64,000 bases of DNA from Rubrobacter indicoceani (GTDB lineage Bacteria > Actinomycetota > Rubrobacteria > Rubrobacterales > Rubrobacteraceae): positions 1,674,001-1,738,000 of the forward strand of contig NZ_CP031115.1 of assembly GCF_003568865.1 (NCBI RefSeq), written 5' to 3'. The notes beneath the pieces are model-generated. The model saw nothing but the letters and a program-made list of their open reading frames with translations. It searched no databases and had not been told where the DNA came from. Below are positions 1 to 64,000 of the stretch, one piece after another. Positions within the stretch are counted from its first letter, which is position 1. The number at the start of each line of letters is the position of its first letter. The translations under genes and the position numbers were made by a program.

Positions 1-1165
1 GCAGCGGCCCGAACGTCTCCTCGGTCGCCACGCGGCTGCTGTGCGGCGCGTTCTCAAGGACCGTCGGCTGGAAGAAAAAGCCCTTGCCCTCGCGCGCCTC
101 GCCGCCGATGGCGACCTTCGCGCCCTTGCTCACGGCTTCCTCCAACTGCTCGTTGAGCGTGTCGCGGTGTTTGGCGGCGTTGAGCGGCCCCATCCGGATG
201 TTCGGCTTCTCGGCCTTCTCCGCGCCGTCGCCGAGCTCGTAGCGCCCGACGCGCTTTACGAGGCTCTCCATGAACTCGTCGTAGACCTCATCAAAGACGT
301 AGACGCGCTTCGCCGCGAGGCAGGCCTGACCGGCGTTGAAGAACCGCCCGATGTTGATGCCGCGCACCGCAGCATCAACGTCCGCGTCCGGGAAGACGAT
401 GACCGGGTCCGATCCGCCAAGCTCCGCCGAGACCTTCTTGAACTGCGGCGCGGCGACCTCCATCAGCCTTCTGCCGACCGGGGTCGAACCGGTCAGCGCG
501 ACGCGCCGCACGTCCGGGTGCGCCGCCAACGCTTCGCCTACTTCCGCGCCCGGCCCGGTCACGACGTTCAGGACGCCCGGCGGCAGGTCGGCCTCGTGAA
601 AGAGTTCGACGACCCGCAGCGTCGCAAGCGGCGTCGTCCCGGCGGGCTTGATGACGATGGTGTTACCGGCGGCGAGAGCGGGCCCGATCTTCGTCCCCAT
701 CAGCGTCAGCGGGAAGTTGTAGGGGACGATCCCGGCACACACCCCGATGGGCCGCTTTATGACCATCCCGTAAGCCGTCCCGAGCGCGGACGGGAGCGTT
801 GCATAGGTGCCTTCGATCTTGCTGGCGAGGTCCGCGTAGTAGTTCATACCGTGCAGAAAGTGGTGAAGCTCGCCCATGGACTCCCCGAACGGCTTGCCCT
901 GCTCCTTTGTGAGAAGGCCCGCGATCTCCTTTGCGTTCTCCCGGATCTTCGCCACCCCGGCCCGTATAGCCGCGGCTCGGTCGTCCGGGTCGCGTTTTGA
1001 CCACTCCTTGAAAGCCGCATTCGCCGCCGCAACCGCGGCGTCCACGTCCTCACGTCCGCCCTTCGGCACGGAATCGAACGCCTCCTCCGTCGCCGGGTTG
1101 ACGACGGGCATCTCTTCCCCCGACTTCGCCCCGACGGCCTCACCGTTTACTATCGCCTGCACCAT
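1..1165 (-). CDS. Aldehyde dehydrogenase, 3' end beyond window
   Basis: NAD(P)-dependent aldehyde dehydrogenase, about 388 codons visible; the C-terminal part lies left of base 1. Seen: the N-terminal cofactor domain with the PYNFPLTL segment, the ELGGSDP motif with the general-base Glu, and the catalytic cysteine in FFNAGQACLAAKRV. The frame was read by hand from the reverse complement; the ATG at 1165 follows GGGGAGAGC. It is very similar to the enzyme at 7863-9305. It is the last gene of the epoxidase-type operon but has its own upstream gap containing a TetR-type palindrome at 1227-1240. The likely substrate, by context, is a CoA-linked or free semialdehyde released after ring opening; this is inference. 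Confidence 0.9.
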   Translation of the reverse strand, partial: MVQAIVNGEAVGAKSGEEMPVVNPATEEAFDSVPKGGREDVDAAVAAANAAFKEWSKRDPDDRAAAIRAGVAKIRENAKEIAGLLTKEQGKPFGESMGELHHFLHGMNYYADLASKIEGTYATLPSALGTAYGMVIKRPIGVCAGIVPYNFPLTLMGTKIGPALAAGNTIVIKPAGTTPLATLRVVELFHEADLPPGVLNVVTGPGAEVGEALAAHPDVRRVALTGSTPVGRRLMEVAAPQFKKVSAELGGSDPVIVFPDADVDAAVRGINIGRFFNAGQACLAAKRVYVFDEVYDEFMESLVKRVGRYELGDGAEKAEKPNIRMGPLNAAKHRDTLNEQLEEAVSKGAKVAIGGEAREGKGFFFQPTVLENAPHSSRVATEETFGPL

Positions 1166-1226
1166 GCTCTCCCCTTTCCCGCTTAAAGGTTGCAAACCCC
1201 TACGATACAGATTTTCCCTGACGAGT

Positions 1227-1240
1227 ACTGACCGATCAGT
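1227..1240. promoter_or_regulatory. TetR-type operator copy 1
   Basis: ACTGACCGATCAGT, a near-perfect palindrome about 60 bp upstream of the aldehyde dehydrogenase start at 1165 and overlapping the stop codon of the gamma-carbonic-anhydrase-like gene. It differs at one position from the 14-mer at 4548-4561 and its reverse complement at 14017-14030. No convincing -10/-35 pair is visible around it. Confidence 0.65.
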
Positions 1241-1766
1241 CAGGCTGTTGCCCGGCCTCCTCCATGTACTTCAGCCGCAGCGACTGGTATTCAAGGGCCG
1301 CCGACTCGACCCACCGCGCCGCGCTGCCGTCGAGTTCCTTTTTCACCTCGGCGGGTATTCCGGCGGCTAGCACCTGCGGCGGTATCTCCTGTCGCTCCTT
1401 GACGACCGTTCCGGCGGCGAGCATGGCGTGATGCCCGACCTTCGAGAAGTTCAGGACGATGCTGCCCATCCCGACAAGGGCGCCGTCCTCGACCTCGCAG
1501 GCTTCGAGCATCGAGAGATGCCCGACCGTGACGTTCCTGCCGATAAGCGTCGGCGCGCCCTCGTTTGTGTGGACGACCGAGTTGTCCTGAACCGTCGTGC
1601 CGCTACCGACGATGATGCGGTTGAAGTCCCCGCGCAGCACCGCCCCGAACCAGACCGACGCCCCCGACTCGACCGTTACGTCCCCGATAAGCGTCGCGGT
1701 CGGGGCGATAAAGGCATCGTCGGCCACCTGCGGGAACTTCCCTTCGAACGCGTAGAGGTTCGCCAT
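1236..1766 (-). CDS. PaaY/gamma-carbonic-anhydrase-like hexapeptide protein
   Basis: Left-handed beta-helix protein of 176 residues, the usual length for the PaaY/CaiE/gamma-carbonic anhydrase family. Repeated hexapeptide turns run from about residue 15 to 140, followed by a C-terminal helix. PaaY proteins are associated with phenylacetate-type CoA pathways and may act as thioesterases on dead-end CoA adducts. Of the three zinc-ligand histidines of gamma-carbonic anhydrases, the first (VVHTN) and second (VGH) are present, but the third, five residues after VGH, is Glu (GHLSMLEA). Its ATG overlaps the stop of the zinc-ribbon gene by one base, so it is translationally coupled to the epoxidase operon. 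Confidence 0.85.
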   Translation of the reverse strand: MANLYAFEGKFPQVADDAFIAPTATLIGDVTVESGASVWFGAVLRGDFNRIIVGSGTTVQDNSVVHTNEGAPTLIGRNVTVGHLSMLEACEVEDGALVGMGSIVLNFSKVGHHAMLAAGTVVKERQEIPPQVLAAGIPAEVKKELDGSAARWVESAALEYQSLRLKYMEEAGQQPD

Positions 1767-1975
1767 TAGCGGCGGATCACCTCAAACGGGCTGCGACACT
1801 TTTTGCAGATGTACTGGGAAACCATCAGGTGCGACCCGAACTCGGCGACTTTCTCGACCTCCCCGGAGTCGCACCAGGGACATTCGAGGGTGCGCTCTTC
1901 CCGGTCTATCTCTTCTACCGGGACGCCCTCGACTATCTTTCCAAGCGCCTCTGGAGTTGGTTCCACTTCGCCCAT
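1766..1975 (-). CDS. PaaD-type C-terminal zinc-ribbon protein
   Basis: 69-residue protein with a CPWC ... CKKC zinc ribbon followed by PFEVIRR. This pattern matches the C-terminal zinc-binding part of PaaD, the maturation factor of the phenylacetyl-CoA epoxidase. The MIP18-like N-terminal part of PaaD is encoded separately at 3201-3530, so PaaD looks split into two proteins. The ATG at 1975 is chosen because GGGGAG sits five bases upstream; an in-frame ATG at 1996 has no such signal. The start lies inside the end of the paaC-like gene (43-bp overlap). Likely role: Fe or Fe-S delivery to the di-iron oxygenase; inferred from family and position. Confidence 0.75.
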   Translation of the reverse strand: MGEVEPTPEALGKIVEGVPVEEIDREERTLECPWCDSGEVEKVAEFGSHLMVSQYICKKCRSPFEVIRR

Positions 1976-2748
1976 TCGAGCTCCCCGTATTCCCATCTCG
2001 TATCATCCTCGCTTCTCTTTACACCGGGTACTTCTATCCCGCAGCCTTCGAGCAGGGGCATAAGCCGGTCGAGGTAGCTCTGGCGCATCTCCTCGTTGTT
2101 CTGGCTTATAAGGCCCTCGGCCTTCATCGCCTCGATGCCGCCCTCACCCTCCGGCCCGAACCAGAGGAGCATCTCTGGCAGGATGTCGTCCACCCGCTCC
2201 TGAAAAAGCCTCCGGCCACGCTCCTCGTAGCTTATCTGACGCACGAGACCCTCACCGTACGCGCTCGTCAGCTTCTCCTCATCGAGTATCCGGTGCGCCC
2301 GCCGGGCCAGAGCGTCGTAGCTTGAACGCTCGACCGCCGCAAGCAGCGTGTTCAGCGCGGGCGCAACAAACGCCAGAGCCGCCACCACGCTCGACCAGCT
2401 CGGTAGCGGATCGTCCAGAAAGCTCACCGAGTACCGCCGCGAACGGTCAACCTCACCCTGAAGCCCGGACGGACGGTTCGCCCAGGGCAACTCCTCCAGC
2501 AGAGCGTAGATCGCCCGTGAATGCCCGAGCTTGTCCTGCGTTATAGCGGCGCAGGCCGCCGCCGACTCCAGAAGCGGTCCCGAACTGGCCCACTCCGAAA
2601 CGCGCCGACCGAGGAAATATTCGTTGTCCCCGATCACGGCTATAACGTTTACCAGCGCGGCCAGTGCGTCGTCGTTCTCGACAAGGAACTCCAGCCCCGC
2701 CCCGCGCCCCGGTGCGACCTCCTCCGTGCCTTCGAGACGTTCGCTCAC
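1933..2748 (-). CDS. paaC: Phenylacetyl-CoA epoxidase subunit C-like protein
   Basis: 271-residue PaaC-family protein, the structural partner of the catalytic PaaA subunit in the ring-1,2-epoxidase. It is a ferritin-like helical protein: the helices with NEYFLGRRVSEW and ITQDKLGHSRAIY correspond to the family, including the DKLGH remnant of an iron-binding helix. Length is close to the usual 250. A GTG start overlaps the stop of the upstream paaB-like gene by four bases. It ends within the zinc-ribbon gene. The subunit probably pairs with the PaaA-like protein at 3531-4487. The ring substrate is not necessarily phenylacetyl-CoA (see the benzoate-type ligase at 6253-7827). Confidence 0.88.
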   Translation of the reverse strand: MSERLEGTEEVAPGRGAGLEFLVENDDALAALVNVIAVIGDNEYFLGRRVSEWASSGPLLESAAACAAITQDKLGHSRAIYALLEELPWANRPSGLQGEVDRSRRYSVSFLDDPLPSWSSVVAALAFVAPALNTLLAAVERSSYDALARRAHRILDEEKLTSAYGEGLVRQISYEERGRRLFQERVDDILPEMLLWFGPEGEGGIEAMKAEGLISQNNEEMRQSYLDRLMPLLEGCGIEVPGVKRSEDDTRWEYGELEWAKWNQLQRRLER

Positions 2749-2960
2749 GCCTCTACCTCCCGGTGCTCTTGGACTTCGCTGGCTTTATCCTTCTCCCCCC
2801 GCTCGGCCCAGTAGACCTTGCTCTCCGGCACGAGCGACATCTCCAGCCAGTCCTTCCCGAACTGCTCCAGCGCGGCCTCCGAAGCGGCTCTTCCGTCCTC
2901 GGCCTCGACCTCGCCGCGATGCTCCAGCGGCTGATCGTACTCCGTTCGGGCAAAGACCAT
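2745..2960 (-). CDS. PaaB-like small subunit, copy 1
   Basis: 71-residue protein of the PaaB type (small subunit of the aryl-CoA epoxidase). It begins MVFARTEYDQPLEHRGEVEA and has the ESKVYW segment near the C-terminus, as PaaB proteins do. The ATG at 2960 is preferred over a TTG at 2972 because GGAGAGG lies just upstream and family members begin around this point. It overlaps paaC by four bases. A second, different PaaB-like gene lies directly upstream at 3003-3197; both are shorter than the usual 90-100 residues. Confidence 0.75.
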   Translation of the reverse strand: MVFARTEYDQPLEHRGEVEAEDGRAASEAALEQFGKDWLEMSLVPESKVYWAERGEKDKASEVQEHREVEA

Positions 2961-3002
2961 GTACCTCTCCAATTTCTATCCCCTCTCGCTGAAGGAGCCG
3001 CG

Positions 3003-3197
3003 TTATTTCGGCCGGATGACCTTGACGATCTCCCTGCTCGGTACAACGAACATCTCCCGCCACCGCCACTCGTCGTACATCAGGTGCGCGTAGACCGCCG
3101 CGTCCACCGGCTCCGAGCCGCGCACGTTGCCGTTGTGCCTGAGCGGCGCGTCGGGCGGCCTCGCCGTGAAGACCTCGTAGTTGTCTACCGGACGCAC
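3003..3197 (-). CDS. PaaB-like small subunit, copy 2
   Basis: 64-residue protein with the PaaB signature order: YEVFTARP, a RHNGNV turn, then a helix with MYDEWRWREMFVVPSREIV. The GTG start at 3197 is three bases after the stop of the paaD-like gene, indicating coupling. It differs clearly from copy 1, so this is not a recent duplication. Together the two may replace a single PaaB in the epoxidase complex, or one may bind a separate partner. That is inference; nothing in the sequence decides it. Confidence 0.72.
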   Translation of the reverse strand: MRPVDNYEVFTARPPDAPLRHNGNVRGSEPVDAAVYAHLMYDEWRWREMFVVPSREIVKVIRPK

Positions 3198-3200
3198 GGC

Positions 3201-3530
3201 TCAGACCACCCCGACCTGCTTGAGCTGCTTTTTCCCGAGCGGTGTGATGTCCTTCCGGCTCCACGTATCCCAGACAACCTCGATGTCTACTTCAGAGATA
3301 CCGTCAACCTCAAGCAGACGTTCACGCACATCGTCCTGGATCATATCCATCGCCGGACATCCCATGCAGGTGTACGTCAGCTTGATCTCAGCCCTCCCGC
3401 CGACCATCCTGACCCTGCGAATGAGTCCGAGGTCAACGAGGCTTACGGGATACTCGGGGTCAAGAACATCCCGTAGAGCGTCGCGGGCCTCCTCCGCCGT
3501 TACCGGTCGTCCGGTCCGGGTATCAGACAT
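3201..3530 (-). CDS. paaD: PaaD-like MIP18-family maturation factor (N-terminal part)
   Basis: 109-residue MIP18/DUF59-type protein with DPEYPVSLVDLGLIR near the N-terminus and the conserved YTCMGCPAMDMI metal-binding segment. In standard PaaD this domain is fused to a C-terminal zinc ribbon; here it stops after KQVGVV, and the ribbon is a separate gene at 1766-1975. PaaD-family proteins are needed for assembly of the phenylacetyl-CoA epoxidase. The ATG at 3530 directly abuts the stop of the PaaA-like gene (no spacer), so the two are almost certainly co-translated. Confidence 0.85.
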   Translation of the reverse strand: MSDTRTGRPVTAEEARDALRDVLDPEYPVSLVDLGLIRRVRMVGGRAEIKLTYTCMGCPAMDMIQDDVRERLLEVDGISEVDIEVVWDTWSRKDITPLGKKQLKQVGVV

Positions 3531-4487
3531 CTAGCTCACCATCCCCCCGGCATAGAGTTCCTTGTAGCCGCGCTGCAGGTGCTCGACGTACTCCTCGTTT
3601 TTCGGGCCGCGAGCCTTCCAGCGTTCGATAACGTCTTCCCAGCTGACCTGACCGTCCTCAAAGGCCCAGCGCTTCTCTTCGGCGTCGAAACGGGCCGGGA
3701 ACGGGCAGTCTATAACGTACTTCTCTGTTTTCTTGTCGTAGTGGGCCGGGACGTCGAGGCCGAGGCTCTCGGCGAGCGGGACGGTGTGGCTCATCCACGT
3801 CTGACGCAGCTCGTCGTTGGTCGAGCCCTTGTAGCCGTATTCGATCTGCTCGTTGTGCTTTTTCATGCCGTCCGGCAGCCCGAACCACTCAAGCGTCAGG
3901 ACAAACATCCAGTCCACCGCCCGCTGAAGCTCCTTTTTCTTCTCCGGGTCCTTCGAGAAGACCTTCATCCACTTCTCGCCGTGGCGCAGGTGGAAGTTCT
4001 CCTCCCGGTCAACCTTTACCAGCGCGCGCTTCCACGGCCCGTAGGAGCAGTTGTGGTGGATGTCAGAGAGCAGCACGAACCCGGCCCGGTCGTAGAACCC
4101 GTTCCCGACAACAAGCTCCGTAAAGCTCTCAAGCGGCACGTCAAAGGCGTACGGGTACTTGAACTGCCTGGCCTTCCGCTCGTAGACGAGCTCCTCCGTA
4201 TCCACCCCGAGGTCTCGCAGCATCCGGTACGCGATGTGCGCGTGGCCGAGTTCGTCCTGCACTATCCCCATCACCGTGATGTAGTTGTTCACGCTCGGGA
4301 GCGTCGAGAAATCCTTTGTCGCGTTCATGTACGCCGGCGCGCTTATAAGCTCCGTATCAGCCGAGACTATAAGGGTCCGCTTCAAACCCTCGATGTAACG
4401 CTCCGTCGCGTGGGAGGAGTCCTCGATCAACCTTCCCGATTTGATCCTGTCAAGGAGTATCTGCTCCGTAACCGCCGTCATGCTCAT
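3531..4487 (-). CDS. paaA: PaaA-like di-iron epoxidase catalytic subunit
   Basis: 318-residue catalytic subunit of the PaaABC-type multicomponent monooxygenase, which forms a ring 1,2-epoxide on an aryl-CoA. Di-iron carboxylate helices are visible: an upstream Glu/Asp helix, VQDELGHAHIAYR with the E-x-x-H pair near residue 78, and DREENFHLRHGEKW with a second E-x-x-H near residue 161. Length agrees with PaaA (about 310-330) and excludes BoxB (about 470). It is the first gene of its operon, with a sigma70-like promoter and operator at 4542-4570. The window has no PaaE-type reductase, PaaG or PaaZ, so electrons must come from elsewhere. Confidence 0.9.
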   Translation of the reverse strand: MSMTAVTEQILLDRIKSGRLIEDSSHATERYIEGLKRTLIVSADTELISAPAYMNATKDFSTLPSVNNYITVMGIVQDELGHAHIAYRMLRDLGVDTEELVYERKARQFKYPYAFDVPLESFTELVVGNGFYDRAGFVLLSDIHHNCSYGPWKRALVKVDREENFHLRHGEKWMKVFSKDPEKKKELQRAVDWMFVLTLEWFGLPDGMKKHNEQIEYGYKGSTNDELRQTWMSHTVPLAESLGLDVPAHYDKKTEKYVIDCPFPARFDAEEKRWAFEDGQVSWEDVIERWKARGPKNEEYVEHLQRGYKELYAGGMVS

Positions 4488-4541
4488 CGAAAGTCTCCTT
4501 CCCTGGCTCCCGTTTTCTATTTCCCTTTTTCTATTGCTCAG

Positions 4542-4570
4542 ATCATAACTGACCGGACAGTCAAATTCAA
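4542..4570 (-). promoter_or_regulatory. paaA operon promoter
   Basis: On the minus strand TTGAAT (4565-4570) is separated by exactly 17 bp from TATGAT (4542-4547), about 55 bp before the paaA start. The spacer contains the complete palindromic operator at 4548-4561, a classic arrangement for repression by steric block. Confidence 0.7.
4548..4561. promoter_or_regulatory. TetR-type operator copy 2
   Basis: ACTGACCGGACAGT, an imperfect palindrome filling most of the -35/-10 spacer of the paaA promoter. It is the exact reverse complement of the site at 14017-14030. PaaR and similar TetR-family repressors of phenylacetate genes bind related ACTnACCG-type palindromes, so an acyl-CoA-responsive repressor is the natural candidate. 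Confidence 0.75.
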
Positions 4571-4585
4571 GAGTGTTCTGTCACC

Positions 4586-5449
4586 TTACGGCGTTCCCGG
4601 TCCGTCGAGGCGGTACACCTTTCGGGCGTTGCGGTTAAAGACGAGCTCCTGCGTTTCCCGGTCGAGGCCGAGGTCGGCGATAACTCGGGCGTTGTGCTGC
4701 GGGCCGGGGACGCCGGGCCAGTCGGTGCCGAAGATCATCTTTTTCGCCAGCCGTTCGAAGCTGTAGTTTTTGTAGTAGTCCGGGAGTTTCTGCGGCGGGA
4801 GGCCGCTCACTTCTATGTAGACGTTCGGGCGCATAAGGGTGATAAAGGCCGCCGCGTCGAACCACCAGCCGCGTCCGCCGTGAGCGAGGACGATGTTCAG
4901 GTCGGGGAAGTCGCGGGCTACGTCTTCCATAAGCTCGGGGTTGGCGTAGCGGTTCGTGGAGCCGGGGAAGATGGAGGTGCCGCAGTGAAAGACAACCGGG
5001 AAGCCCTCCGCTTCGCAGAGGGAGTAGACCGGGTAGAGAGAGCGGTCGTTGGGCGGAAACGAACCGTGAACCGGGTGAAGCTTCAGGCCGACCGCCCCGA
5101 GGTGCATCTGACGCTTCAGCTCGTCCACAAGCGGGAAATGGAGGTGCGGGCTGAGGTTCGCCATCAGGCGAAAGCGGGTCGGGTTGTGGTCGAGGAGCGG
5201 GATCAGGTCTTCTACGGGCTGTATCCCCGTCGAGCGCGGGCTGTACTCGCAGAAGAGAATGGCCGTCTCGACCCCTTCGCGCTCAAAGTACTCGTCAAAG
5301 AGTTGGGGGACGAGCGTCCCGGTGCTGTCGTAGAGGCTGTAGAGGCCGGGGGTCCCGTACCTGTCGGCCCAGTCCTTCCACGCCTGCTTGATGGTCGGTA
5401 TCCGGACGGCGTGAACGTGCGCGTCAACGAGCCTGATGTCCCCGATCAC
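4586..5449 (-). CDS. Amidohydrolase-2-family metal-dependent hydrolase/decarboxylase
   Basis: 287-residue TIM-barrel enzyme of the amidohydrolase-2 (ACMSD/gamma-resorcylate decarboxylase-like) family. Metal and catalytic positions are visible: VDAHVH near the N-terminus, the Lys-containing GLKLHPVHG strand, VFHCG, LAHGG and the terminal FGTDWP aspartate. The GTG at 5449 is chosen because the barrel begins two strands later and it gives a 4-bp GTGA overlap with the MOSC gene; the longer upstream reading frame would lie inside that gene. It ends the liv-ligase operon. A decarboxylation or hydration step on an aromatic-derived acid is plausible; the substrate is unknown. Confidence 0.82.
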   Translation of the reverse strand: MIGDIRLVDAHVHAVRIPTIKQAWKDWADRYGTPGLYSLYDSTGTLVPQLFDEYFEREGVETAILFCEYSPRSTGIQPVEDLIPLLDHNPTRFRLMANLSPHLHFPLVDELKRQMHLGAVGLKLHPVHGSFPPNDRSLYPVYSLCEAEGFPVVFHCGTSIFPGSTNRYANPELMEDVARDFPDLNIVLAHGGRGWWFDAAAFITLMRPNVYIEVSGLPPQKLPDYYKNYSFERLAKKMIFGTDWPGVPGPQHNARVIADLGLDRETQELVFNRNARKVYRLDGPGTP

Positions 5450-6252
5450 AGCCCCCTCACCTCGTCTCCGACCCGTATCTCCCCACCGCTCAGGATGTCC
5501 GCCCGCAAGCCTCCGCGATGCACCAGACCGCACAGCACGCCCGGCCCCGTGAGACGCTCGAGGTGGGCGCACGGCTCGCACCGCCGCCGCCCGATGCACT
5601 CGACCGGTCCGATCTTGAACCGGCGGCCGATCAGGGCATCCAGCGAGATCCCACCGGTCACGATGTTGCGCCGCGCCTTCGGGGCCGGGAGGTCAACGCC
5701 CCTGTCCTTGAGTTCCTTGAGGGCTTCGGACTCGATAAGGGTCAGGTCGTAGCCCCGACCGTTCGGGTCGGAGAAGGTCCCGGCCTTTCTCTCGTAGCGG
5801 TCGCCGCGCAGACCCCGCCCGGCGACGGCCTCCGCCCGCCCGACCTCGCGCATTGCGGCCTCGGCGGACCCGGCGAGGGCTATACCCTCGACCGTTCCGC
5901 TACCCGGCGCGGGGGCGGGTGACCATCCAAGCTCGTAGGGTACGAGAAAGGCGAACAAGTCGAACTCCCCGGCGAGCGACTCAAAGGCGAGGTCGCCGCC
6001 GAACGGATCGAAAACAACCCCCGGCGGCGCGCCGAACAGAACAGCCCACGAGCCCGCCCTGCGCCGGGCCAGGAAGTGTCCCGGCCACGTAAAGCCGTCC
6101 GTCGGCTCGGTGCGGACGAGCCCGAGGTTCCTGCCCGAGAGCCACTGCCCGAGCTCGTTCTCCCGCAGCACGTCCGGGGTCTCCGACCCGAGTACGTACG
6201 TCACGCAGCCGGTGAGGGACCTCAACCCCCTGTCCCCGCTCACGGTCGGCAC
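5446..6252 (-). CDS. MOSC-domain protein with extra N-terminal domain
   Basis: 268-residue protein with a C-terminal MOSC domain (about residues 115-268). It shows GLRGDRYERKAGTF, RRNIVTGGI and the RCEPCAHLE cysteine motif, then GLVHRGGLRADIL. MOSC domains occur in molybdenum-cofactor sulfurases and in the mARC/YiiM enzymes that handle Mo cofactor or N-hydroxylated substrates. The first 110 residues are not a beta-barrel type I recognise. The GTG at 6252 abuts the stop of the CoA ligase; the gene overlaps the amidohydrolase by four bases. Its presence inside an aromatic-acid operon suggests a redox or cofactor role, unproven. Confidence 0.8.
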   Translation of the reverse strand: MPTVSGDRGLRSLTGCVTYVLGSETPDVLRENELGQWLSGRNLGLVRTEPTDGFTWPGHFLARRRAGSWAVLFGAPPGVVFDPFGGDLAFESLAGEFDLFAFLVPYELGWSPAPAPGSGTVEGIALAGSAEAAMREVGRAEAVAGRGLRGDRYERKAGTFSDPNGRGYDLTLIESEALKELKDRGVDLPAPKARRNIVTGGISLDALIGRRFKIGPVECIGRRRCEPCAHLERLTGPGVLCGLVHRGGLRADILSGGEIRVGDEVRGL

Positions 6253-7827
6253 CTAGACAAGCTCGTCGGCCTGATCCGGAACATCGGCCGTCGGCTCGGC
6301 GCGAAGCTTGAAGCGCTGGATCTTCCCCGTGACCGTTTTGGGCAGCTCCTCCACGTACTCGACGAAGTGAGGAAACTGATACCGCTTGAGGTTGGTCTTG
6401 CACCAGTCCTGAAGCTCGGTCGTAAGCTCCGCCGACGGCTCCACCCCGTCTTTCAGGATCACGTGCGCCCGGATGCGCGTCAGTTCGTCCACCGCGACCC
6501 CCACCGCGGCGGCCTCGAGCACCTTCTCGTGCTCTCCCAGGGCAGCCTCGACCTCGACCGGGGAGACCCACAGCCCGCTTACCTTGATCATGTCATCCGC
6601 CCGCCCCTCGTACCAGTAGTAGCCGTCTTCGTCTTCGCGGTACCAGTCCCCCGCGAACATCCACTCCCCGCGCATCGTCGCTTTTGTTTTCTCGTGGCTG
6701 CGCCAGTAGAACGCCGCTGCGGAATCGCCCTTGACGTAGAGGTTTCCGGCCTCGTTCTTCGGGAGGGGCTGCTCGTTCTCGTCAAGGATCTTCGCCTCGT
6801 ACCCCGGCACGGGCCGACCGGAGGCCCCCGGCTTTACCTCCCCCGGATAATTGGAGATAAAGATGTGCAGCATCTCCGTCGAACCGATGCCGTCGAGTAT
6901 CTCCCACCCGAACATCTCCTTCCACCGCCGCCAGATGCCTGCGGGTAGCGCCTCGGCCGCCGAGACCCCGTTGCGCACCGAGGACAGATCGAAATCCACC
7001 GCGCCCTCGTGGTTCAGCATAGCGTTGTAGAGCGTCGGAACGGCGAAGAACAGCGTCGGTCGCGTCTCCTGAGCCGTCCGCAATATATCCCCCGGAAGCG
7101 GCCTCCCCGGGTACAGAACCGTTGACGCCCCCGCCCAGTACGGGAACGTTACGTTGTTCCCGAGCCCGTAAGCGTGAAAAAGCTTGGAGGCCGAGAAGGT
7201 CCGGTCCCGCTCCGTGATGTTCAGGATGTTCTTTGCGTAGGTCTCGCAGGTGTAGATAATGTCGTGCTGGAGATGAACCGCGCCCTTCGGCTTGCCCGTC
7301 GACCCGGACGAATAAAGCCAGAACGCCATGTCGTCCCGGTGCGTCCCGGCCGGAGACAGCTCTTTGTCCCCCGAGTCGAGCAGATCCCGCATCGAATGAG
7401 CCCCGTCTGCCTCACCGTTCGCGACTATGACCTCGACCCTTTCACCGTACCCGCCCAAAGCGGCCTTTACGGTCTCGTGGTGCACCGCGTCGCAGACAAC
7501 CGCTCGCGCCCGGCTGTTCTCGACAAAGAAGCGGTACTCGTCGGCGCGGAGCAGGGTGTTTACCGGTATCGGGACCGCCCCCGAGCGCATCGCCCCGAAA
7601 AACGCCACCGGAAACGCCGGGGTGTCGTTCAGAAAAAGAAGAACCCGGTCTTCCTGCCGAACGCCAAGCTCGGTGAGCGCGTTCCCGAAGCGGTTTATCC
7701 GCTCCGCAAGCTCGCCGTAGGTTACCCGCTCCCCACCGCAGTAGATGGCGACCTTGTCCGCGCGCCCGGCCTCCAGGTTGTGATCTACAAGAACGCTTGC
7801 GTTGTACCTCTCCGGAACCTCGATCAC
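6253..7827 (-). CDS. Benzoate-type aryl-CoA ligase
   Basis: 524-residue ANL-family acid-CoA ligase that activates an aromatic acid to its CoA thioester with ATP. The phosphate loop WLYSSGSTGKPKGAVH, the FFAVPTLYNAML segment and DGIGSTEMLHIF are characteristic of benzoate-CoA ligases (BCL family) rather than PaaK phenylacetate ligases. The adenylation-hinge GRADDMIKVSG and the C-terminal catalytic lysine in KTVTGKIQR are intact. The GTG at 7827 has AAAGGGGAAG just upstream; the longer frame to 8007 would overlap the aldehyde dehydrogenase. The exact acid (benzoate, substituted benzoate, heteroaromatic) cannot be told from the sequence. Confidence 0.87.
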   Translation of the reverse strand: MIEVPERYNASVLVDHNLEAGRADKVAIYCGGERVTYGELAERINRFGNALTELGVRQEDRVLLFLNDTPAFPVAFFGAMRSGAVPIPVNTLLRADEYRFFVENSRARAVVCDAVHHETVKAALGGYGERVEVIVANGEADGAHSMRDLLDSGDKELSPAGTHRDDMAFWLYSSGSTGKPKGAVHLQHDIIYTCETYAKNILNITERDRTFSASKLFHAYGLGNNVTFPYWAGASTVLYPGRPLPGDILRTAQETRPTLFFAVPTLYNAMLNHEGAVDFDLSSVRNGVSAAEALPAGIWRRWKEMFGWEILDGIGSTEMLHIFISNYPGEVKPGASGRPVPGYEAKILDENEQPLPKNEAGNLYVKGDSAAAFYWRSHEKTKATMRGEWMFAGDWYREDEDGYYWYEGRADDMIKVSGLWVSPVEVEAALGEHEKVLEAAAVGVAVDELTRIRAHVILKDGVEPSAELTTELQDWCKTNLKRYQFPHFVEYVEELPKTVTGKIQRFKLRAEPTADVPDQADELV

Positions 7828-7862
7828 GACTTCCCCTTTCCCCGAATCCCCGCCGGGTCGTC

Positions 7863-9305
7863 CTACCGCTGGTGCCGCTTTACAACTACAGCTTTTGTCT
7901 CGGTGTAGTAATCCAATGCTTCGATCCCGTGCTCCTTGCCGTAGCCGGACTCCTTCCAGCCGCCGAACGGGAGTTCGTCGTAGACGACCTGCGGCGAGTT
8001 TACCCACGTGTAGCCCGCCTCTATTCTCTCCGCCGCCTCCGAGGCCCGGTTCAGGTCAGCCGTCCACACCGAAGACCCGAGGCCGAAGGGCGTGCCGTTT
8101 GCCCGTTCGATGGCCTCGTCGAGGTCTCCGACGCGCCACACCGGGAGCGCCGGCCCGAAGACCTCTTCGGTGGCCACCTTCGAGCTGTGCGACGGCTCGA
8201 CAAGAAGGGTCGGCTCGTAGAAGTTGCCGTTCGCGAAACCCGGGCCATCCGGGCGTTTCGCGCCGTGCAGAACCTTTGCGCCGGAGTCCACCGCGCTCTG
8301 GACCTGCTCCTCGACCTCCTCGCGGCCGCCTGAGGTGTGAAGCGGGCCGATCATCGTCCCCTTCTCTATACCGGCCCCGAGCTTGAGCTTCCCGACCTTT
8401 TCGGAGAGCGTCTCGATAAACTCATCCGCCACCGCATCAAAGACAAAGACCCGCTTTATCGCCAGGCACGCCTGACCGCAGTTAAAGAACCGGCCGACGC
8501 TCGCCGCGCTCGCCGCTTTCTGGAGGTTTGCGTCGTCGCAGACGATCATGGGGTCTGAGCCGCCAAGCTCCATCGTCGTGCGTTTGAGGTTGACAGCGGC
8601 CTTCCCGACGAGCATCTTCCCGACCGGCGTGGAGCCGGTGAACGCGAGCTTTCTGACGAGCGGGTGCGCCGCCAGGGCCTCCCCGGCCTCCGAGCCGCGT
8701 CCGGTAACGACGTTGAAGACCCCGGCGGGGAGCCCGGCCCGGTGCATGATCTCGGCTATCCTCGTTGTAACGAGCGGGGTCGTCTCGGCGGGCTTTGCAA
8801 CGACGGTGTTCCCCGTTACGAGCGCCGGCCCGAGCTTGTTCGCCAGCAGGGTCGTTGGGAAGTTCCACGGGACTATCGCCCCGATAACCCCGAGCGGCCT
8901 TCTGACGACCATCCCGTACGTATCGGTGTCGAGGTCCGGGACGTAGCCGCCGCGGATGTTCTTCGCCATCCCGCCGTAGTGCCGCAGGGTTCTTACAAAG
9001 GCGTGGAGCTCCAGCTTCGCCTCCCGGAGCGGCTTGCCCTGCTCGCTCACGAGCACCGGGGCGAGCTCGCCCGTCTTCGCCTCCACCGCGGCGGCGGCTT
9101 CCAGCAGCATCTGGCCCCGCTTCGAGGCCGGTACCCTGCTCCACTTCAGGAACGCCTCCCGCGCCGCCCTGACGGCTTCGTCCACCTCGCCTGCGCCGCC
9201 GCGAGGCACTTCCGCAACCTCTTCGCCCGTCGCGGGGTCTTTTATGGTCAGCGAGTCAAGACCCTCGCCGTCTATTCGCTCGCCGCCGTAGAACATAAAA
9301 GCCAT
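7863..9305 (-). CDS. Aldehyde dehydrogenase (catabolic operon)
   Basis: 480-residue NAD(P)-dependent aldehyde dehydrogenase, full length. Seen: VPWNFPTTLL, the TGSTPVGKML nucleotide-binding turn, MELGGSDPM with the catalytic Glu, FFNCGQACLAIKR with the catalytic Cys, and the C-terminal PFGGWKESGYGKE motif. It is a close paralogue of the enzyme at 1-1165, and both belong to the same palindrome-marked regulon. It lies between livF (21 bp) and the CoA ligase (35 bp). Likely oxidises an aliphatic semialdehyde produced after ring cleavage, or an aromatic aldehyde feeding the ligase; context only. Confidence 0.92.
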   Translation of the reverse strand: MAFMFYGGERIDGEGLDSLTIKDPATGEEVAEVPRGGAGEVDEAVRAAREAFLKWSRVPASKRGQMLLEAAAAVEAKTGELAPVLVSEQGKPLREAKLELHAFVRTLRHYGGMAKNIRGGYVPDLDTDTYGMVVRRPLGVIGAIVPWNFPTTLLANKLGPALVTGNTVVAKPAETTPLVTTRIAEIMHRAGLPAGVFNVVTGRGSEAGEALAAHPLVRKLAFTGSTPVGKMLVGKAAVNLKRTTMELGGSDPMIVCDDANLQKAASAASVGRFFNCGQACLAIKRVFVFDAVADEFIETLSEKVGKLKLGAGIEKGTMIGPLHTSGGREEVEEQVQSAVDSGAKVLHGAKRPDGPGFANGNFYEPTLLVEPSHSSKVATEEVFGPALPVWRVGDLDEAIERANGTPFGLGSSVWTADLNRASEAAERIEAGYTWVNSPQVVYDELPFGGWKESGYGKEHGIEALDYYTETKAVVVKRHQR

Positions 9306-9326
9306 CTCTGGTTTCTCCCTTGTCCG

Positions 9327-10025
9327 TCAGACCCCGAGGAGCCTGTGCTGGGTTTCCCTGTCTCCGGAGAGTTCTTCCGCGCCTGCCTCGTGGACTATGC
9401 GCCCCTTGTTCATGATGTAGACCCTGTCCGCGACCGAGAGCGCGAGGTTCAGGTTCTGCTCTACAAGAAGGATCGAAAGCTCTCTGCGCCTGATGTCCCG
9501 CAGTACCTCCCCGACCTGCTCCACCACCAGCGGCGCGAGCCCCTCCGAGGGTTCGTCGAGCAGCAGGAGTTCCGGCTCTCCGCAGAGCGCCCGCGCCATC
9601 GAGAGCATCTGCTGCTCCCCGCCGGAGAGCTGTCCGCCGCTGTTCTTTTTTCTCTCGGCGAGGCGCGGGAACAACTCGTAGACGGCCTCCCTGCTCCACT
9701 CGGGGTCGCCGCTTCTGCGCTTCGGGGGGAGATCCAGCTGCTCCTCGACGCTCAGGTTCGGGTAGACGCCGCGCCCCTGCGGTACAAGCCCCATCCCGAG
9801 CCGCGCCCGCTTGTGCGACGGGTGCTTTGTTACCTCGGAGCCCTTGAAGGTAACCGTTCCGCCGCTTGCGGGCAGGATACCCATAACGGTGCGGACGGTC
9901 GTTGTCTTGCCGACGCCGTTTCGGCCGAGAAGCGCCACGACCTCGCCCCTGTCCACCCGGAGGTCCACGCCCTGAAGGATGTGGCTGCTCCCGTAGTGGG
10001 CGTTTACGCCGCTAAGAACGAGCAT
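9327..10025 (-). CDS. livF: ABC transporter ATP-binding protein LivF
   Basis: 232-residue ATPase of a branched-chain-amino-acid-type (HAAT) importer. Walker A GRNGVGKTTT, the LSGGEQQ signature, Walker B LLLDEPSEGLAP and the switch His region (VEQN) are complete, and the protein has the short LivF form. It pairs with LivG. It overlaps livG by 14 bp. In this operon the importer probably carries an aromatic or cyclic carboxylate rather than an amino acid, because it is followed by a CoA ligase and ring-degradation genes. Confidence 0.93.
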   Translation of the reverse strand: MLVLSGVNAHYGSSHILQGVDLRVDRGEVVALLGRNGVGKTTTVRTVMGILPASGGTVTFKGSEVTKHPSHKRARLGMGLVPQGRGVYPNLSVEEQLDLPPKRRSGDPEWSREAVYELFPRLAERKKNSGGQLSGGEQQMLSMARALCGEPELLLLDEPSEGLAPLVVEQVGEVLRDIRRRELSILLVEQNLNLALSVADRVYIMNKGRIVHEAGAEELSGDRETQHRLLGV

Positions 10026-10812
10026 CCGGCTTCCCCGGGTCGTCGTGCACGACCTCCAGCTCCGTCTTGCCCGAGTGGGTCCCGAGGTAGGCGGCGAGCA
10101 CCCTCTCGTCCCTGCGGACCGTCTCGATGTCGCCGTCGGCGATCAGGCTCCCGAAGTTCAGGACGATGACGCGCCGCGCAAGGGCGGCGACCACGTCCAT
10201 GTCGTGTTCGACGATCAGGACGGTCATCTCCTTCGGCAGACCTTTCAGCATCTCGACCATCTCGCCGGTCTCGCTCACCGACATCCCCGCCGTCGGCTCG
10301 TCGAGCAGCAGCACCTCCGGCCCGCTTGCAAGAGCGATGCCGAGCTCAAGCTGACGCTGCTCGCCGTAGGAGAGCTCCGAGGCCCGGTCGTCGGCCCGGC
10401 CCGTCAGCCGGACGCGCTCCAGTACCTCCCTTGCACCGTCTTCGAGTTCGCGGTACCTCAGAACCGACCGGAGCATCTGAAAGCGCACCCCGAGCCGGGC
10501 CTGCGTCGCGAGCCGGACGTTCTCGTAGACGGTGCTCTCAAGAAAAAGCGAGTTGCGCTGAAAGGTGCGCCCGAGTCCGGCCCCGACCCGTTTCTCCGGG
10601 GAGAGCCTCGTGACGTCGGTCTCCCGGAGGTTCACCGTGCCGGAGTCGGGGACTGTCTGGCCGCTTATAAGGTTGAAGAGCGTTGTCTTGCCCGCGCCGT
10701 TCGGGCCGACGAGCGCGACCCGTTCGCCTCGCTCGACGCCGAAGCTCACGTCCCCGGTCGCAACGAGCGCACCGAAGCTCTTCGTTACGCGGTCAAGCAC
10801 CAGAGCGGGCAT
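10012..10812 (-). CDS. livG: ABC transporter ATP-binding protein LivG
   Basis: 266-residue ATPase, the longer partner of LivF. It shows Walker A GPNGAGKTT, the LSYGEQRQ signature and Walker B LLLDEPTAGMS, plus the VEHDMDVV switch region typical of LivG. The ATG at 10812 is chosen because GGAGG lies five bases upstream; the frame extends further to 10872 but without a better signal. The start overlaps the end of livM by 20 bp. Cytoplasmic, attached to LivHM. Confidence 0.92.
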   Translation of the reverse strand: MPALVLDRVTKSFGALVATGDVSFGVERGERVALVGPNGAGKTTLFNLISGQTVPDSGTVNLRETDVTRLSPEKRVGAGLGRTFQRNSLFLESTVYENVRLATQARLGVRFQMLRSVLRYRELEDGAREVLERVRLTGRADDRASELSYGEQRQLELGIALASGPEVLLLDEPTAGMSVSETGEMVEMLKGLPKEMTVLIVEHDMDVVAALARRVIVLNFGSLIADGDIETVRRDERVLAAYLGTHSGKTELEVVHDDPGKPDARS

Positions 10813-11803
10813 TGATCCTCCTTCCGATCCCCCGGAATACAGAGACGACGCCCCCCCGGATAAAAAAGACAAAGATTATAAAGACCGCGCCCGTGATCAT
10901 GGTCGAACGCTCGGTGTAGACCCCGAGCCCCGTGTCCAGAAACCACACCAGGGCGGCCCCGAGCATCGGCCCGACAAGCGTCCCGCTCCCCCCGACTATG
11001 ACCATGATGAGGCCCGTAGCGGACCAGGTCCAGTTCAGATCCCCCGGCGCCACAAGCCCGGTGTGATACGACCACAGCGCCCCCGCACCGCCCGCTATCG
11101 CCCCCGAGATCACAAACGAGACAAGCTTGTAGGACCTCACGTCATAGCCGATGGCCCGCATCCGGGCCTCGTTTGTCCCGATGCCGATAAGCGCCTGCCC
11201 GAACGGGCTGCCGATAACCGCCCGCAGAAAAAAGTACGCCCCGAGCGCGAGCGCGAGCACGAAGTAGTAGAACGGCAGGCGGTCAAGCTCGAAGAGGCCG
11301 AAGAAGTCCGGGTACGGGATGCCCGTAAGGCCGTCCGAGCCGCCCGTAAGCCCCTGCCACTGCACCGAGACAACGTAGACAAGCTGGGAGAGGGCGAGCG
11401 TGATCATCAAAAAATAAATCCCCGTGTTTCGCAGCGAAAGCAGCCCGATCACCACGGCGAGCAACGCCGCGAAAACGATCGCCGCCGCGAGCGTAACCAG
11501 GACGTTCGCTATTTCGAGGCGCGTGGCGACCAGCCCGGCGGCGTACGCCCCCCCGCCAAAGAAAGCGGCGTGCCCCAGGGAGATCAGACGCGGATACCCA
11601 AGCAGGAACCCGAGGCTCAGGGCGAATATCGCGTAGATCAGGATCTCCGTGAAGACCCCGGTGTAGTACTCGCCGCCAACAAACGGCAACGCCGCAAGGA
11701 TCACCCCCGCCGCCCCGACGGCGACGGCGAAACCCCGGCTCATGCCCCGCCTCGTCGGGCTCTCCGTAGCTTCCGGCTCGCGGGTCTTCGGCGGAGCGGC
11801 CAT
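10793..11803 (-). CDS. livM: ABC transporter permease LivM
   Basis: 336-residue membrane permease with about nine hydrophobic segments. LSLGFLLGYPRLISLGHAAFF is the typical LivM N-terminal signature, and the EAA-like cytoplasmic loop GIGTNEARMRAIGYDV is present. A basic/hydrophilic N-terminal tail of about 25 residues precedes the first membrane segment. The start codon shares one base with the livH stop. Works with LivH as the translocation channel. Confidence 0.92.
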   Translation of the reverse strand: MAAPPKTREPEATESPTRRGMSRGFAVAVGAAGVILAALPFVGGEYYTGVFTEILIYAIFALSLGFLLGYPRLISLGHAAFFGGGAYAAGLVATRLEIANVLVTLAAAIVFAALLAVVIGLLSLRNTGIYFLMITLALSQLVYVVSVQWQGLTGGSDGLTGIPYPDFFGLFELDRLPFYYFVLALALGAYFFLRAVIGSPFGQALIGIGTNEARMRAIGYDVRSYKLVSFVISGAIAGGAGALWSYHTGLVAPGDLNWTWSATGLIMVIVGGSGTLVGPMLGAALVWFLDTGLGVYTERSTMITGAVFIIFVFFIRGGVVSVFRGIGRRINARSGA

Positions 11804-12666
11804 CAGGCGTACCTCCTCTGGAAAAGTCCTTCGGGGCGGACGATAAGCACGAGGGCCATGATGACGTATAGCAGAAACGCCGCCGACGAAGGAAAGTAAG
11901 CCTGCCCGAAGGTCTGCGTCAGCCCGACGAGCAGGCTCACCCAGAACACCCCGGTCAGGCTGCCGAGCCCGCCGATAACGACGATGATGAGCGCGAGTAT
12001 GAGAACCTGGAAATCAAGGCCCGGATAGACCCCGAGTATCGGCGCGCCCACAAACCCCGCAAACCCGGCAAGCGTCACCCCGAAAACAAAGACCCCCGCA
12101 AAAACAAGCGGGATGTTGAAACCGAGGGCCGAGGTCATCTCCCGGTTCGAGACCCCGGCGCGGATGATCGCCCCGACGCGCGTCCGCTCCAGCAGGTAGT
12201 AGAGCGAGGCCGCCAGCGTCAGCCCGACAACGATAACGAAGAGCCTGTAGGACGGGATGATCGCCCCGAAGAGGTTGACGGAGCTGCCGAACAACTCCGG
12301 CGCCGGAAGGGACCGGGGGCTCGTGCCCCAGATCCACTCCGCAGCGTCCTCCAGGATCAGCGCAAGGCCGAAGGTCAGGAGGATCTGGTCGAGATGCCCC
12401 CGGTCGTACAGCGGTCGGAGCAGCCCGACCTCGGAGACGACCCCGATCACCCCCACCACGACGGTCGCCCCGATAAGCGCGACCCACCAGTTCCCCGTGA
12501 GCCCGAGAACCCCGATCCCGACAAAACCCCCGAGCATGAAGAACGACCCGTGCGCCAGGTTTATTACGTCCATCATCCCGAAGATAAGCGACAGCCCCGC
12601 AGCCAGCAGAAAGAGCAGCAGGCTGTAGGCGATTCCGTTCAGCAGGTTGGTGAGGAGCGCCTCCAA
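11803..12666 (-). CDS. livH: ABC transporter permease LivH
   Basis: 287-residue permease with about eight hydrophobic segments. NGIAYSLLLFLLAAGLSLIF, MMDVINLAHGSFFMLG and RAGVSNREMTSALGFN are the hallmark LivH segments. It begins 12 bp after livK and is followed without gap by livM. The pair forms the membrane channel of the importer. Confidence 0.93.
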   Translation of the reverse strand: MEALLTNLLNGIAYSLLLFLLAAGLSLIFGMMDVINLAHGSFFMLGGFVGIGVLGLTGNWWVALIGATVVVGVIGVVSEVGLLRPLYDRGHLDQILLTFGLALILEDAAEWIWGTSPRSLPAPELFGSSVNLFGAIIPSYRLFVIVVGLTLAASLYYLLERTRVGAIIRAGVSNREMTSALGFNIPLVFAGVFVFGVTLAGFAGFVGAPILGVYPGLDFQVLILALIIVVIGGLGSLTGVFWVSLLVGLTQTFGQAYFPSSAAFLLYVIMALVLIVRPEGLFQRRYA

Positions 12667-12678
12667 GACTACCTCTCT

Positions 12679-13896
12679 CTACTCGCCGGGGTCCCGAACA
12701 TCCTCGATGGTGTCTACTATGACGCTGTCGATGCCCCCGTCAACCTCCTGCACCTCGCGAATGTAGATGTTCTGCACGGGGTTGTGGTTTTCGTCCAGCT
12801 CCATCGGCCCGCGAGGGCTCTCGAACTCGACTTCCTCCATCGCGCTTATCAACGCCTCCGGCTCCGTATCGCCCTCGTTTGCCTTGAGCGCCTCCCCGAT
12901 AAGCCACGCCGTATCCCAGCCCTGCACCGCATAGACGCTCGCCTCTTCGCTGTACGCCTCCTGATAGGAACTGCGGAACTCTTCGTTCGTCGGGCTTTCG
13001 GCGTCCGCTGAATAGTGAAGCGCCGTGACGACCCCGAGCGCGTCCTCGCCCTGAGCTTCCAGAGCCTCGCCGTCCACGATGTAGCCCGGCCCGTAGAGCG
13101 GCTTGTCTATGTCGAACTGCCGGTACTGCTGCACGAACCCGACCGCGTCCGAACCGGCGTAGAAGCTCCACTCGCCGTCGGCCTCGGCTCCCCGGATGCG
13201 CGTCAGAAACGAACTGTAGTCGCTTGTCGCAAGCGGCGGGTAGACCTCCTCGACGACCTCACCCCCGGCCTCCGTGTACCCTTCCTTGAACCCCTCGGCC
13301 ATCTCCGTCCCCGCCGCGTAGTCCGCCGCCGATACGACTATGCTCTTCACACCCTCGTCCACAAGGTACTCACCCATCGGGTTGCTCACCTGCCAGCTGC
13401 TCGCCGAAACCCGAAAAACGTTCTCCGCCCCCCGCCGCGTCGCGTCGTTCCCGGTCGAGTTCGAGATCACAAACGGCGTCTGGTCCCTGGCGGTCAGGTC
13501 TATTATCCCGTACGCTACCGGGGTTGCAACCGTCCCGGCGAGCACGTCTACCTGCTCGCTCTCGATCAGCCTCCTGGCCGCCTGAACCCCGACCTGCGGG
13601 TCGGCTTCGTCATCCTCGAAGACAAGCTCCACGTCCCGCCCGGCAAGCTGCCGGTTCTCCTCGAAGTAAAGCTCCATGCCGTTTGTAATGTCCTCGCCCA
13701 GCCCGGCGTATACCCCCGACTGCGGCAGCACCACCCCGACCTTTATCGGCTCATCCGAACCACCCGAACCGCCGCCGGAAGCCCCCTCGGAACCGCCGCA
13801 GCCCGCCGCCAGACCCGCCGCTGCTACAAACAGCCCGATCCCGGCGAACTTCCTTAGAGCACCCCCCGAAGTACCCCGCATACCCCTCTTCTCCAT
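12679..13896 (-). CDS. livK: Substrate-binding lipoprotein of Liv-type importer
   Basis: 405-residue periplasmic-binding-protein-like lipoprotein (peripla_BP_6 family). A signal peptide ends in a lipobox AAGLAAGC with the lipidated Cys at residue 33, followed by a Gly/Ser-rich linker. The mature part begins IKVGVVLPQSGVYAGLG, the family opening, and has two alpha/beta lobes. Related proteins bind benzoate-type acids as well as amino acids. It leads the nine-gene operon; a sigma70-like promoter at 13989-14017 abuts a palindromic operator. Confidence 0.9.
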   Translation of the reverse strand: MEKRGMRGTSGGALRKFAGIGLFVAAAGLAAGCGGSEGASGGGSGGSDEPIKVGVVLPQSGVYAGLGEDITNGMELYFEENRQLAGRDVELVFEDDEADPQVGVQAARRLIESEQVDVLAGTVATPVAYGIIDLTARDQTPFVISNSTGNDATRRGAENVFRVSASSWQVSNPMGEYLVDEGVKSIVVSAADYAAGTEMAEGFKEGYTEAGGEVVEEVYPPLATSDYSSFLTRIRGAEADGEWSFYAGSDAVGFVQQYRQFDIDKPLYGPGYIVDGEALEAQGEDALGVVTALHYSADAESPTNEEFRSSYQEAYSEEASVYAVQGWDTAWLIGEALKANEGDTEPEALISAMEEVEFESPRGPMELDENHNPVQNIYIREVQEVDGGIDSVIVDTIEDVRDPGE

Positions 13897-13988
13897 CTTT
13901 GCTCCCCTTCCCGAAAAGAACAGACTTTTCCCAGTCGCACGGTTGTCCCGATTTCCTCACGACAACCCCGCGTAAATCCCTGCCGGGC

Positions 13989-14017
13989 AATCTAGCGGAT
14001 GATGGAAGAAAAATCAA
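13989..14017 (-). promoter_or_regulatory. livK operon promoter
   Basis: On the minus strand TTGATT (14012-14017) and TAGATT (13989-13994) are separated by exactly 17 bp, about 93 bp before the livK start. The -35 box overlaps the end of the palindrome at 14017-14030, so repressor binding would mask it. Confidence 0.6.
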
Positions 14018-14030
14018 CTGTCCGGTCAGT
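14017..14030. promoter_or_regulatory. TetR-type operator copy 3
   Basis: ACTGTCCGGTCAGT, the exact reverse complement of the 14-mer at the paaA promoter. It lies in the divergent gap between livK (minus) and the enoyl-CoA hydratase gene (plus), where one site could control both. Confidence 0.75.
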
Positions 14031-14060
14031 CATATATCTTCGGAGCCTTCGCCGGGGATA

Positions 14061-14079
14061 CGACCGGTCGGTTTATACT
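14061..14079 (+). promoter_or_regulatory. Second palindrome and -10 box before enoyl-CoA hydratase gene
   Basis: CGACCGGTCG (14061-14070) is a perfect 10-bp palindrome sharing the GACCGGTC core of the operators. It is followed after three bases by TATACT (14074-14079), a good -10 candidate for the hydratase gene starting at 14131. No recognisable -35 lies 16-18 bp upstream. Confidence 0.45.
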
Positions 14080-14130
14080 GGCGGCGTCAGGGGGTTTGGC
14101 AGGGAGTTTTCTACGGGGAGGGACGAAGAA

Positions 14131-14943
14131 ATGTCCGAAGGCATCGTTGAGTTCGATCAGCTCGGGTTTTCGGTGGAGGGTTTCGTTGCGACGGTTACGC
14201 TGAACAGACCGGAGAAGCACAACGCCATCGGGGCGCGGATGGTGGAGGAATTTTCGGCGGCGCTGGACGCGGTCGAGGCTTCGGGGGCGCGGGCGGTGGT
14301 TCTGACCGGAGCCGGAGACCGGGCGTTCTGCTCCGGCGTGGACCTCAAGGAGCGCCGGGCGATGTCGGCGGATGAGAAGTGGGCGCACAACCGGGCGATA
14401 AACGCCTTTGCAAACCGGCTGGCGAGGTCGCAGGTTCCGACCATCGCGGCGATAAACGGTCTCGCGCTCGGCGGCGGCTTTGAGTTGACGCTCGCGTGCG
14501 ACTTCCGCCTCGCCGCCGAGCACGCCGCCTTTGCGCTGCCGGAGGTCGGGCTGGGCATAATCCCCGGCGCGGGTGGAACGCAGCGTCTGCCGCGCCTCAT
14601 CGGGCCGTCGCGGGCAAAGGAGGTGATCCTCACGGCCAGAAGGATAGACGCGCCTACGGCCCTTGCGTGGGGAATCCTGAACGGCGTGTTCCCGGCGGCC
14701 GAACTCCCGGGGGCCGCGAACGCGCTCGCGGAGGAGGTCGCGAAGAACAGCCCGCTCTCGGTGGCGCACGCAAAAGCTGCGGTTGACGTTGCGGTGGAGA
14801 CAAGCTTCGAACAGGGCTTCCGGTTCGAGACGGCGGCAATCCGGGCGACCCTCGCCTCGCCGGACTACGAGGAGGGGCTCGCGGCGTTCGCCGGGAAACG
14901 CACGCCGGAGTTCCCGCCGCTCACGGCGCAGGACGTTACCTGA
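14131..14943 (+). CDS. Enoyl-CoA hydratase/isomerase (crotonase family)
   Basis: 270-residue crotonase. Both catalytic glutamates of true hydratases are present, in LALGGGFELTLACDF and in LPEVGLGIIPGAGGTQRL, and the oxyanion-hole segment CSGVDLKER is intact. The ATG at 14131 follows a GGGGAGGGA stretch and fits the family N-terminus; the upstream in-frame start at 13999 would run through the operator. It is divergent from the liv operon across a gap with two palindromes. It likely hydrates an unsaturated or ring-opened CoA intermediate of the same pathway (a PaaF, PaaG or BoxC-like step); the exact step is not resolved. Confidence 0.9.
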   Translation: MSEGIVEFDQLGFSVEGFVATVTLNRPEKHNAIGARMVEEFSAALDAVEASGARAVVLTGAGDRAFCSGVDLKERRAMSADEKWAHNRAINAFANRLARSQVPTIAAINGLALGGGFELTLACDFRLAAEHAAFALPEVGLGIIPGAGGTQRLPRLIGPSRAKEVILTARRIDAPTALAWGILNGVFPAAELPGAANALAEEVAKNSPLSVAHAKAAVDVAVETSFEQGFRFETAAIRATLASPDYEEGLAAFAGKRTPEFPPLTAQDVT

Positions 14944-15013
14944 AGCCCGGTTGGAGCGGTCCTCTTTCCGGACAGGAATAGCAGCCCGCTCTGGGCTATC
15001 CTTCGGGCTGGTT

Positions 15014-15301
15014 ATGAGTTCAGATCCCCCCGAACATAGACCCGAAAGCCGGAATAAACCCCGCAGCGGCGAAAGCTCCGGCTGCTTCGGGCTGGTCATC
15101 GAGGTCGGCACGTGGGTGCTTTCGATCTTTGCGATCACCGTCGGGGCCTTCCTGCTCGTCTTCGGCGTGCTGGACTTCAGCCCGGAGGCCCGCCTCGGGA
15201 CGCTTGTCCTGCTCGTCCTGGTCCCGGTCGCCGTCTACGCGCTGCTCAGGATCGCACGCAACATCCTGAACGAACTTCGGGGCGACGATCAGGACGAGTA
15301 G
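15014..15301 (+). CDS. Small two-helix membrane protein
   Basis: 95-residue protein of unknown function. A hydrophilic N-terminus of about 25 residues is followed by two hydrophobic helices (roughly 27-52 and 62-80) and a charged C-terminus RNILNELRGDDQDE. The ATG at 15014 is the first start that places the hydrophobic segments sensibly; the reading frame extends upstream into the hydratase gene. Seventy bases separate it from that gene, so it may be read through from it. Confidence 0.6.
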   Translation: MSSDPPEHRPESRNKPRSGESSGCFGLVIEVGTWVLSIFAITVGAFLLVFGVLDFSPEARLGTLVLLVLVPVAVYALLRIARNILNELRGDDQDE

Positions 15302-15659
15302 AGCCGGTAAAGAGGTCGGTGGCCGCGACCGGTAAACAGGGCGTTGAAAGCGCCGCGGCCACCTGGGGTGGGGTAAGCAGAGTCTTCTATACCCTCCGAG
15401 TTGAGTTTCTAACCGGTCAATCAGATGTTTTGCGGGGTTTCGGGGAAAATCTCCGGTTTTTGCGGCTTTTTCGTACCCCGGCGACCGGTGCGGGGTGCTT
15501 CTTTGTGTGGGATCCGTCGTGTGCGGTAGAATCTTCTGGCTTTCGTAACCGGGAGCAAGCCCCGAGGCGCAGGAGCCGGGCGGATCAAGACTTCGTCAGG
15601 CGGTCCGGCGTCGTTTATCAAATCCCGCGACACCAACATCGCATCCCCGAGGAGAACCT
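15302..15659. other. 358-bp gap before typA
   Basis: No gene seen. It contains a perfect 10-bp hairpin (15318-15363), a TTGAGT hexamer (15401-15406), a weak relative of the catabolic operator (CTAACCGGTCAATCA around 15409-15424, 13 of 16 positions), and GAGGAG six bases before the typA GTG. Confidence 0.6.
15318..15363 (+). repeat. Hairpin between small membrane gene and typA
   Basis: GGTGGCCGCG at 15318-15327 pairs perfectly with CGCGGCCACC at 15354-15363 across a 26-nt loop. No T-run follows, so it is not a standard intrinsic terminator; it may slow transcription or cap the upstream mRNA. Confidence 0.4.
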
Positions 15660-17441
15660 GTGGAATACCGTAACATCGCCATCATCGCGCACATAGATCA
15701 CGGCAAGACGACGCTCGTGGATGCGCTGTTCAAGGCGACCCTCGATCTCGGTCACGGCAAGCAGATGGCCGAACGCGCCATGGACTCGAACGTTCTGGAG
15801 CGCGAACGCGGCATCACCATCCTCGCCAAGAACACGGCGGTCGAGTTCGAGGGGGTGAAGATCAACATCGTGGACACCCCCGGGCACGCCGACTTCGGCG
15901 GCGAGGTCGAACGCGTCCTCGGCATGGTGGACGGCTGCCTCCTGCTCGTGGATGCCGCAGAGGGCCCGATGCCCCAGACGCGCTTCGTCCTCAGAAAAGC
16001 AATAGAACTCGGCCTGAAGCCGATCGTCGTTATAAACAAGATAGACCGTCAGGACGCAAGGCCGGAGGAGGTCGTTGACCTGACCTTCGACCTCATGGCC
16101 GAGCTCGGCGCGTCCGACGAGCAGCTCGACTTCCCGGTGCTCTACGCCATCGCCCGCGACGGCAGGGCGTTCAGCGACATGAGCGAGCCAAGAGAAGACC
16201 TGCGCGAGCTTTTCGAGACGGTGCTGGAGCAGATCCCCGCCCCCGAGGGCGAGGTAGACGCGCCGTTTCAGATGCTCGTCACCACGCTCGACTACTCGGA
16301 GTACCTCGGGCGCATAGCGGTCGGGCGGGTCAAGCGCGGACGCGTCGGCCGGGGCGAGTCGGTGAACATGATCCACAAGGACGGCACCATGTCGCGGCTG
16401 CGGGTCGCGCAGGCGTTTACCCACCTCGGGATGGAGCGGCTCGACGTGGAGGAGGTCTCCGCCGGGGACATCGTCGCCCTGGCGGGGCTCGGGGAGGCCG
16501 AGATCGGGGAGACCGTCGCAAGCCTCGAGAACCCGGAGGCGCTCCCCATCCTGACCGTAGACGAGCCGACGGTCGCCATGACGCTGCAGCCGAACACCAG
16601 CCCGCTCGCCGGAAAGGAAGGCCGCTTTGTAACCTCGCGTCAGCTCCGCGACCGGCTGATGCGCGAGATCGAGACAAACGTCTCCCTGAAGGTTACGGAG
16701 CTTCGTCCGGACGAGTTCGAGATCTCGGGCCGGGGCGAGCTTCACCTCTCCATCCTGCTTGAAACGATGCGCCGCGAGGGCTATGAGATGCAGGTCGGCT
16801 CGCCGCAGGTTATCACCCGCGACATAGACGGCAGGAAGTCCGAGCCGTTCGAGCACCTCGTTATAGACGTGCCGGACGTTTCGTCGTCGGCGGTTATCGG
16901 GGTGCTGACGAGCCGCCGGGGGCAGCTCGTGAACATGGAGCCGCAGGACGGGCGCACCCGCGTGGAGTTCCGGATTCCGTCGCGCGCGCTCTTCGGCTTC
17001 AGGACGCAGTTCCTCACCATGACGCAGGGCGAGGGGATAATGAGCCACGTCTTTGACGGCTACGGGCCGTGGGCGGGCGAGCTGAAGACCCGCCAGACCG
17101 GGAGCCTCGTCGTCTCGGAGGCCGGGAGCGCGTTTGCGTATTCGATCTGGAAACTCCAGGAGCGCGGCGAGTTCTTTATCAGGCCCGCGACGCAGGTGTA
17201 CGTCGGGATGGTCGTCGGGGAGAACAGCCGCGAGGGCGACCTGAACATCAACGTCTGCAAAAACAAGAAGCTCACGAACGTCCGCAGCGCCGGGGCCGAT
17301 GACGCGCTCAACCTCACCCCGCCGCGCAAGATGAGCCTCGAAGACGCGCTCGAGTACATCCGGGATGACGAGCTTGTGGAGATCACCCCCGATTCGATCC
17401 GGCTGCGTAAGAAGGTCCTCTCCCCGAGCTTCCGCAAGTAG
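15660..17441 (+). CDS. typA: Ribosome-associated GTPase TypA/BipA
   Basis: 593-residue translational GTPase. Seen in order: G1 [10 protein letters not shown], the switch [10 protein letters not shown]3 [15 protein letters not shown]4 NKIDR, domain II, the EF-G-like domains III and V, and the BipA-specific C-terminal domain with VFDGYGPW and [13 protein letters not shown]. Length is close to the usual 600-615. TypA assists 50S assembly and stress adaptation. The GTG start at 15660 has GAGGAG just upstream. It stands alone behind a long leader. Confidence 0.96.
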
Positions 17442-17457
17442 GGTCTTTCGGACAGGC

Positions 17458-18369
17458 ATGTCGAACCCCTACGCCCGGCACAACGAGAAGAGCAAGGCCA
17501 ACTTCGATGCGGTCTACGACCTCCCCGACCCCAGGGGATACTTCGAGGCCCTCGGCTCCCTCGACTACCGCGCCCCCGAGCACGGCGGCCGGGTCTTCGG
17601 GTCGCTTCTCGACTTAAGGCGGGAGGAAGATCAAAGCAAGGGCCGGACGCAGGGCCGCCCGGCCCCGAAGGTGCTGGACCTCTGCTGCTCCTACGGCGTG
17701 AACGCCGCCCTGCTCAAGTGCGACCTGACCCTCGACGACCTCTACGAAAGGTACCGCTCGGAGGAGATAGCGGGGCTTTCGGGCGAGGAGCTCGTCCGCT
17801 CCGACAGGGCGTTCTACGCCGCCCACCGGCGACGGGACGCCTGCGAGGTCGCCGGAACGGACGCCGCGCAGAACGCCGTCCGCTACGCGGTTCGGGCCGG
17901 GCTTCTGGATGCGGGCGCGGCGGAGAACCTGGAGGAGGCCGAGCCGACGCCGGAGCTGGCCCGGGCCTCGCAGGGGGTCTCTCTTATCTCCGTCACCGGG
18001 GGCGTCGGCTACATCTGGGAGCACACCTTCGAGCGCGTGCTCCGCAGCGTAACGGTCGCGGGCGGGACGCCGTGGGTCGCGGCCTTCGCCGTGCGCTTCG
18101 TGGACTACGGTCCCATCGCCGCCGTGCTCGCCCGCCACGGCCTCGTGACGGAGAAGGTGTCGGTTCGGACCTTCGCCCAGCGACGCTTCAGGGATGCCGC
18201 AGAGCGGGACCACGTTCTGGAGCAGCTCGCCCGGGCCGGCGTTGACCCGACCGGCAGGGAGGAGGCGGGCTGGTACCACGCCGACCTCTACCTCTCGCGC
18301 CCCGCCGACGGAGACCGGTCCCTGTCGGCGGACAGGCTTCTCGGCGGCCCGGGCCTTCTGGACTACTGA
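17458..18369 (+). CDS. Methyltransferase-like protein
   Basis: 303-residue protein with a Rossmann-like SAM-binding start: APKVLDLCCSYGVNAALL resembles motif I of class I methyltransferases, and LISVTGGVGYIWEHTFERVL may be motif IV. The N-terminus NPYARHNEKSKANFDAVYD recalls small-molecule methyltransferases. The motif I Cys-Cys and missing second Gly are unusual. The ATG at 17458 is 16 bp after typA, so the two may be co-transcribed. Substrate unknown. Confidence 0.65.
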   Translation: MSNPYARHNEKSKANFDAVYDLPDPRGYFEALGSLDYRAPEHGGRVFGSLLDLRREEDQSKGRTQGRPAPKVLDLCCSYGVNAALLKCDLTLDDLYERYRSEEIAGLSGEELVRSDRAFYAAHRRRDACEVAGTDAAQNAVRYAVRAGLLDAGAAENLEEAEPTPELARASQGVSLISVTGGVGYIWEHTFERVLRSVTVAGGTPWVAAFAVRFVDYGPIAAVLARHGLVTEKVSVRTFAQRRFRDAAERDHVLEQLARAGVDPTGREEAGWYHADLYLSRPADGDRSLSADRLLGGPGLLDY

Positions 18370-18451
18370 GGCCGCTCGGTCGCCCCGAAGATAGAGGGCG
18401 GCGGTTCGTGAGATCATAGCCTCGACAACGAAAAGACAGGAAGGGGATCAC

Positions 18452-19261
18452 TTGAAGCTCGTATCCTACTCGCAAAACGGGTCCGGTCCGATGGTCGGAC
18501 GGCTGGAGGGCGACAGCATAGTCTCCCTCGGCGAGGGCGACGTGATGGACTTCATCAAAAGCGGCGGCGAAGGCTCCGGGGGCGAGACCGTCGCGCTCTC
18601 GGACGTAAAGCTCCTCGCCCCGATCCTGAAGCCCGAGAAGTTTATCGGCATCGGCCTCAACTACGAGGACCACGCCGCCGAGACGGGCGCGGATATCCCG
18701 GAGAAGCCCATCGTCTTCGCCAAGTACCCGAACACGATAGCCGGCCCCGACGACGCGGTCGTTATCCCGCCGATAACCGAGAAGGCCGACTACGAGGCCG
18801 AGCTTGCGGTCGTTATCGGGCGCGAGGCGCGGAACGTCTCGAAGGATGAGGCCCTCGACTACGTCTTCGGCTACATGAACTGCAACGACATCTCGGCGCG
18901 CGACCTTCAGTTCTCCGAGGGCGGGCAGTGGACAAGAAGCAAGTCCATAGACACCTTCGCCCCCATCGGTCCGTTTATCGCGACCACGGACGAGATAGAG
19001 GACCCGCAGAACCTCTCGGTGAAGCTCACGCTGAACGGCGAGGTCGTCCAGGACGGTACGACCGGGAAGATGATCTTCCCCGTAGCGGAGCTTGTGGAGT
19101 TTCTCTCCGCCGGGATGACGCTCGTGCCGGGCGATATCATCTCGACCGGGACGCCGCCCGGGGTCGGGGCCGCCCGCACCCCGCAGCTCTTCCTTAAACC
19201 CGGCGATTCGATGACCGTCGAGATAGAGGGGCTCGGGAGCCTTACAAACCCGGTAGAGTAG
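18452..19261 (+). CDS. Fumarylacetoacetate hydrolase-family protein
   Basis: 269-residue FAH-fold enzyme, similar to 2-hydroxyhepta-2,4-diene-dioate isomerases, oxaloacetate decarboxylase-type FAHD proteins and acylpyruvases. The core FIGIGLNYEDHAAE, the metal-binding YEAELAVVIG glutamates, DISARDLQ, and the GDIISTGTPPGVG loop are all present. A TTG start at 18452 follows AGGAAGGGG. An excellent terminator follows at 19285. It may cleave a carbon-carbon bond in an aromatic meta-cleavage type product, but it is outside the palindrome-marked regulon. Confidence 0.87.
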   Translation: MKLVSYSQNGSGPMVGRLEGDSIVSLGEGDVMDFIKSGGEGSGGETVALSDVKLLAPILKPEKFIGIGLNYEDHAAETGADIPEKPIVFAKYPNTIAGPDDAVVIPPITEKADYEAELAVVIGREARNVSKDEALDYVFGYMNCNDISARDLQFSEGGQWTRSKSIDTFAPIGPFIATTDEIEDPQNLSVKLTLNGEVVQDGTTGKMIFPVAELVEFLSAGMTLVPGDIISTGTPPGVGAARTPQLFLKPGDSMTVEIEGLGSLTNPVE

Positions 19262-19284
19262 CGAAAACCTGAAGGTTGATTCCG

Positions 19285-19313
19285 GCGCGGGGGCTTCGGC
19301 CTCCGCGCTTTTT
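19285..19313 (+). terminator. Intrinsic terminator after FAH gene
   Basis: A 10-bp stem (19285-19294 with 19299-19308, one G-T wobble) closed by a stable TTCG tetraloop and followed by TTTTT. It lies 24 bp after the FAH-family stop codon. Confidence 0.9.
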
Positions 19314-19477
19314 CGTCGGCCTCTACGGAACGTAGGGCTGGCTTTGCGGGGCTTGCAGCGGTCCGCCTTTACGATGCTGCTCCGCCGACGCTGTGAGAGA
19401 GGATATTCCGGGGGGGTGTCTCCGGGGTCCTTTGCGCCGGGCGAGAGTCTTTGGGGCGGGCTGTAGAATCTGCCGTG

Positions 19478-21841
19478 ATGCAAAGACGGAAGCGGGCAGG
19501 TTTCTTCGGGGTTCTCGGGTGGGTCGTCGGGCGCGGCGGTCCCTTCGTGGTCGGGCTCTGGGTTGCGGCGGCGGTCTTTGCGTACCTGTACCTGCCGCCG
19601 CTGGACGACCGGATAACCGGCAACGTCTCCGACCTTGTCTCGGAGCCGGAGGATTTCGTCTCCGGGGCGGCGGGCAGCTTCCCCTCAAGCGAAGCCGCCC
19701 CCGAAGACCCGCCAGAGAGAGCGACCGGGGGCAGCCCGGACGGAGGCGCCCCGGACGGAGGCACCCCCCCGGAGGCCGCGCCGCCGGGGGTTACCGGGGA
19801 CGGCTCACCGGTCGGTGAAGCCCCGGTCGGTGAAGCCCCGGTCGGTGAAGCCCCGGTCGGGCCCGGGTCGGGCGGCGTTCCGACGGCGACGGATGATGAG
19901 GCGGGGCTCTCGGGGGTGGTCGAGGCCCCGGCGATGCTGGTCTTTACCTCGCCGGGCGGCATCGGGGAGGCGGAGCTTTCGGAGGTTTACAGAAGGCTGG
20001 GGCGGTTCGAGGCCGAGCGTCCGTACCGGCTTGCAAGCGCGGTCCCGGTGCCGCCCGGCGGGGAGGCTGCGGGTTCGGTCGTGGTGCTGCTCTTTTTCGA
20101 GGCCGGGATCAGCCCGACCGGCATCGGCACGGGCACGGAGGAGGCGCGGCGGATCGCGTCTCCGGGCGCGGGGGATATCTCGGTCGAGGCGACGGGGACG
20201 GCCCCGGCCCAGAACGACGCGGCGGACGCCATAGAGAGGCGGCTCCCGGTGGTTACGGCGGCCACGCTCTCGGTTATCTTTATCATCCTCGCCCTGACCT
20301 ACCGTTCGCCCGTCGCGCCGCTCGTCCCGCTTCTGAGCATCGGCCTGTCGGCCTTTCTGACGCTCAGGCTGCTCGCGTACTTCGCCACACGGCTCGACGT
20401 CCAGATACCGTCCCAGGTCGAGCCGGTCATTCTCGTGCTCGTCTTCGGGGTCGGAACGGACTACGCGCTCTTCGTGCTCTCCCGAACAAGGCAGGCGCTT
20501 GCCTCGGGCCTGAACCGGTCCGAGGCCGCAAGGGAGGGGCTCGTCAGAAGCGGCCCGGTCGTTGTCTCCTCGGCGGCGGTGCTTATCGCATCATTCATGG
20601 TGCTGGCCGGGGCCGAGCTGGAGGTCTACCGGACGCTCGGCCCCGGGCTCGCGCTCTCGCTCCTTGTCGTTACCGTTGTCACCCTGACGCTCGTTCCGGC
20701 CCTGCTCGCGCTGCTCGGTCGCTCTGCCTTCGGGCGTTCGGGGGAACGGGGACCTCGCGGCATCACGGCCCTGTACGTGCGGGTGCTCGGGGGGAGGCCG
20801 GGCATCGTCGCGGGGGCGGTCGTGGCGGGGCTGGTGGTGCTGGCGGTCGGGGCGGCGGGGCTGAGGGTCGGGTTTGATCAGGTCGGAGCGCTCCCCGATG
20901 ACGCTCCTTCGGCCCGGGGTTACGAGGCCCTGGCCCGGAACACCCCCGCAGGGGTGCTCTCCCCGGTCAACGTTATCGTTACCGGGGAGAGCCTCGCCCG
21001 GCTTACGGAGGAGGAGCGCGCCTACCGCCTGGAGCGGCTGCAGAGCGCGATGTGGGCTACGGGCGGTTACGCCGCCGTACTCGGCCCCGGCTCTTCGCTT
21101 CCGGGGGTGGAGTTTCTGGCCGGGGACGGCTCTTCGGCGCGCTTTGTCCTTGTAACCTACGGCTCGCCGTTCTCCCCCGAAGCCCTCGACGACGGACGGG
21201 AGCTTCAGGCCGGGATGCCGGGGCTGCTCGACGGGGCCGGGCTTTCGGGGCTCGACGTTCAGTACGGCGGTCAGTCGGTGCTCGCGGGCGAGGCGCGGGC
21301 TGTCTCGGGTTCAGACCTCGGGCGGCTCGCCCCGCTTGTCTTCGGGGTGGCGTTCGCCGTTATAGCCGTCCTGCTCCGGACCCCGGTCGCCCCGGTCTAC
21401 CTGCTGCTCTCGACCGCGCTCGGGTTCGCCGCGACGCTCGGGGTCGCGACGGTCTTTTTCCAGGGGGTTCTGGGCGAGGCGGACGTGGTGTACTACGTGC
21501 CGTTCGCGCTGTTCCTGCTGCTCGTCGCGCTCGGCAGCGACTACAACATCTTTATCATGTCGGCCATCCGGGAAGAGGCGAGCGACAAGCCGCTCTCGGA
21601 AGCCGTCCCGGATGCCGTCTCGGGGACGGGAGAGACGATCAACGCCGCCGGGCTCGCCCTCGCCGCCTCGTTTGCCCTGCTCGCCCTTATACCGCTCTCG
21701 GACTTCCGGCAGATCGGCCTCACCGTCGCCCTCGGCGTCCTGCTGGATACCTTTGTGATCCGACCCCTCCTCGTCCCGGCGCTTGTCCTGCTCTTCGGGC
21801 GGCTCGGGTTCTGGCCCTCCTCGAAGGTGAGCGGCGGCTAG
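19478..21841 (+). CDS. MMPL/RND-family membrane transporter
   Basis: 787-residue exporter with two RND halves and about eleven to twelve membrane helices. Each half carries the MMPL motif: VFGVGTDYALFVLSRTR and ALGSDYNIFIMSAIRE. A helix at about residues 12-35 leads into a first external region that opens with a low-complexity Pro/Gly/Asp stretch containing a 15-bp tandem repeat. Related proteins move lipids or hydrophobic compounds across the membrane. The ATG at 19478 is preferred to a TTG at 19451. It converges with the next gene, overlapping by four bases. Confidence 0.85.
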   Translation: MQRRKRAGFFGVLGWVVGRGGPFVVGLWVAAAVFAYLYLPPLDDRITGNVSDLVSEPEDFVSGAAGSFPSSEAAPEDPPERATGGSPDGGAPDGGTPPEAAPPGVTGDGSPVGEAPVGEAPVGEAPVGPGSGGVPTATDDEAGLSGVVEAPAMLVFTSPGGIGEAELSEVYRRLGRFEAERPYRLASAVPVPPGGEAAGSVVVLLFFEAGISPTGIGTGTEEARRIASPGAGDISVEATGTAPAQNDAADAIERRLPVVTAATLSVIFIILALTYRSPVAPLVPLLSIGLSAFLTLRLLAYFATRLDVQIPSQVEPVILVLVFGVGTDYALFVLSRTRQALASGLNRSEAAREGLVRSGPVVVSSAAVLIASFMVLAGAELEVYRTLGPGLALSLLVVTVVTLTLVPALLALLGRSAFGRSGERGPRGITALYVRVLGGRPGIVAGAVVAGLVVLAVGAAGLRVGFDQVGALPDDAPSARGYEALARNTPAGVLSPVNVIVTGESLARLTEEERAYRLERLQSAMWATGGYAAVLGPGSSLPGVEFLAGDGSSARFVLVTYGSPFSPEALDDGRELQAGMPGLLDGAGLSGLDVQYGGQSVLAGEARAVSGSDLGRLAPLVFGVAFAVIAVLLRTPVAPVYLLLSTALGFAATLGVATVFFQGVLGEADVVYYVPFALFLLLVALGSDYNIFIMSAIREEASDKPLSEAVPDAVSGTGETINAAGLALAASFALLALIPLSDFRQIGLTVALGVLLDTFVIRPLLVPALVLLFGRLGFWPSSKVSGG
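19808..19861 (+). repeat. 15-bp tandem repeat in MMPL gene
   Basis: Three identical copies of CCGGTCGGTGAAGCC plus a partial fourth, coding for repeated PVGEA in the extracytoplasmic linker. Perfect identity suggests recent slippage and possible length variation. Confidence 0.9.
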
Positions 21842-22581
21842 AAGTCCGGCCCGGCCCGCTCGAAGGCGCGGGCGAGGGCGGCGTGTCCGGCGTCGGTCGG
21901 GTGTATGTCTCCGGGATAGCGGGCGTAGCGGGCGTACTCTTCCTCGTTCCCCTCAAAGGCCCGGTCCCCGGCGGCGACGGTGGCCCCGTTTCCTGAGGCG
22001 ATGGCCCGGATCTCCCTGTTCAGCCGCTCGACCCACTCCCCGGTCGGAGCGCCCGGCGCGGGGTTGTAGACCGCCAGCACGGAGACCTCCGGCGCGGGAT
22101 CCGAAGCCCCGGCGAGGGTCGTGAGGATGTAGTCGAGGTTGGCGGCGTAGTCGCTCAGGGCGGCGGAGCGTTCGGCGGCCGTCTCCCCCGCTCTGATAAG
22201 GTCGTTGCCGCCGAGCGAGAGGGTGACCCGCGCGCCGGGGTTCGAGCGCAGAGCCTCCACGGCGTCGCCGAGCTGTGAGGGCGAGTCCGGGTAGCCCCCG
22301 ATAAACGACGCGCTTGTCTCGCCGGAGATGCCGAGCTGCACGAGGGTGACCTCGGCCCCCGCCTCCCGCGAGAGGGCCTCCCGGTAGAGCGGCGCGTAAC
22401 CGAGTTCGTCCGGGTCGGACGAGCCGACCCCGACCGCAAGCGAATCCCCGAGCGAGATGTACGTCCCACCATCGTCCGGGTCGCCGGAGAGACAGGCGAC
22501 GGACGCAAGGAACGTCAGGACAAGACACGCCAGAAAGAAGGCCGGACGACGGAGAAGGCTGCAAAGAGGCGGTCGATACAT
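21838..22581 (-). CDS. Exported SGNH/GDSL hydrolase
   Basis: 247-residue SGNH esterase/lipase. An N-terminal membrane segment ends in SVAC at residue 30, a possible lipoprotein site but a weak lipobox. Block I is SLGDSLAVG with the nucleophile Ser, block III is SLGGNDLI, and block V is GDIHPTDAGH with the catalytic Asp and His. It acts outside the membrane on an ester, such as a lipid or acylated glycan. Convergent with the MMPL gene (4-bp overlap). Confidence 0.87.
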   Translation of the reverse strand: MYRPPLCSLLRRPAFFLACLVLTFLASVACLSGDPDDGGTYISLGDSLAVGVGSSDPDELGYAPLYREALSREAGAEVTLVQLGISGETSASFIGGYPDSPSQLGDAVEALRSNPGARVTLSLGGNDLIRAGETAAERSAALSDYAANLDYILTTLAGASDPAPEVSVLAVYNPAPGAPTGEWVERLNREIRAIASGNGATVAAGDRAFEGNEEEYARYARYPGDIHPTDAGHAALARAFERAGPDF

Positions 22582-22637
22582 GCCCCGAGTCTACAACCGC
22601 CGCCCAACCGGGGCGCGACTCGTGTTAACTTCGGTCG

Positions 22638-23507
22638 GTGAGGATCTTTTTTATCGGAGCAGCCGCCGCCGTGATGGCCCTTGTCCTTGCGGTCCCGGCC
22701 TTTCGTCCGGGGGATGAGGCGGTCGCTGCCGGGGTTCCATCCCCCTTCCCCGAGGCCCCGGTGAGCATCGCCCACCGGGGCGCGTCCGGCGCGGCCCCGG
22801 AGAACACGTTTGCGGCCTTTGACCGGGCCGTCCGGAACGGGGCCGACGTGCTGGAGCTGGACGTGAGGCCGAGCGCCGACGGGCGGGCGGCGGTAGTCCA
22901 CGACCGGACCGTCGACCGGACCACGAACGGTTCGGGGGAGGTCGCCTCCCTGTCCATGAACGAGCTTGCCCGGCTGGACGCGGGGCATCGCTTCGCGCCG
23001 CAGCGGGGTTATCCCTACCGGGGGACCGGGGAGAAGATCCCGATGCTCCGGGAGGTTCTTGCAAGGTACCCCGAGACGCCGCTGAACGTCGAAATCAAAG
23101 CCGGAGGCCCCGGGTTCGCCCGCACCGTCGCGCGGACCATACTGCGCTCGGGGGCGGAGGACCGGGTCGTTGTCGCCTCCCGGAGCCACGCCTCGGTCGC
23201 GGCGGTCCGGCGGGCTTCCGGGGGCGCAGTACCGACCGGGGCCTCGACCCGCGAGGTTGTAACCTTCTTCGCAGCGAGCCGCCTCGGCCTGAGCGGTCTG
23301 CTGCAACCGGAGTACGGAAGGCTCCAGCTTCCGGCGACGTACCGGGGGATCGAGCTCGTAACCCCGGAACTGGTCTCCGCCGCCGGAAGGGCCGGCGTCC
23401 CCGTGGACGCGTGGACCATAAACAGCCCGAAGGACATGGCGCGCCTCAAGGAGATGGGCGTCGCTGGCGTCGTAACCGACCGCCCCGGAGACTTCGAGCG
23501 GTTTTGA
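22638..23507 (+). CDS. Exported glycerophosphodiester phosphodiesterase
   Basis: 289-residue GDPD-family TIM-barrel with an N-terminal signal peptide. VSIAHRGASGAAPENT holds the catalytic HRG and NT residues, LELDVRPSADG gives the metal-binding E-x-D, VVHDRTVDRTTNG the second catalytic His, and LNVEIKAG the Glu/Lys pair. It releases glycerol-3-phosphate from glycerophosphodiesters or teichoic-acid-like polymers. GTG start at 22638; divergent from the SGNH gene across 56 bp. Confidence 0.9.
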   Translation: MRIFFIGAAAAVMALVLAVPAFRPGDEAVAAGVPSPFPEAPVSIAHRGASGAAPENTFAAFDRAVRNGADVLELDVRPSADGRAAVVHDRTVDRTTNGSGEVASLSMNELARLDAGHRFAPQRGYPYRGTGEKIPMLREVLARYPETPLNVEIKAGGPGFARTVARTILRSGAEDRVVVASRSHASVAAVRRASGGAVPTGASTREVVTFFAASRLGLSGLLQPEYGRLQLPATYRGIELVTPELVSAAGRAGVPVDAWTINSPKDMARLKEMGVAGVVTDRPGDFERF

Positions 23508-23672
23508 GGGGTCCGCACCGCAGCCACGCCTCGATCGCCCCGACGGTCTGTGTGGCCGATGAATTCCTCTATGATGTTTCCCCTGAAGAGGCTGGCCGAA
23601 GTCCGGCAGCGTGTTCCGGCCCGGACGCTCGACGGCAGGAACAGAAGCATCCGGCAACGAAAAGGAGATATA

Positions 23673-26600
23673 TTGTCGTCTGAGACCGCGCGGATCGCAC
23701 TGCTGGTACTCGGCATGCATCGTTCGGGGACGAGCGCGATGTCCGGGATGCTCTCCCTGCTCGGCGCAGAGCCGCCGGAACGGCTGGTGGCGGCGGACGG
23801 GACCAACGAAGCGGGCCACTGGGAGCCCGAGCGGCTGGTCGCGCTCCACGATCGGATGCTAGCCGAGGTCGGGAGCCGCTGGGACGACTGGCGACGCTTC
23901 GACCCGGCGAAGCTCGGGAAAGAACGCCTCGCCGGATACGAAGCGGAGATCTCCGACCTCATAACCGCCGACTACGGCGACGCACCGCTCTTTGTCCTGA
24001 AGGACCCGCGGATCTGCCGCTTCGTGCCGCTCTACAAAAAGGTTCTGGCCGGGATGGGCGTGGAACCCCGCTACGTCCTGACTTACCGGAACCCGCTTTC
24101 GGTGCTGGACTCGCTCGACGCCCGGGACGACATGACCCCTTCTTACGCGGCGGCGGTCTGGCTGCGCCACGTGCTCGACGCCGAGCGCAATACCCGCAAC
24201 GGCACCCGGTCCTTTGTCGCCTACGAGGACTTCATGGCCGACTGGCGGTCCGTGGCAGGACAGCTCTCGGGGGAGCTCGGTCTCCGGTGGCCCGTAGATC
24301 CGGAGAAGTCCGGGGTTGATGATTTCCTTTTGCAGGCTCTGCAGCACCATCGGGCCACACCGGAGCGGTGGGACGCCGACTTGCGGTTCGAGCCCGCGCT
24401 CCGCGACGTTTACGCCTCGCTTCTCGAGTTGTCGAAGAACGTTTCGGACGCCGGGGCCCTCGAAACCCTCACCCAGCTCAAAGAAGAATTCGACCTGTCC
24501 CGGTCCGATCCGGTCGACGCGACCTTTGAGGAGATATCCCGCCGCCAACAACGGGAACAGATGAACGTCGAGCACCTGCAGAGGCTCGTCGCCGATCTGC
24601 AGAAGCGTGCGGCGGAGTACGAGGAACTGAGCCTCCCGGCGACGGATGAAGCGGCGATCTCCGAGCTGGAATCCCAGTACGCCGAGCTTGAGAGCCAGCT
24701 TGCCAAAGAGAGAAAGCAGACGGCGGCCCTTGTCACCCAGAGGGCCGGACTCAAGGCGCAGATAGAGACGCTGAGGGGTGAACTCGGCGCGCGGGGCGGC
24801 CTCGGTCTGAACCCGACGAGGCTTCGCCGGACGGCCCGCCGACTCGTGAGCGACCCGGCGAGCGTGCTCAGAGCCGTGCGTCGGCTGCGTCCCGTGAGCC
24901 CGGCGAAGGCCGAGAACCCGACCTCTCCAAACGAACCGCTCCCCGGCGCGGCGAACCTCTCCGAGGAGGAGCTGGAGCGGGTGCGCCGGGCCTTCGACGA
25001 AGGCTTCTACCTGACAGCCTACCCGGACGTTGCGGCGGGCGAGGAAGACCCCTTCCGGCACTACATGAGGGTCGGGTGGAAGGGAGGGCGGAACCCGACC
25101 CCCCGATTTTCGACAAGGTACTACCTGCAGACAAACCCGGACATTGCGCAGGCCGGGATCAACCCCTTTGCGCACTGGGTATTGCACGGATACCGCAACA
25201 AACGCCCGACCGTCCCCTTCGCCCGGCGGCTCGAACTGCTCGACTACGCGCCGAAGGTCTCCGTTATCGTGCCCAACTACAACCACGCCCGGTTTCTCGG
25301 GCGGCGGCTTGATTCGATCCTCGACCAGACCTACCGGAACATCGAGGTTCTCGTCCTCGACGACCGCTCGACCGACAACAGCCGCAAGGTTATAGAGGAA
25401 TACCAGGAAAAGCACCCCGACAGGATTCGCACCCTTTTCAACGAGCAGAACTCGGGGAACGTCTTCCGGCAGTGGCGGCGCGGCGTGGAGGCTTCGGAGG
25501 GTGAGCTTGTCTGGATCTGCGAGAGCGACGACTTCTGCGAGGAGGACTTCCTTGAAGGCCTCGTCGAGAAGTTCCGCGACCGGAGCGTAAACCTCGCCTT
25601 CGGGCGCATCCAGTTCGCGGACCGAAACGGAGACCTGCTGCAGGGCATGGATCAGTACCGCGAAACGGCGGAGCCGGGGATCTGGGCCGAGAAGACCTCC
25701 CGCCCGGCCCGCGAGTGGTTCACGAACGGCTTCGGCGTGAACAACGTCGTTGCCAACGTCGGGGGCTGCGTTTTCCGGCGGCAGACCCTGCCGGATTCCG
25801 TCTGGGACGAGGCCGGAAACTACTCCGTCCTCGGCGACTGGTTTCTCTACATCCACCTCGCGGGCGGCGGCAAGATAGCCTACGAACCCGCCTCCGTCGC
25901 GTACTTCCGTCAGCACGGCGGCAACACGTCGGTCGCCGCGTTCAAGACGGAGGGTTTCTACAGAGAACACGAGCGGCTGATGTCACTCCTGCGCCGCCGG
26001 TGGGACGTGCCGGAGCGTACCGTCCGGGCGTTTCAGGAGAAGATAGCCTTCCAGTACGGACGTTTCGGTCTGGAAGAGAAGTTCGGAAAGCCCCTGACGG
26101 AGTACTGCGACCCGGAGCGTCTGATGGCGGTGGCGCCAACGGAGAAGCACTATCTCATAGCCTTTCTCGGTTTCCACTCCGGCGGCGGGGAGGTCTTCCC
26201 GCTCCACCTCGCCAACGAGCTGCGCGCGCAGGGCAGGCTCGTCTCGATGCTGGCGATGGACCTCAGCGACGTGCAGCCCGAGATGCACGATGCGCTCGAC
26301 CCGGCCATCCCCGTCTACGATTCTTCGTGGGTCAGGGAGTACGGCGCGGACGAATTCCTCACGGGAGCAGGGGTCTCGCTCGTCCACTCGCACATAATCG
26401 CGGTCGAGGCCTTCTTCTTCGAAGAGTGTGAGATCACGCGCAGCGTCCCGTACCTTGTGACGCTGCACGGCTCGTACGACTCCGCCGCCCTCAGCCGGGA
26501 GCGGCTCTTCAGGATAGTCCTGAACACGAACCACTTCGTCTACACGGCGGAGAAGAACCTCGCCCCCTTCCGGCGGCTGCCGCTCTCGGACGACATCTTC

Positions 26601-27233
26601 ACCAAGCTCACAAACGCCCTCCCCGACGACCCGCACCCGTTCCCGAAGTCGCGTGAGGAACTCGGTATCGCCGAAGACGCGGTCGTCTTCACGCTCGTTG
26701 CACGCGGCATCCGGCGCAAGGGCTGGCGGGCGTCCATCGCCGCTTTCCAGAAGCTGCGCGACGCAGGCCCGCCGGGTGCGGTACATCTGCTGCTCTGCGG
26801 CGACGGCGAGGAGAAGGAGCGGCAGGAGGCCCTGCACGGCAGGGACAGAGATATCACCTTTCTCGGCTACCAGTCGCGCATAGACGGCCTCTACCGCCTG
26901 AGCGACGTCGCGCTCGTGCCGACCCGGTTTGCCGGGGAATCGTATCCGCTGTGCATCACGCAGGCACTTCAGACCGGGACGCCCGTGATCTCCACAAAGA
27001 TCGGCGAGATAGAGAGCATGATGGACGGGACGGACGGGCCGGGCGGCATCCTTCTCGACTACGAACGCGACACCGGACTGTACATCGAACGCCTCGAAGA
27101 GGCTATGTCCCGTATGATGGACGGCGAAACGCGGGAAAAGTACGCGCGGCTCGCCGGGAGAAAAGGCGAAACGTTCAGCATGGAAAAAGTAGCAAAAGAC
27201 TACGTGAGGTTGTATGAGGAACTTGTTCGGTAG
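23673..27233 (+). CDS. Sulfotransferase-like/GT2/GT4 multidomain glycan enzyme
   Basis: 1186-residue multidomain cytoplasmic protein. Residues 5-250: sulfotransferase-like fold with the PAPS phosphate loop LGMHRSGTS (13-21) and a 3'-phosphate motif RNPLSVLDSLDARDD (139-153). Residues about 265-372: long coiled coil. Residues about 440-512: two glycosyltransferase-associated repeats (YPDVAAGEEDPFRHY; NPDIAQAGINPFAHW). Residues 526-760: GT2 domain opening with KVSVIVPNYNHARFL and carrying ESDD as metal-binding acid motif. Residues about 830-1186: GT4-type domain. The TTG at 23673 with AAAGGAG is chosen over an earlier frame start at 23550. It leads a five-gene run and probably makes and modifies a sulfated or otherwise decorated surface glycan. 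Confidence 0.88.
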   Translation: MSSETARIALLVLGMHRSGTSAMSGMLSLLGAEPPERLVAADGTNEAGHWEPERLVALHDRMLAEVGSRWDDWRRFDPAKLGKERLAGYEAEISDLITADYGDAPLFVLKDPRICRFVPLYKKVLAGMGVEPRYVLTYRNPLSVLDSLDARDDMTPSYAAAVWLRHVLDAERNTRNGTRSFVAYEDFMADWRSVAGQLSGELGLRWPVDPEKSGVDDFLLQALQHHRATPERWDADLRFEPALRDVYASLLELSKNVSDAGALETLTQLKEEFDLSRSDPVDATFEEISRRQQREQMNVEHLQRLVADLQKRAAEYEELSLPATDEAAISELESQYAELESQLAKERKQTAALVTQRAGLKAQIETLRGELGARGGLGLNPTRLRRTARRLVSDPASVLRAVRRLRPVSPAKAENPTSPNEPLPGAANLSEEELERVRRAFDEGFYLTAYPDVAAGEEDPFRHYMRVGWKGGRNPTPRFSTRYYLQTNPDIAQAGINPFAHWVLHGYRNKRPTVPFARRLELLDYAPKVSVIVPNYNHARFLGRRLDSILDQTYRNIEVLVLDDRSTDNSRKVIEEYQEKHPDRIRTLFNEQNSGNVFRQWRRGVEASEGELVWICESDDFCEEDFLEGLVEKFRDRSVNLAFGRIQFADRNGDLLQGMDQYRETAEPGIWAEKTSRPAREWFTNGFGVNNVVANVGGCVFRRQTLPDSVWDEAGNYSVLGDWFLYIHLAGGGKIAYEPASVAYFRQHGGNTSVAAFKTEGFYREHERLMSLLRRRWDVPERTVRAFQEKIAFQYGRFGLEEKFGKPLTEYCDPERLMAVAPTEKHYLIAFLGFHSGGGEVFPLHLANELRAQGRLVSMLAMDLSDVQPEMHDALDPAIPVYDSSWVREYGADEFLTGAGVSLVHSHIIAVEAFFFEECEITRSVPYLVTLHGSYDSAALSRERLFRIVLNTNHFVYTAEKNLAPFRRLPLSDDIFTKLTNALPDDPHPFPKSREELGIAEDAVVFTLVARGIRRKGWRASIAAFQKLRDAGPPGAVHLLLCGDGEEKERQEALHGRDRDITFLGYQSRIDGLYRLSDVALVPTRFAGESYPLCITQALQTGTPVISTKIGEIESMMDGTDGPGGILLDYERDTGLYIERLEEAMSRMMDGETREKYARLAGRKGETFSMEKVAKDYVRLYEELVR

Positions 27234-28245
27234 GGTGAGATCCCAGGCCTTCGGCTCACGAAATCCCGGAAGAAAGACCGGAGTCCTCTCCGGGTACGAG
27301 AAGATCACCCTGCATTGCGGCCTGCACAAGACCGGAACCTCCTACCTACAGACCGTGCTGCACGACAACGCCGCCGTCCTCGAAGAACACGGCATCGAAT
27401 ACCCGACCGCGCTCCGAAAAACCCCGGGCGGCAACAAGGGAAACCACGGCATAGTTGCCAGTAAATACCTTCAGAACCGGGACATAGACACGGTGTTTCG
27501 GAGCTTCACCAGCGTCGGGAACCACCGCCCGACCCTGCTTCTTTCGGGGGAAGGGTTCTCCAACAAACCCACCCTGAACGGGGGTTTTCTAGAAGCTTTT
27601 CTAGAGGCCGCATCGAAAGCCAGGGTAGAGTTCCTGTTCTATCTCAGAAGGCCGGATCACCTGCACGAGAGCGCCTACGCGCAGACTATGAAGCGGCGTG
27701 CAGGAAACGTCATATCGAGCGGCGGCTATCGTGTGGACTTCCTTGAGAGGCTGATGCCCTTCGTGGAGGCTTTCGGCAGGGAGAATATAACCATTCGCCC
27801 GTACAACAGAAAGCTCTGGCCGGACGGCGAGCTCGGGGCGGACTTCTGCGCCGCTATCGGCAGGCCGGAGTTGTGGCCGCACATAAGCCCGGATCAGGAG
27901 AAAACGGTCAACGCCTCGCTTAACCGGGATCAGGTCTTTCTTCTGTCGCGGCTCACAGACCCGAAGGCCAAAAAGCGGCTCATCGGTTACTTTGCGGAGA
28001 ACCCCGGGGGGCTGCCGGGCGACGGCGGGAAGTTCTTTCTCTCACCCGAAGAGCGGCGCGCGATCAACGCCCGGCACGCCGAGTCCAACCAGCGGCTCGC
28101 GGACCTCTTCGACCTCGGGGACATAAACGAGTTCCTCGGTATCGAAGAGGACGAGGACGACCCCGGGTGGCGGCCATACAGACCGGACTGGGAGAGGCTG
28201 TTCGGGTATCTGGCTCGCTTCACGGACCATGAGAGGCGAAAGTAA
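27214..28245 (+). CDS. Sulfotransferase-like protein A
   Basis: 343-residue protein with the phosphate loop CGLHKTGTSYLQTVL near residue 34, the 5'-phosphosulfate-binding pattern of bacterial PAPS sulfotransferases, and LRRPDHLHESAY as the matching 3'-phosphate segment. The C-terminal third is variable. The start overlaps the multidomain gene by 20 bp. Probably transfers sulfate to a glycan made by the neighbouring glycosyltransferases. A kinase-like role cannot be fully excluded, as the HxGxxKTG group is poorly characterised. Confidence 0.8.
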   Translation: MRNLFGRVRSQAFGSRNPGRKTGVLSGYEKITLHCGLHKTGTSYLQTVLHDNAAVLEEHGIEYPTALRKTPGGNKGNHGIVASKYLQNRDIDTVFRSFTSVGNHRPTLLLSGEGFSNKPTLNGGFLEAFLEAASKARVEFLFYLRRPDHLHESAYAQTMKRRAGNVISSGGYRVDFLERLMPFVEAFGRENITIRPYNRKLWPDGELGADFCAAIGRPELWPHISPDQEKTVNASLNRDQVFLLSRLTDPKAKKRLIGYFAENPGGLPGDGGKFFLSPEERRAINARHAESNQRLADLFDLGDINEFLGIEEDEDDPGWRPYRPDWERLFGYLARFTDHERRK

Positions 28246-29335
28246 GGTGCGTGAGTGGTACAGAAGATTTCGTCCGGCTTCGCGAGGGAATGGCGAACGG
28301 TCAGGCGAATTTGAGGGGCGGAGGATCACGGTCCACGTCGGGGCGAACAAGACGGGAAGCTCCGCCGTACAGCGGTTTCTCGGACGAAACGCGGCCCTTC
28401 TCTTTCGGAGGGAGAACATCGTCGTCCCGAACAAGGACTTCGAGTGGCTGAAGAAGGTCGGTCCGGGCAATCAGGTCTTTGCGTTTCAGGAACTGCTCAA
28501 CGGTCCGGAGAAAGAGCGCGGGCGGCTGGATGAAGCCCTCGGCAGGATTTTTCGTGATCACCCCGAAACACAGCGGATAGTTCTAAGTGCGGAGAACCTA
28601 GCGGCACACCCCGAAGCACCGGATCTCTTCTCGAAGCTCGCAGAAGAGTACAGGGTCGAGGTTGTCATGTACGTCCGGCGGCAGGACGAGTTCCTGCTCT
28701 CGTCCTGGCAGCAGTGGAACTCCAAAATTTCGACCGACTTCTGGGCGTGGCTTGTCTCGGAGGTCGGGAGGCTCGGCGACTGGGAAGCTTACCTCAGAAA
28801 CTGGGAGCGGGTCGTCCCGAAGGAGAATATAAAGGTTCGCGTCTACGAACGCCCGAAGCTCAGAGACGGCGACGTGGTTGCAGACTTTCACGCCGCGCTC
28901 GGCCTCCGGGTTCCCTTCGATAAGCTGACCTACCCGAAAGGTAGCGTAAACCCGAGCTATTCGGATGAAATCATGGACCTCGTAAAAGGCAACGACCTGA
29001 TCTTCGACGACGCCCACGACAACCGCTTCTACCATTTCATTGCGGAGCTTACCGGGGATCACTTCAAGAAGTCCTCCGGTGAATCGTCCATTACGATGGC
29101 CCAGCGCCGGACGATCCTGAAGCGTTACGAAGCGCAGAACAGACGGGTGAAAGAACGCTACCTCCCCCGAAACAGCGAGATCGGCGCAGAGCTTTTTACC
29201 CAACCCACCGAGGAGGACTACCGCTATGTCCCGCAGGACGAACTCGACCGGAGGAAGCTGGAATTCCTTACGACGCTGGTTTACCGACTCCACCGCAGAA
29301 ACAGCGAACAGGGAAACGAAAAGGGGAGCGGGTAA
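28229..29335 (+). CDS. Sulfotransferase-like protein B
   Basis: 368-residue homologue of the proteins before and after it. VHVGANKTGSSAVQRFL is the phosphate loop and YVRRQDEFLLSSW the 3'-phosphate segment. It overlaps protein A by 17 bp and the methyltransferase by 110 bp. It is diverged enough from protein A to suggest a different acceptor rather than a fresh duplication. Confidence 0.8.
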   Translation: MRGESKVREWYRRFRPASRGNGERSGEFEGRRITVHVGANKTGSSAVQRFLGRNAALLFRRENIVVPNKDFEWLKKVGPGNQVFAFQELLNGPEKERGRLDEALGRIFRDHPETQRIVLSAENLAAHPEAPDLFSKLAEEYRVEVVMYVRRQDEFLLSSWQQWNSKISTDFWAWLVSEVGRLGDWEAYLRNWERVVPKENIKVRVYERPKLRDGDVVADFHAALGLRVPFDKLTYPKGSVNPSYSDEIMDLVKGNDLIFDDAHDNRFYHFIAELTGDHFKKSSGESSITMAQRRTILKRYEAQNRRVKERYLPRNSEIGAELFTQPTEEDYRYVPQDELDRRKLEFLTTLVYRLHRRNSEQGNEKGSG

Positions 29336-30059
29336 CGCGAAACCGCTCGACTCCTTTGAGCTGGACGGCGTAAGGTTTATCCTCGACCTCCGGGACGGAA
29401 AGGATCGGGGCACGTCGCGGGATAACGAGTTCGTGCTGGTCAAACCGCGCAGCTTTGTAGACTTCTACCGGGGACTGCAAAACAAGGAACCGAAGAACAT
29501 TCTGGAGGTCGGGATGTTCGAGGGCGGTTCGCTCGTCCTCTTCGACAAACTGTTCTCGCCCGAGAAGCTCGTCGGGCTGGACATCCGCAGGGAGCCGATA
29601 GAACCGCTCGAAAACTACCGGAGGGACAGGCCGCACATAAAGACGTTCTACGGCCTCTCACAGAACGACCCGGAGCTTCGGAAAACTCTCGGCGAAGAGT
29701 TCCCGGAAGGCATAGACCTCGTCGTGGACGACGCCTCGCACCATTACGAGATGTCGCGGGCGACGTTTCATTCGTGCTTTCCGCTCGTAAACCCCGGCGG
29801 GCTGTACGTTATAGAAGACTGGTCATGGTCGCACCAGCCCGGCGCGCAGACCGACGCTCATCCCTGGTTCAAGAGGCCGGCCCTTACGAACCTGATCCTG
29901 GACCTTCTCATCAACGTGCCGAACAGCCCACACCTGGAAAAAGTAACCCTCCATCAAGACATCGTCGTGGTGGAGAAATCCCTCACGCCGCCCGAGACGG
30001 ACATAGATCTGGACGAAGGTCACGACCGCCTCAGAGGCCACACGCTGGGGAGTCTTTGA
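29226..30059 (+). CDS. Class I SAM methyltransferase in glycan cluster
   Basis: 277-residue methyltransferase. NILEVGMFEGGSLVLF is motif I, LVGLDIRRE motif II, IDLVVDDASHHYEMSRATF motif IV, and NPGGLYVIEDW the post-motif. The overall pattern is that of cephalosporin hydroxylase/CmcI-like or Methyltransf_24 enzymes that O-methylate sugars. The ATG at 29226 gives an unusually long 110-bp overlap with the preceding gene; no canonical start lies nearer the junction. It probably methylates a glycan sugar; inference from context. Confidence 0.78.
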   Translation: MSRRTNSTGGSWNSLRRWFTDSTAETANRETKRGAGNAKPLDSFELDGVRFILDLRDGKDRGTSRDNEFVLVKPRSFVDFYRGLQNKEPKNILEVGMFEGGSLVLFDKLFSPEKLVGLDIRREPIEPLENYRRDRPHIKTFYGLSQNDPELRKTLGEEFPEGIDLVVDDASHHYEMSRATFHSCFPLVNPGGLYVIEDWSWSHQPGAQTDAHPWFKRPALTNLILDLLINVPNSPHLEKVTLHQDIVVVEKSLTPPETDIDLDEGHDRLRGHTLGSL

Positions 30060-30062
30060 TCC

Positions 30063-31148
30063 ATGAGCCGCAGAGCGGTCGTCCACATCGGAATAGACAA
30101 GACCGGCTCGAAGACAGTGCAGAACACTTTCTACGGGGCAAGAGAACCACTCCTCTCAGAAGAGCGAATCCTCTATCCTTCCGTCTCGGTCAACCTGAGC
30201 GTCCCCCTCGCGGTGGCCTTTCAGGACGTCTCCCCGACAACGCTCAGGCCGATCAAATCCCCCCTCGTTGACGAATCTTCACTTGAACGCACGCGCCGGA
30301 ACTTCCGGGCCGCCCTCGAAGCCGAACTCGACCGGGACAACTGGGAGACGCTTGTTCTCTCCGCCGAGAGCCTGTGCGACTTCGCGCCGCGGGAGGTGTC
30401 GCGCTTTATGGAGTGGCTCGGCGGCTACACGAGCGACGTTCGGATAATCGCCTACGTGCGCCATCCTGTTGAGTGGACCCGCAGCTCGCTGCAGCAGCAC
30501 GTAAAGGGCGGTCGGTCGCTCGAAGACCTCTACGAAAACCCACCCCTCCCGAACTGGCGCAGGCGGTTCACGCCCTGGCTAGAGGCGTTCGGGCGTGAGC
30601 GGTTCACGCTCGTCTCCTTTGACGATGCGATACGGGGCGACGGACTAGCCGCCTCGTTCTGCGACGCGGCGGGGCTGCCCCGCGAGAAGATACTGCCCTT
30701 TGTCCCGGCGGCTCCGGTCAATGAGTCAATGTCTCACGAGGCGGTTCTGCTCCTCGACAGCCTCAACCGTCAGCGACCGCTCATGGTGGACGGCGCCCCC
30801 TCCCCCAAACGCCGCTGGAAAGGCACGGGGACGATAAAGAAGATCCCGGGCCGGAAGTTTCGCCTCTCGGCCGAACAGGAAACCCTCGCCGGGGAGAACG
30901 TTCGCCCCGACCTCGACTGGCTCAACGAGACATTCGGCACGAACCTGTTCCCGGATATCTTCGATAAGGCGGCGAAGAACGAAGAAGCTGCACCGCAGGA
31001 GATCCCCCAGGAGACGATAGACGCGCTCGCCCGGCTTATCTCCGACTACGGCAACAGGATCAAGAGCCTTAAAGAAGCCCGCAGCGAGCCTCTCAAGGCT
31101 CCGAACGTCATCTCGAAGATGCTCGGTCGGCTGCGCTTGCGACGGTAG
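30063..31148 (+). CDS. Sulfotransferase-like protein C
   Basis: 361-residue third stand-alone member. VVHIGIDKTGSKTVQNTF is the phosphate loop and YVRHPVEWTRSSLQQ the 3'-phosphate segment with the Arg and Ser. It starts three bases after the methyltransferase stop. The last 41 bp overlap the end of the convergent epimerase gene. Confidence 0.8.
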   Translation: MSRRAVVHIGIDKTGSKTVQNTFYGAREPLLSEERILYPSVSVNLSVPLAVAFQDVSPTTLRPIKSPLVDESSLERTRRNFRAALEAELDRDNWETLVLSAESLCDFAPREVSRFMEWLGGYTSDVRIIAYVRHPVEWTRSSLQQHVKGGRSLEDLYENPPLPNWRRRFTPWLEAFGRERFTLVSFDDAIRGDGLAASFCDAAGLPREKILPFVPAAPVNESMSHEAVLLLDSLNRQRPLMVDGAPSPKRRWKGTGTIKKIPGRKFRLSAEQETLAGENVRPDLDWLNETFGTNLFPDIFDKAAKNEEAAPQEIPQETIDALARLISDYGNRIKSLKEARSEPLKAPNVISKMLGRLRLRR

Positions 31149-32040
31149 TCTCGACCGCTTCGCGAAACCCGGTCTTCGGTGTCCAGCCGAGAACTCTCCC
31201 GGCGAGCGAGACATCCAGTTGGCTTACCCCCACGTCGGTGTCTCTGGCCGGGAGGTACTCCCGTCTGAAACGGTACCGCGCCGTCGCCTCGACGGCTTCT
31301 ATCACCTCGTTTACGGTGCGGGTTTCACCGCTGCCGATGTTCAGAACTTCCTGCGGGCTTCCCTTGAAGTTCAGCGCAGAGCCTATCGCCTCCACCACGT
31401 CGTCTATAAAGACGTAGTCACGCCTCGCCGCCCCGTCCCCGAGTATCCGCACCTCGCGGTCCTCCCGCCAGCGGTCCAGCAGCATCGGGAAAAGGCCCTG
31501 CCCCCGACGAAACTCCTGCCCCGGCCCGAAGAGGTTCGAGACCCGCAGGACAAAGTACTCCAGGCCGTTGACGTAACCGTGCATCCGGATGTACTTCTCG
31601 AGGATCAGCTTAGTCAGCCCGTGCGAGTTTATGGGGTTCGTAGGACAGGTTTCGGGCGTCGGTACGGGGGCTTCCGGACCGTAGACCGTCCCGCCGGAGG
31701 AGAGAAAAACGTAGCGCTCGACCCCGGCCTCGACGCAGGCCCCGAGAAACGAAACGTGCGGAACGACGTTATCCTCGATATCCGCAGCGGCGCGAGCGTT
31801 CCCGGAACCCGGGCTTGAGGTCGAGATCAACTGCACGACGGTGCGAACTCCAGCGAGCGAGGCGGCCATGGCCGACGGGTCGCCGAGGTCGGCCGTGACG
31901 AACTCCGCAGCCTCCCCCATCTCCCGGACGAAACCCCCGTCCAGCCGCCTCGAAACGGCTCGAACAGGCATCTGATGCTCCACCAGCCACCGGACGACAT
32001 GCCGCCCGACAAAGCCGTTCGCTCCGTAAACCCCGATCAT
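31108..32040 (-). CDS. NAD-dependent sugar epimerase/dehydratase-like SDR
   Basis: 310-residue extended short-chain dehydrogenase. YGANGFVGRHVVRWL is the NAD-binding glycine motif, FLSSGGTVYG carries the catalytic Ser/Thr region, and RDYVFIDDVVEA the substrate-domain segment. At the catalytic YxxxK position the sequence is NSHGLTKLILEKY: the lysine remains but tyrosine is His. The ATG at 32040 with GAGG upstream is preferred over 32070. Convergent with sulfotransferase C by 41 bp. It would supply a nucleotide sugar, if active. Confidence 0.83.
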   Translation of the reverse strand: MIGVYGANGFVGRHVVRWLVEHQMPVRAVSRRLDGGFVREMGEAAEFVTADLGDPSAMAASLAGVRTVVQLISTSSPGSGNARAAADIEDNVVPHVSFLGACVEAGVERYVFLSSGGTVYGPEAPVPTPETCPTNPINSHGLTKLILEKYIRMHGYVNGLEYFVLRVSNLFGPGQEFRRGQGLFPMLLDRWREDREVRILGDGAARRDYVFIDDVVEAIGSALNFKGSPQEVLNIGSGETRTVNEVIEAVEATARYRFRREYLPARDTDVGVSQLDVSLAGRVLGWTPKTGFREAVETTVASAADRASSR

Positions 32041-32166
32041 CCACACCCAGCCTCTGTGTATGGCCTGCAACGAAAAGGTTTTTACCCGCAGTGCTATATG
32101 TCACCGGCAATTCTAGCTTAACAGAGAACTGGGACCCGCCGGGTTTACCTGCCCGGTCAGGCCGGG

Positions 32167-33618
32167 CTACCTGCCGTACTTGATCGCGACGGTCTTGACC
32201 TGGCTGTACTCGTATAGAGCTTCGTAGCCCTTCTCGCGGCCGTGGCCGCTTTTCTTGAAGCCGCCGAAGGGCAACTCGACCCCGCCGCCGGCGCCGTAGG
32301 TGTTGACGAAGACCTGCCCCGCCCTGATCTCCTGCGCGAGGTGGTGCGCCCGGGAGATGTTCTGCGTCCACACCGCCGCGACCAGACCGTAGTCCGTGGC
32401 GTTGGCCATCTCCGCCGCTTCCCCGGGGTCGTCGAAGGGAGAGGCGACCAGCACCGGGCCGAACACCTCTTCCTGAGCCAGCCTGTCCGTGTGGGAGACC
32501 CCGCCGAAAAGGGTGGGTTCAAAGAAGAACCCGCCGCGCAACCTGCCCTCCCGCGCGCGGGCGCCGCCCGCCAGAAGCTCGGCCTCGCCCTTCCCCTGCT
32601 GGACGTAGCCGTCCACCCGCGCGAGCTGCTCCTCGGAGATGATCGGCCCGAGGTCCGGGTCCTCGATGCCCGGCCCGATCTCGATGCCCCTGAACCGCTC
32701 GGCCACCTTCTCGAGCACCTCGTCGTGGACCTTGCGCTCGACCAGAAGCCTTGAGCCGGCGGCGCACGTCTGGCCCGCGGCCTGGATGATGGAGTTGACG
32801 ACGACCGGGATGGCGTCCTCGAGGTCGGCGTCGGCGAAGACGACGTTTGGCGACTTGCCGCCGAGCTCCAGGGTTACGGGGATAACGTTCTCGGCGGCGG
32901 CCCGGCTCACGATCTGGCCGACCTCAAGAGATCCGGTAAAGGCGAGATGGTCTATCCCCCTGTGAGCGGAGAGCGGGGCCCCGGCCTCCTCCCCGAAGCC
33001 CGGCACGACGTTCAGGACCCCCGGCGGCAGACCTGCCTCGAGGGCCAGCTCCGCGACCTTGATCGGCGTGAGCGGGGCCTCCTCGGCGGGCTTCATTACG
33101 CAGCAGTTCCCGGTCGCAAGCGCCGGCACCACCGAGCGGCAGCCGATCTGGATCGGGTAGTTCCACGGGATGATCTGGGCCGCCACCCCGAAGGGCTCAC
33201 GCATCGTGTACGCAAAAACGCCCTGCTGGGTCGGGATCGTATCCCCGTAGAACGACTCGATGGTGTTGGCGTAGAACTCGAAGTACCGCGCCGCCACGGA
33301 TACGTCGGCGCGCGTCTGCGTCAGGGGCTTGCCGGTATCCGTGCTCTCGAGCCTTGCGAGTTCCTCGTGATCCCGGCGCAGAAGCCCGGCTATCCTGTGC
33401 AGAACCCTGGCACGCTCAGCCGGCGTCGTCCGGTGCCACACCCTTTCGTGGGCTTCGCGCGCCGCCTCCACCGCCTGGTTTATCTCGGTCTCTCCGCAGC
33501 GGGCGACCTCGGCGAAGGGTTGCCCGGTGGAGGGGTCCAGGTTCTCGAACGTCCCTTTGCCGTTCACCCTTTCCCCGCCTATGATGGCGGGGTAGCTCTC
33601 AGCCTGCATCTTGTTCAT
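32167..33618 (-). CDS. Aldehyde dehydrogenase (betaine/semialdehyde type)
   Basis: 483-residue full-length aldehyde dehydrogenase. IIPWNYPIQI, TGSLEVGQIV, LELGGKSPN with the Glu, and AGQTCAAGSRLLV with the catalytic Cys are present, as is LPFGGFKKSGHGRE. It differs from the two catabolic aldehyde dehydrogenases in Region 1 and resembles betaine-aldehyde or gamma-aminobutyraldehyde type enzymes. The ATG at 33618 has a purine-rich AGGAGAGAGGG immediately before it. It ends the operon with GST, CoA-transferase and fumarase-type genes. Confidence 0.9.
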   Translation of the reverse strand: MNKMQAESYPAIIGGERVNGKGTFENLDPSTGQPFAEVARCGETEINQAVEAAREAHERVWHRTTPAERARVLHRIAGLLRRDHEELARLESTDTGKPLTQTRADVSVAARYFEFYANTIESFYGDTIPTQQGVFAYTMREPFGVAAQIIPWNYPIQIGCRSVVPALATGNCCVMKPAEEAPLTPIKVAELALEAGLPPGVLNVVPGFGEEAGAPLSAHRGIDHLAFTGSLEVGQIVSRAAAENVIPVTLELGGKSPNVVFADADLEDAIPVVVNSIIQAAGQTCAAGSRLLVERKVHDEVLEKVAERFRGIEIGPGIEDPDLGPIISEEQLARVDGYVQQGKGEAELLAGGARAREGRLRGGFFFEPTLFGGVSHTDRLAQEEVFGPVLVASPFDDPGEAAEMANATDYGLVAAVWTQNISRAHHLAQEIRAGQVFVNTYGAGGGVELPFGGFKKSGHGREKGYEALYEYSQVKTVAIKYGR

Positions 33619-33671
33619 CCCTCTCTCCTGTTGTCGGTTGTGGCTGGCTTTTCCGGCGGTCTGCTGGTCGG

Positions 33672-34283
33672 TTAGCCCTGACCGGGTGGCAGCACGTACC
33701 CGGGGAGGTCCTCGATGCGCTCCAGCCAGGCGCGTACGTTCGGGTAGTCCCCGAGCCTGTAGCCCCCCTCGTCGCACACGCGCGGGTACGCGTAGAGCGC
33801 GACGTCGGCGACGGTCGGACGCCCACCGACAAAGAACTCGTGCCCCTCGAGATGACGCTCCATCACCCCCAGAGCCCGGTAGCCCTGCTTGAAGATCTCC
33901 GCGAGCTGTACCTCCCTGACCTCGGTCATCTCCACCTCCCACATGCGCCACAGGCGGGGCCGGGCGAGGTTCGGCAGAAGGCTGTACTGCTCGAAGAACA
34001 TCCAGCGAAAGATCTGCGCCCGCTGCACGTGGTCGTTGGGCAGGTACGGCGTCTCTCCGGCAAGGAGGAGCATGATCGCGCCGGATTCAGGGAGCATCGT
34101 GCCGTCGTCGAGCTCCAGCACCGGGACCTTGCCGTCCGGGTTGACCCTTCTCAGGAACTCAGGAGAGTGTGTTTCTCCGCCTTTGGTGTTGTAGTCGATC
34201 ACCTCTACGCTTTTGTCCATAAGCCCCAGAAGCAGCCGTACCTTGTAGCCGTTTCCGGATTTCGGGGCGGAGTGCAGACGCAT
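33672..34283 (-). CDS. Glutathione S-transferase-like protein
   Basis: 203-residue GST fold: a thioredoxin-like N-terminus (MRLHSAPKSGNGYKVRLLL, VNPDGKVPVLELDDGTMLPESGAI with the cis-Pro and SNAIL/ESGAI motif) and an all-helical C-terminus with FFVGGRPTVADVALYAY. The ATG at 34283 is preferred over 34298. Actinobacteria generally lack glutathione, so it may use another thiol or act as a maleylpyruvate-type isomerase. The neighbours handle small diacids, which fits an isomerase reading, but it is not proved. Confidence 0.82.
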   Translation of the reverse strand: MRLHSAPKSGNGYKVRLLLGLMDKSVEVIDYNTKGGETHSPEFLRRVNPDGKVPVLELDDGTMLPESGAIMLLLAGETPYLPNDHVQRAQIFRWMFFEQYSLLPNLARPRLWRMWEVEMTEVREVQLAEIFKQGYRALGVMERHLEGHEFFVGGRPTVADVALYAYPRVCDEGGYRLGDYPNVRAWLERIEDLPGYVLPPGQG

Positions 34284-34356
34284 CGAACCTAACCTCATTT
34301 CTTTGTAGAAGGAACGTTTCTGTGGAAGGGACGTTTCTTCGCGTCGGTCCGACCCC

Positions 34357-35550
34357 TCACGCCGGACTGCCGTTCTGCGGCTGCAGGAGGGCAGATATCT
34401 CCCCTTCGCCGTAGCCGAGCTCCGAGAGGATCGAACCATTATGCTCCCCGACCTCCGGCATGGGCCCCATAGCGGGCTCCGTCCCGTCGAGCGTCGCGGG
34501 CGGCAGAAGCGTCCGCAGGGGTCCCGCCGGCGAGCCGAACTCGCGCCAGCGTCCCCGGGCTTCAAGCTGCGGGTGGTCGAGGAAGTCCTTTACATTCCGC
34601 ATCCTGGCGTTCGCGATGCCGGCCTCCTCGAGCCTCTCTATAGCCTCTTCCGAGAGCAGCCCGGTGAAGACGCTCTCTATCTCGGCGTGCAGCGCATCTC
34701 GGTTCTCGACCCGTTTCGAGTTGGTGTCGAATCTCCTGTCCCCGGCCAGGCCCTCGCGCTCCAGCACCTCGTCGCAGAACTTCTTCCACTCCCGCTCGTT
34801 CTGTATCCCGAGAAAAACCACCCCATCGGCACACGGGAAGGGACCGTAAGGGGCGATGGCCGCGTGGCTCGCCCCGCTTCTCTTCGGCTCGGACCCGCCG
34901 TAGCCGGCGAAGTAGGCCGGAAAGCCCATCCATTCGCCAAGAGCCTCCAGCATCGAGACCTCGACCGTCGCCCCTCCCCCGGCCCTCTCGCGACGCAGAA
35001 GCGCCGAGAGAACGCCTGAGTAGGCATACATCCCGGCGGCTATATCCGCCACCGAGATGCCGACCTTCGAGGGCGTTTCGGGCGTACCGGTGATAGAGAC
35101 AAGCCCGGCCTCGCACTGCACGAGCAGGTCGTAGGCCTTTTTCTTTGTGTAGGGGCCGCCCTCACCGTAACCCGAGATGGAGCAGTGGATCAGGCGGGGG
35201 TGCTCCCGGCGCAGCTCCTCCGCCCCGAAGCCGAGCCTGCGCGCGGCCCCGGGGGCGAGGTTCTGCACGAAAACATCGGCCTTCGCCACGAGCTTGCGCA
35301 GCACCTCTCCGGCCTCGTCCCGCTTGAGGTCGAGGGCGAGCGACTCCTTTGAGCGGTTAAGCCAGACAAAGTGGCTGGCCAGGCCGTTTACCGTCTCGTC
35401 GTAGCCTCGGGCGAAGTCTCCGGCGCCGGGCCGTTCGACCTTTATGACCCGCGCCCCCAGGTCGGCGAGCTGGCGGGTGGCGAAGGGGGCTGCAACGGCC
35501 TGCTCCAGCGATACAACGGTTATTCCCTCCAGAGGGCCTTCGCCGGTCAC
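34357..35550 (-). CDS. Family III CoA-transferase (CaiB/Frc type)
   Basis: 397-residue class III CoA-transferase. It begins GPLEGITVVSLEQAVAAPF, and LNRSKESLALDLKRDEAGEV is the signature helix. The catalytic Asp usually lies in the SGYG..GPY.KKKAYDLLVQ segment, where YD is present. The GTG at 35550 follows GGGGGAGGG and overlaps the dehydratase beta subunit by four bases; the long upstream reading frame covers other genes. Its coupling to a class I fumarase-like pair suggests transfer of CoA to a C4-C5 acid such as citramalate or mesaconate. Confidence 0.88.
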   Translation of the reverse strand: MTGEGPLEGITVVSLEQAVAAPFATRQLADLGARVIKVERPGAGDFARGYDETVNGLASHFVWLNRSKESLALDLKRDEAGEVLRKLVAKADVFVQNLAPGAARRLGFGAEELRREHPRLIHCSISGYGEGGPYTKKKAYDLLVQCEAGLVSITGTPETPSKVGISVADIAAGMYAYSGVLSALLRRERAGGGATVEVSMLEALGEWMGFPAYFAGYGGSEPKRSGASHAAIAPYGPFPCADGVVFLGIQNEREWKKFCDEVLEREGLAGDRRFDTNSKRVENRDALHAEIESVFTGLLSEEAIERLEEAGIANARMRNVKDFLDHPQLEARGRWREFGSPAGPLRTLLPPATLDGTEPAMGPMPEVGEHNGSILSELGYGEGEISALLQPQNGSPA

Positions 35551-36125
35551 GATCCCTCCCCCACAGGTGCGTCCCTGCGCCAGCGTTCGCGGCCCTCCAG
35601 GTAAAGGTCGCCGCCGTGGAGGTCGTTGACGACTATAACGGGGAAGTCCTCGACCAAGAGCTTTCTGATCGCCTCGGCTCCGAGGTCCCTGTAAGCGACG
35701 ACCTCGGCCTCCTTCACCCTGTCCGCGAGCAGCGCGGCCGTCCCCTCCACGGCCCCGAAGTAGACGCAGCCGTGCTCGGCCATGGCGTTGCGCACGGGCT
35801 GCGAGCGCAGCCCCTTGCCCACCATGCCCTTGAGGCCGCGTTCGATCAGAAGCGGAGAGTACGGGTCCATCCGGGAGGCGGTGGTAGGGCCGGCCGGACC
35901 GAGCGGGTGGCCGGGCCGGGCCGGGGCGGGACCGGTGAAGTAGACGATCTGACCCTCCGGATCGAACGGGAGATCGTCTCCGTTTTCTATCGCTTCTTTT
36001 ATCCGGGCGTGGGCGGCGTCGCGGGCGGTGTACAGGATGCCGGAGAGCAGCACGACGTCGCCGGTCTTGAGCCTCTCGTTTCCTTTCCTTGTCAGCGGGG
36101 CTTCGAGGCGTATCTCGTCGACCAT
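35547..36125 (-). CDS. Class I fumarase/tartrate dehydratase beta subunit
   Basis: 192-residue swivelling-domain subunit. LKTGDVVLLSGILYTARDAAHARI, IVYFTGPAPARPGHPLGPAGPTTASRM and GMVGKG are hallmark segments that close over the Fe-S site and bind the dicarboxylate. It pairs with the alpha subunit three bases upstream. Two-subunit enzymes of this kind include fumarase, L(+)-tartrate dehydratase and mesaconase, and they cannot be told apart by eye. Confidence 0.9.
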   Translation of the reverse strand: MVDEIRLEAPLTRKGNERLKTGDVVLLSGILYTARDAAHARIKEAIENGDDLPFDPEGQIVYFTGPAPARPGHPLGPAGPTTASRMDPYSPLLIERGLKGMVGKGLRSQPVRNAMAEHGCVYFGAVEGTAALLADRVKEAEVVAYRDLGAEAIRKLLVEDFPVIVVNDLHGGDLYLEGRERWRRDAPVGEGS

Positions 36126-36128
36126 GCC

Positions 36129-36971
36129 CTAGAGCTCCGTCGAGGCCGTGCGGTGGGAGTGGCAGTCGAGGTTGACGGCGACCGGGAAGGCCGCAATGTG
36201 CGTCGGGAAGCTTTCGATGTGGACGCACAGAGCGGTCTGGGTGCCCCCGTACCCGGCCGGACCTATGCCGGTCGCGTTGATCTCGTCAAGGAGATCCCGC
36301 TCGATCCCCGCGAGCTCGGGGTCCGGGTTCGGCTCCCCCGAGGGGCGCGTCAGGGCTTTTTTGGCGAGCATCGCCGCCTTCTCGAACGGCCCGCCGATCC
36401 CGACCCCGACCGTTACCGGGGGGCTCGCGTTCGGCCCGGCTTTCTCGATCGTCTCCACGATAAACTTCTTCATCCCCTCGACGCCCTCGGCAGGGGTGAG
36501 CATCTTGAGCGCGCTCATGTTGTCGCAGCCGGCGCCCTTTACGAGCATGGTGAGCTTGAAGCCCTCACCGAAGACGGGCTCGTAGTAGACGATCGCCGGG
36601 GTGTTGTCGCCGGTGTTGACGCGGTCCACGGGGCTCCGGATGATGGACTTCCTCAGGTAGCCCTCGCTGTAACCGCGCCTCACGCCCCGGTCTATGAGCT
36701 CGCCGATCTCACCACCCTCGATGCGCACGTCGGAGCCCACCTCGACAAAGAAGACGGCGTACCCGGTGTCCTGACAGAATGCGATGCAGCGGTCCTTTGC
36801 GACCTCGGCGTTTTCAAGGATGCGGCTCAGAACCTCGCGGCCGTGCGGCGATTCTTCTCTCTCCAGGGCCCGGCGCATCAGGGCGAGGTGGCTCTCAGGC
36901 AACTCCGTGTTCGCCTCGATGCACAGGTCTCGGACGGCCTCGACTATCTTCCCGGCTGGGATCTCCCGCAC
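36129..36971 (-). CDS. Class I fumarase/tartrate dehydratase alpha subunit
   Basis: 280-residue iron-sulfur subunit of a stereospecific hydro-lyase. Cysteines in AFCQDTG, KGAGCDNMSALKML and the C-terminal NLDCHSHRTA (the last possibly not a ligand) agree with a [4Fe-4S] cluster. PPVTVGVGIGGPFEKAA and TGIGPAGYGGTQTAL are family motifs. A GTG start at 36971 with GGAGG upstream. First gene of the five-gene operon. Confidence 0.9.
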   Translation of the reverse strand: MREIPAGKIVEAVRDLCIEANTELPESHLALMRRALEREESPHGREVLSRILENAEVAKDRCIAFCQDTGYAVFFVEVGSDVRIEGGEIGELIDRGVRRGYSEGYLRKSIIRSPVDRVNTGDNTPAIVYYEPVFGEGFKLTMLVKGAGCDNMSALKMLTPAEGVEGMKKFIVETIEKAGPNASPPVTVGVGIGGPFEKAAMLAKKALTRPSGEPNPDPELAGIERDLLDEINATGIGPAGYGGTQTALCVHIESFPTHIAAFPVAVNLDCHSHRTASTEL

Positions 36972-37460
36972 GCTTCCTCCTTGCCCGCCCGGAGCCCCGG
37001 GCAGCCTAGCTCGACTCCTTCTACAACGGCTCGCCGCTCTTTACCGTGCACCATGCGCAGCGTCGTCGCTTCTTCGGAGGCTGGGACGGCGCCGCCAGAG
37101 CGACATCCAAAGGTATAGCGAGCCTCCCGAGCGTTCCCCAACGCCCTTCACGCCGGTTTTTCGTATAAAAGCTTCACCATAGCGGATCTTGGCGTGTCAG
37201 AGAGCCTTCTGTCAAGAGATACCCGTCTTTGGGAGCCCGGTCTCCGGTAAGGTACTGCGCATGTTGTCGTAAGATTTTATCCGCTCACTCCCGGCGTGGG
37301 CGCGCGGCGCCCGTAGAAACCTCCCGGAGCCTCCCCTGCGTTCGGGGCTCCGAAGCCCTGCAGAAGCAAAGCATAGTTCCACCCTGCCATCGCGAAAGCG
37401 TGCTGTAGAAAACAACCTTACCGTTGCACGGTTTATCTGCAAGTCAAAGTAAAAAAAGAG
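36972..37460. other. 489-bp intergenic region before fumarase-type operon
   Basis: Lies between the dehydratase alpha gene and tRNA-Thr. Small reading frames here have no ribosome-binding sites or family motifs. AT-richer patches (TATAAA at 37164-37169 and GATTTTATCC near 37273) could be promoter parts, but I found no convincing -35/-10 pair. Confidence 0.5.
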
Positions 37461-37533
37461 AGCCGACGAGCGGACTCGAACCGCTGACCTGCTCATTACG
37501 AGTGAGCTGCTCTACCTGCTGAGCTACGTCGGC
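37461..37533 (-). tRNA. tRNA-Thr (anticodon CGT)
   Basis: On the minus strand the acceptor GCCGACG pairs with CGTCGGC, the D arm is GCTC/GAGC, the anticodon stem GCTCA/TGAGC encloses CTCGTAA (anticodon CGT at 37498-37500), and the T arm is AGCGG-TTCGAGT-CCGCT. The CCA end is not encoded. A run of seven T follows, suitable as a terminator. It reads ACG codons. Confidence 0.95.
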
Positions 37534-37604
37534 ACGGGGCGGGGCTGTTTGCCCACCTTGTTTCGGTGCGAGAGTATATCGCAAGGAGTGGTAACCTTCA
37601 CGCC

Positions 37605-38081
37605 ATGATGGAATTTCACGGGGTGCTGTTCGTGTGTCGGGCGAATATCTGTCGGAGTCCTATGGCGGAGTCCATGTTTGGGGTGCTTGCCCGTGAGCGG
37701 GGTCTTTCATTGAGGGTTGGAAGCGCGGGGGTCGAGGCCCGGCCCGGCTTCGATATGGCCCCCAGAACAAGGACGGTGCTCGAGGAACTGGGGTTTCCGG
37801 CCGGAGAGCATCGCTCACGGGCGGTCTCAGGCGGGTTGCTCAAGGACTACGACCTTGTGCTGACGATGACCCGCAGGCACTCGGAGGCCTTGCTGGGGCT
37901 GGAGCCGGGCGCCGAGGTGATGACCCTGCCGGAGTTCGCCGGGGATGCGGCCGAGCCGGACATCTCGGACCCGTACCGGCTGACGGTCCACGCCTACCGG
38001 GCGACGGCTCGCAGGGTACTCGGATACGTCGAGGCCGCGCTGGATACAATGCAGCAGGGCGTGGATCGGGGAAAGCTCTAG
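37605..38081 (+). CDS. Low-molecular-weight protein tyrosine phosphatase
   Basis: 158-residue LMW-PTP (Wzb/Ptp type). The P-loop is FVCRANICRSPMAE (C-x5-R-S) and the general-acid loop is DISDPY. Such enzymes dephosphorylate BY-kinases of polysaccharide export systems; a BY-kinase is encoded at 52014-52745, so this is the likely opposing enzyme. The ATG at 37605 is chosen because the fold starts there; an in-frame GTG at 37566 is possible. Convergent with the sugar transferase by four bases. Confidence 0.9.
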   Translation: MMEFHGVLFVCRANICRSPMAESMFGVLARERGLSLRVGSAGVEARPGFDMAPRTRTVLEELGFPAGEHRSRAVSGGLLKDYDLVLTMTRRHSEALLGLEPGAEVMTLPEFAGDAAEPDISDPYRLTVHAYRATARRVLGYVEAALDTMQQGVDRGKL

Positions 38082-39601
38082 TAGGCCCCGCGTCCCTTCA
38101 GGACGATGGAGACCGTGCGGATCAGGATCACCACGTCAAGCCAGACCGACCAGTTCCTGACGTAGTAGGTGTCCATGTCCACCCGCTCGTCGTAGTCCGT
38201 GTCGCTGCGGCCCGAAACCTGCCAGAAGCCGCTCATGCCGGGACGGATCCTGCGGTAAAGTTCGTAGCCCTCCTTGTAGCGGGGGATCTCGTCGTCCACT
38301 ATCGGGCGCGGGCCTATAAGGCTCATCTCCCCCGTCAGGACGTTCCAGAGCTGCGGCAGCTCGTCGAGGCTCGTCTTTCTCAGGATGCGCCCGACGCGGG
38401 TAACCCTCGGGTCGTCCCTGAGCTTGTGGTTGCGCTCCCACTCGGCGCGGAGTTCCGGGTCTCTGGCGAGGTACTCCTCCAGCACGGCGTCGGCGTCGGC
38501 GCGCATCGTACGGAACTTCAGGCAGAGGAAATGCTCGTTGCGCGAGCCGAGCCGCCGGTGTCCGTAGAGGACCTTCCCCTCTGATTCCAGCTTTATAAGG
38601 ATCGCGATGACCAGCAGGACCGGGCTGATAGCCAGCCCGCCGAAGCCCGCCCCGAAAAGGTCCAGCGCCCGCTTGAGCCGTCTGGACCAGGGGTCGAGAA
38701 GGTTGTGCTTCACCTCGACCGCGAACGTCCCGGCGAGGTCGCGGGCCTTTACGGCGGAGTTCGTCACCCCCCCGAGGTTCGGGACGATCAGGACGTAGCG
38801 CAGGCTCTCGGATGCCTGACGGACCATCTTCTCCAGCTGCTCCCGGCGGGTGTAGGGGGTCGCGAAGATAGCCGTATCCACCCCGTTTCTGCGCGAGAAG
38901 GAGATCACGTTCTCGACCGTGCGCGAGTAGGCCGTCTCCTCGAAGTCCGAACCCGCCGGGACCAGGTCCGAATCAAAGAGCGCGACCGGGTTGAAGCCCA
39001 GGCCCCACTCCTTGCGAAGCATCTCCACGAACTCGATGCCCGTGTCCTGGTAGCTGACGACGATCACCCGCCGCCCCCAGAGACCCGCCGAATAAAGCAG
39101 GAGCATCGTTACCTTGCGGCTCACCGGGGGGAGCAGAAGGATCCCGAAGAAGGCCAGAATCAGCGTCGTACGCGGGCCTTCGTTCTCCATCCCGAGGCCG
39201 AGAAAAACCACTGCCAGCACCGCAACCGCCGCAAGGACCGAGTAAAAGTGCCGCCTGAGCCTCTCGACGGAATCGTAGCCGTAGCCCGGATAGAGCCTGA
39301 GAATGCCGCGCAGGAAAACCCATACAACGACGCTCGGCACAACGTTCTGGACAAAGAACGACCTCAGGTCGGCCCTTATTCCGAAAAACTCCCAGACAAG
39401 AAAGTACGCCGCTATAAGGACAAAGACCGCCACCAGCACGTCCGACAGGACAAGCGCGGCCACCGGCCCGTGCTTTTTGAAAGTTCGCCTCAGAAATCCG
39501 GCTTCACCGCGCTTCCCGGATAAAGTCTTCGGCTCGCTCCGTCCGAGGAACGTGCTGTTAGATCTCTGCAAAGTCCCCGCCCTCAGCTTGAAGGTGGACA
39601 A
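38078..39601 (-). CDS. Initiating polyprenyl-phosphate sugar-phosphate transferase
   Basis: 507-residue WbaP/CpsE-type protein. There are about five membrane helices: four in residues 45-170, then a Rossmann-like domain, then a re-entrant helix at about 305-330 leading into the catalytic domain. That domain contains LKFRTMRADAD, RVTRVGRILRKTSLDELPQLWNVLTGEMSLIGPRP, and SGFWQVSGRS. It starts repeat-unit synthesis by moving a sugar-1-phosphate to undecaprenyl phosphate. TTG start. First committed step of the exopolysaccharide made by the following genes. Confidence 0.93.
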   Translation of the reverse strand: MSTFKLRAGTLQRSNSTFLGRSEPKTLSGKRGEAGFLRRTFKKHGPVAALVLSDVLVAVFVLIAAYFLVWEFFGIRADLRSFFVQNVVPSVVVWVFLRGILRLYPGYGYDSVERLRRHFYSVLAAVAVLAVVFLGLGMENEGPRTTLILAFFGILLLPPVSRKVTMLLLYSAGLWGRRVIVVSYQDTGIEFVEMLRKEWGLGFNPVALFDSDLVPAGSDFEETAYSRTVENVISFSRRNGVDTAIFATPYTRREQLEKMVRQASESLRYVLIVPNLGGVTNSAVKARDLAGTFAVEVKHNLLDPWSRRLKRALDLFGAGFGGLAISPVLLVIAILIKLESEGKVLYGHRRLGSRNEHFLCLKFRTMRADADAVLEEYLARDPELRAEWERNHKLRDDPRVTRVGRILRKTSLDELPQLWNVLTGEMSLIGPRPIVDDEIPRYKEGYELYRRIRPGMSGFWQVSGRSDTDYDERVDMDTYYVRNWSVWLDVVILIRTVSIVLKGRGAY

Positions 39602-39853
39602 TCTCCGTCCCCCGGTTTCTCCCGTGCCGTTCTGTCTCGTTCATCGGCTTTTCGACTGAACGATGCGGCGGCTTTAATCTCCGAGGTTCATTGCGTGGGC
39701 CATTTTCAGGCATTGTAGACTACTTTTCTCCGTCTCTGTCCCGGGCCGTTCCGGCGATCTGGGTTACTCACATCCAGCTACGTCCAGCTTGCAGATACGT
39801 TTTCGGGGGTCGAGCGGATGCATCGGCGCGGGCAAAAGTCGAAAAAACACGGG

Positions 39854-40528
39854 TCAGGGGATAAGCTGAGAGGAGATCCACTCCGCAGCCCGACCCTCCG
39901 AGTGTTTGGCCGAAGCGTATCTCGTCAGGCCCTTCCGGGCGTAGCGGGTCGTTGCTATCTCCCTGAAACCGCACTTGGCAACGGCCTTGCGGGAGGCCGC
40001 GTTGTCGTCGCGGATCTTCGTGATGATGGACCGCAGGCCCCGTTCGCGCATGATCAGGCCGAGCTCCGACCACGTGGCCGGGCCGATGCCGCGTCCGCGC
40101 ACGCGGGGCGAGGCGATGGAGTCTTCGAGGCAGACTATTCCATCCGGCAGCCTCATCCAGCCGCCCGGCGCGGCCAGAACCGGCGTGGAATCGGGGAAGA
40201 TCCAGCACGCAAGCGAAAGCTCTTCCCCGATAAGGGTGATCCAGAGCTCGTTTCCGTTGCGAATCCGCTCCCTTGCTCCCTCGGGGCTGACGGTGTCGAG
40301 GTCGGCGAGCAGCCCGGTCTGAGCCTCGGTCGCCCGAACGAGCTTTGCACCCTCGGGCATCTCCCTTGTAGGGAAGTCCTGATCCACCTCTAACTCGTAC
40401 CAGACGTGCGTCTCGTCGAGCGAGACCTCATCCCGGACCCGCTGAAGGGCCAGGTTCGCCACGCTGCCCGGTCCCTCGGCCTCTACCTTGCTCCGCAACT
40501 TCCCGAGAATACCGCTCGCACCTTTCAT
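39854..40528 (-). CDS. GNAT-like acetyltransferase
   Basis: 224-residue protein with a C-terminal GNAT fold: SPRVRGRGIGPATWSELGLI corresponds to the acetyl-CoA pyrophosphate loop (RGxGxG), and NAASRKAVAKCGF to the family motif B end. The N-terminal 70 residues are a separate helical part. The ATG at 40528 is preferred over a longer frame. Divergent from the next acyltransferase with 60 bp between. May acetylate a sugar amine of the exopolysaccharide; target unknown. Confidence 0.75.
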   Translation of the reverse strand: MKGASGILGKLRSKVEAEGPGSVANLALQRVRDEVSLDETHVWYELEVDQDFPTREMPEGAKLVRATEAQTGLLADLDTVSPEGARERIRNGNELWITLIGEELSLACWIFPDSTPVLAAPGGWMRLPDGIVCLEDSIASPRVRGRGIGPATWSELGLIMRERGLRSIITKIRDDNAASRKAVAKCGFREIATTRYARKGLTRYASAKHSEGRAAEWISSQLIP

Positions 40529-40588
40529 GCCTGCATTCTCCGGTCGCCCAACCTTTGCGTCAAGCCCGGCGTTGATCAGAACAACCCG

Positions 40589-41848
40589 ATGGAAGATACT
40601 GTTGCTTTTCCGAACGAATCTCAACCGGCAGGGAGTGATGGTCGAGGATTGAGAAAAACAGCCCCGGAGCCCGACCTCCTGACAGCGACGCTTACAGGGT
40701 CGGCCAGAGATTTCGAGCGCCTGGAAGCCGAGTGGAACGACCTCTACCGCCACTCAGAGAACGCCACCCCCTTTCAGTCCTGGGGCTGGCTTTTCTCCTG
40801 GTGGCAAACCTACGCCCTGGACCCCTCGAGAAAGCTCGCCCTTCTAAGCCTCAGGGAGAGGTCTTCGGGGCTTCTGCTCGGGGTCTTCCCGATGATGATC
40901 AAACGCAGCCTCGGCGGGGTCGGGGTCCTCTCTCTCATAGGCGACGGGGTGACGGACTACCTCGACGTTGTGGTTCGCTCGGGGTGGGAGCGGGAGGTTT
41001 TCGAGGCCGGAGCGCGCGCCGTGCAGCGCATCCCCGGGTGGACCGTCGGGGATTTCCGGCAGCTCAGACCGGAGGCCTCGGTCTTCGGGGCGCTCGAGAA
41101 GCTGGACCGGAGACCGGAGCGCCTGAGAGAAGAGGGTTACCCGAGGATAGTAGCCCCCGACTGGGAAGCTGCGGTCAGAGGGGCGGGCAAGAACCTGAGG
41201 AGCATGGCTCGTCGTTCGGTGAAGCGGCTTGCGGCGGACGGGGTGGAGCGCGTCTGCGTTCCACCCGATACCCCGCCGGGTCAGATAGCGGACGCGGCCC
41301 GGAGGTTCGTCGCCCTGCACCGGGAATACTGGCGCGACCGGAATATCTCGCCCGAACACCTCACCGGGCGGTTTGCGAACCACATAGTCCTGTCCGCCGG
41401 GCGAATGGTCCCCGAAGGCGGGATGGAGATCCGGGAATTCCGCCTGAAAGGCGAGGTTATAGCCTCGCAGGTCATCATGGTCGGCGACGGCTACGCCGGA
41501 CAGATGCTCTCCGGGGCCGGGGCCGAAGCGGCGAAACGCTACCAGTTGAGCTCGCTCTTTATCTACGACGGCTTCAAGGTCTCGGAGAGGGTCGGGGCCG
41601 CCGGCTTTGACCTGCTGCGCGGCGAAGAGGCCTACAAGCTGCGCTGGAACCCGGAGGTCGTATCCGGAACGCGCGCTGTTTTCGGGCGCAACGACATGCT
41701 TCGACGGGGGTACCTGGCCTCCGTAAAGGCCTACGCCGCGCTCCGGGAGCAGGCCCACGCCGGGGACGCCTCACCCGGGGTCAAGCGGCTCTTCGCCGCC
41801 TACACAGACCTGCGCTCCCGGTTCGCCCGCCTGAGAAACCGGGGGTGA
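40589..41848 (+). CDS. BioF2/FemAB-like acyltransferase
   Basis: 419-residue protein with a two-lobed GNAT-related fold (acetyltransferase_6, formerly BioF2-like). The WGWLFSWWQTYA opening, the basic KNLRSMARRSVKRL helix, and the GYAGQMLSGAGAEAAKRYQLSSLFIYDGF strand/helix with LLRGEEAYKLRWNPEV are common in exopolysaccharide and peptidoglycan clusters (CelD/FemAB-like). The ATG at 40589 follows the divergent gap; the frame extends upstream inside the other gene. Probably adds an acyl or aminoacyl group to a sugar or lipid-linked unit. Confidence 0.8.
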   Translation: MEDTVAFPNESQPAGSDGRGLRKTAPEPDLLTATLTGSARDFERLEAEWNDLYRHSENATPFQSWGWLFSWWQTYALDPSRKLALLSLRERSSGLLLGVFPMMIKRSLGGVGVLSLIGDGVTDYLDVVVRSGWEREVFEAGARAVQRIPGWTVGDFRQLRPEASVFGALEKLDRRPERLREEGYPRIVAPDWEAAVRGAGKNLRSMARRSVKRLAADGVERVCVPPDTPPGQIADAARRFVALHREYWRDRNISPEHLTGRFANHIVLSAGRMVPEGGMEIREFRLKGEVIASQVIMVGDGYAGQMLSGAGAEAAKRYQLSSLFIYDGFKVSERVGAAGFDLLRGEEAYKLRWNPEVVSGTRAVFGRNDMLRRGYLASVKAYAALREQAHAGDASPGVKRLFAAYTDLRSRFARLRNRG

Positions 41849-41860
41849 AGCCTCCGGGCG

Positions 41861-42574
41861 TCAGGTAACTTCTCGGGATCTTTCGAAGAGCTGCTCGTCT
41901 CCGGGGAGCAGAGGACGCAGCGTCCGCTTCAGCCTCCGGTACGGGAAGTAGAAACGCATCTTCAACGCGAGCCGCCGGAGGCCGTCTCGTTCACGCACCG
42001 GGATCCTCGGGAGATCGAACCGCCCCCCTTCGAGAACGCGGGTCAGCGAGCATCCGTATGAGTATCCGGCCCTCTTTACCGCCGCGAGGCTTCGCTCGTC
42101 GAAGATACCGTAGGGATAGCAGAAGCCGCGTGCCCGGCGTCCGGTCACGGCCTCTATTCTTTCCCGGCTCGACCTCAGGCCCCGGATCAGCTTTTCGTCC
42201 GGGAGCCTTGTCAAAACGGCGTGGTGGGTGAAGTGCGAACCAACCTCCATCCCGGCTTCGGCGGAGGCCCGGACCTCATCGTTCCCCATGAGCTCGCGCT
42301 CTACGTGCGGGCTTACGTGATGTCTCCAGGTGTTTCTGGCGTCAAAGAGGTCCGGCATCACAAAGACCGTCGCCGTGAACCCGAACTCCTGCAGTGTCGG
42401 CACGGCCGCGTGCAGGAAGTCTCTGTAGCCGTCGTCGAAGGTCAGGCCGACAAGGCCGTCTCCCTCACCTCGACCCGTCGCCCGGAGCAACTCCTCCATC
42501 GAGACCCCGCGAAGGCCGCGCCCGGCGAGGTACGAGAGGTGTTCGCGCAGGCGCTCCGGGGTCGTGTTGAGCAC
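41861..42574 (-). CDS. NodB-type polysaccharide deacetylase (start uncertain)
   Basis: Carbohydrate esterase 4 domain: LTFDDGYRDF holds the catalytic base and metal Asp, GSHFTHHAVL the zinc His pair, and RARGFCYPYG the third motif. The coordinates use the first canonical start (GTG at 42574). The conserved opening VLVYHSIDCETDD lies upstream in the same open frame, but no ATG, GTG or TTG occurs before the stop. A CTG at 42634 with GGGAG eight bases upstream is the best candidate, giving 257 residues. It removes N-acetyl groups from a polysaccharide. No signal peptide is visible, unusual for this family. Confidence 0.8.
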   Translation of the reverse strand: MLNTTPERLREHLSYLAGRGLRGVSMEELLRATGRGEGDGLVGLTFDDGYRDFLHAAVPTLQEFGFTATVFVMPDLFDARNTWRHHVSPHVERELMGNDEVRASAEAGMEVGSHFTHHAVLTRLPDEKLIRGLRSSRERIEAVTGRRARGFCYPYGIFDERSLAAVKRAGYSYGCSLTRVLEGGRFDLPRIPVRERDGLRRLALKMRFYFPYRRLKRTLRPLLPGDEQLFERSREVT

Positions 42575-42837
42575 GTTCGGGTCGTCGGTTTCGCAGTCTA
42601 TGGAGTGGTAGACAAGGACGCGCGACCGCCTCAGAAGGGCGTCTCCCGCAGGCGGCCGAACGTCTTTGCTCGCCCGGGCCCTCTCAGCCTCTCCTGTATC
42701 GCAAAGATCCCTGATACGCCCCTCCGGTCCGCTGGACTACAACCGCCTCGTCCAATAATGTTACAGCGTAAACCGCCCCGGTGAGATACGGTGGCCGGGG
42801 CGCCCGAAAGCACCGACCGGAAAGAGCCGGAGAGAAC

Positions 42838-43599
42838 TTGACGCAGCCAGAGAGCCCCGGGGCCCGGGACGGCCCGGCAAGAGACATCCGAGATATCCGA
42901 GATATCCTCTTGGAGCGTGAGATCCGCGACCGCGAAGCCGGGGAGTACGACGCGATCAACTCCAACCTCTGATGGCAGGACGGCGCCTTCGACGCCATCG
43001 CCCTCGGTCGGCTCGGGGTTCGCGGGCCCCACACCGTTCTTGACGCCGGGTGCGGTACGGGCCGCAACCTGCCCGGCCTCGCCCGGACGGTTATCGGGGT
43101 GGACCACTCCGTAGAGAGCCTGAAGGTCGCCCGCGCGCGCCTCCCCCGAGCTGAGCGGCAAGACCTCTCTTCTGCGGGCCGACCTGCGCGAGCTGCCGGT
43201 TGAGTCCGAAAGCGTGGACCGCCTCCTCTGCGCCGGGGTGATACAGCACATAGCCGGCCGGACAAACCGGGAGCGGGTCGCCGGTGAGTTCCACCGGGTC
43301 CTGAAACCCGGCGGCTCGGCGGTTGTTTTCGGGTACTGCTGGGGACGGTCCATCCGGCGTGACAAGGAGGGCTACTTCCCGAACGGTGGAGCCTACCGTT
43401 TCGCCTTCACGAGGAGGGAGTTCGCCTCGATGCTCAAGCGCGGGGGCTTCGGGAACCTCACCCTCGGCGGCGCGGTCCTTCTCCCCCGCCTCGGCACCCT
43501 TCTCGACCTCGACGTCGGGCGGCCCGGCTCGCCTTCACGAAGCCGGGGCTTCTGTTCGGCAACTACTGGGTCGCACACGCCGTAAAACCTCTCCGCTGA
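42838..43599 (+). pseudogene. Decayed SAM methyltransferase gene
   Basis: A TTG start with GGAGAG opens a class I methyltransferase frame (MTQPESPGARDGPA...). It is broken by TGA at 42970-42972. Past that stop, TVLDAGCGTGRNLPGL (motif I) follows in the same frame. The frame shifts near 43150-43165 into LLRADLRELPVESESVD and FHRVLKPGGSAVVF, then again near 43515-43535 into LAFTKPGLLFGNYWVAHAV, ending at 43599. One stop and two frameshifts leave motifs recognisable, so decay is recent. An assembly or sequencing fault is the alternative. Confidence 0.82.
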
Positions 43600-43675
43600 C
43601 AAACCGGACCCCGAAGCCGGAACAAAACCCCTCGGACACCCGGCTTTCCGGACCCTTCACCTGAAAGAAAGCCGA

Positions 43676-43702
43676 CCCGGGCAGGAAACTTCCCCGCCCG
43701 GG
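43676..43702 (+). repeat. GC hairpin before DUF4832-type gene
   Basis: CCCGGGC (43676-43682) pairs perfectly with GCCCGGG (43696-43702). No T-run follows on either strand, so it is a weak terminator candidate only, for the pseudogene transcript. Confidence 0.35.
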
Positions 43703-43783
43703 CTAAAGCTCGGTCCGCCGGAGGCCGATAAGCAGGGTCAGGTCAAGCGTAAGAAAGACAGTTACTCCGGGGGTTTCGGAATC

Positions 43784-45511
43784 TTGGTGAAAAGCTTAAC
43801 AGAGGTTGCACGGGGAGGCATGTCGAGAAAGAGCCTGCTGAAGGGTTCGGCGAAGGCTCTGGCGGCCGGGGCCGTTGCAAGCGTTCTCCCGACGACCCTT
43901 TTCGCCAGCAGAGGCGAGGCCCAGACAACCGGCGGCCTGCAGAAGACCTTCCGACCGACGAGGAGCATCTTCCCGAACCCGGAGCGGGGATGGCTCGTCG
44001 GCATAGACCCGCTCCAGAACGACTACCGCGACGGCGACGGTCGGCTTCTCTACCGGGGGAACACCACCATGCAGCAGGTTCCGCCGCCGGGCTTCGAGAA
44101 GTACGCCCACAACGAAGCCAAGCTCCGCGAGCACCGCTCCCGGGGCGTAACGCTTATCCGCAAGTACTATCTTCTCTACGACTACCGCAGCAGCTACATC
44201 CCGGCCTCGTACCTCGCCGACATAGTAAAAGACCTTGAGCTTGTAAGGAAATGCGGCCTCAAGCTTATCCCGCGCTTTGTCTACGTGTGGAACGAGAGCT
44301 ACGAACCGGGGGCAAACCAGGACGCTTCCGTTACCTGGATCACCCGTCACCTGGAGCAGTTGCGCCCGATACTGAACGAGCACGCAGACGTGATCAGCTT
44401 CCTCGAGACGGGCCTCGTGGGCTGGTACGGAGAGTGGCACAACTCAACGAACGAGAACGTCGGCGGCCAGTGGACGGACCCCGCGGTCGGCGCAACCTAC
44501 GGTCAGGCGCTGAACCAGAACTCCATGAGCATCATCAACAAGGCCCTCGAAGTGCTGCCGACCAAGCGGATGATGGTCCTTCGCCTCGTGCATCACGTCG
44601 CCCAGCTTCAGCAGGACCGGTACGGTGGAACCCTCAGGGAGACCGAGGCCTACGGCGGCTCCGCAAAGGCCCGGATCGGGCTGGAGGACTCCTCCGTGCT
44701 CTACAACCAGACCCACCGGGGCGGCTACTGGCCGCCCGACACCGAGTACGGCAAAAGGGCAAAGGAATCCATGCGCCTGTTTCAGGAGACCGTAACAAGC
44801 AACGTCGTCATGACCGGCGAGCCCTCCGGCGATGACGGCTCCGGCTACGTTTTCCGGACCGACCCGATAGCCGAGTTCGAGCGCATGCACTGGGACTCCA
44901 TGAACAACTGCTGGTACGAGGCCGAAAGGGACGGGGTCTACGCCCACTGGCGGCGCACGGGCGCCTACAACGAGATCGGCAACCGCCTCGGATACCGCTT
45001 CGCCCTTCTCGGGGCGAGCGTTACAGGGAAGGCCGCTCGCGGCGGGCCCATCACCCTCACCTTCGACGTCGAGAACTCCGGGTTTTCGAGCCCCTACAAC
45101 CCTCGCCCGGTCGAGGTCGTCCTCAGAAGAACCACCGACGGCAGGGAGTTCCGGCTCCGGCAGAACAACGCCGACCCCCGACGCTGGAAAAGCGGTGCGA
45201 GCCGACGGGTCGTTCTCTCGGGGCGGGTTCCGAAGGGGATGACGAACGCCACCTACAAAGTGCTGCTCAACTTCCCGGACCCGGAGCCGAAGCTCTACGG
45301 AAGGTCGGAGTACTCCATTCGCCTCGCAAACGAAGGGGTCTGGGAGAACGCCACCGGGTTCAACGACCTTGGCCTGCTCGTCAGGGTCTCCGGCTCGGTG
45401 AAGACCACCCGCAGGACCGCCTCCCAAATTCCGGCCTTCGAGGCCGTCGCCCGACAGCCCCGCTCGGACGTGCCGCAGGAGATCACCCTCGCACCGGACG
45501 CGCAGCTGTGA
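43784..45511 (+). CDS. Exported DUF4874/DUF4832-type protein
   Basis: 575-residue protein. The N-terminus has SRKSLLKGSAKALAAGAVASV, a twin-arginine-like signal with RK in place of RR. The body matches the DUF4874/DUF4832 arrangement: TFRPTRSIFPNPERGW opening, GVTLIRKYYLLYDYR, the TIM-barrel-like GLVGWYGEWHNST with acidic residues, then a beta-sandwich tail. These proteins look like glycoside hydrolases but have no assigned activity. The start may be GTG 43784 or ATG 43820; the GGGGAGG before the ATG is only one base away. It probably trims or binds the exopolysaccharide outside the cell. Confidence 0.75.
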   Translation: MVKSLTEVARGGMSRKSLLKGSAKALAAGAVASVLPTTLFASRGEAQTTGGLQKTFRPTRSIFPNPERGWLVGIDPLQNDYRDGDGRLLYRGNTTMQQVPPPGFEKYAHNEAKLREHRSRGVTLIRKYYLLYDYRSSYIPASYLADIVKDLELVRKCGLKLIPRFVYVWNESYEPGANQDASVTWITRHLEQLRPILNEHADVISFLETGLVGWYGEWHNSTNENVGGQWTDPAVGATYGQALNQNSMSIINKALEVLPTKRMMVLRLVHHVAQLQQDRYGGTLRETEAYGGSAKARIGLEDSSVLYNQTHRGGYWPPDTEYGKRAKESMRLFQETVTSNVVMTGEPSGDDGSGYVFRTDPIAEFERMHWDSMNNCWYEAERDGVYAHWRRTGAYNEIGNRLGYRFALLGASVTGKAARGGPITLTFDVENSGFSSPYNPRPVEVVLRRTTDGREFRLRQNNADPRRWKSGASRRVVLSGRVPKGMTNATYKVLLNFPDPEPKLYGRSEYSIRLANEGVWENATGFNDLGLLVRVSGSVKTTRRTASQIPAFEAVARQPRSDVPQEITLAPDAQL

Positions 45512-45629
45512 CCCGCGCCGCCCTCCGGCCCCGGGTTGTAGCCGGAGACACAGAAGAGCGCCCGCCTTGCCCGACGGACCGCCCGTCCCGAGCGCTGCAT
45601 CATATACTCCTTGTCGAGTAGGAATCTCG

Positions 45630-46937
45630 GTGCGGGGGAGCGAAGCCGTCGGCGTGAGCATGATAGAGACAAAGGAACCGGGGTCCACAGGCGGGATCTC
45701 CTCTCTGCACCGGAACTTCTCGTGGGTGCTCGCCGGTAACCTTGTCTACGCGGCTTCGCAGTGGGGGATGCTTACCGCGCTCGCCAAGCTCGGCAGCCCC
45801 GAGATGGTCGGGCAGTTCGGGCTCGGGCTTGCGATAACGGCCCCTATCATCCTTTTCTCGAACCTGAACCTGCTCGCCGCCCAGTCCACCGACGCCCGCC
45901 GGGAGTATGCCTTCGGGGACTACGCCGCGCTCCGCACAGCGACGACGGCCCTCGCGCTTGTCCTGATCTTCCTGCTCGTCGCCTTCGGGGGCTACGCCCG
46001 CGAGACGGCCCTTGTCGTGCTGCTTATCGGGGTCTCGAAGGCCGTGGAGTCGTTCAGCGATTTGACCTACGGCCTCTACATGCAGCGCGAGCGCATGGAC
46101 TACATAGCGCGCTCGATGGTCCTGCGCGGCCTGCTCTCGCTCGTCGCCCTGAGCGCCGGGGTCTACCTGACGGGCGGTGTCGCCTGGGGCGTGGTCGGGA
46201 TGTGCGTCGTGTGGGCCGCGGTCTTTCTTCTGCACGACGCGCCGAACGTCCGGTCCGTCCTGGAGCGTGGCGAGAGCGCGCGCGTCGTCTTCCGGCCCGC
46301 CGTGCTCGCGAGCCTCGCGTGGCTCGCCCTGCCGCTCGGCCTCGTCATGACGCTCGTCTCCCTCTACACAAACGTGCCGAGGTACTTTATCCAGGGCTAC
46401 TTCGGGGAGCGGGAGGTCGGCTTCTTCACGGCGATGTCCTACATAATCGTCGCCGGTTCGACCTTCGTGAACGCGCTCGGACAGGCCGCAAGCCCCCGTC
46501 TTGCAGGCTACTACGCCGACGGTGATACCCCCGCCTACCGAAGCCTGCTCGTAAAGGCGGTCGGTCTCGGGGCGGGCATCGGGGTCGCCGGGATACTCGC
46601 GGCGGTCGTGGCCGGGCCGGAGATTCTGACGGTTCTCTACTCGGCGGAGTACGCGGCGGAGTCCGGGGTCTTTACGCTTCTTATGGTGGCGGCGGCGTTC
46701 GGCTACGTTGCGTCCTTTCTCGGCTACGGTATGACGGCCGCCCGGTACTTTAAAACCCAGATACCGCTTTTCGGAGCAACGGTCGCCTCGGTGGTAGTCT
46801 CCTGCTGGCTGCTCGTCCCGGCGTTCGGGCTGGCAGGCGCAGCCTTTTCGCTTATCATCGGTGGGGTCGTGCAGACGGCGGGGGGGCTCCTTGCGGTATC
46901 TCACGCCGTGAACTCGTTGCAGAAAAGAGAGGTTTAG
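45630..46937 (+). CDS. Wzx-type polysaccharide flippase
   Basis: 435-residue MOP-superfamily exporter with 12-14 hydrophobic helices. The first helix segment is SWVLAGNLVYAASQWGMLT, and SLYTNVPRYFIQGYFGEREVGFFTAMSYI is the typical mid-protein segment of flippases. It turns lipid-linked repeat units to the outer face. The GTG at 45630 with AGGA seven bases upstream is preferred; GTG 45654 and ATG 45660 are alternatives. Confidence 0.88.
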   Translation: MRGSEAVGVSMIETKEPGSTGGISSLHRNFSWVLAGNLVYAASQWGMLTALAKLGSPEMVGQFGLGLAITAPIILFSNLNLLAAQSTDARREYAFGDYAALRTATTALALVLIFLLVAFGGYARETALVVLLIGVSKAVESFSDLTYGLYMQRERMDYIARSMVLRGLLSLVALSAGVYLTGGVAWGVVGMCVVWAAVFLLHDAPNVRSVLERGESARVVFRPAVLASLAWLALPLGLVMTLVSLYTNVPRYFIQGYFGEREVGFFTAMSYIIVAGSTFVNALGQAASPRLAGYYADGDTPAYRSLLVKAVGLGAGIGVAGILAAVVAGPEILTVLYSAEYAAESGVFTLLMVAAAFGYVASFLGYGMTAARYFKTQIPLFGATVASVVVSCWLLVPAFGLAGAAFSLIIGGVVQTAGGLLAVSHAVNSLQKREV

Positions 46938-46940
46938 GTC

Positions 46941-48092
46941 TTGAGCGTCCCGGACAGGCCCGTCAGGGTGTTGCAGATAGTGGAGGGGATGTACCGCGCC
47001 GGGCTCGAGACGTGGCTGATGCACGTTCTCAGGCACATAGACCGCGATCGTTTCAGGATGGACTTCCTTGTCCAGGACAGAAACGAGGGGCACTACGACG
47101 CCGAGATACGCTCGCTGGGTTCGCAGGTTATCCACTGCAAGACCCGCAAGAACCCGCTGCTTCACACCCTTGAGCTGCGAGACATCCTTCGCCGTCACGG
47201 CCCCTACGACGTCGTCCACTCGCACTTCCACTACTACAACGGCTACGCGCTCGGGGTCGCAAAGGCCCAGAACGTCCCGATCCGGGTCTCCCACAGCCAC
47301 AGCGATATCTCGCGCCTCGATGAAGCCGCCGGGCTCCCGAGAAAGGCTTTTGTAAAGGCGATGCGGCACCTGCTCTACCGGAACGCGACCGCCGGGCTCG
47401 CGGTGAGCCGGGGTGCGGCGTACTCGCTCTTCGGACCGGGCTGGGAGCGCGACCCGCGCTGGCGCATCCTTTTCCCGAGCATCGTCCCGGAGCGGTTTCA
47501 CTCGGCGGTGGATCGTCCGGCGGTCCGCCGGGAACTCGGGATACCGGAAGGGGCCTTCGTCGTCGGTCACGTCGGACGCTTCAGCGAACCGAAAAACCAC
47601 GGCTACCTGCTGGAGATAGCCGCCGCCCTTTTCAGGCGGGAGCCGAACGCAAGGCTAGTGCTGGTCGGCGAGGGAGATCTCAGGGCCGAGGTGGAGGCGA
47701 AGATCCGCAGGCTCGGCATCGTGGACAAAGTCATCCTGACCGGGAGTGTCCCGGATCCGGAGCGGCTGATGCGAAGCGTGATGGACGTGTTTATGCTGCC
47801 GTCGCTCTACGAGGGGCTTCCGCTGGTCGGGATAGAGGCTCAGGCGGCGGGGCTGCCGTTTTTTATCTCGGATGTGGTCTCGGAGGACGTGGACGCGGTT
47901 CCGGCCCTGATCCACCGCCTCTCCATCTCCGAGCCGCCCGAGACCTGGGCGCGGGCGATCCTTGCGTCGCGGGAGAAGGCGAACCCCGTCGGTCGGGCCG
48001 AAGCCCTGCGCCTGATGGAGGAGAGCGCGTTCAACATCGAACATACCGTAAGACAACTGGAGGCGGTCTATGCCAAACCCCCGGTCGTCTGA
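46941..48092 (+). CDS. GT4-family glycosyltransferase
   Basis: 383-residue GT-B enzyme. The N-terminal domain begins VRVLQIVEGMYRAGLETWLM and has VVHSHFHYYNGY; the donor-binding half has VGHVGRFSEPKNH, LVGEGDLR and the SLYEGLPLVGIEAQAAGLP acid motif (E-x7-E). TTG start three bases after the flippase. Adds one sugar to the repeat unit; overlaps the polymerase gene by 23 bp. Confidence 0.9.
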   Translation: MSVPDRPVRVLQIVEGMYRAGLETWLMHVLRHIDRDRFRMDFLVQDRNEGHYDAEIRSLGSQVIHCKTRKNPLLHTLELRDILRRHGPYDVVHSHFHYYNGYALGVAKAQNVPIRVSHSHSDISRLDEAAGLPRKAFVKAMRHLLYRNATAGLAVSRGAAYSLFGPGWERDPRWRILFPSIVPERFHSAVDRPAVRRELGIPEGAFVVGHVGRFSEPKNHGYLLEIAAALFRREPNARLVLVGEGDLRAEVEAKIRRLGIVDKVILTGSVPDPERLMRSVMDVFMLPSLYEGLPLVGIEAQAAGLPFFISDVVSEDVDAVPALIHRLSISEPPETWARAILASREKANPVGRAEALRLMEESAFNIEHTVRQLEAVYAKPPVV

Positions 48093-49713
48093 CACCGTCC
48101 CCTCCCCCCCGGGCAGGCTTTCGCCGGGGGAGATCCGCTTCGGCGCAGGCCACGCGCCGGACGCGCAGGCCTCGCGCCAGGGCGTGAAGTGGTCCGTTGC
48201 CCTGATCGGCAGCGGCCTTGTCTTTATCGCGCTCGTGCTTTTCGCCGTTGCATACAACACCTTCGCCTTCGGTGTAACCGCAGCGGAATCGATCAGACCG
48301 ATGTGCTTTGTCCTTACGGCCTGCTGCCTTTGGGCGGTCGTCTCCTGGCGGATGGTCGCCGGAAGCGTCTTCAACCCCTACGGGATGTTCCTGATCGCCG
48401 CCTCGCTGTTCAACGGCGGTCAGGCCTTTCTGTATATGTTCGCGGTGGACACGTCGGCCCTCTCTTCGAGCGTCGCCGTCTCGGTGATGCAGACGTTCCC
48501 GCCCCAGACGGTGCTCTCTACGGTTTTTCTGGTCGCGCTCGGCATAACGGCTTTTCACATCGGCGGGCTTCTGAGCGTGCCGGTGCTCGAGCGTCGCGGC
48601 ACCCGGGTTTCACCCGAAAACAGCGGGGGGATCGCGCAGTCGGGCGCCGAGTACCGGCGAACGGCGTCGGCCCTGAGGATGGTCGGGTGGGGCTTGCTGC
48701 TCGTCTCGGCCGGCCCGGTCGTCGTGCTGCTGCAGCAGAGCATCTCGGTGGTGGCGAGTTCGGGGTACCTCGGGATCTACCAGCAGGAGTTCAGCAGTTC
48801 GCTCGCAATACTCGCTGCGGCGGTGATACCGGCGGTGGTCTTTCTGCTTGCCGGGAGCAAGGGGCATCCGTATATAATCGCCCTTGCGACGGGCGTGGTG
48901 CTGGTGTACTCCTTTGCGCAGTTCTTTCTCGGCAATCGCGGCGGCGCGGCGATGTTTCTTGTTGCCTTTGCGTGGACGTTTCACCGCTGCATCCGGCCGC
49001 TGCCGAAGAGCCTTCTGCTTGTCGCGGGCCTTATCATGCTGCTGGTGGTCTTTCCGGTGATCCGGGTCTTTCGGGATCAGGGCCCGGCGTCCTCTCTCTC
49101 GGTCGAATCCCTGACGGAGACTTTTACGTCTATAGACAACCCGGTGGTCTCCATCCTTCAGGAAACTGGCTTTTCGATGGTTACGGTCTCACACACGCTG
49201 GAGCTTGTGCCGGGCTACCGGGACTTCGACTTCGGGGTGAGTTATTTCTACGCGCTGCTCGGGGTCGTCCCGAGCCTTTTCTGGCCCTCGCACCCGACGG
49301 AGGTTCACGGGACGCTGAGTTCATGGCTCGCCCGGGCGGTCGAGCCAGGCCTCGCCTCGACCTACGACAACTGGGGCCTTGGATATTCCTTTATCGCCGA
49401 GGCGTACATGAACTTCGGCTGGTTTGGAACGCCGTTCGTGCTGGCGCTCACGGGCTTTCTGCTCGGCTGGTTTGTTCTCTCCGCCGAACGCTCGGGGGAT
49501 CTGGCGAAGATAGCGATGGTCGGTACCTTTACGGGCTTCTTTCTTATCTACGCCCGGGCCGAGGCGAACGACGTCATCCGCTCGCTGGCCTGGTATTCGC
49601 TTTTTCCGTACCTGGCCGTGCTCTCTGTAAAGCTGTGGACGGCGAGGGCCCGGGGAAAGACGGTCGGGGATAACACCCCGCCCGCCCGCCCGCCGCGGGG
49701 AGATACAAAGTGA
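48070..49713 (+). CDS. Wzy-type polysaccharide polymerase
   Basis: 547-residue membrane protein with about 12-13 hydrophobic helices. The long loop GVVPSLFWPSHPTEVHGTLSSWLARAV lies between late helices, and YSFIAEAYMNFGWFG matches the oligosaccharide repeat-unit polymerase group. It would join repeat units outside the membrane. The ATG at 48070 follows GGAGG by six bases and overlaps the upstream glycosyltransferase; its end overlaps the next by four bases. Confidence 0.8.
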   Translation: MPNPRSSDTVPSPPGRLSPGEIRFGAGHAPDAQASRQGVKWSVALIGSGLVFIALVLFAVAYNTFAFGVTAAESIRPMCFVLTACCLWAVVSWRMVAGSVFNPYGMFLIAASLFNGGQAFLYMFAVDTSALSSSVAVSVMQTFPPQTVLSTVFLVALGITAFHIGGLLSVPVLERRGTRVSPENSGGIAQSGAEYRRTASALRMVGWGLLLVSAGPVVVLLQQSISVVASSGYLGIYQQEFSSSLAILAAAVIPAVVFLLAGSKGHPYIIALATGVVLVYSFAQFFLGNRGGAAMFLVAFAWTFHRCIRPLPKSLLLVAGLIMLLVVFPVIRVFRDQGPASSLSVESLTETFTSIDNPVVSILQETGFSMVTVSHTLELVPGYRDFDFGVSYFYALLGVVPSLFWPSHPTEVHGTLSSWLARAVEPGLASTYDNWGLGYSFIAEAYMNFGWFGTPFVLALTGFLLGWFVLSAERSGDLAKIAMVGTFTGFFLIYARAEANDVIRSLAWYSLFPYLAVLSVKLWTARARGKTVGDNTPPARPPRGDTK

Positions 49714-50837
49714 GGCTCTGGCACGTCGGGGCCCGGCCCTCGCCCGAGGCGGTCGACGGGGTCGGGATGGTGGTGTGGCAGGTCGCCCGCGAGCAGGCCC
49801 TCCTCGGCCACGAGGTCGCCCTGATCCTCGACGAGGAGCCCGACGAGGCGGCGCGGGCCTTTGCCTCGGGGTGCGGCCTCGACCTGATAACGCTCCCGCC
49901 GCGCCTCCTGCGCTACAGCCCGGCGAAGGTCCGGGGCCTGCTGAAAACGGCGAGGCCGGATCTGGTCCACATGCACAAGACCTTTGTCCCGCAGCAGCTC
50001 TCGCTGACGAGGCTCCTTGTAAAGCAGGGCATCCCGTACGTCATCACGCCTCACGGCGGCGTAAACCACCGCCGGAGCCGCAACCTCAAGAAAACGGCCT
50101 ACACGTGGCTTATAGAGCGCGCCCGCTTTGCCCGGGCCGCCGCTATAACAACGGTCGCGCCGCTCGAAGAGGTCGCCGTCCGGCGGGTCGTGCCGGACTT
50201 CGCCCGGACCGTCCGCTGGGTCCCGAACCCCGTCGACACCCGCCTGCTCGACGGCCACGAGTGGCACGGCGACCTCGCCGCAAAGACGATGATGTACCTC
50301 GGTCGGTTTCACGTGATCAACAAAGGCATAGACACGCTGGTCGAGATCTCCCGCAGCCTTCCGCAGACGACCCTCGACCTCTACGGCACGCCGCACCCTC
50401 AGACGGCGAAGCTGCTCGCCGGGATAAAGTCAACCCTTCCGGCCAACGTGCGCTTCAACGGTCCCGTCTCTGGCCCGGAGAAGGCGCGGTTGCTGGCCGC
50501 ATCGAGCCTCTACATCCAGACCTCGCGCTGGGAGGGCTTCTCAATCTCCGTTGCCGAGGCGATGTACGTCGGGGTCCCGTGCGTGGTCTGCGACACGCCG
50601 CATCCGTCGCAGATGGTCCACCACGCCGAAGTGATGAAAGAACGCGGCCTCGGGCTGGTCCTTCCGACCGCCCCGGGACCCGCCGCCGAAATGCTCGCCG
50701 CCAGCCTCGACGAGCCCTCGGAGATGATCCGCTCTGCGGAGCGGGCGCGGGACTTCGCCCGGAGAAATTTCTCTCCGAAGGCAGCCGCACTCGGCTACCT
50801 CGAAGTCTACGAAGAGTCTTTCGCGAGCTCCCTGTAG
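49710..50837 (+). CDS. GT4-family glycosyltransferase
   Basis: 375-residue GT-B enzyme. The N-terminal half contains DGVGMVVWQVAREQALLGHEV and LVHMHKTFVPQQ; the donor half has MMYLGRFHVINKGIDTL and SRWEGFSISVAEAMYVGVPCVV with the E-x7-E motif. GTG start with GGGGAG, overlapping the polymerase stop by four bases. The last 31 bp overlap the convergent glycosyltransferase gene. Confidence 0.9.
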   Translation: MRLWHVGARPSPEAVDGVGMVVWQVAREQALLGHEVALILDEEPDEAARAFASGCGLDLITLPPRLLRYSPAKVRGLLKTARPDLVHMHKTFVPQQLSLTRLLVKQGIPYVITPHGGVNHRRSRNLKKTAYTWLIERARFARAAAITTVAPLEEVAVRRVVPDFARTVRWVPNPVDTRLLDGHEWHGDLAAKTMMYLGRFHVINKGIDTLVEISRSLPQTTLDLYGTPHPQTAKLLAGIKSTLPANVRFNGPVSGPEKARLLAASSLYIQTSRWEGFSISVAEAMYVGVPCVVCDTPHPSQMVHHAEVMKERGLGLVLPTAPGPAAEMLAASLDEPSEMIRSAERARDFARRNFSPKAAALGYLEVYEESFASSL

Positions 50838-52006
50838 ACGGCCTCCGTGCGTCTGGTGGCGAGCCGCTGGTCAAAGGTCTCTCGGGCGTAGGCGTGGTTT
50901 CGCTCCCCGATCCGCCGCAGCTCTTCTCCCTCGCCCCCCGGCCCGAGCATCGCGGCCATCGCCCCCGAGAGCGCGCCCGCGTCGCCGGTCGGCACGACGC
51001 GGTTGCCCTCTGCCCCCTCCACGACCCCGGCCCCGAAGACCCGCGTAGTAACGACGGGGAGCCCGGCGGCCATCGCCTCCATCGTGCTGTACGAGACCCC
51101 GGCCTCGTAGTGGCTCGACACCACGAAGACGTCCAGCCCGCCGAGAAACTCACCGGGGTCCGAGACCCAGCCGGGGAACTCCACGTCCCCCTCGAGGCCG
51201 AGCTCCCCGACGCGCCGCAGACAGCCCGAAAGCAATTCTCCGTCGCCCGCGACGCGCAGGCGCACCGGACGGAGCCCGGCGGGCCGCGACCTCTTGAGCC
51301 GGTAGAACGCCTCGAGAAGGTTCTCCGGGGCCTTCTGCTCGCTGAAGCGCATCGTTGAGCCGAAGGTTATGGGGCCTCCGCCTCCCCCGTTCTTCGTTTC
51401 TTCGGGGTCTCGCTCTTCAAAGCGTCGGAAGTCTTTATCGCGAAGCGCGTTCGGGACGACCCGGATTCTCTTTTTCGGGACGGCTCGGATCTTTCTGAAG
51501 AACTCGGCTTCGTCTTCCGAGACGGCGATTATCCTGCCGGTGGCACCGTACCCGAGCACGCGCTCCACAGCCGTATAGGCAGCGGCTTTCTTACGGGAGA
51601 TGCCGGGCGAGGAGACGATCATGCTGTGCGGGGTGTAGACCGCCGGGATCCGGGAGACGAGCGCCGCCGCCCTTCCGAGCGCGCCCCCTTTGGAGCTGTG
51701 TCCGTGCACCACGTCGAACGGTCCCCTGTCCCGGATGACGCGGAGGATCTTCCGCAGGCTCTTCAGGTCGGAGAGCGGGGAGACCTCCCGTCCCATATTA
51801 ACCTTTACAAACCGGGCCGAATCACCACCGACAAACTCCCGAAACGCCGGGTCGAGCCGCTCGGGAGCATAAACCACTACAACCTCGTGACGGAGTTCGG
51901 AGAGCCCTTCGGAGAGCGTCCTGACATGCCGCCCGACCCCGGCTCCGGTCGCCTCTATAACCTGAAGCAGCCTCAGACGCTTCTCTCCGGTGCCGCCGTC
52001 GGTCAT
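50807..52006 (-). CDS. GT4-family glycosyltransferase
   Basis: 399-residue GT-B enzyme. LRLLQVIEATGAGVGRHVRTL opens the acceptor domain, VVHGHSSKGGALGR and VYTPHSMI follow, and the donor half has SSHYEAGVSYSTMEAMAAGLPVV. The ATG at 52006 has GGAGG 11 bases upstream and fits better than GTG 52036. It is third in the minus-strand operon after the Wzz-PAS and BY-kinase genes. Confidence 0.9.
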   Translation of the reverse strand: MTDGGTGEKRLRLLQVIEATGAGVGRHVRTLSEGLSELRHEVVVVYAPERLDPAFREFVGGDSARFVKVNMGREVSPLSDLKSLRKILRVIRDRGPFDVVHGHSSKGGALGRAAALVSRIPAVYTPHSMIVSSPGISRKKAAAYTAVERVLGYGATGRIIAVSEDEAEFFRKIRAVPKKRIRVVPNALRDKDFRRFEERDPEETKNGGGGGPITFGSTMRFSEQKAPENLLEAFYRLKRSRPAGLRPVRLRVAGDGELLSGCLRRVGELGLEGDVEFPGWVSDPGEFLGGLDVFVVSSHYEAGVSYSTMEAMAAGLPVVTTRVFGAGVVEGAEGNRVVPTGDAGALSGAMAAMLGPGGEGEELRRIGERNHAYARETFDQRLATRRTEAVYRELAKDSS

Positions 52007-52013
52007 GCCGGCA

Positions 52014-52745
52014 TCAGCCTCCGGAGCGGGCTTCACCGTAGCTGTAGGAATATCCGCCGTAGGTTCCGTCGCGGGAGGGCTTGACGTTGTTCATCACCGT
52101 CCCGAGAACCTTTGCCCCGACCGATTCCAGCGTTCGAATGGAACGGCGCGCGGAGAGCTTTCGCGTACTCTGAGCGTCGAGTACCAGCACGACCCCGTCG
52201 GCCTGAACGGCGATGATCGCCGGGTCGGAGACAAGCTGGACCGGGGGGGCGTCTATTATCACGTAGTCAGCCGCCTCCCTTAGCTCCTCGACGAGCGCGG
52301 TGAAACGCTCCGAACCGAGAAGCTCCGTCGGGTTCGGCGGTATCGAACCCGAGGTCAGCACCCTGAGGTTCTCAAGCGGTGTATGCCAGAGGTCGTCAAC
52401 GCTCTCCGTACCGACGAGGGCGTCCACCAGTCCCCGGGTGTTCCTGAGATCGAAGACACCGTGCACAACGGGCTTTCTCAGGTCACAGTCTATAAGAACG
52501 ACGCTTTTCCCGGCCTGCGACAGGGAGACGGCGAGGTTCGCGCAGGTTGTGCTCTTCCCCTCTCGCTGGCCGGGGCTCGTTACCACGACAACCTTCGGCG
52601 GGTTGTCCACTATCGAGTAGAGCAGGCTTGTCCTGAGCGTCCGGTACGCCTCGGCGGCCTGTCCCCCGGGATCCGAGATGGAGACCAGACGTTCGGGCAG
52701 ATCGCTTACGTTCTTGCTTTTCGTCCGGGTCTGACCCTTCTGCAT
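52014..52745 (-). CDS. BY-kinase (CpsD/CapB-type tyrosine kinase)
   Basis: 243-residue cytoplasmic bacterial tyrosine kinase without membrane helices. Walker A is SPGQREGKSTT (57-67), Walker A' VVLIDCDLRKP (82-92), Walker B VIIDAPP, and the C-terminus has a tyrosine cluster TYGGYSYSYG for autophosphorylation. In Gram-positive systems this kinase is activated by the cytoplasmic tail of a separate Wzz-type protein; here that is the PAS-bearing protein 71 bp upstream. The phosphatase at 37605 is the likely opponent. Controls chain length and export. Confidence 0.92.
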   Translation of the reverse strand: MQKGQTRTKSKNVSDLPERLVSISDPGGQAAEAYRTLRTSLLYSIVDNPPKVVVVTSPGQREGKSTTCANLAVSLSQAGKSVVLIDCDLRKPVVHGVFDLRNTRGLVDALVGTESVDDLWHTPLENLRVLTSGSIPPNPTELLGSERFTALVEELREAADYVIIDAPPVQLVSDPAIIAVQADGVVLVLDAQSTRKLSARRSIRTLESVGAKVLGTVMNNVKPSRDGTYGGYSYSYGEARSGG

Positions 52746-52816
52746 GCGCCCCTCTACCTTCTGGTTCTCGCGTGTGTTTCAGGCTCCGTCGCCATCCGTC
52801 GCCGGGAGACCCCGGC

Positions 52817-54877
52817 CTAGATATCCTCCGAGTTGAGGATCGCCCCGAGCTTCTCCTGTATCTGCAGGAGACGCCTCTCTACCTCTCGCTTCTCCGCCTC
52901 GACGGTCTCGAGCCGCTCCTCGTTCTGCCGGACCAGCTCTTCGCACCGCCCGAGTTCCCCTTCGAGCCGCGTCCGTTCCTCCTCTAAGCGTCTGCCTTCG
53001 AACTCGGCGGCCTCCAGCCTCCGCTCAAACTCCTGTCTTTGCTCCTCGGCCGCGGCCCGGTTCTCCTCCTCGGCCTGCTCGGAGCGCAGACGGGTCTCCG
53101 CGAGGCTCTCTTCGAGCTCTTGCAGCCTTGACCTGGTGGCTTCGCTCTCGGCCTCGCTGCTGCGCAGGCTCTCCTCGGTGTGGCGCAGGGTGCTCTCTTT
53201 CTGCTGCAGGGCGGCCTGGAGTTCTTCGAGCGTCGCGCCCTCCTCGGCGCGCCGGTACTCGATAAGCTTCCGGTCGGTGAGGTCTTCGAGCATCATCATC
53301 ACCTCGCGCACCCCGCCCCGCTCGTCGGCAACGGGCCTGATAAAGGCTCGCAGCCAGCGTTCTCCGGGGCCGTTGCCGTCTTCGGGAACATCCAGCCGGA
53401 GCGGCGGGGTGACGGTCTCCGCGCCGCTGTCTATGCTCTGGCGAAAGTAATGGTCGAGGCCGACGTCCCTCATCCGCTCGTTTTCAAGAACGCTCTCGCC
53501 GTTGGTCTCGCCCGGCTCGTACCAGAGGTCGTGCCAGAACGCCTGCCACGATTCGTCCTCGGAGAGCGAGTAACCGTCCGGGGTAAAGAAGCTGACGGAG
53601 AGCGGTGAATGTCCCATGACCGTTCTCAGGCGCTCTTCGGAGATCCTCCTCGCCTCACCGGAGATGTTCGCCGCCTCCTCGGCCTGTTTGACCCGGGTGA
53701 TGTCCTTTACCATCGCCATCGCCCCGCGCCCCGCCGCGTTCCGCAGGCTCAAGACCGTTACCTCGACCCAGGAGATCTGACCATCATCCCCGATGAGCCT
53801 CTTCTCCAGGGAGTAGCTGGGCCTCTCCCCGGAGACCAGAGATCCGTGAAGCCCCCTGTGCCTCTCGGCGTCGTCGGGATGGGAGAACAGCCCGGAGAAT
53901 TCCTCTCCTACGAGCCCTTCCGCTCCTTTGCGCCCGAGCATCCCGAGCAGCGTCGCGTCGGCCTCCTCGACCCGCCCCTCCTCGTCGAGCAGCAACGTCC
54001 CCACCGGCCACGTTACCCCGCCCTCGCCAGCCGGCGGAAGAAACCGGCCCCCGGCGGGACCTTCGGACAATCCCGGTTCCGAGCCGTCGGTGGAGGATGA
54101 GCCTTCCCCGGCCCCCGCGATCCGGCGTCTGTTTTGGTGGGGTTGCCTGAAGGCTTCCCGGATCTTCTGTGAGCCCTCACCGGAGGCGGGCTCGAAAACG
54201 GGGATCACGCCGAAAACCGGGACGCCGAGCATGCCCTCGGCCTCCTCGGGGGAGCTCCAGCGGTCGTCGAGCAGTTCGAGCAGAAAGGCGATGCCGGCCC
54301 CGAGCATCAGGCCGAGGATCAGCGAAAGGGCGGCGTTTCTGAAGAAGTCCGGCACGACCGGGTCCACGGGGAGGTCGGCCGGCTCGTAGAGTACGGCCGT
54401 GATCGAGGTCGAGCCTTCGCTGACCTGTGAGATCTGCTCGGAGAAAGCCTCCCCGGTGGCGTTGGCTATCCGCTGAGCCTCCTGCGGGTCCGGGCTGCGG
54501 TAGATGATCTCGATAAACTGCGTCGAAGAGACCTGCTCGACGGTGAGGTTCTCAAAGAACTCGTCGGTGGTCAGATCGAGGTTGAGTTCGTCTATGACGG
54601 CCTGGGCGACGGGGCGACTGTCGGCGGCGACGGCCATCGTCTGGGTCAGCTGCTGAAGCCCGACCGCCTCGTTCGGGGATTCGGTTATGCCCTGGTCCTG
54701 CCCCACGAGCATCCGAACGGAAGACTCGTACTGTGGGGTCTGCAGCATGCTGAGCATCATGGCAAGCCCGACCGTAACGATAACGGCGAGAGCGATAAAC
54801 CAGAACCGCCGAAGGAAAACCGACGTAACGCTCTTTAAAGAGAGTATGAAATCGTCTCCGCCGGACATCCCGTTCAA
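52817..54877 (-). CDS. Wzz-type chain-length protein fused to PAS domains and coiled coil
   Basis: 686-residue fusion. Residues 1-225 are a Wzz/CapA-type copolymerase: helix 1 at about 25-47, an external alpha/beta region, the proline-rich YEPADLPVDPVVP (164-176), helix 2 at about 180-202, then DDRWSSPEEAEGMLGVPVFG typical of the cytoplasmic end. After a low-complexity linker (230-287) comes a PAS-like domain (290-397, ending GAMAMVKDITRVKQAE), a second PAS-like domain (413-540, ending REVMMMLEDLTDRKLIE), and a long coiled coil (540-680). No kinase, GGDEF or HAMP domain follows. It leads the BY-kinase operon, so it probably passes a cytoplasmic signal to chain-length control. Confidence 0.9.
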   Translation of the reverse strand: MNGMSGGDDFILSLKSVTSVFLRRFWFIALAVIVTVGLAMMLSMLQTPQYESSVRMLVGQDQGITESPNEAVGLQQLTQTMAVAADSRPVAQAVIDELNLDLTTDEFFENLTVEQVSSTQFIEIIYRSPDPQEAQRIANATGEAFSEQISQVSEGSTSITAVLYEPADLPVDPVVPDFFRNAALSLILGLMLGAGIAFLLELLDDRWSSPEEAEGMLGVPVFGVIPVFEPASGEGSQKIREAFRQPHQNRRRIAGAGEGSSSTDGSEPGLSEGPAGGRFLPPAGEGGVTWPVGTLLLDEEGRVEEADATLLGMLGRKGAEGLVGEEFSGLFSHPDDAERHRGLHGSLVSGERPSYSLEKRLIGDDGQISWVEVTVLSLRNAAGRGAMAMVKDITRVKQAEEAANISGEARRISEERLRTVMGHSPLSVSFFTPDGYSLSEDESWQAFWHDLWYEPGETNGESVLENERMRDVGLDHYFRQSIDSGAETVTPPLRLDVPEDGNGPGERWLRAFIRPVADERGGVREVMMMLEDLTDRKLIEYRRAEEGATLEELQAALQQKESTLRHTEESLRSSEAESEATRSRLQELEESLAETRLRSEQAEEENRAAAEEQRQEFERRLEAAEFEGRRLEEERTRLEGELGRCEELVRQNEERLETVEAEKREVERRLLQIQEKLGAILNSEDI

Positions 54878-55241
54878 TTACCGCACCTCACGTTCTCAAG
54901 CGACCCCATCCGGGTGTCGAACTCCGGTTATCCTGTTTCTTGCGCTTCGCCCCCGTTAATGTCTTATCGCACCATAAGGGGCGATGTGCCTATTATCGGT
55001 TAGAAGATCACGAAAGTGAAGGGCGCGTGAAACCGGAGCCTTTTTAAGGTTTGCTCGCTGACCGACGATAAGGATAACATATGCCCTGTAGCGTAAGGTT
55101 CTTTCGGCGCCTGGCCGCTCGTCCGGCAGGCGCAACCGGGGAGGCTGCTTCGGGGCGACCGCTGTTCGGACGCTCCGGTCACCGAACGCGGTGTGATGTG
55201 ACGGTTCTTCCCGACCGCGGGTCGGGGTGCTCTGAGGGGGT
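54878..55241. other. 364-bp divergent gap between Wzz-PAS and ligase genes
   Basis: No gene I can support. It contains a possible minus-strand promoter at 54992-55020 and a possible plus promoter TTGCTC-N16-GATAAC (55051-55078), followed by a GC-rich leader of about 150 nt with a 7-bp perfect stem GCGCCTG/CAGGCGC (55107-55133). A 60-codon frame at 55081 has an AAGGA-like site but poor codon use. Confidence 0.5.
54992..55020 (-). promoter_or_regulatory. Candidate promoter of Wzz-PAS operon
   Basis: On the minus strand TTCACT (55015-55020) and GATAAT (54992-54997) are 17 bp apart, about 115 bp before the ATG at 54877. Confidence 0.35.
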
Positions 55242-57236
55242 TTGCCTTTTTTGTACAAGCTGACGCGCTCCGGTTCCTTCAGGCGGAAGATCGCGGGCGT
55301 CGGCATGGTCTGCGTGGCCGGGATGAACGCCTGGCTCGGGTATTCGTTCGGCGGGTACTACATCGGAGACTGGGGGCTTTTCGCCTTTCTGGTAGTGGTG
55401 CTTTTCCTGGTTTCGGTCGGGCTCGGCTTTCTTGGGGGCATGCGCTCCCGGGTGGCGGTGGCGGCAACGACCCTGTTTCTGGGCTACACGGCGTGGACCT
55501 TTCTCTCCATCCTGTGGTCGGCGAATCGGGGCGACGCCTGGTACGGCTCCTCCTTGACGCTGGTTTATCTGATCGTCTTCTGGGTCGCCGCGACGCTCGC
55601 CGCCGTGGGTCTTTCCCGAAGGCTGGCCCTTGCCGCGCTCTCTATCGGCCCCGGCGTGGTCGCCCTGCTTACCGTCCCGATGCTTGCTTCGGGCGCTACG
55701 GAGAACGGCAACTTCTTTCTTGACGGTCGCCTTATGGGCCCGGCGGGATACTTCAACGCTCAGGCGGCGTTTCTACTGGTTTCGTTCTGGTCAGGGATCT
55801 ACGTCGCGGGGTCCCGGCGGGTCAACCCGCTTCTCAGGGGACTGTCCCTTTCAAGCACGGTCGTGTGCCTTGAAGTCGCCATCCTTACCCAGTCTCGCGG
55901 TACGGCGGTGGCTTTCGCCGCGTCTCTTTTAGTCTTTTTCCTTTTCTCCGGCAGGCGGCTCAGGGGGCTTCTTGCCTTTGCTCCGGTGGCGGGATGCGCG
56001 GTCTTTGCCTTCTCCGATCTGAACGAGGTCTACCTGCAGCTCCGGTTGTCGGAAACCGTTACGGGAGCGGGCCTCGATGCGATAGACCGGGCCGGAACCG
56101 TGATCCTGGCCTCGGCGGTGGCCGCCGCTCTGTATGGTCTTGCGTGGGGTTTTCTGGAGCGCTCCTGGCGTCCGACCGCGTCCCTCACGCAAGCCGCAGG
56201 GGTCGTCTGCCTCTCGGCGGTCGCGCTGTTCTCTGTTGCGCTCTTCTTTGTCGCCGTGGACCGGGTCGGCTCCCCGGTGGACTTTGTGCAGGAGAGGTGG
56301 GTCGCCTTCAAGGCAAACGACACCTCCGGGCAGGACGAGAGCCGCTACCTCAGCGCGAGCGGCTCCGGTCGCTACGTACTCTGGGAGGTTGCGTGGCGGG
56401 ACTTTACGGAGAACCCCGTCGCCGGGGTCGGCACCCACAACTACGAGTCAACCTACTACCAGTACCGGACCGGCGTCTCCGGCTGGGTCAGGCAGCCGCA
56501 CTCCCTCGGGCTGGAGGTTCTCTCGGAACGGGGGGTGATCGGCGGCCTCTTCTTTTTCGGTTTCCTGGCGACCTGCGTCGGTTCGGGCCTCCATAAAAGG
56601 TTCAGCCAGCTCAACCCCGAAGGCAAGGGGCAGGTCGGCGCGATGCTGGCGTGCCTGACCTACTGGTTTGTACATTCGAGCGCCGAGTGGTTCTGGCAGA
56701 TACCGGCGATCACCGTCCCGGCCATCGTTTACCTTGCGATGCTTGTCGTTCCCTGGTCGCGTCCGAGAAGCGAGGAGGACGTGTTCCGGCCGCTGGACCG
56801 TCCCTTGAGGCTTGCGGGGGTGGGCATATCCGCCCTGGCGCTTATCGCCATCTCGCCGCTGTTCGTGTCGAGCTACTACCAGCAGAAGGCCGGGGCGGAG
56901 AACAACCCGTGGGTCTCCCTCGGGTACCTGGAGCGGGCACAGACCTTTGATCCGTTGAACCCGGCGCTGGCCCGGGAGGAGGGTGATACGGCCTACAGCA
57001 TCGGTGATATTCCCCGGGCCTCCGAGTCGTACGCAAGGGCGGTGGCCCTGAACCCGGATCACTACGCCAACTACTCGGTGCTGGGTGGCTTCCACGAAAG
57101 GCTCGGAGACCCGGAACGGGCGCTGGAACTGTACCGCCGAGCCGAGGAGTTGAACCCACTGGACGAGGAGATCCGCCAGGCTGCCGAACGGGCTCGGGCC
57201 GAGGTGGAAGCCCGGCAGAACGTCTCGCTCCGGTAG
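55242..57236 (+). CDS. O-antigen-ligase-like membrane protein with TPRs
   Basis: 664-residue protein. Residues about 15-480 have 11-12 hydrophobic helices and the Wzy_C segment: AVAFAASLLVFFLF, then the external loop with GSGRYVLWEVAWRDFTENPVAGVGTHNYE and QPHSLGLEVLSERGVIG, the ligase motif. Residues about 545-655 are tetratricopeptide repeats (LNPDHYANYSVLGGFHERLG, LYRRAEELNPLDEEIRQ). It would attach or terminate the polysaccharide outside the membrane, with the TPRs as a docking part. TTG 55242, or TTG 55251 with better spacing from GGGGG, is the start. Confidence 0.85.
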   Translation: MPFLYKLTRSGSFRRKIAGVGMVCVAGMNAWLGYSFGGYYIGDWGLFAFLVVVLFLVSVGLGFLGGMRSRVAVAATTLFLGYTAWTFLSILWSANRGDAWYGSSLTLVYLIVFWVAATLAAVGLSRRLALAALSIGPGVVALLTVPMLASGATENGNFFLDGRLMGPAGYFNAQAAFLLVSFWSGIYVAGSRRVNPLLRGLSLSSTVVCLEVAILTQSRGTAVAFAASLLVFFLFSGRRLRGLLAFAPVAGCAVFAFSDLNEVYLQLRLSETVTGAGLDAIDRAGTVILASAVAAALYGLAWGFLERSWRPTASLTQAAGVVCLSAVALFSVALFFVAVDRVGSPVDFVQERWVAFKANDTSGQDESRYLSASGSGRYVLWEVAWRDFTENPVAGVGTHNYESTYYQYRTGVSGWVRQPHSLGLEVLSERGVIGGLFFFGFLATCVGSGLHKRFSQLNPEGKGQVGAMLACLTYWFVHSSAEWFWQIPAITVPAIVYLAMLVVPWSRPRSEEDVFRPLDRPLRLAGVGISALALIAISPLFVSSYYQQKAGAENNPWVSLGYLERAQTFDPLNPALAREEGDTAYSIGDIPRASESYARAVALNPDHYANYSVLGGFHERLGDPERALELYRRAEELNPLDEEIRQAAERARAEVEARQNVSLR

Positions 57237-57340
57237 ACGCCTCGGGCAGTCCATGCGGCCAACTCGGATGGAGAAAACTCGTATGGAGAAGTTTCGAGGG
57301 CTCCGACGGCGGGCGTTCGGGAGGCCTGGGGAGGGCGGGG

Positions 57341-57976
57341 TTAGATCTTCCCTCGCACCAGCCGGGCGGCTTCGGTGCGGTTGCTCACCCTGAGCGTCTT
57401 GAAGGCCGAGCGGAGGTGTTGTTTGACGGTTGATTCCGAAAGGTAGAGTCTGGCCCCTATCTGGGCGTTTGTCATCCCCTCGGAGACGAGGCGGAGGATC
57501 TCGAGCTGCCTCGGGGTGAGGCTTTCGAGGTCCTCCGTCTCGTCCTCGGCGACGATGTCGCGGATAAGGTCCCTCGGCACCACCACCTCTCCCTTCGAGG
57601 CGATGGAGATAGCCCGGAGGATCTGCGAAGCCCCCATCTCACCGTGAACGAAACCTCGCGCTCCGGCCCGGAGCGCGGCCCGAACCACCGGGAGGCTGCT
57701 GGAGAGCCCGAAGACTACGACCGGAACCCCGGTGCTCAGGCTTCGCACGTACCGGACCCGCTCCCCGGTCTCCCCCGCGCTTGTGGCGCAGAGCAGGATA
57801 CAGCAGAGGTCGTCATCCTCGGGGATCGCCTCCGTTGTCTTTACGGAGGCGATCTCCGACAGAACCCCGGAAAGCCCCCGGGTGAGAACCGGATAGGGAC
57901 ACAAAAGCCACACGGAGCCGATGTACTCCCGCTCCTTTGGACCGCCCACGTGCCTGATCTCTCCCTGGTGCAACAC
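57341..57976 (-). CDS. LuxR-type regulator with degenerate receiver domain
   Basis: 211-residue NarL/LuxR-family protein. The C-terminal HTH (about 149-211) has LTPRQLEILRLVSEGMTNAQIGARLYLSE... and STVKQHLRSAFKTL. Residues 20-135 have receiver-like alternation, but the acidic pair after beta-1 is Cys-Pro (LLCPYP), the beta-3 phospho-acceptor region is LLCATSAGE without Asp, and the Lys after beta-5 is His (GFVHGEM). So phosphorylation control is unlikely; it may bind a ligand or partner. Divergent from the LPxTG gene, with a palindrome in between. Confidence 0.88.
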   Translation of the reverse strand: MLHQGEIRHVGGPKEREYIGSVWLLCPYPVLTRGLSGVLSEIASVKTTEAIPEDDDLCCILLCATSAGETGERVRYVRSLSTGVPVVVFGLSSSLPVVRAALRAGARGFVHGEMGASQILRAISIASKGEVVVPRDLIRDIVAEDETEDLESLTPRQLEILRLVSEGMTNAQIGARLYLSESTVKQHLRSAFKTLRVSNRTEAARLVRGKI

Positions 57977-58066
57977 AACTCCCCCGACCCTTGTTCTCTA
58001 CGCCAGCACCCTACAACACAATTAACGGACGAATCTCGGATTGTTTTAGTACTTTCGTATAGCTTC

Positions 58067-58088
58067 GCTGATTATCAGCCGCTATAAT
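58067..58088 (+). promoter_or_regulatory. Promoter with palindrome before LPxTG gene
   Basis: GCTGAT-T-ATCAGC, a perfect inverted repeat (58067-58079), sits four bases before a consensus TATAAT (58083-58088). No good -35 is visible, as at activator-dependent promoters. The divergent LuxR-type regulator is the obvious candidate to bind it. The leader to the start at 58192 is about 97 nt and contains a GGAAGC/GCTTCC pairing. Confidence 0.6.
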
Positions 58089-58191
58089 CCGGCTTCAGGA
58101 AGCATAGAGTGCAAACGCCCGGGGGATCATCTCACGCTTCCGGCCATCAGCTGACGGAGAAGTGCGTTACAGGAAAACGGAGAGTGCGGCA

Positions 58192-58608
58192 GTGAGATAC
58201 AGATCGTCGGTCAAAAGGAAAGCTGCTCCGACAATGGCGAAGTCGTCCGTAGTCCTGTCCATGCTTTTTACGCTATGCATGCTCTGGGCCGTCTCCCCGG
58301 CCCTGGCTCAGGAAGACCCCTTCGGCTCTCAGTACAGCCCTCCCCCGACCGCTCCGCCTTCAGACCCCTGCGGCGAGGCTTCCGGCTCAGGCAACGCCAA
58401 CTGCGAGGAGCCGCCGGAAGCAGTTGCTTCCGGCTCCGAAGATAACGCCAGCGGGGACGCCGATGACGGCTCTATAGTGATCTCCGAACCTGACGGCCCG
58501 GTCGTGGACCTTTTGCCGACGACGGGCGGTATACCGGTTGCAGCGGCGGCCCTGCTCGGTGGTTCGGCGCTGCTCGGTGCCGGGGTGGTGGCCGTTCGTC
58601 GGCGCTAG
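58192..58608 (+). CDS. Small LPxTG-anchored surface protein
   Basis: 138-residue exported protein of unknown function. A signal peptide ends SPALAQ at about residue 40; then comes an acidic Pro/Ser/Gly-rich region with two cysteines (C60, C71), and the C-terminus has a sortase sorting signal: LPTTG at 108-112, a hydrophobic stretch, and RRR at the end. The GTG at 58192 with GGAGAG seven bases upstream is preferred over GTG 58162. It is probably linked to the cell wall, perhaps as a partner of the exopolysaccharide. A terminator follows. Confidence 0.85.
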   Translation: MRYRSSVKRKAAPTMAKSSVVLSMLFTLCMLWAVSPALAQEDPFGSQYSPPPTAPPSDPCGEASGSGNANCEEPPEAVASGSEDNASGDADDGSIVISEPDGPVVDLLPTTGGIPVAAAALLGGSALLGAGVVAVRRR

Positions 58609-58631
58609 GTAGACGCCTGCGGCAGATGCTC

Positions 58632-58670
58632 CCCCCTGTTCGCCGCCGGAGCGGTGAACAGGGGGATTTT
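58632..58670 (+). terminator. Intrinsic terminator after LPxTG gene
   Basis: A 15-bp stem (58632-58646 with 58651-58665, one G-T wobble), loop CGGA, then ATTTTC. One of the strongest hairpins in the window. Confidence 0.9.
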
Positions 58671-58688
58671 CGTGTTCCGGGGGTTCTT

Positions 58689-59828
58689 CTACTCGGCGAC
58701 GGCGGGGAGGCGTGATTCACCCTCGACGAAAGACCGCCGGTCCGCTCCGAAAGCATCGGCGGAGATCATCGCGTCGACGACCATCTCCGGGTAGACCGGG
58801 AAGGGTTCGTTATGGATGGTCTCGCCCTCTATACAGGCAAGCGCGGCGACTTTCTCAAGGTCTTCGCGGCCCGCGCCGTCGAGGCCGATGTCCGAGAGCG
58901 TAACCGGAAGCCCGACCGTGAGGCAGAAGTCCACGTATTCCTCTATCACCTCGGCGGGCCGCCCCTCAAGGACCAGCATCGCAAGCACCCCGAAGGCGAC
59001 TTTCTCACCGTGCCAGTAATGGTGGGTTTCTTCCAGAGCGGTCAGACCGTTGTGGATGGAGTGCGCCGCCGCAAGACCGCCGGACTCGAAGCCGAGTCCC
59101 GAGAGAAGCGTATTCGCCTCGACGACCTTCTCGACCGCCGGGTTTACAACGTTTTTCTCCACCGCGAGTCGGGCGGTGAGGCCGTGTTCAAGAAGGGTGT
59201 CGTAACAGAGGCGGGCGATCGCCAGCGCCGCCGAAAGCGGTGGCCCGCCGGCCATCGCGGCCTTTTTGGTTTTCGATGAGGTGTCGGCTTCAAAGAAGGT
59301 CGAGAGCCCGTCTCCGATGCCGGCTACAAGAAACCTGACGGGGGCGCTCGCGATGATGGCGGTGTCCACGAGCACGACGTTCGGGTTCTTGCCGAAGAAG
59401 CGGTACTCCTTGAAAGCCCCGTCGTCTTCGTAGACAACCGAGACCGCGCTCGTCGGGGCGTCGGTCGAGGCTATCGTCGGGACGATGACCAGGGGAAGCC
59501 CAGCCGGATGTGCCACGGACTTCGCTGTATCCAGCGTCTTTCCGCCACCGACCCCGACCACCGCATCGGCGTTCTGGTCCCTCGCCTCCTTCGCTACCCG
59601 CTCTATCTCACCGGGCGAACACTCGCCGCCGAACCGGACCCGCACCGCCCCGGGAACGTCGAGCGAACCCGCCGGCATAACCCCCTCGGCGACCGGATCG
59701 CAGAGAACGAGTGGCTTCGCTGCCCCGAGGTTCTCCAGTTCCTCAGTGAGCTTCCCGATCGCACCCCGCCCCTGCACGTAGCGCCCCGGCGCGGCAAAGA
59801 CCATCGCCTGAAGTTCCCGACCATCCAT
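58689..59828 (-). CDS. gldA: Glycerol dehydrogenase-family enzyme
   Basis: 379-residue iron/zinc-type alcohol dehydrogenase of the GldA group. VGVGGGKTLDTAKSVA is the NAD-binding motif, PTIASTDAPTSAVSVVY the GldA signature, and metal ligands are Asp in GIGDGLSTFFE, His in AAAHSIHNGL and His in HHYWHGEKVAFG. The ATG at 59828 follows AAGGAGG by five bases. It oxidises glycerol or a related diol to a ketone with NAD. It stands alone, convergent with the LPxTG gene and divergent from the amidohydrolase operon. Confidence 0.92.
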   Translation of the reverse strand: MDGRELQAMVFAAPGRYVQGRGAIGKLTEELENLGAAKPLVLCDPVAEGVMPAGSLDVPGAVRVRFGGECSPGEIERVAKEARDQNADAVVGVGGGKTLDTAKSVAHPAGLPLVIVPTIASTDAPTSAVSVVYEDDGAFKEYRFFGKNPNVVLVDTAIIASAPVRFLVAGIGDGLSTFFEADTSSKTKKAAMAGGPPLSAALAIARLCYDTLLEHGLTARLAVEKNVVNPAVEKVVEANTLLSGLGFESGGLAAAHSIHNGLTALEETHHYWHGEKVAFGVLAMLVLEGRPAEVIEEYVDFCLTVGLPVTLSDIGLDGAGREDLEKVAALACIEGETIHNEPFPVYPEMVVDAMISADAFGADRRSFVEGESRLPAVAE

Positions 59829-60047
59829 GAGACCCTCCTTTGTATCCTTCAACGCCGCTCCGGGCGGCCAAGCATGTGTCCCTAACCGCCTCCCTTCAAG
59901 AGCCGAAGCAAGATACCCCACCCCACCACCAGACGCAACGACCAACCCGGAAGATCGCAAACGGTAAACAAGAAGAAAGTTTTCATCGGTTATTGGAAAA
60001 AGTTCCCGCCTCCTTCTATCAAACAGGTGGTCAGCTAATGTAAACTA

Positions 60048-60063
60048 TGTGAGTCAGGTCACA
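60048..60063. promoter_or_regulatory. CRP-type site TGTGA-N6-TCACA
   Basis: TGTGAGTCAGGTCACA has both consensus half-sites with the correct 6-bp spacing of the CRP/GlxR family. It lies about 90 bp before the amidohydrolase start and about 46 bp upstream of the predicted transcription start. Confidence 0.75.
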
Positions 60064-60089
60064 GTAGCTTCGTTTCTGAGGCGTGAGTC

Positions 60090-60095
60090 TATAGT
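60090..60095 (+). promoter_or_regulatory. -10 box of amidohydrolase operon
   Basis: TATAGT 27 bp downstream of the CRP-type site. The hexamer 17 bp upstream (GCTTCG) is a poor -35, which fits activation by a protein bound just above it. Confidence 0.5.
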
Positions 60096-60152
60096 GGCCT
60101 GGAAACGATGTCGGGGCGTTGTTGTTCCGACCGGGGAAACAAGGAGGAATAG

Positions 60153-61187
60153 ATGTACCAGAAAGATGGCGAGAAGTATTTCGTGGTGGACGGTCACGTC
60201 CATTTCTGGACGGCGGGACCGGAGAACTGGCGCAACGTGCATGGTCAGCAATTTATAGAGTGTTTCTATGACTATCACGCCGCGCTCAGCCCGGAGGAGC
60301 AGAAGTGGACCTTCGACGAGTTCCACACGCTGAGCGAAGACGGCATCATCAAGGACCTCTTCACGAACGGCTACGCGGACAAAGCGATACTTCAGCCGAC
60401 GCACCTGACGGACTTCTACAAAGAAGGTTTCAACACCACGACCCGGGTCAACGAGCTTGCGCTGAAGCACCCGGACAAGTTCATCGCCAACGGCGCGTAT
60501 GATCCACGCGACGGCGAAGCGGGTCTTGCCGACTTCGAGCGGATGCACGAAAAGTACAACTTCAAGGGCGTGAAGCTCTACACCGCAGAGTGGAAGGGCG
60601 ACTCCAAGGGCTGGGATCTTCGCGACGAGTCCTCGCGGCGTTACCTCGACAAGGTTCGGGAGCTTGGCATAAAGAACGTCCACCTGCACAAGGGGCCAAC
60701 GATCCGCCCGCTCAACAAGGACGCCTTCAACGTAGACGACGTTGACGACGTGGCAAGCGACTACACCGACCTGAACTTCATCGTCGAGCACGTCGGGCTT
60801 CCGAGGCTCGAGGACTTCTGCTGGATCGCAACCCAAGAGCCGAACGTCTACGGCGGGCTCGCGGTCGCAATACCGTTTATCCACACCCGCCCGAAGTACT
60901 TTGCGCAGATCATGGGCGAGCTTCTGTACTGGATCGGCGAGGACCGCATAACCTTCGCGAGCGACTACGGCATCTGGACGCCGGGCTGGCTTATAGAGAG
61001 GTTCGTGGACTTCCAGATCCCGGAGAGCATGCAGGACGAGTACGGCACCATCTCGACCGATGCGAAAAAGAAGATCCTCGGCCTCAACATGGCCGGGCTC
61101 TACGACATCGAAGTGCCGGAGGACCTCCGCATCCCCGAGGGCGAGGATGAAGGCATCCTGCTCACCGAAGGCGCGACGACGAACTAG
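60153..61187 (+). CDS. Amidohydrolase-2-family protein (monooxygenase-accessory type)
   Basis: 344-residue TIM-barrel metal hydrolase. VVDGHVHFWTAGPENWRN carries the H-x-H pair, KGVKLYTAEWKGDSKGW the Lys strand, IVEHVGLPR the His, and FASDYGIWTPGW the catalytic Asp. This form closely resembles the amidohydrolase encoded with soluble propane and phenol monooxygenases of actinobacteria, where its role is undefined. ATG at 60153 with AAGGAGG. Followed by a MIP18-family gene (35 bp) and an alcohol dehydrogenase; no oxygenase is nearby. Confidence 0.85.
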   Translation: MYQKDGEKYFVVDGHVHFWTAGPENWRNVHGQQFIECFYDYHAALSPEEQKWTFDEFHTLSEDGIIKDLFTNGYADKAILQPTHLTDFYKEGFNTTTRVNELALKHPDKFIANGAYDPRDGEAGLADFERMHEKYNFKGVKLYTAEWKGDSKGWDLRDESSRRYLDKVRELGIKNVHLHKGPTIRPLNKDAFNVDDVDDVASDYTDLNFIVEHVGLPRLEDFCWIATQEPNVYGGLAVAIPFIHTRPKYFAQIMGELLYWIGEDRITFASDYGIWTPGWLIERFVDFQIPESMQDEYGTISTDAKKKILGLNMAGLYDIEVPEDLRIPEGEDEGILLTEGATTN

Positions 61188-61222
61188 CCGGACAACGGAC
61201 GAAACGGATCGGAACCGTCTTT

Positions 61223-61930
61223 ATGACGATCACCAAAGAGAGAGTCCTGGGCGTCCTTGCGGGCGTCCGGGACCCGGAACTTGACGAGCCGGTAACGACG
61301 CTCGGCTTTATCTCCGACGTTACGGTCGAGGAATCGGACGTCTCGGTTACGCTCCGGCTCCCGACGTTCTTCTGTTCCCCGAACTTCGCCTACATCATGG
61401 CCGAGGACTCGAAGAAGCTTCTCTCCGCCTTGCCGGAGGTCGGGAACGTTCGCGTGCATCTGGAGAACTTCCACGTCGGGGAGGAGATAGAAGCCGGTCT
61501 CGAGTCGGACGCGGGCTTCGACGCAACCTTCAGTGAGTTCAGCGAGACAAGCGGTGAAGACCTGACGGAGCTGCGCGGCATCTTCAAGCGAAAGGCGTTT
61601 ATCCGCCGCCAGGAGATGCTCTGCCGCGAGCTTCTGCGCTCCGGTGCGACCCCGATGGAGCTTGCGCACCTGACCCTTGGCGAGGTACCACCCTCCGAAG
61701 AGCGCGAAGTCTACCTCGACCGCCGGGCCGAACTCGGCTTCGACACCGCGGACGGCTCGCCGCTGCTGCTCTCGATGTACGGCGCGACCATCCCGGAGGA
61801 CGCGGTCGTGATGCACCTGAAGAACGCCAAGCTCACGCGCATCAGCGTCGAGGGCAATGGTATGTTCTGCCAGGAACTGCTCAAGGTCCGCTACTCAAAG
61901 GAACGGGAACGCCTCGGGGCGAGCTCCTGA
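61223..61930 (+). CDS. MIP18/DUF59-family metal-cluster maturation protein
   Basis: 235-residue protein. The N-terminal 100 residues are MIP18-like: VLAGVRDPELDEPVTTLGFI and LRLPTFFCSPNFAYIMAED with a single conserved Cys. The C-terminal half has its own helical pattern (FIRRQEMLCRELL) that I do not recognise outside this gene type. Such proteins occur in actinobacterial monooxygenase operons beside the amidohydrolase. It probably assists assembly of a di-iron or Fe-S enzyme encoded elsewhere. Confidence 0.78.
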   Translation: MTITKERVLGVLAGVRDPELDEPVTTLGFISDVTVEESDVSVTLRLPTFFCSPNFAYIMAEDSKKLLSALPEVGNVRVHLENFHVGEEIEAGLESDAGFDATFSEFSETSGEDLTELRGIFKRKAFIRRQEMLCRELLRSGATPMELAHLTLGEVPPSEEREVYLDRRAELGFDTADGSPLLLSMYGATIPEDAVVMHLKNAKLTRISVEGNGMFCQELLKVRYSKERERLGASS

Positions 61931-62281
61931 ACCACTGGAGATCCAGCACAAACCAGAGGGGGTCTCCGCGCTATCAGCCGGGGGCTCCCTTTCCTGCTTC
62001 TCCGCCCCTGTTCCGGTGAGGGCTTCGTCTGCGGCCCGGCGTGGGCCGCGGGCCGGAGCGAAGATCCGTTTTCTAAACACGCCGAAAAACGACCCTCTGA
62101 CGGAAAACCTTCACGTTTCTGTTCTCCGTAACGGCGGTATGCAGATAAATCGTCGTGTTTCGCAAAAGAGCCCCACCTCCGAATGAAAAACTTTTTCAGA
62201 TGCATGAAAGTCTTGCCGCTTCTATAATTCCGGGTGTTGTCGGCATGAGGAGCCGACGTTGATCGGGAAAGAGAGGAAGGC
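61931..62281. other. 351-bp gap before zinc alcohol dehydrogenase gene
   Basis: No gene seen. GC-rich for the first 200 bp with self-complementary GGCCCGGC-type stretches, then AT-richer with an inverted repeat and TATAAT (see the promoter entry), and GAGAGGAAGG before the ATG. Confidence 0.55.
62194..62228 (+). promoter_or_regulatory. Promoter of zinc alcohol dehydrogenase gene
   Basis: TATAAT at 62223-62228, with TTTCA-N6-TGAAA (62194-62209) covering the place of the -35 box, which itself is not recognisable. The 5-6-5 inverted repeat has the geometry of a CRP/FNR-superfamily site but a different half-site. Confidence 0.5.
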
Positions 62282-63349
62282 ATGAAGGCAGCGAGGATAC
62301 ACAAGTACGATGAAAGCGTGCCAGTGGGCAGCCTGGTGGTAGAGGAAGTAGCGGAGCCGAAGATCGAGCACCCGCTCGACGTGATCGTTCGCATCGGGGC
62401 GGCGGGACTGTGCCGGACGGACATACACGTAGTAGAGGGTCAGTGGCAGCCGATTCAGGACGTGGAGTACAAGCTCCTCCCCTACATCCCCGGCCACGAG
62501 AACGCCGGGTGGGTCGAGGAGATCGGCTCGGGCGTCTCGAACGTCGCGGTGGGCGATACCGTGATCTGTCACCCGCTTATGACGTGCGGGCTGTGCCGGG
62601 CGTGTCGGGCCGGTAACGACATGCACTGTGAGAACGGGGCGTTCCCCGGCATCTCGCAGGACGGCGGGTTCGCGGACCTGCTGAAGACAAACGCCCGGGC
62701 GGTCGTGAAGCTCGACCCGGTTCTCAAGCCGGTCGAGATCGCGGCACTCGCCGACGCCGGTCTGACGGCTTACCATGCGGTGAAGAAGGCGCTTCCGGTG
62801 CTTTATCCGGGTACGAAGGCCGTTATGATCGGGGCCGGCGGGCTCGGGCACATCGGCATCCAGTCCCTGAAGGCGATGAGCCCGGCGGAGATAATCGTCC
62901 TTGACCCGTCGGAGGAGGCGCTCGCTCTTGCAAGGGAGATCGGCGCGGATCAGATCGTCAAGGTCGGCGACAACCACGTAGATACGGTTATGGAGATGAC
63001 GAACGGCAACGGTGCGGAGGTTGTCTTTGACTTTGTAGGGGAGCGTGGCGCGCAGGTGGACGCGTGGAACATGACCCGCCCCGGCGGCTCGCACTACGTT
63101 ATAGGCTACGGCGGCGTCACCGAAGTCCCGACGATAGACATAATCTCGACCGAGCGGAACATCGTCGGCAACCTCGTCGGCACCTACAACGACCTCGCCG
63201 AGCTTATGACCCTCACCGCCGAGGGCAAGGTGAAGCTCCACACCGCAACCTATCCCCTCGACGCCGCCGACGAGGCCATGCAGGACCTCAACAACGGCAA
63301 ACTTCGCGGCCGCGGAATCCTCGTCCCCGACGGAGCCGACGCAGCGTAA
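62282..63349 (+). CDS. Zinc-dependent NAD alcohol dehydrogenase
   Basis: 355-residue medium-chain dehydrogenase. AAGLCRTDIHV supplies the catalytic zinc Cys, PGHENAGWVEEIG the His, CGLCRACRAGNDMHC the four structural-zinc cysteines, and VMIGAGGLGHIGIQ the NAD-binding motif. It resembles the Rhodococcus secondary alcohol dehydrogenases that oxidise 2-propanol-type products, and such genes follow propane monooxygenase operons. It has its own promoter and a good terminator. Confidence 0.9.
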   Translation: MKAARIHKYDESVPVGSLVVEEVAEPKIEHPLDVIVRIGAAGLCRTDIHVVEGQWQPIQDVEYKLLPYIPGHENAGWVEEIGSGVSNVAVGDTVICHPLMTCGLCRACRAGNDMHCENGAFPGISQDGGFADLLKTNARAVVKLDPVLKPVEIAALADAGLTAYHAVKKALPVLYPGTKAVMIGAGGLGHIGIQSLKAMSPAEIIVLDPSEEALALAREIGADQIVKVGDNHVDTVMEMTNGNGAEVVFDFVGERGAQVDAWNMTRPGGSHYVIGYGGVTEVPTIDIISTERNIVGNLVGTYNDLAELMTLTAEGKVKLHTATYPLDAADEAMQDLNNGKLRGRGILVPDGADAA

Positions 63350-63376
63350 AGAAATTCGACATCCGGGGCAAAACCG

Positions 63377-63407
63377 GCCCGAGCCCTCACGGGCTCCGGC
63401 TTTTCTT
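63377..63407 (+). terminator. Intrinsic terminator after alcohol dehydrogenase gene
   Basis: GCC-c-GAGCCC pairs with GGGCTC-c-GGC (one internal mismatch) across loop TCAC, followed by TTTTCTT. Confidence 0.85.
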
Positions 63408-63641
63408 CTGATTCCCCGCTTGCACTTCGACGACATGATACCCGCACCGGAGCCGCATTGTGAGGACGGCCCGGACCCCGCCCTGGCACTCGTTGCCCGG
63501 TGGAATCTATCGGGGCTCTGTTCTGCGACGAGGTTCCGGCCCGGGCCTGTAGAGGCCCGGCGGTGATTTAGCCTCGCTGCCCGGGGCCCGGTTGCTGAGT
63601 TCTACGGGCGGCGGGTCGGAGGGGAGACAATCGGTGCGGTT

Positions 63642-64000
63642 TCAAGTGTCCCGAAGACCGGGGACCCCTCCGACCGACCTCGCAGAGCGGACGGCTCGCA
63701 GCACGGACTTTGTTAACGCTTCGGCGGCCCAAGCGCCGACCACATCGGTCGCGGCGGGAACATCTCCGAGGGCCGCGGCGAAGACCACGTCGCCGTCAAC
63801 GGTGGCGTGAACGGGGTTTATGACGCGGGCAAGGCCGTCGTGGGCCATCTGAGCGACCTTTGTCATCTGGAGCTTGCTCAGGCGGGCGTTGGTTGCCACG
63901 AGGGCGAGGGTGGTATTCCTGCCGTCGTTGTCGCCCCACGTCAGGCGTTCTGCGGCCCGCGGCAGAAGCCGCAGGGTCTCGCCCACCGTGCCGTCTTCGA
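63642..64000 (-). CDS. P1/S58-family peptidase (DmpA type), C-terminal part
   Basis: C-terminal about 119 codons of an N-terminal-nucleophile aminopeptidase; the rest lies past base 64000. NDGRNTTLALVATNARL carries the self-cleavage/nucleophile region, and VAQMAHDGLARVINPVH with VDGDVVFAAALGD are hallmark segments. Full-length members are about 320-380 residues. A typical role is release of N-terminal D- or beta-amino acids; the substrate cannot be told here. Confidence 0.85.
   Translation of the reverse strand, partial: EDGTVGETLRLLPRAAERLTWGDNDGRNTTLALVATNARLSKLQMTKVAQMAHDGLARVINPVHATVDGDVVFAAALGDVPAATDVVGAWAAEALTKSVLRAVRSARSVGGVPGLRDT

Follow-up and report, generated by a model that had tools for sequence, protein, structure and literature searches.

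A Wzz-type polysaccharide co-polymerase with a tandem PAS extension beside a separate BY-kinase gene in Rubrobacter

In relatives of the system considered here, the cytoplasmic tail of the polysaccharide co-polymerase activates the BY-kinase, and competition for the tail site controls the kinase (PMC3795738, PMC11194573). The C-terminal segment of Staphylococcus aureus CapA1 forms an αA–βA motif, the penultimate Phe of which helps bind the kinase nucleotide (PMC3795738). Wzc-type co-polymerases cycle between octameric and dissociated states with phosphorylation and dephosphorylation of their tyrosine tails (PMC11986026, PMC12004946). The cues that control BY-kinases have been described as largely unexplored (PMC5035731).

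The window analyzed here is a 64,000-nucleotide stretch of Rubrobacter indicoceani DNA (bases 1674001–1738000 of contig C1 of a 3.08-Mb genome). It encodes a Wzz/CpsC-type protein of the PCP-2b polysaccharide co-polymerase group with the order (i) Wzz, (ii) linker, (iii) PAS1, (iv) PAS2, and (v) a long helix. The fusion gene occupies positions 52817–54877 on the (−) strand and encodes 686 residues from a TTG start preceded by GAGG, as defined by the ORF list and by Pfam and NCBIfam domain matches.

Domain layout of the fusion protein

Two hydrophobic helices, evident from hydropathy and the predicted model, form the TM pair of the Wzz portion: TM helix 1 comprises residues 16–48 (54734–54832, (−); model helix 14–45) and TM helix 2 comprises residues 178–206 (54260–54346, (−); model helix 178–206). 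They flank an extracytoplasmic domain (residues 49–177; 54347–54733, (−)). Pfam Wzz matches residues 13–98 above its cut-off (E 8.6e-9), and the predicted Wzz part has fold matches to KpsE and Wzc. The kinase-activating tail follows TM helix 2 (residues 207–229; 54191–54259, (−)) and is assigned from the family alignment, the end of TIGR01006, and the CapA1 precedent (PMC3795738). Residues 27–229 align to positions 24–225 of the 226 in TIGR01006, the CpsC-like chain-length family, and the short segment DDRWSSPEEAEGMLGVPVFGVIPVF after TM helix 2 marks the end of that model in the fusion protein. By the family alignment and the end of TIGR01006, Phe228 occupies the place of the CapA1 penultimate Phe. 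Judged by its sequence, the αA–βA tail with its activating Phe is intact, and the fusion is therefore predicted still to activate the kinase.

Because TIGR01006 ends near residue 229, the usual C-terminus would lie there; the fusion runs on for 457 residues, an extension past the normal kinase-activating end that a reading of the sequence alone had already proposed. With 458 residues beyond Phe228, the chain does not end at its tail, unlike standard PCP-2b proteins, so that the fusion is best regarded as a variant PCP-2b. It is not a PCP-2a (Wzc) protein, since no kinase domain is present in the chain and the kinase is a separate gene.

The extension begins with a variable linker (residues 230–284; 54026–54190, (−)) that has very low confidence in the full-length model. 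PAS1 (residues 285–400; 53678–54025, (−)) is recognized clearly, with PAS_4 matching residues 291–397 (E 4.1e-14), PAS_9 and PAS likewise above their Pfam cut-offs, and the NCBIfam sensory_box model at E 1.3e-16. PAS2 (residues 405–540; 53258–53665, (−)) is divergent and by itself barely exceeds the Pfam PAS_4 cut-off (23.3 bits versus 23.1; the PAS2 of its congener scores 24.3). As a profile together with nine relatives, it matches solved PAS domains, namely 3luq (2.2e-5), Rv1364c, and DosP. The PAS2 subtype occurs in Rubrobacteraceae signaling proteins at 31–43% identity, from which the fusion copy has drifted; for example, a conserved Asn preceding a Trp is gone. Both PAS-like domains of the sequence-only reading are thus borne out, the second through its cut-off score and profile matches.

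The remainder is a long charged helix (residues 541–686; 52820–53257, (−)), delimited from the model and the pairwise alignment with the congener. Residues 550–682 form a single confident helix in the predicted model, and heptad periodicity across the whole stretch is modest, with 129 of 2000 shuffles reaching the observed value. Of the roughly 140-residue coiled coil proposed earlier, the helix holds, and the coiled coil is likely rather than proven owing to this modest periodicity. The C-terminal tip, (V/I)QEKLGAI(L/M), is common to the fusion protein and its congener homolog, and the helix lengths differ. As had also been proposed, no output domain follows: HisKA, GGDEF, EAL, DNA-binding, and other output domains are absent from the fusion protein in Pfam and NCBIfam searches.

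The PAS sequences show no signature of a ligand or cofactor. No LOV cysteine motif was seen in the PAS domains of the fusion. Alignment with DosP places the His of the PAS1 “HPDD” motif (in SHPDDAER) in the region of the DosP heme histidine, a heme ligand. However, this motif occurs widely among PAS domains, and the distal Met/Arg neighboring the region in DosP are not kept, which leaves heme binding by PAS1 unsupported. Nothing among the cofactor residues inspected in the PAS sequence pointed to light, redox, or oxygen sensing; the earlier suggestion of a redox or light signal thus finds no support, and that of a small-molecule signal is likewise conjectural.

Structure prediction gave no confident model of the PAS region or of the complex. 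The alignment behind the full-length model contained no PAS relatives, those from the genome searches being left out of it, which makes the PAS region of the model unreliable, and the viral contigs scanned provided almost nothing usable as PAS relatives for a deeper structure alignment. A single-sequence PAS model is poor, yet the folds that it matches best are those of PAS domains (E about 0.03).

The BY-kinase and the polysaccharide cluster

The fusion lies directly upstream of a BY-kinase gene, as first read from the sequence; the two are on the same strand, 71 bases apart. The kinase is of the CapB/CpsD type (243 aa; 52014–52745, (−)), identified by TIGR01007 (E 2.4e-59), by comparison with CapA1–CapB structures, and by its motifs: EX2RX2R (EAYRTLR), Walker A (GKST), A′ (VLIDCDLR), B (VIIDAP), and four C-terminal Tyr residues. 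The predicted gene is complete and carries all expected motifs.

The cluster spans at least 37566–57236. It includes genes for a Wzb-like LMW tyrosine phosphatase (37566–38081, (+); Pfam LMWPc, E 8.1e-28), an initiating sugar-phosphate transferase (38078–39601, (−); Pfam Bac_transf, E 6.3e-63), a Wzx-type flippase (45567–46937, (+); Pfam Polysacc_synt), a Wzy-type polymerase (48070–49713, (+); Pfam O-ag_pol_Wzy, E 7.3e-45), a Pfam-identified glycosyltransferase (50807–52036, (−); overlapped by the 3′ terminus of the kinase gene), and a TPR-containing Wzy_C/ligase protein, encoded divergently to the fusion (55242–57236, (+); Pfam Wzy_C, E 8.2e-16). An acetyltransferase, a polysaccharide deacetylase, and glycosyltransferases are also encoded, and a DUF4874/DUF4832 protein gene that is syntenic in the congener lies inside the cluster (43784–45511, (+)). 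By annotation, the Wzx/Wzy cluster is complete and includes the tyrosine phosphatase gene, which is also syntenic in the congener and encodes the likely counterpart of the BY-kinase. Adjoining the ligase gene, a LuxR-type regulator gene (57341–57976, (−)) gives a very weak receiver-domain match and is syntenic in the congener at 61% identity; its product could be a transcriptional regulator of the cluster.

Conservation, distribution, and origin

In the one other genome of the genus examined, a syntenic gene (605-codon reading frame) encodes a 600-aa homolog with the same domain order, within a cluster of the same gene order (protein identity about 47–77%). Neither fusion contains stops or frameshifts, and this uninterrupted syntenic counterpart rules out a wrong gene call as well as the misassembly against which the sequence-only reading had cautioned.

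Between the two proteins, the extracytoplasmic domain is 83% identical, TM helix 2 plus tail 67%, the linker 41%, PAS1 58%, and PAS2 67%. Pairwise dN/dS values (Nei–Gojobori) are 0.20 for TM helix 1 plus the extracytoplasmic domain, 0.15 for TM helix 2 plus tail, 0.65 for the linker, 0.37 for PAS1, 0.26 for PAS2, and 0.33 for the helix, ratios that are rough because dS is 0.9 to 1.8 and only two sequences are compared. Their order is clear: the PAS domains are constrained relative to a relaxed linker. This purifying selection argues for a function of the module. A chance gene fusion with a decaying PAS part, to which the divergence of PAS2 and the differing helix lengths might point, is very improbable given selection on both PAS domains, the conserved tip, and the intact reading frames.

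The fusion is absent from 37 other Rubrobacteraceae genomes. Among the 60 Wzz matches listed in 39 genomes of the family, the two fusions are the longest frames (686 and 605 codons). In most relatives the chain ends with the tail, and a kinase gene of its own comes next; in two (L008 and L030), the Wzz chain continues into the kinase itself. The tail junction is thus a site where Rubrobacteraceae add domains, a kinase in some and PAS–PAS–helix in the fusion genus. For the Wzz part of the fusion, the best relatives lie in Rubrobacteraceae, among them Rubrobacter taiwanensis.

Several other Wzz loci came to light. L059 (G029:C55:20000-22600; Wzz match 1573–2103, (−)) has the extracytoplasmic Wzz domain and lacks the kinase-activating tail; its different C-terminal extension resembles, by eye, a small winged-helix-type domain. 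A second, divergent Wzz protein without PAS domains (26% identity) is encoded at G000:C1:2430318-2430968 (−) (L034/L047), followed by a kinase-like gene with 35% identity to the kinase of the window. A Rubrobacteraceae-like Wzz and kinase pair (L039, JAUJON010000173.1) resides in a bin labeled as a Thermosynechococcaceae cyanobacterium and is possibly a contaminating contig.

The wider survey covered Actinomycetota, a sample of Cyanobacteria, and plasmids. A profile of the junction and PAS1, which outside Rubrobacteraceae might overlook fusions whose Wzz tail or linker differs strongly, found full-length matches in only the two fusion genomes among 396 Actinomycetota genomes and none in the 339 genomes of the Cyanobacteria sample. 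The fusion was likewise not found in 72,556 plasmids (best coverage 39%). A genome contig scan gave no match with a protein query and unfused relatives only with an alignment query. One long match (G337) was rejected as a further fusion because it contains PAS domains without Wzz. Literature searches for PAS domains in connection with chain-length regulators, co-polymerases, or BY-kinases, with most subscription journals outside their reach, returned no description of this architecture, in agreement with the novelty first suggested for it.

The nearest tandem relative of the PAS pair (L022) consists of PAS–PAS and then the beginning of a GGDEF domain, with 38% identity over 251 residues (residues 292–542 of the fusion). 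Further PAS relatives serve as input domains in histidine kinases (L024, L027) and in GGDEF-EAL proteins (L026, L028), and a GGDEF-EAL protein with related PAS domains (L033) is encoded in the fusion’s own genome. The simplest history would be that, in an ancestral member of the genus lineage, an input module of a signaling protein became attached after the Wzz tail, the helix replacing the enzymatic output.

Proposed function and comparison with known systems

The PAS–PAS–helix module, probably derived from a Rubrobacteraceae signaling protein, hangs behind the intact tail on a loose linker. We propose that the PAS pair and helix associate between adjacent subunits beneath the kinase ring; this pairing may favor or oppose octamer formation and so set phosphorylation of the kinase tyrosine tail. 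Were a cytoplasmic signal to bind the PAS domains, the octamer balance would shift; the cluster phosphatase would reset the kinase, and polymer length or export could be altered without new transcription. The linker, about 55 residues long, variable, and modeled with very low confidence, makes rigid signal transfer between PAS and tail unlikely; tethering or dimerization would fit better than a conformational relay through the linker and is favored.

Whether the PAS module tunes the BY-kinase at all appears evenly balanced. The intact tail, adjacent co-directional kinase, cluster phosphatase, synteny in the congener, constrained PAS domains, and sensor-input relatives speak for tuning; the lack of a cofactor signature, the long variable linker, the drifted PAS2, and the restriction to two carrier genomes speak against it. 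The fuller proposal is tentative and less likely than not: as the first such built-in sensor, a ligand-bound PAS pair would directly control octamer assembly and autophosphorylation of the kinase, and thereby polymer length and export without transcription.

Somewhat unlikely is a constitutive scaffold in which the PAS pair and helix only dimerize or localize the co-polymerase complex and nothing is sensed. The loose linker and the lack of a ligand signature suit such a role, and the conserved tip of the long helix could dock a partner; however, domain-averaged selection is purifying on both PAS cores, beyond their surfaces, and the nearest PAS relatives are sensor input modules. Information might instead flow in reverse, with the PAS–helix informing a cytoplasmic partner of the state of the polymer machinery rather than controlling the kinase. 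The syntenic LuxR-type neighbor, with its weak receiver match, would be a candidate recipient, and the conserved C-terminal tip is free, but no direct link between the fusion and this gene was found and such neighbors are common, which renders this route improbable.

If tuning of the kinase by the PAS module is correct, an internal signal would set sugar-polymer export at the protein level. The fusion, the adjacent kinase, and the cluster phosphatase make up a testable three-part system for BY-kinase cues, for which the PAS-free Wzz/kinase pairs of Rubrobacteraceae are ready controls.

The architecture is real, conserved, and unusual, and constitutes a variant of the split co-polymerase/BY-kinase system. 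Like CapA/CapB of S. aureus and other CpsC/CpsD-type pairs, it has a two-TM Wzz protein, an αA–βA tail with a near-terminal Phe, and an adjacent separate kinase (PMC3795738); in those systems the activator ends at the tail, whereas the fusion continues into the PAS pair and the long helix. Wzc-type PCP-2a proteins, such as L008 of Rubrobacteraceae, likewise carry a domain fused right behind the tail, and a phosphorylation-driven octamer cycle is expected for both, but the fused part there is the kinase. Within Rubrobacteraceae, the PAS–PAS–GGDEF(–EAL) proteins and the histidine kinases with PAS domains (L022, L024, L026–L028, L033) share the same PAS subtypes, L022 in the same tandem order, yet end in an enzymatic output, in contrast to the fusion, which has none and is anchored to a co-polymerase. 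Bacillus subtilis PtkA, with TkmA, SalA, and DefA, is also a split BY-kinase governed by the occupant of the tail site, DefA linking it to oxidative stress (PMC5035731, PMC11194573). The inputs of PtkA are separate proteins, whereas the Rubrobacter fusion has a sensor-type module built into the activator itself.
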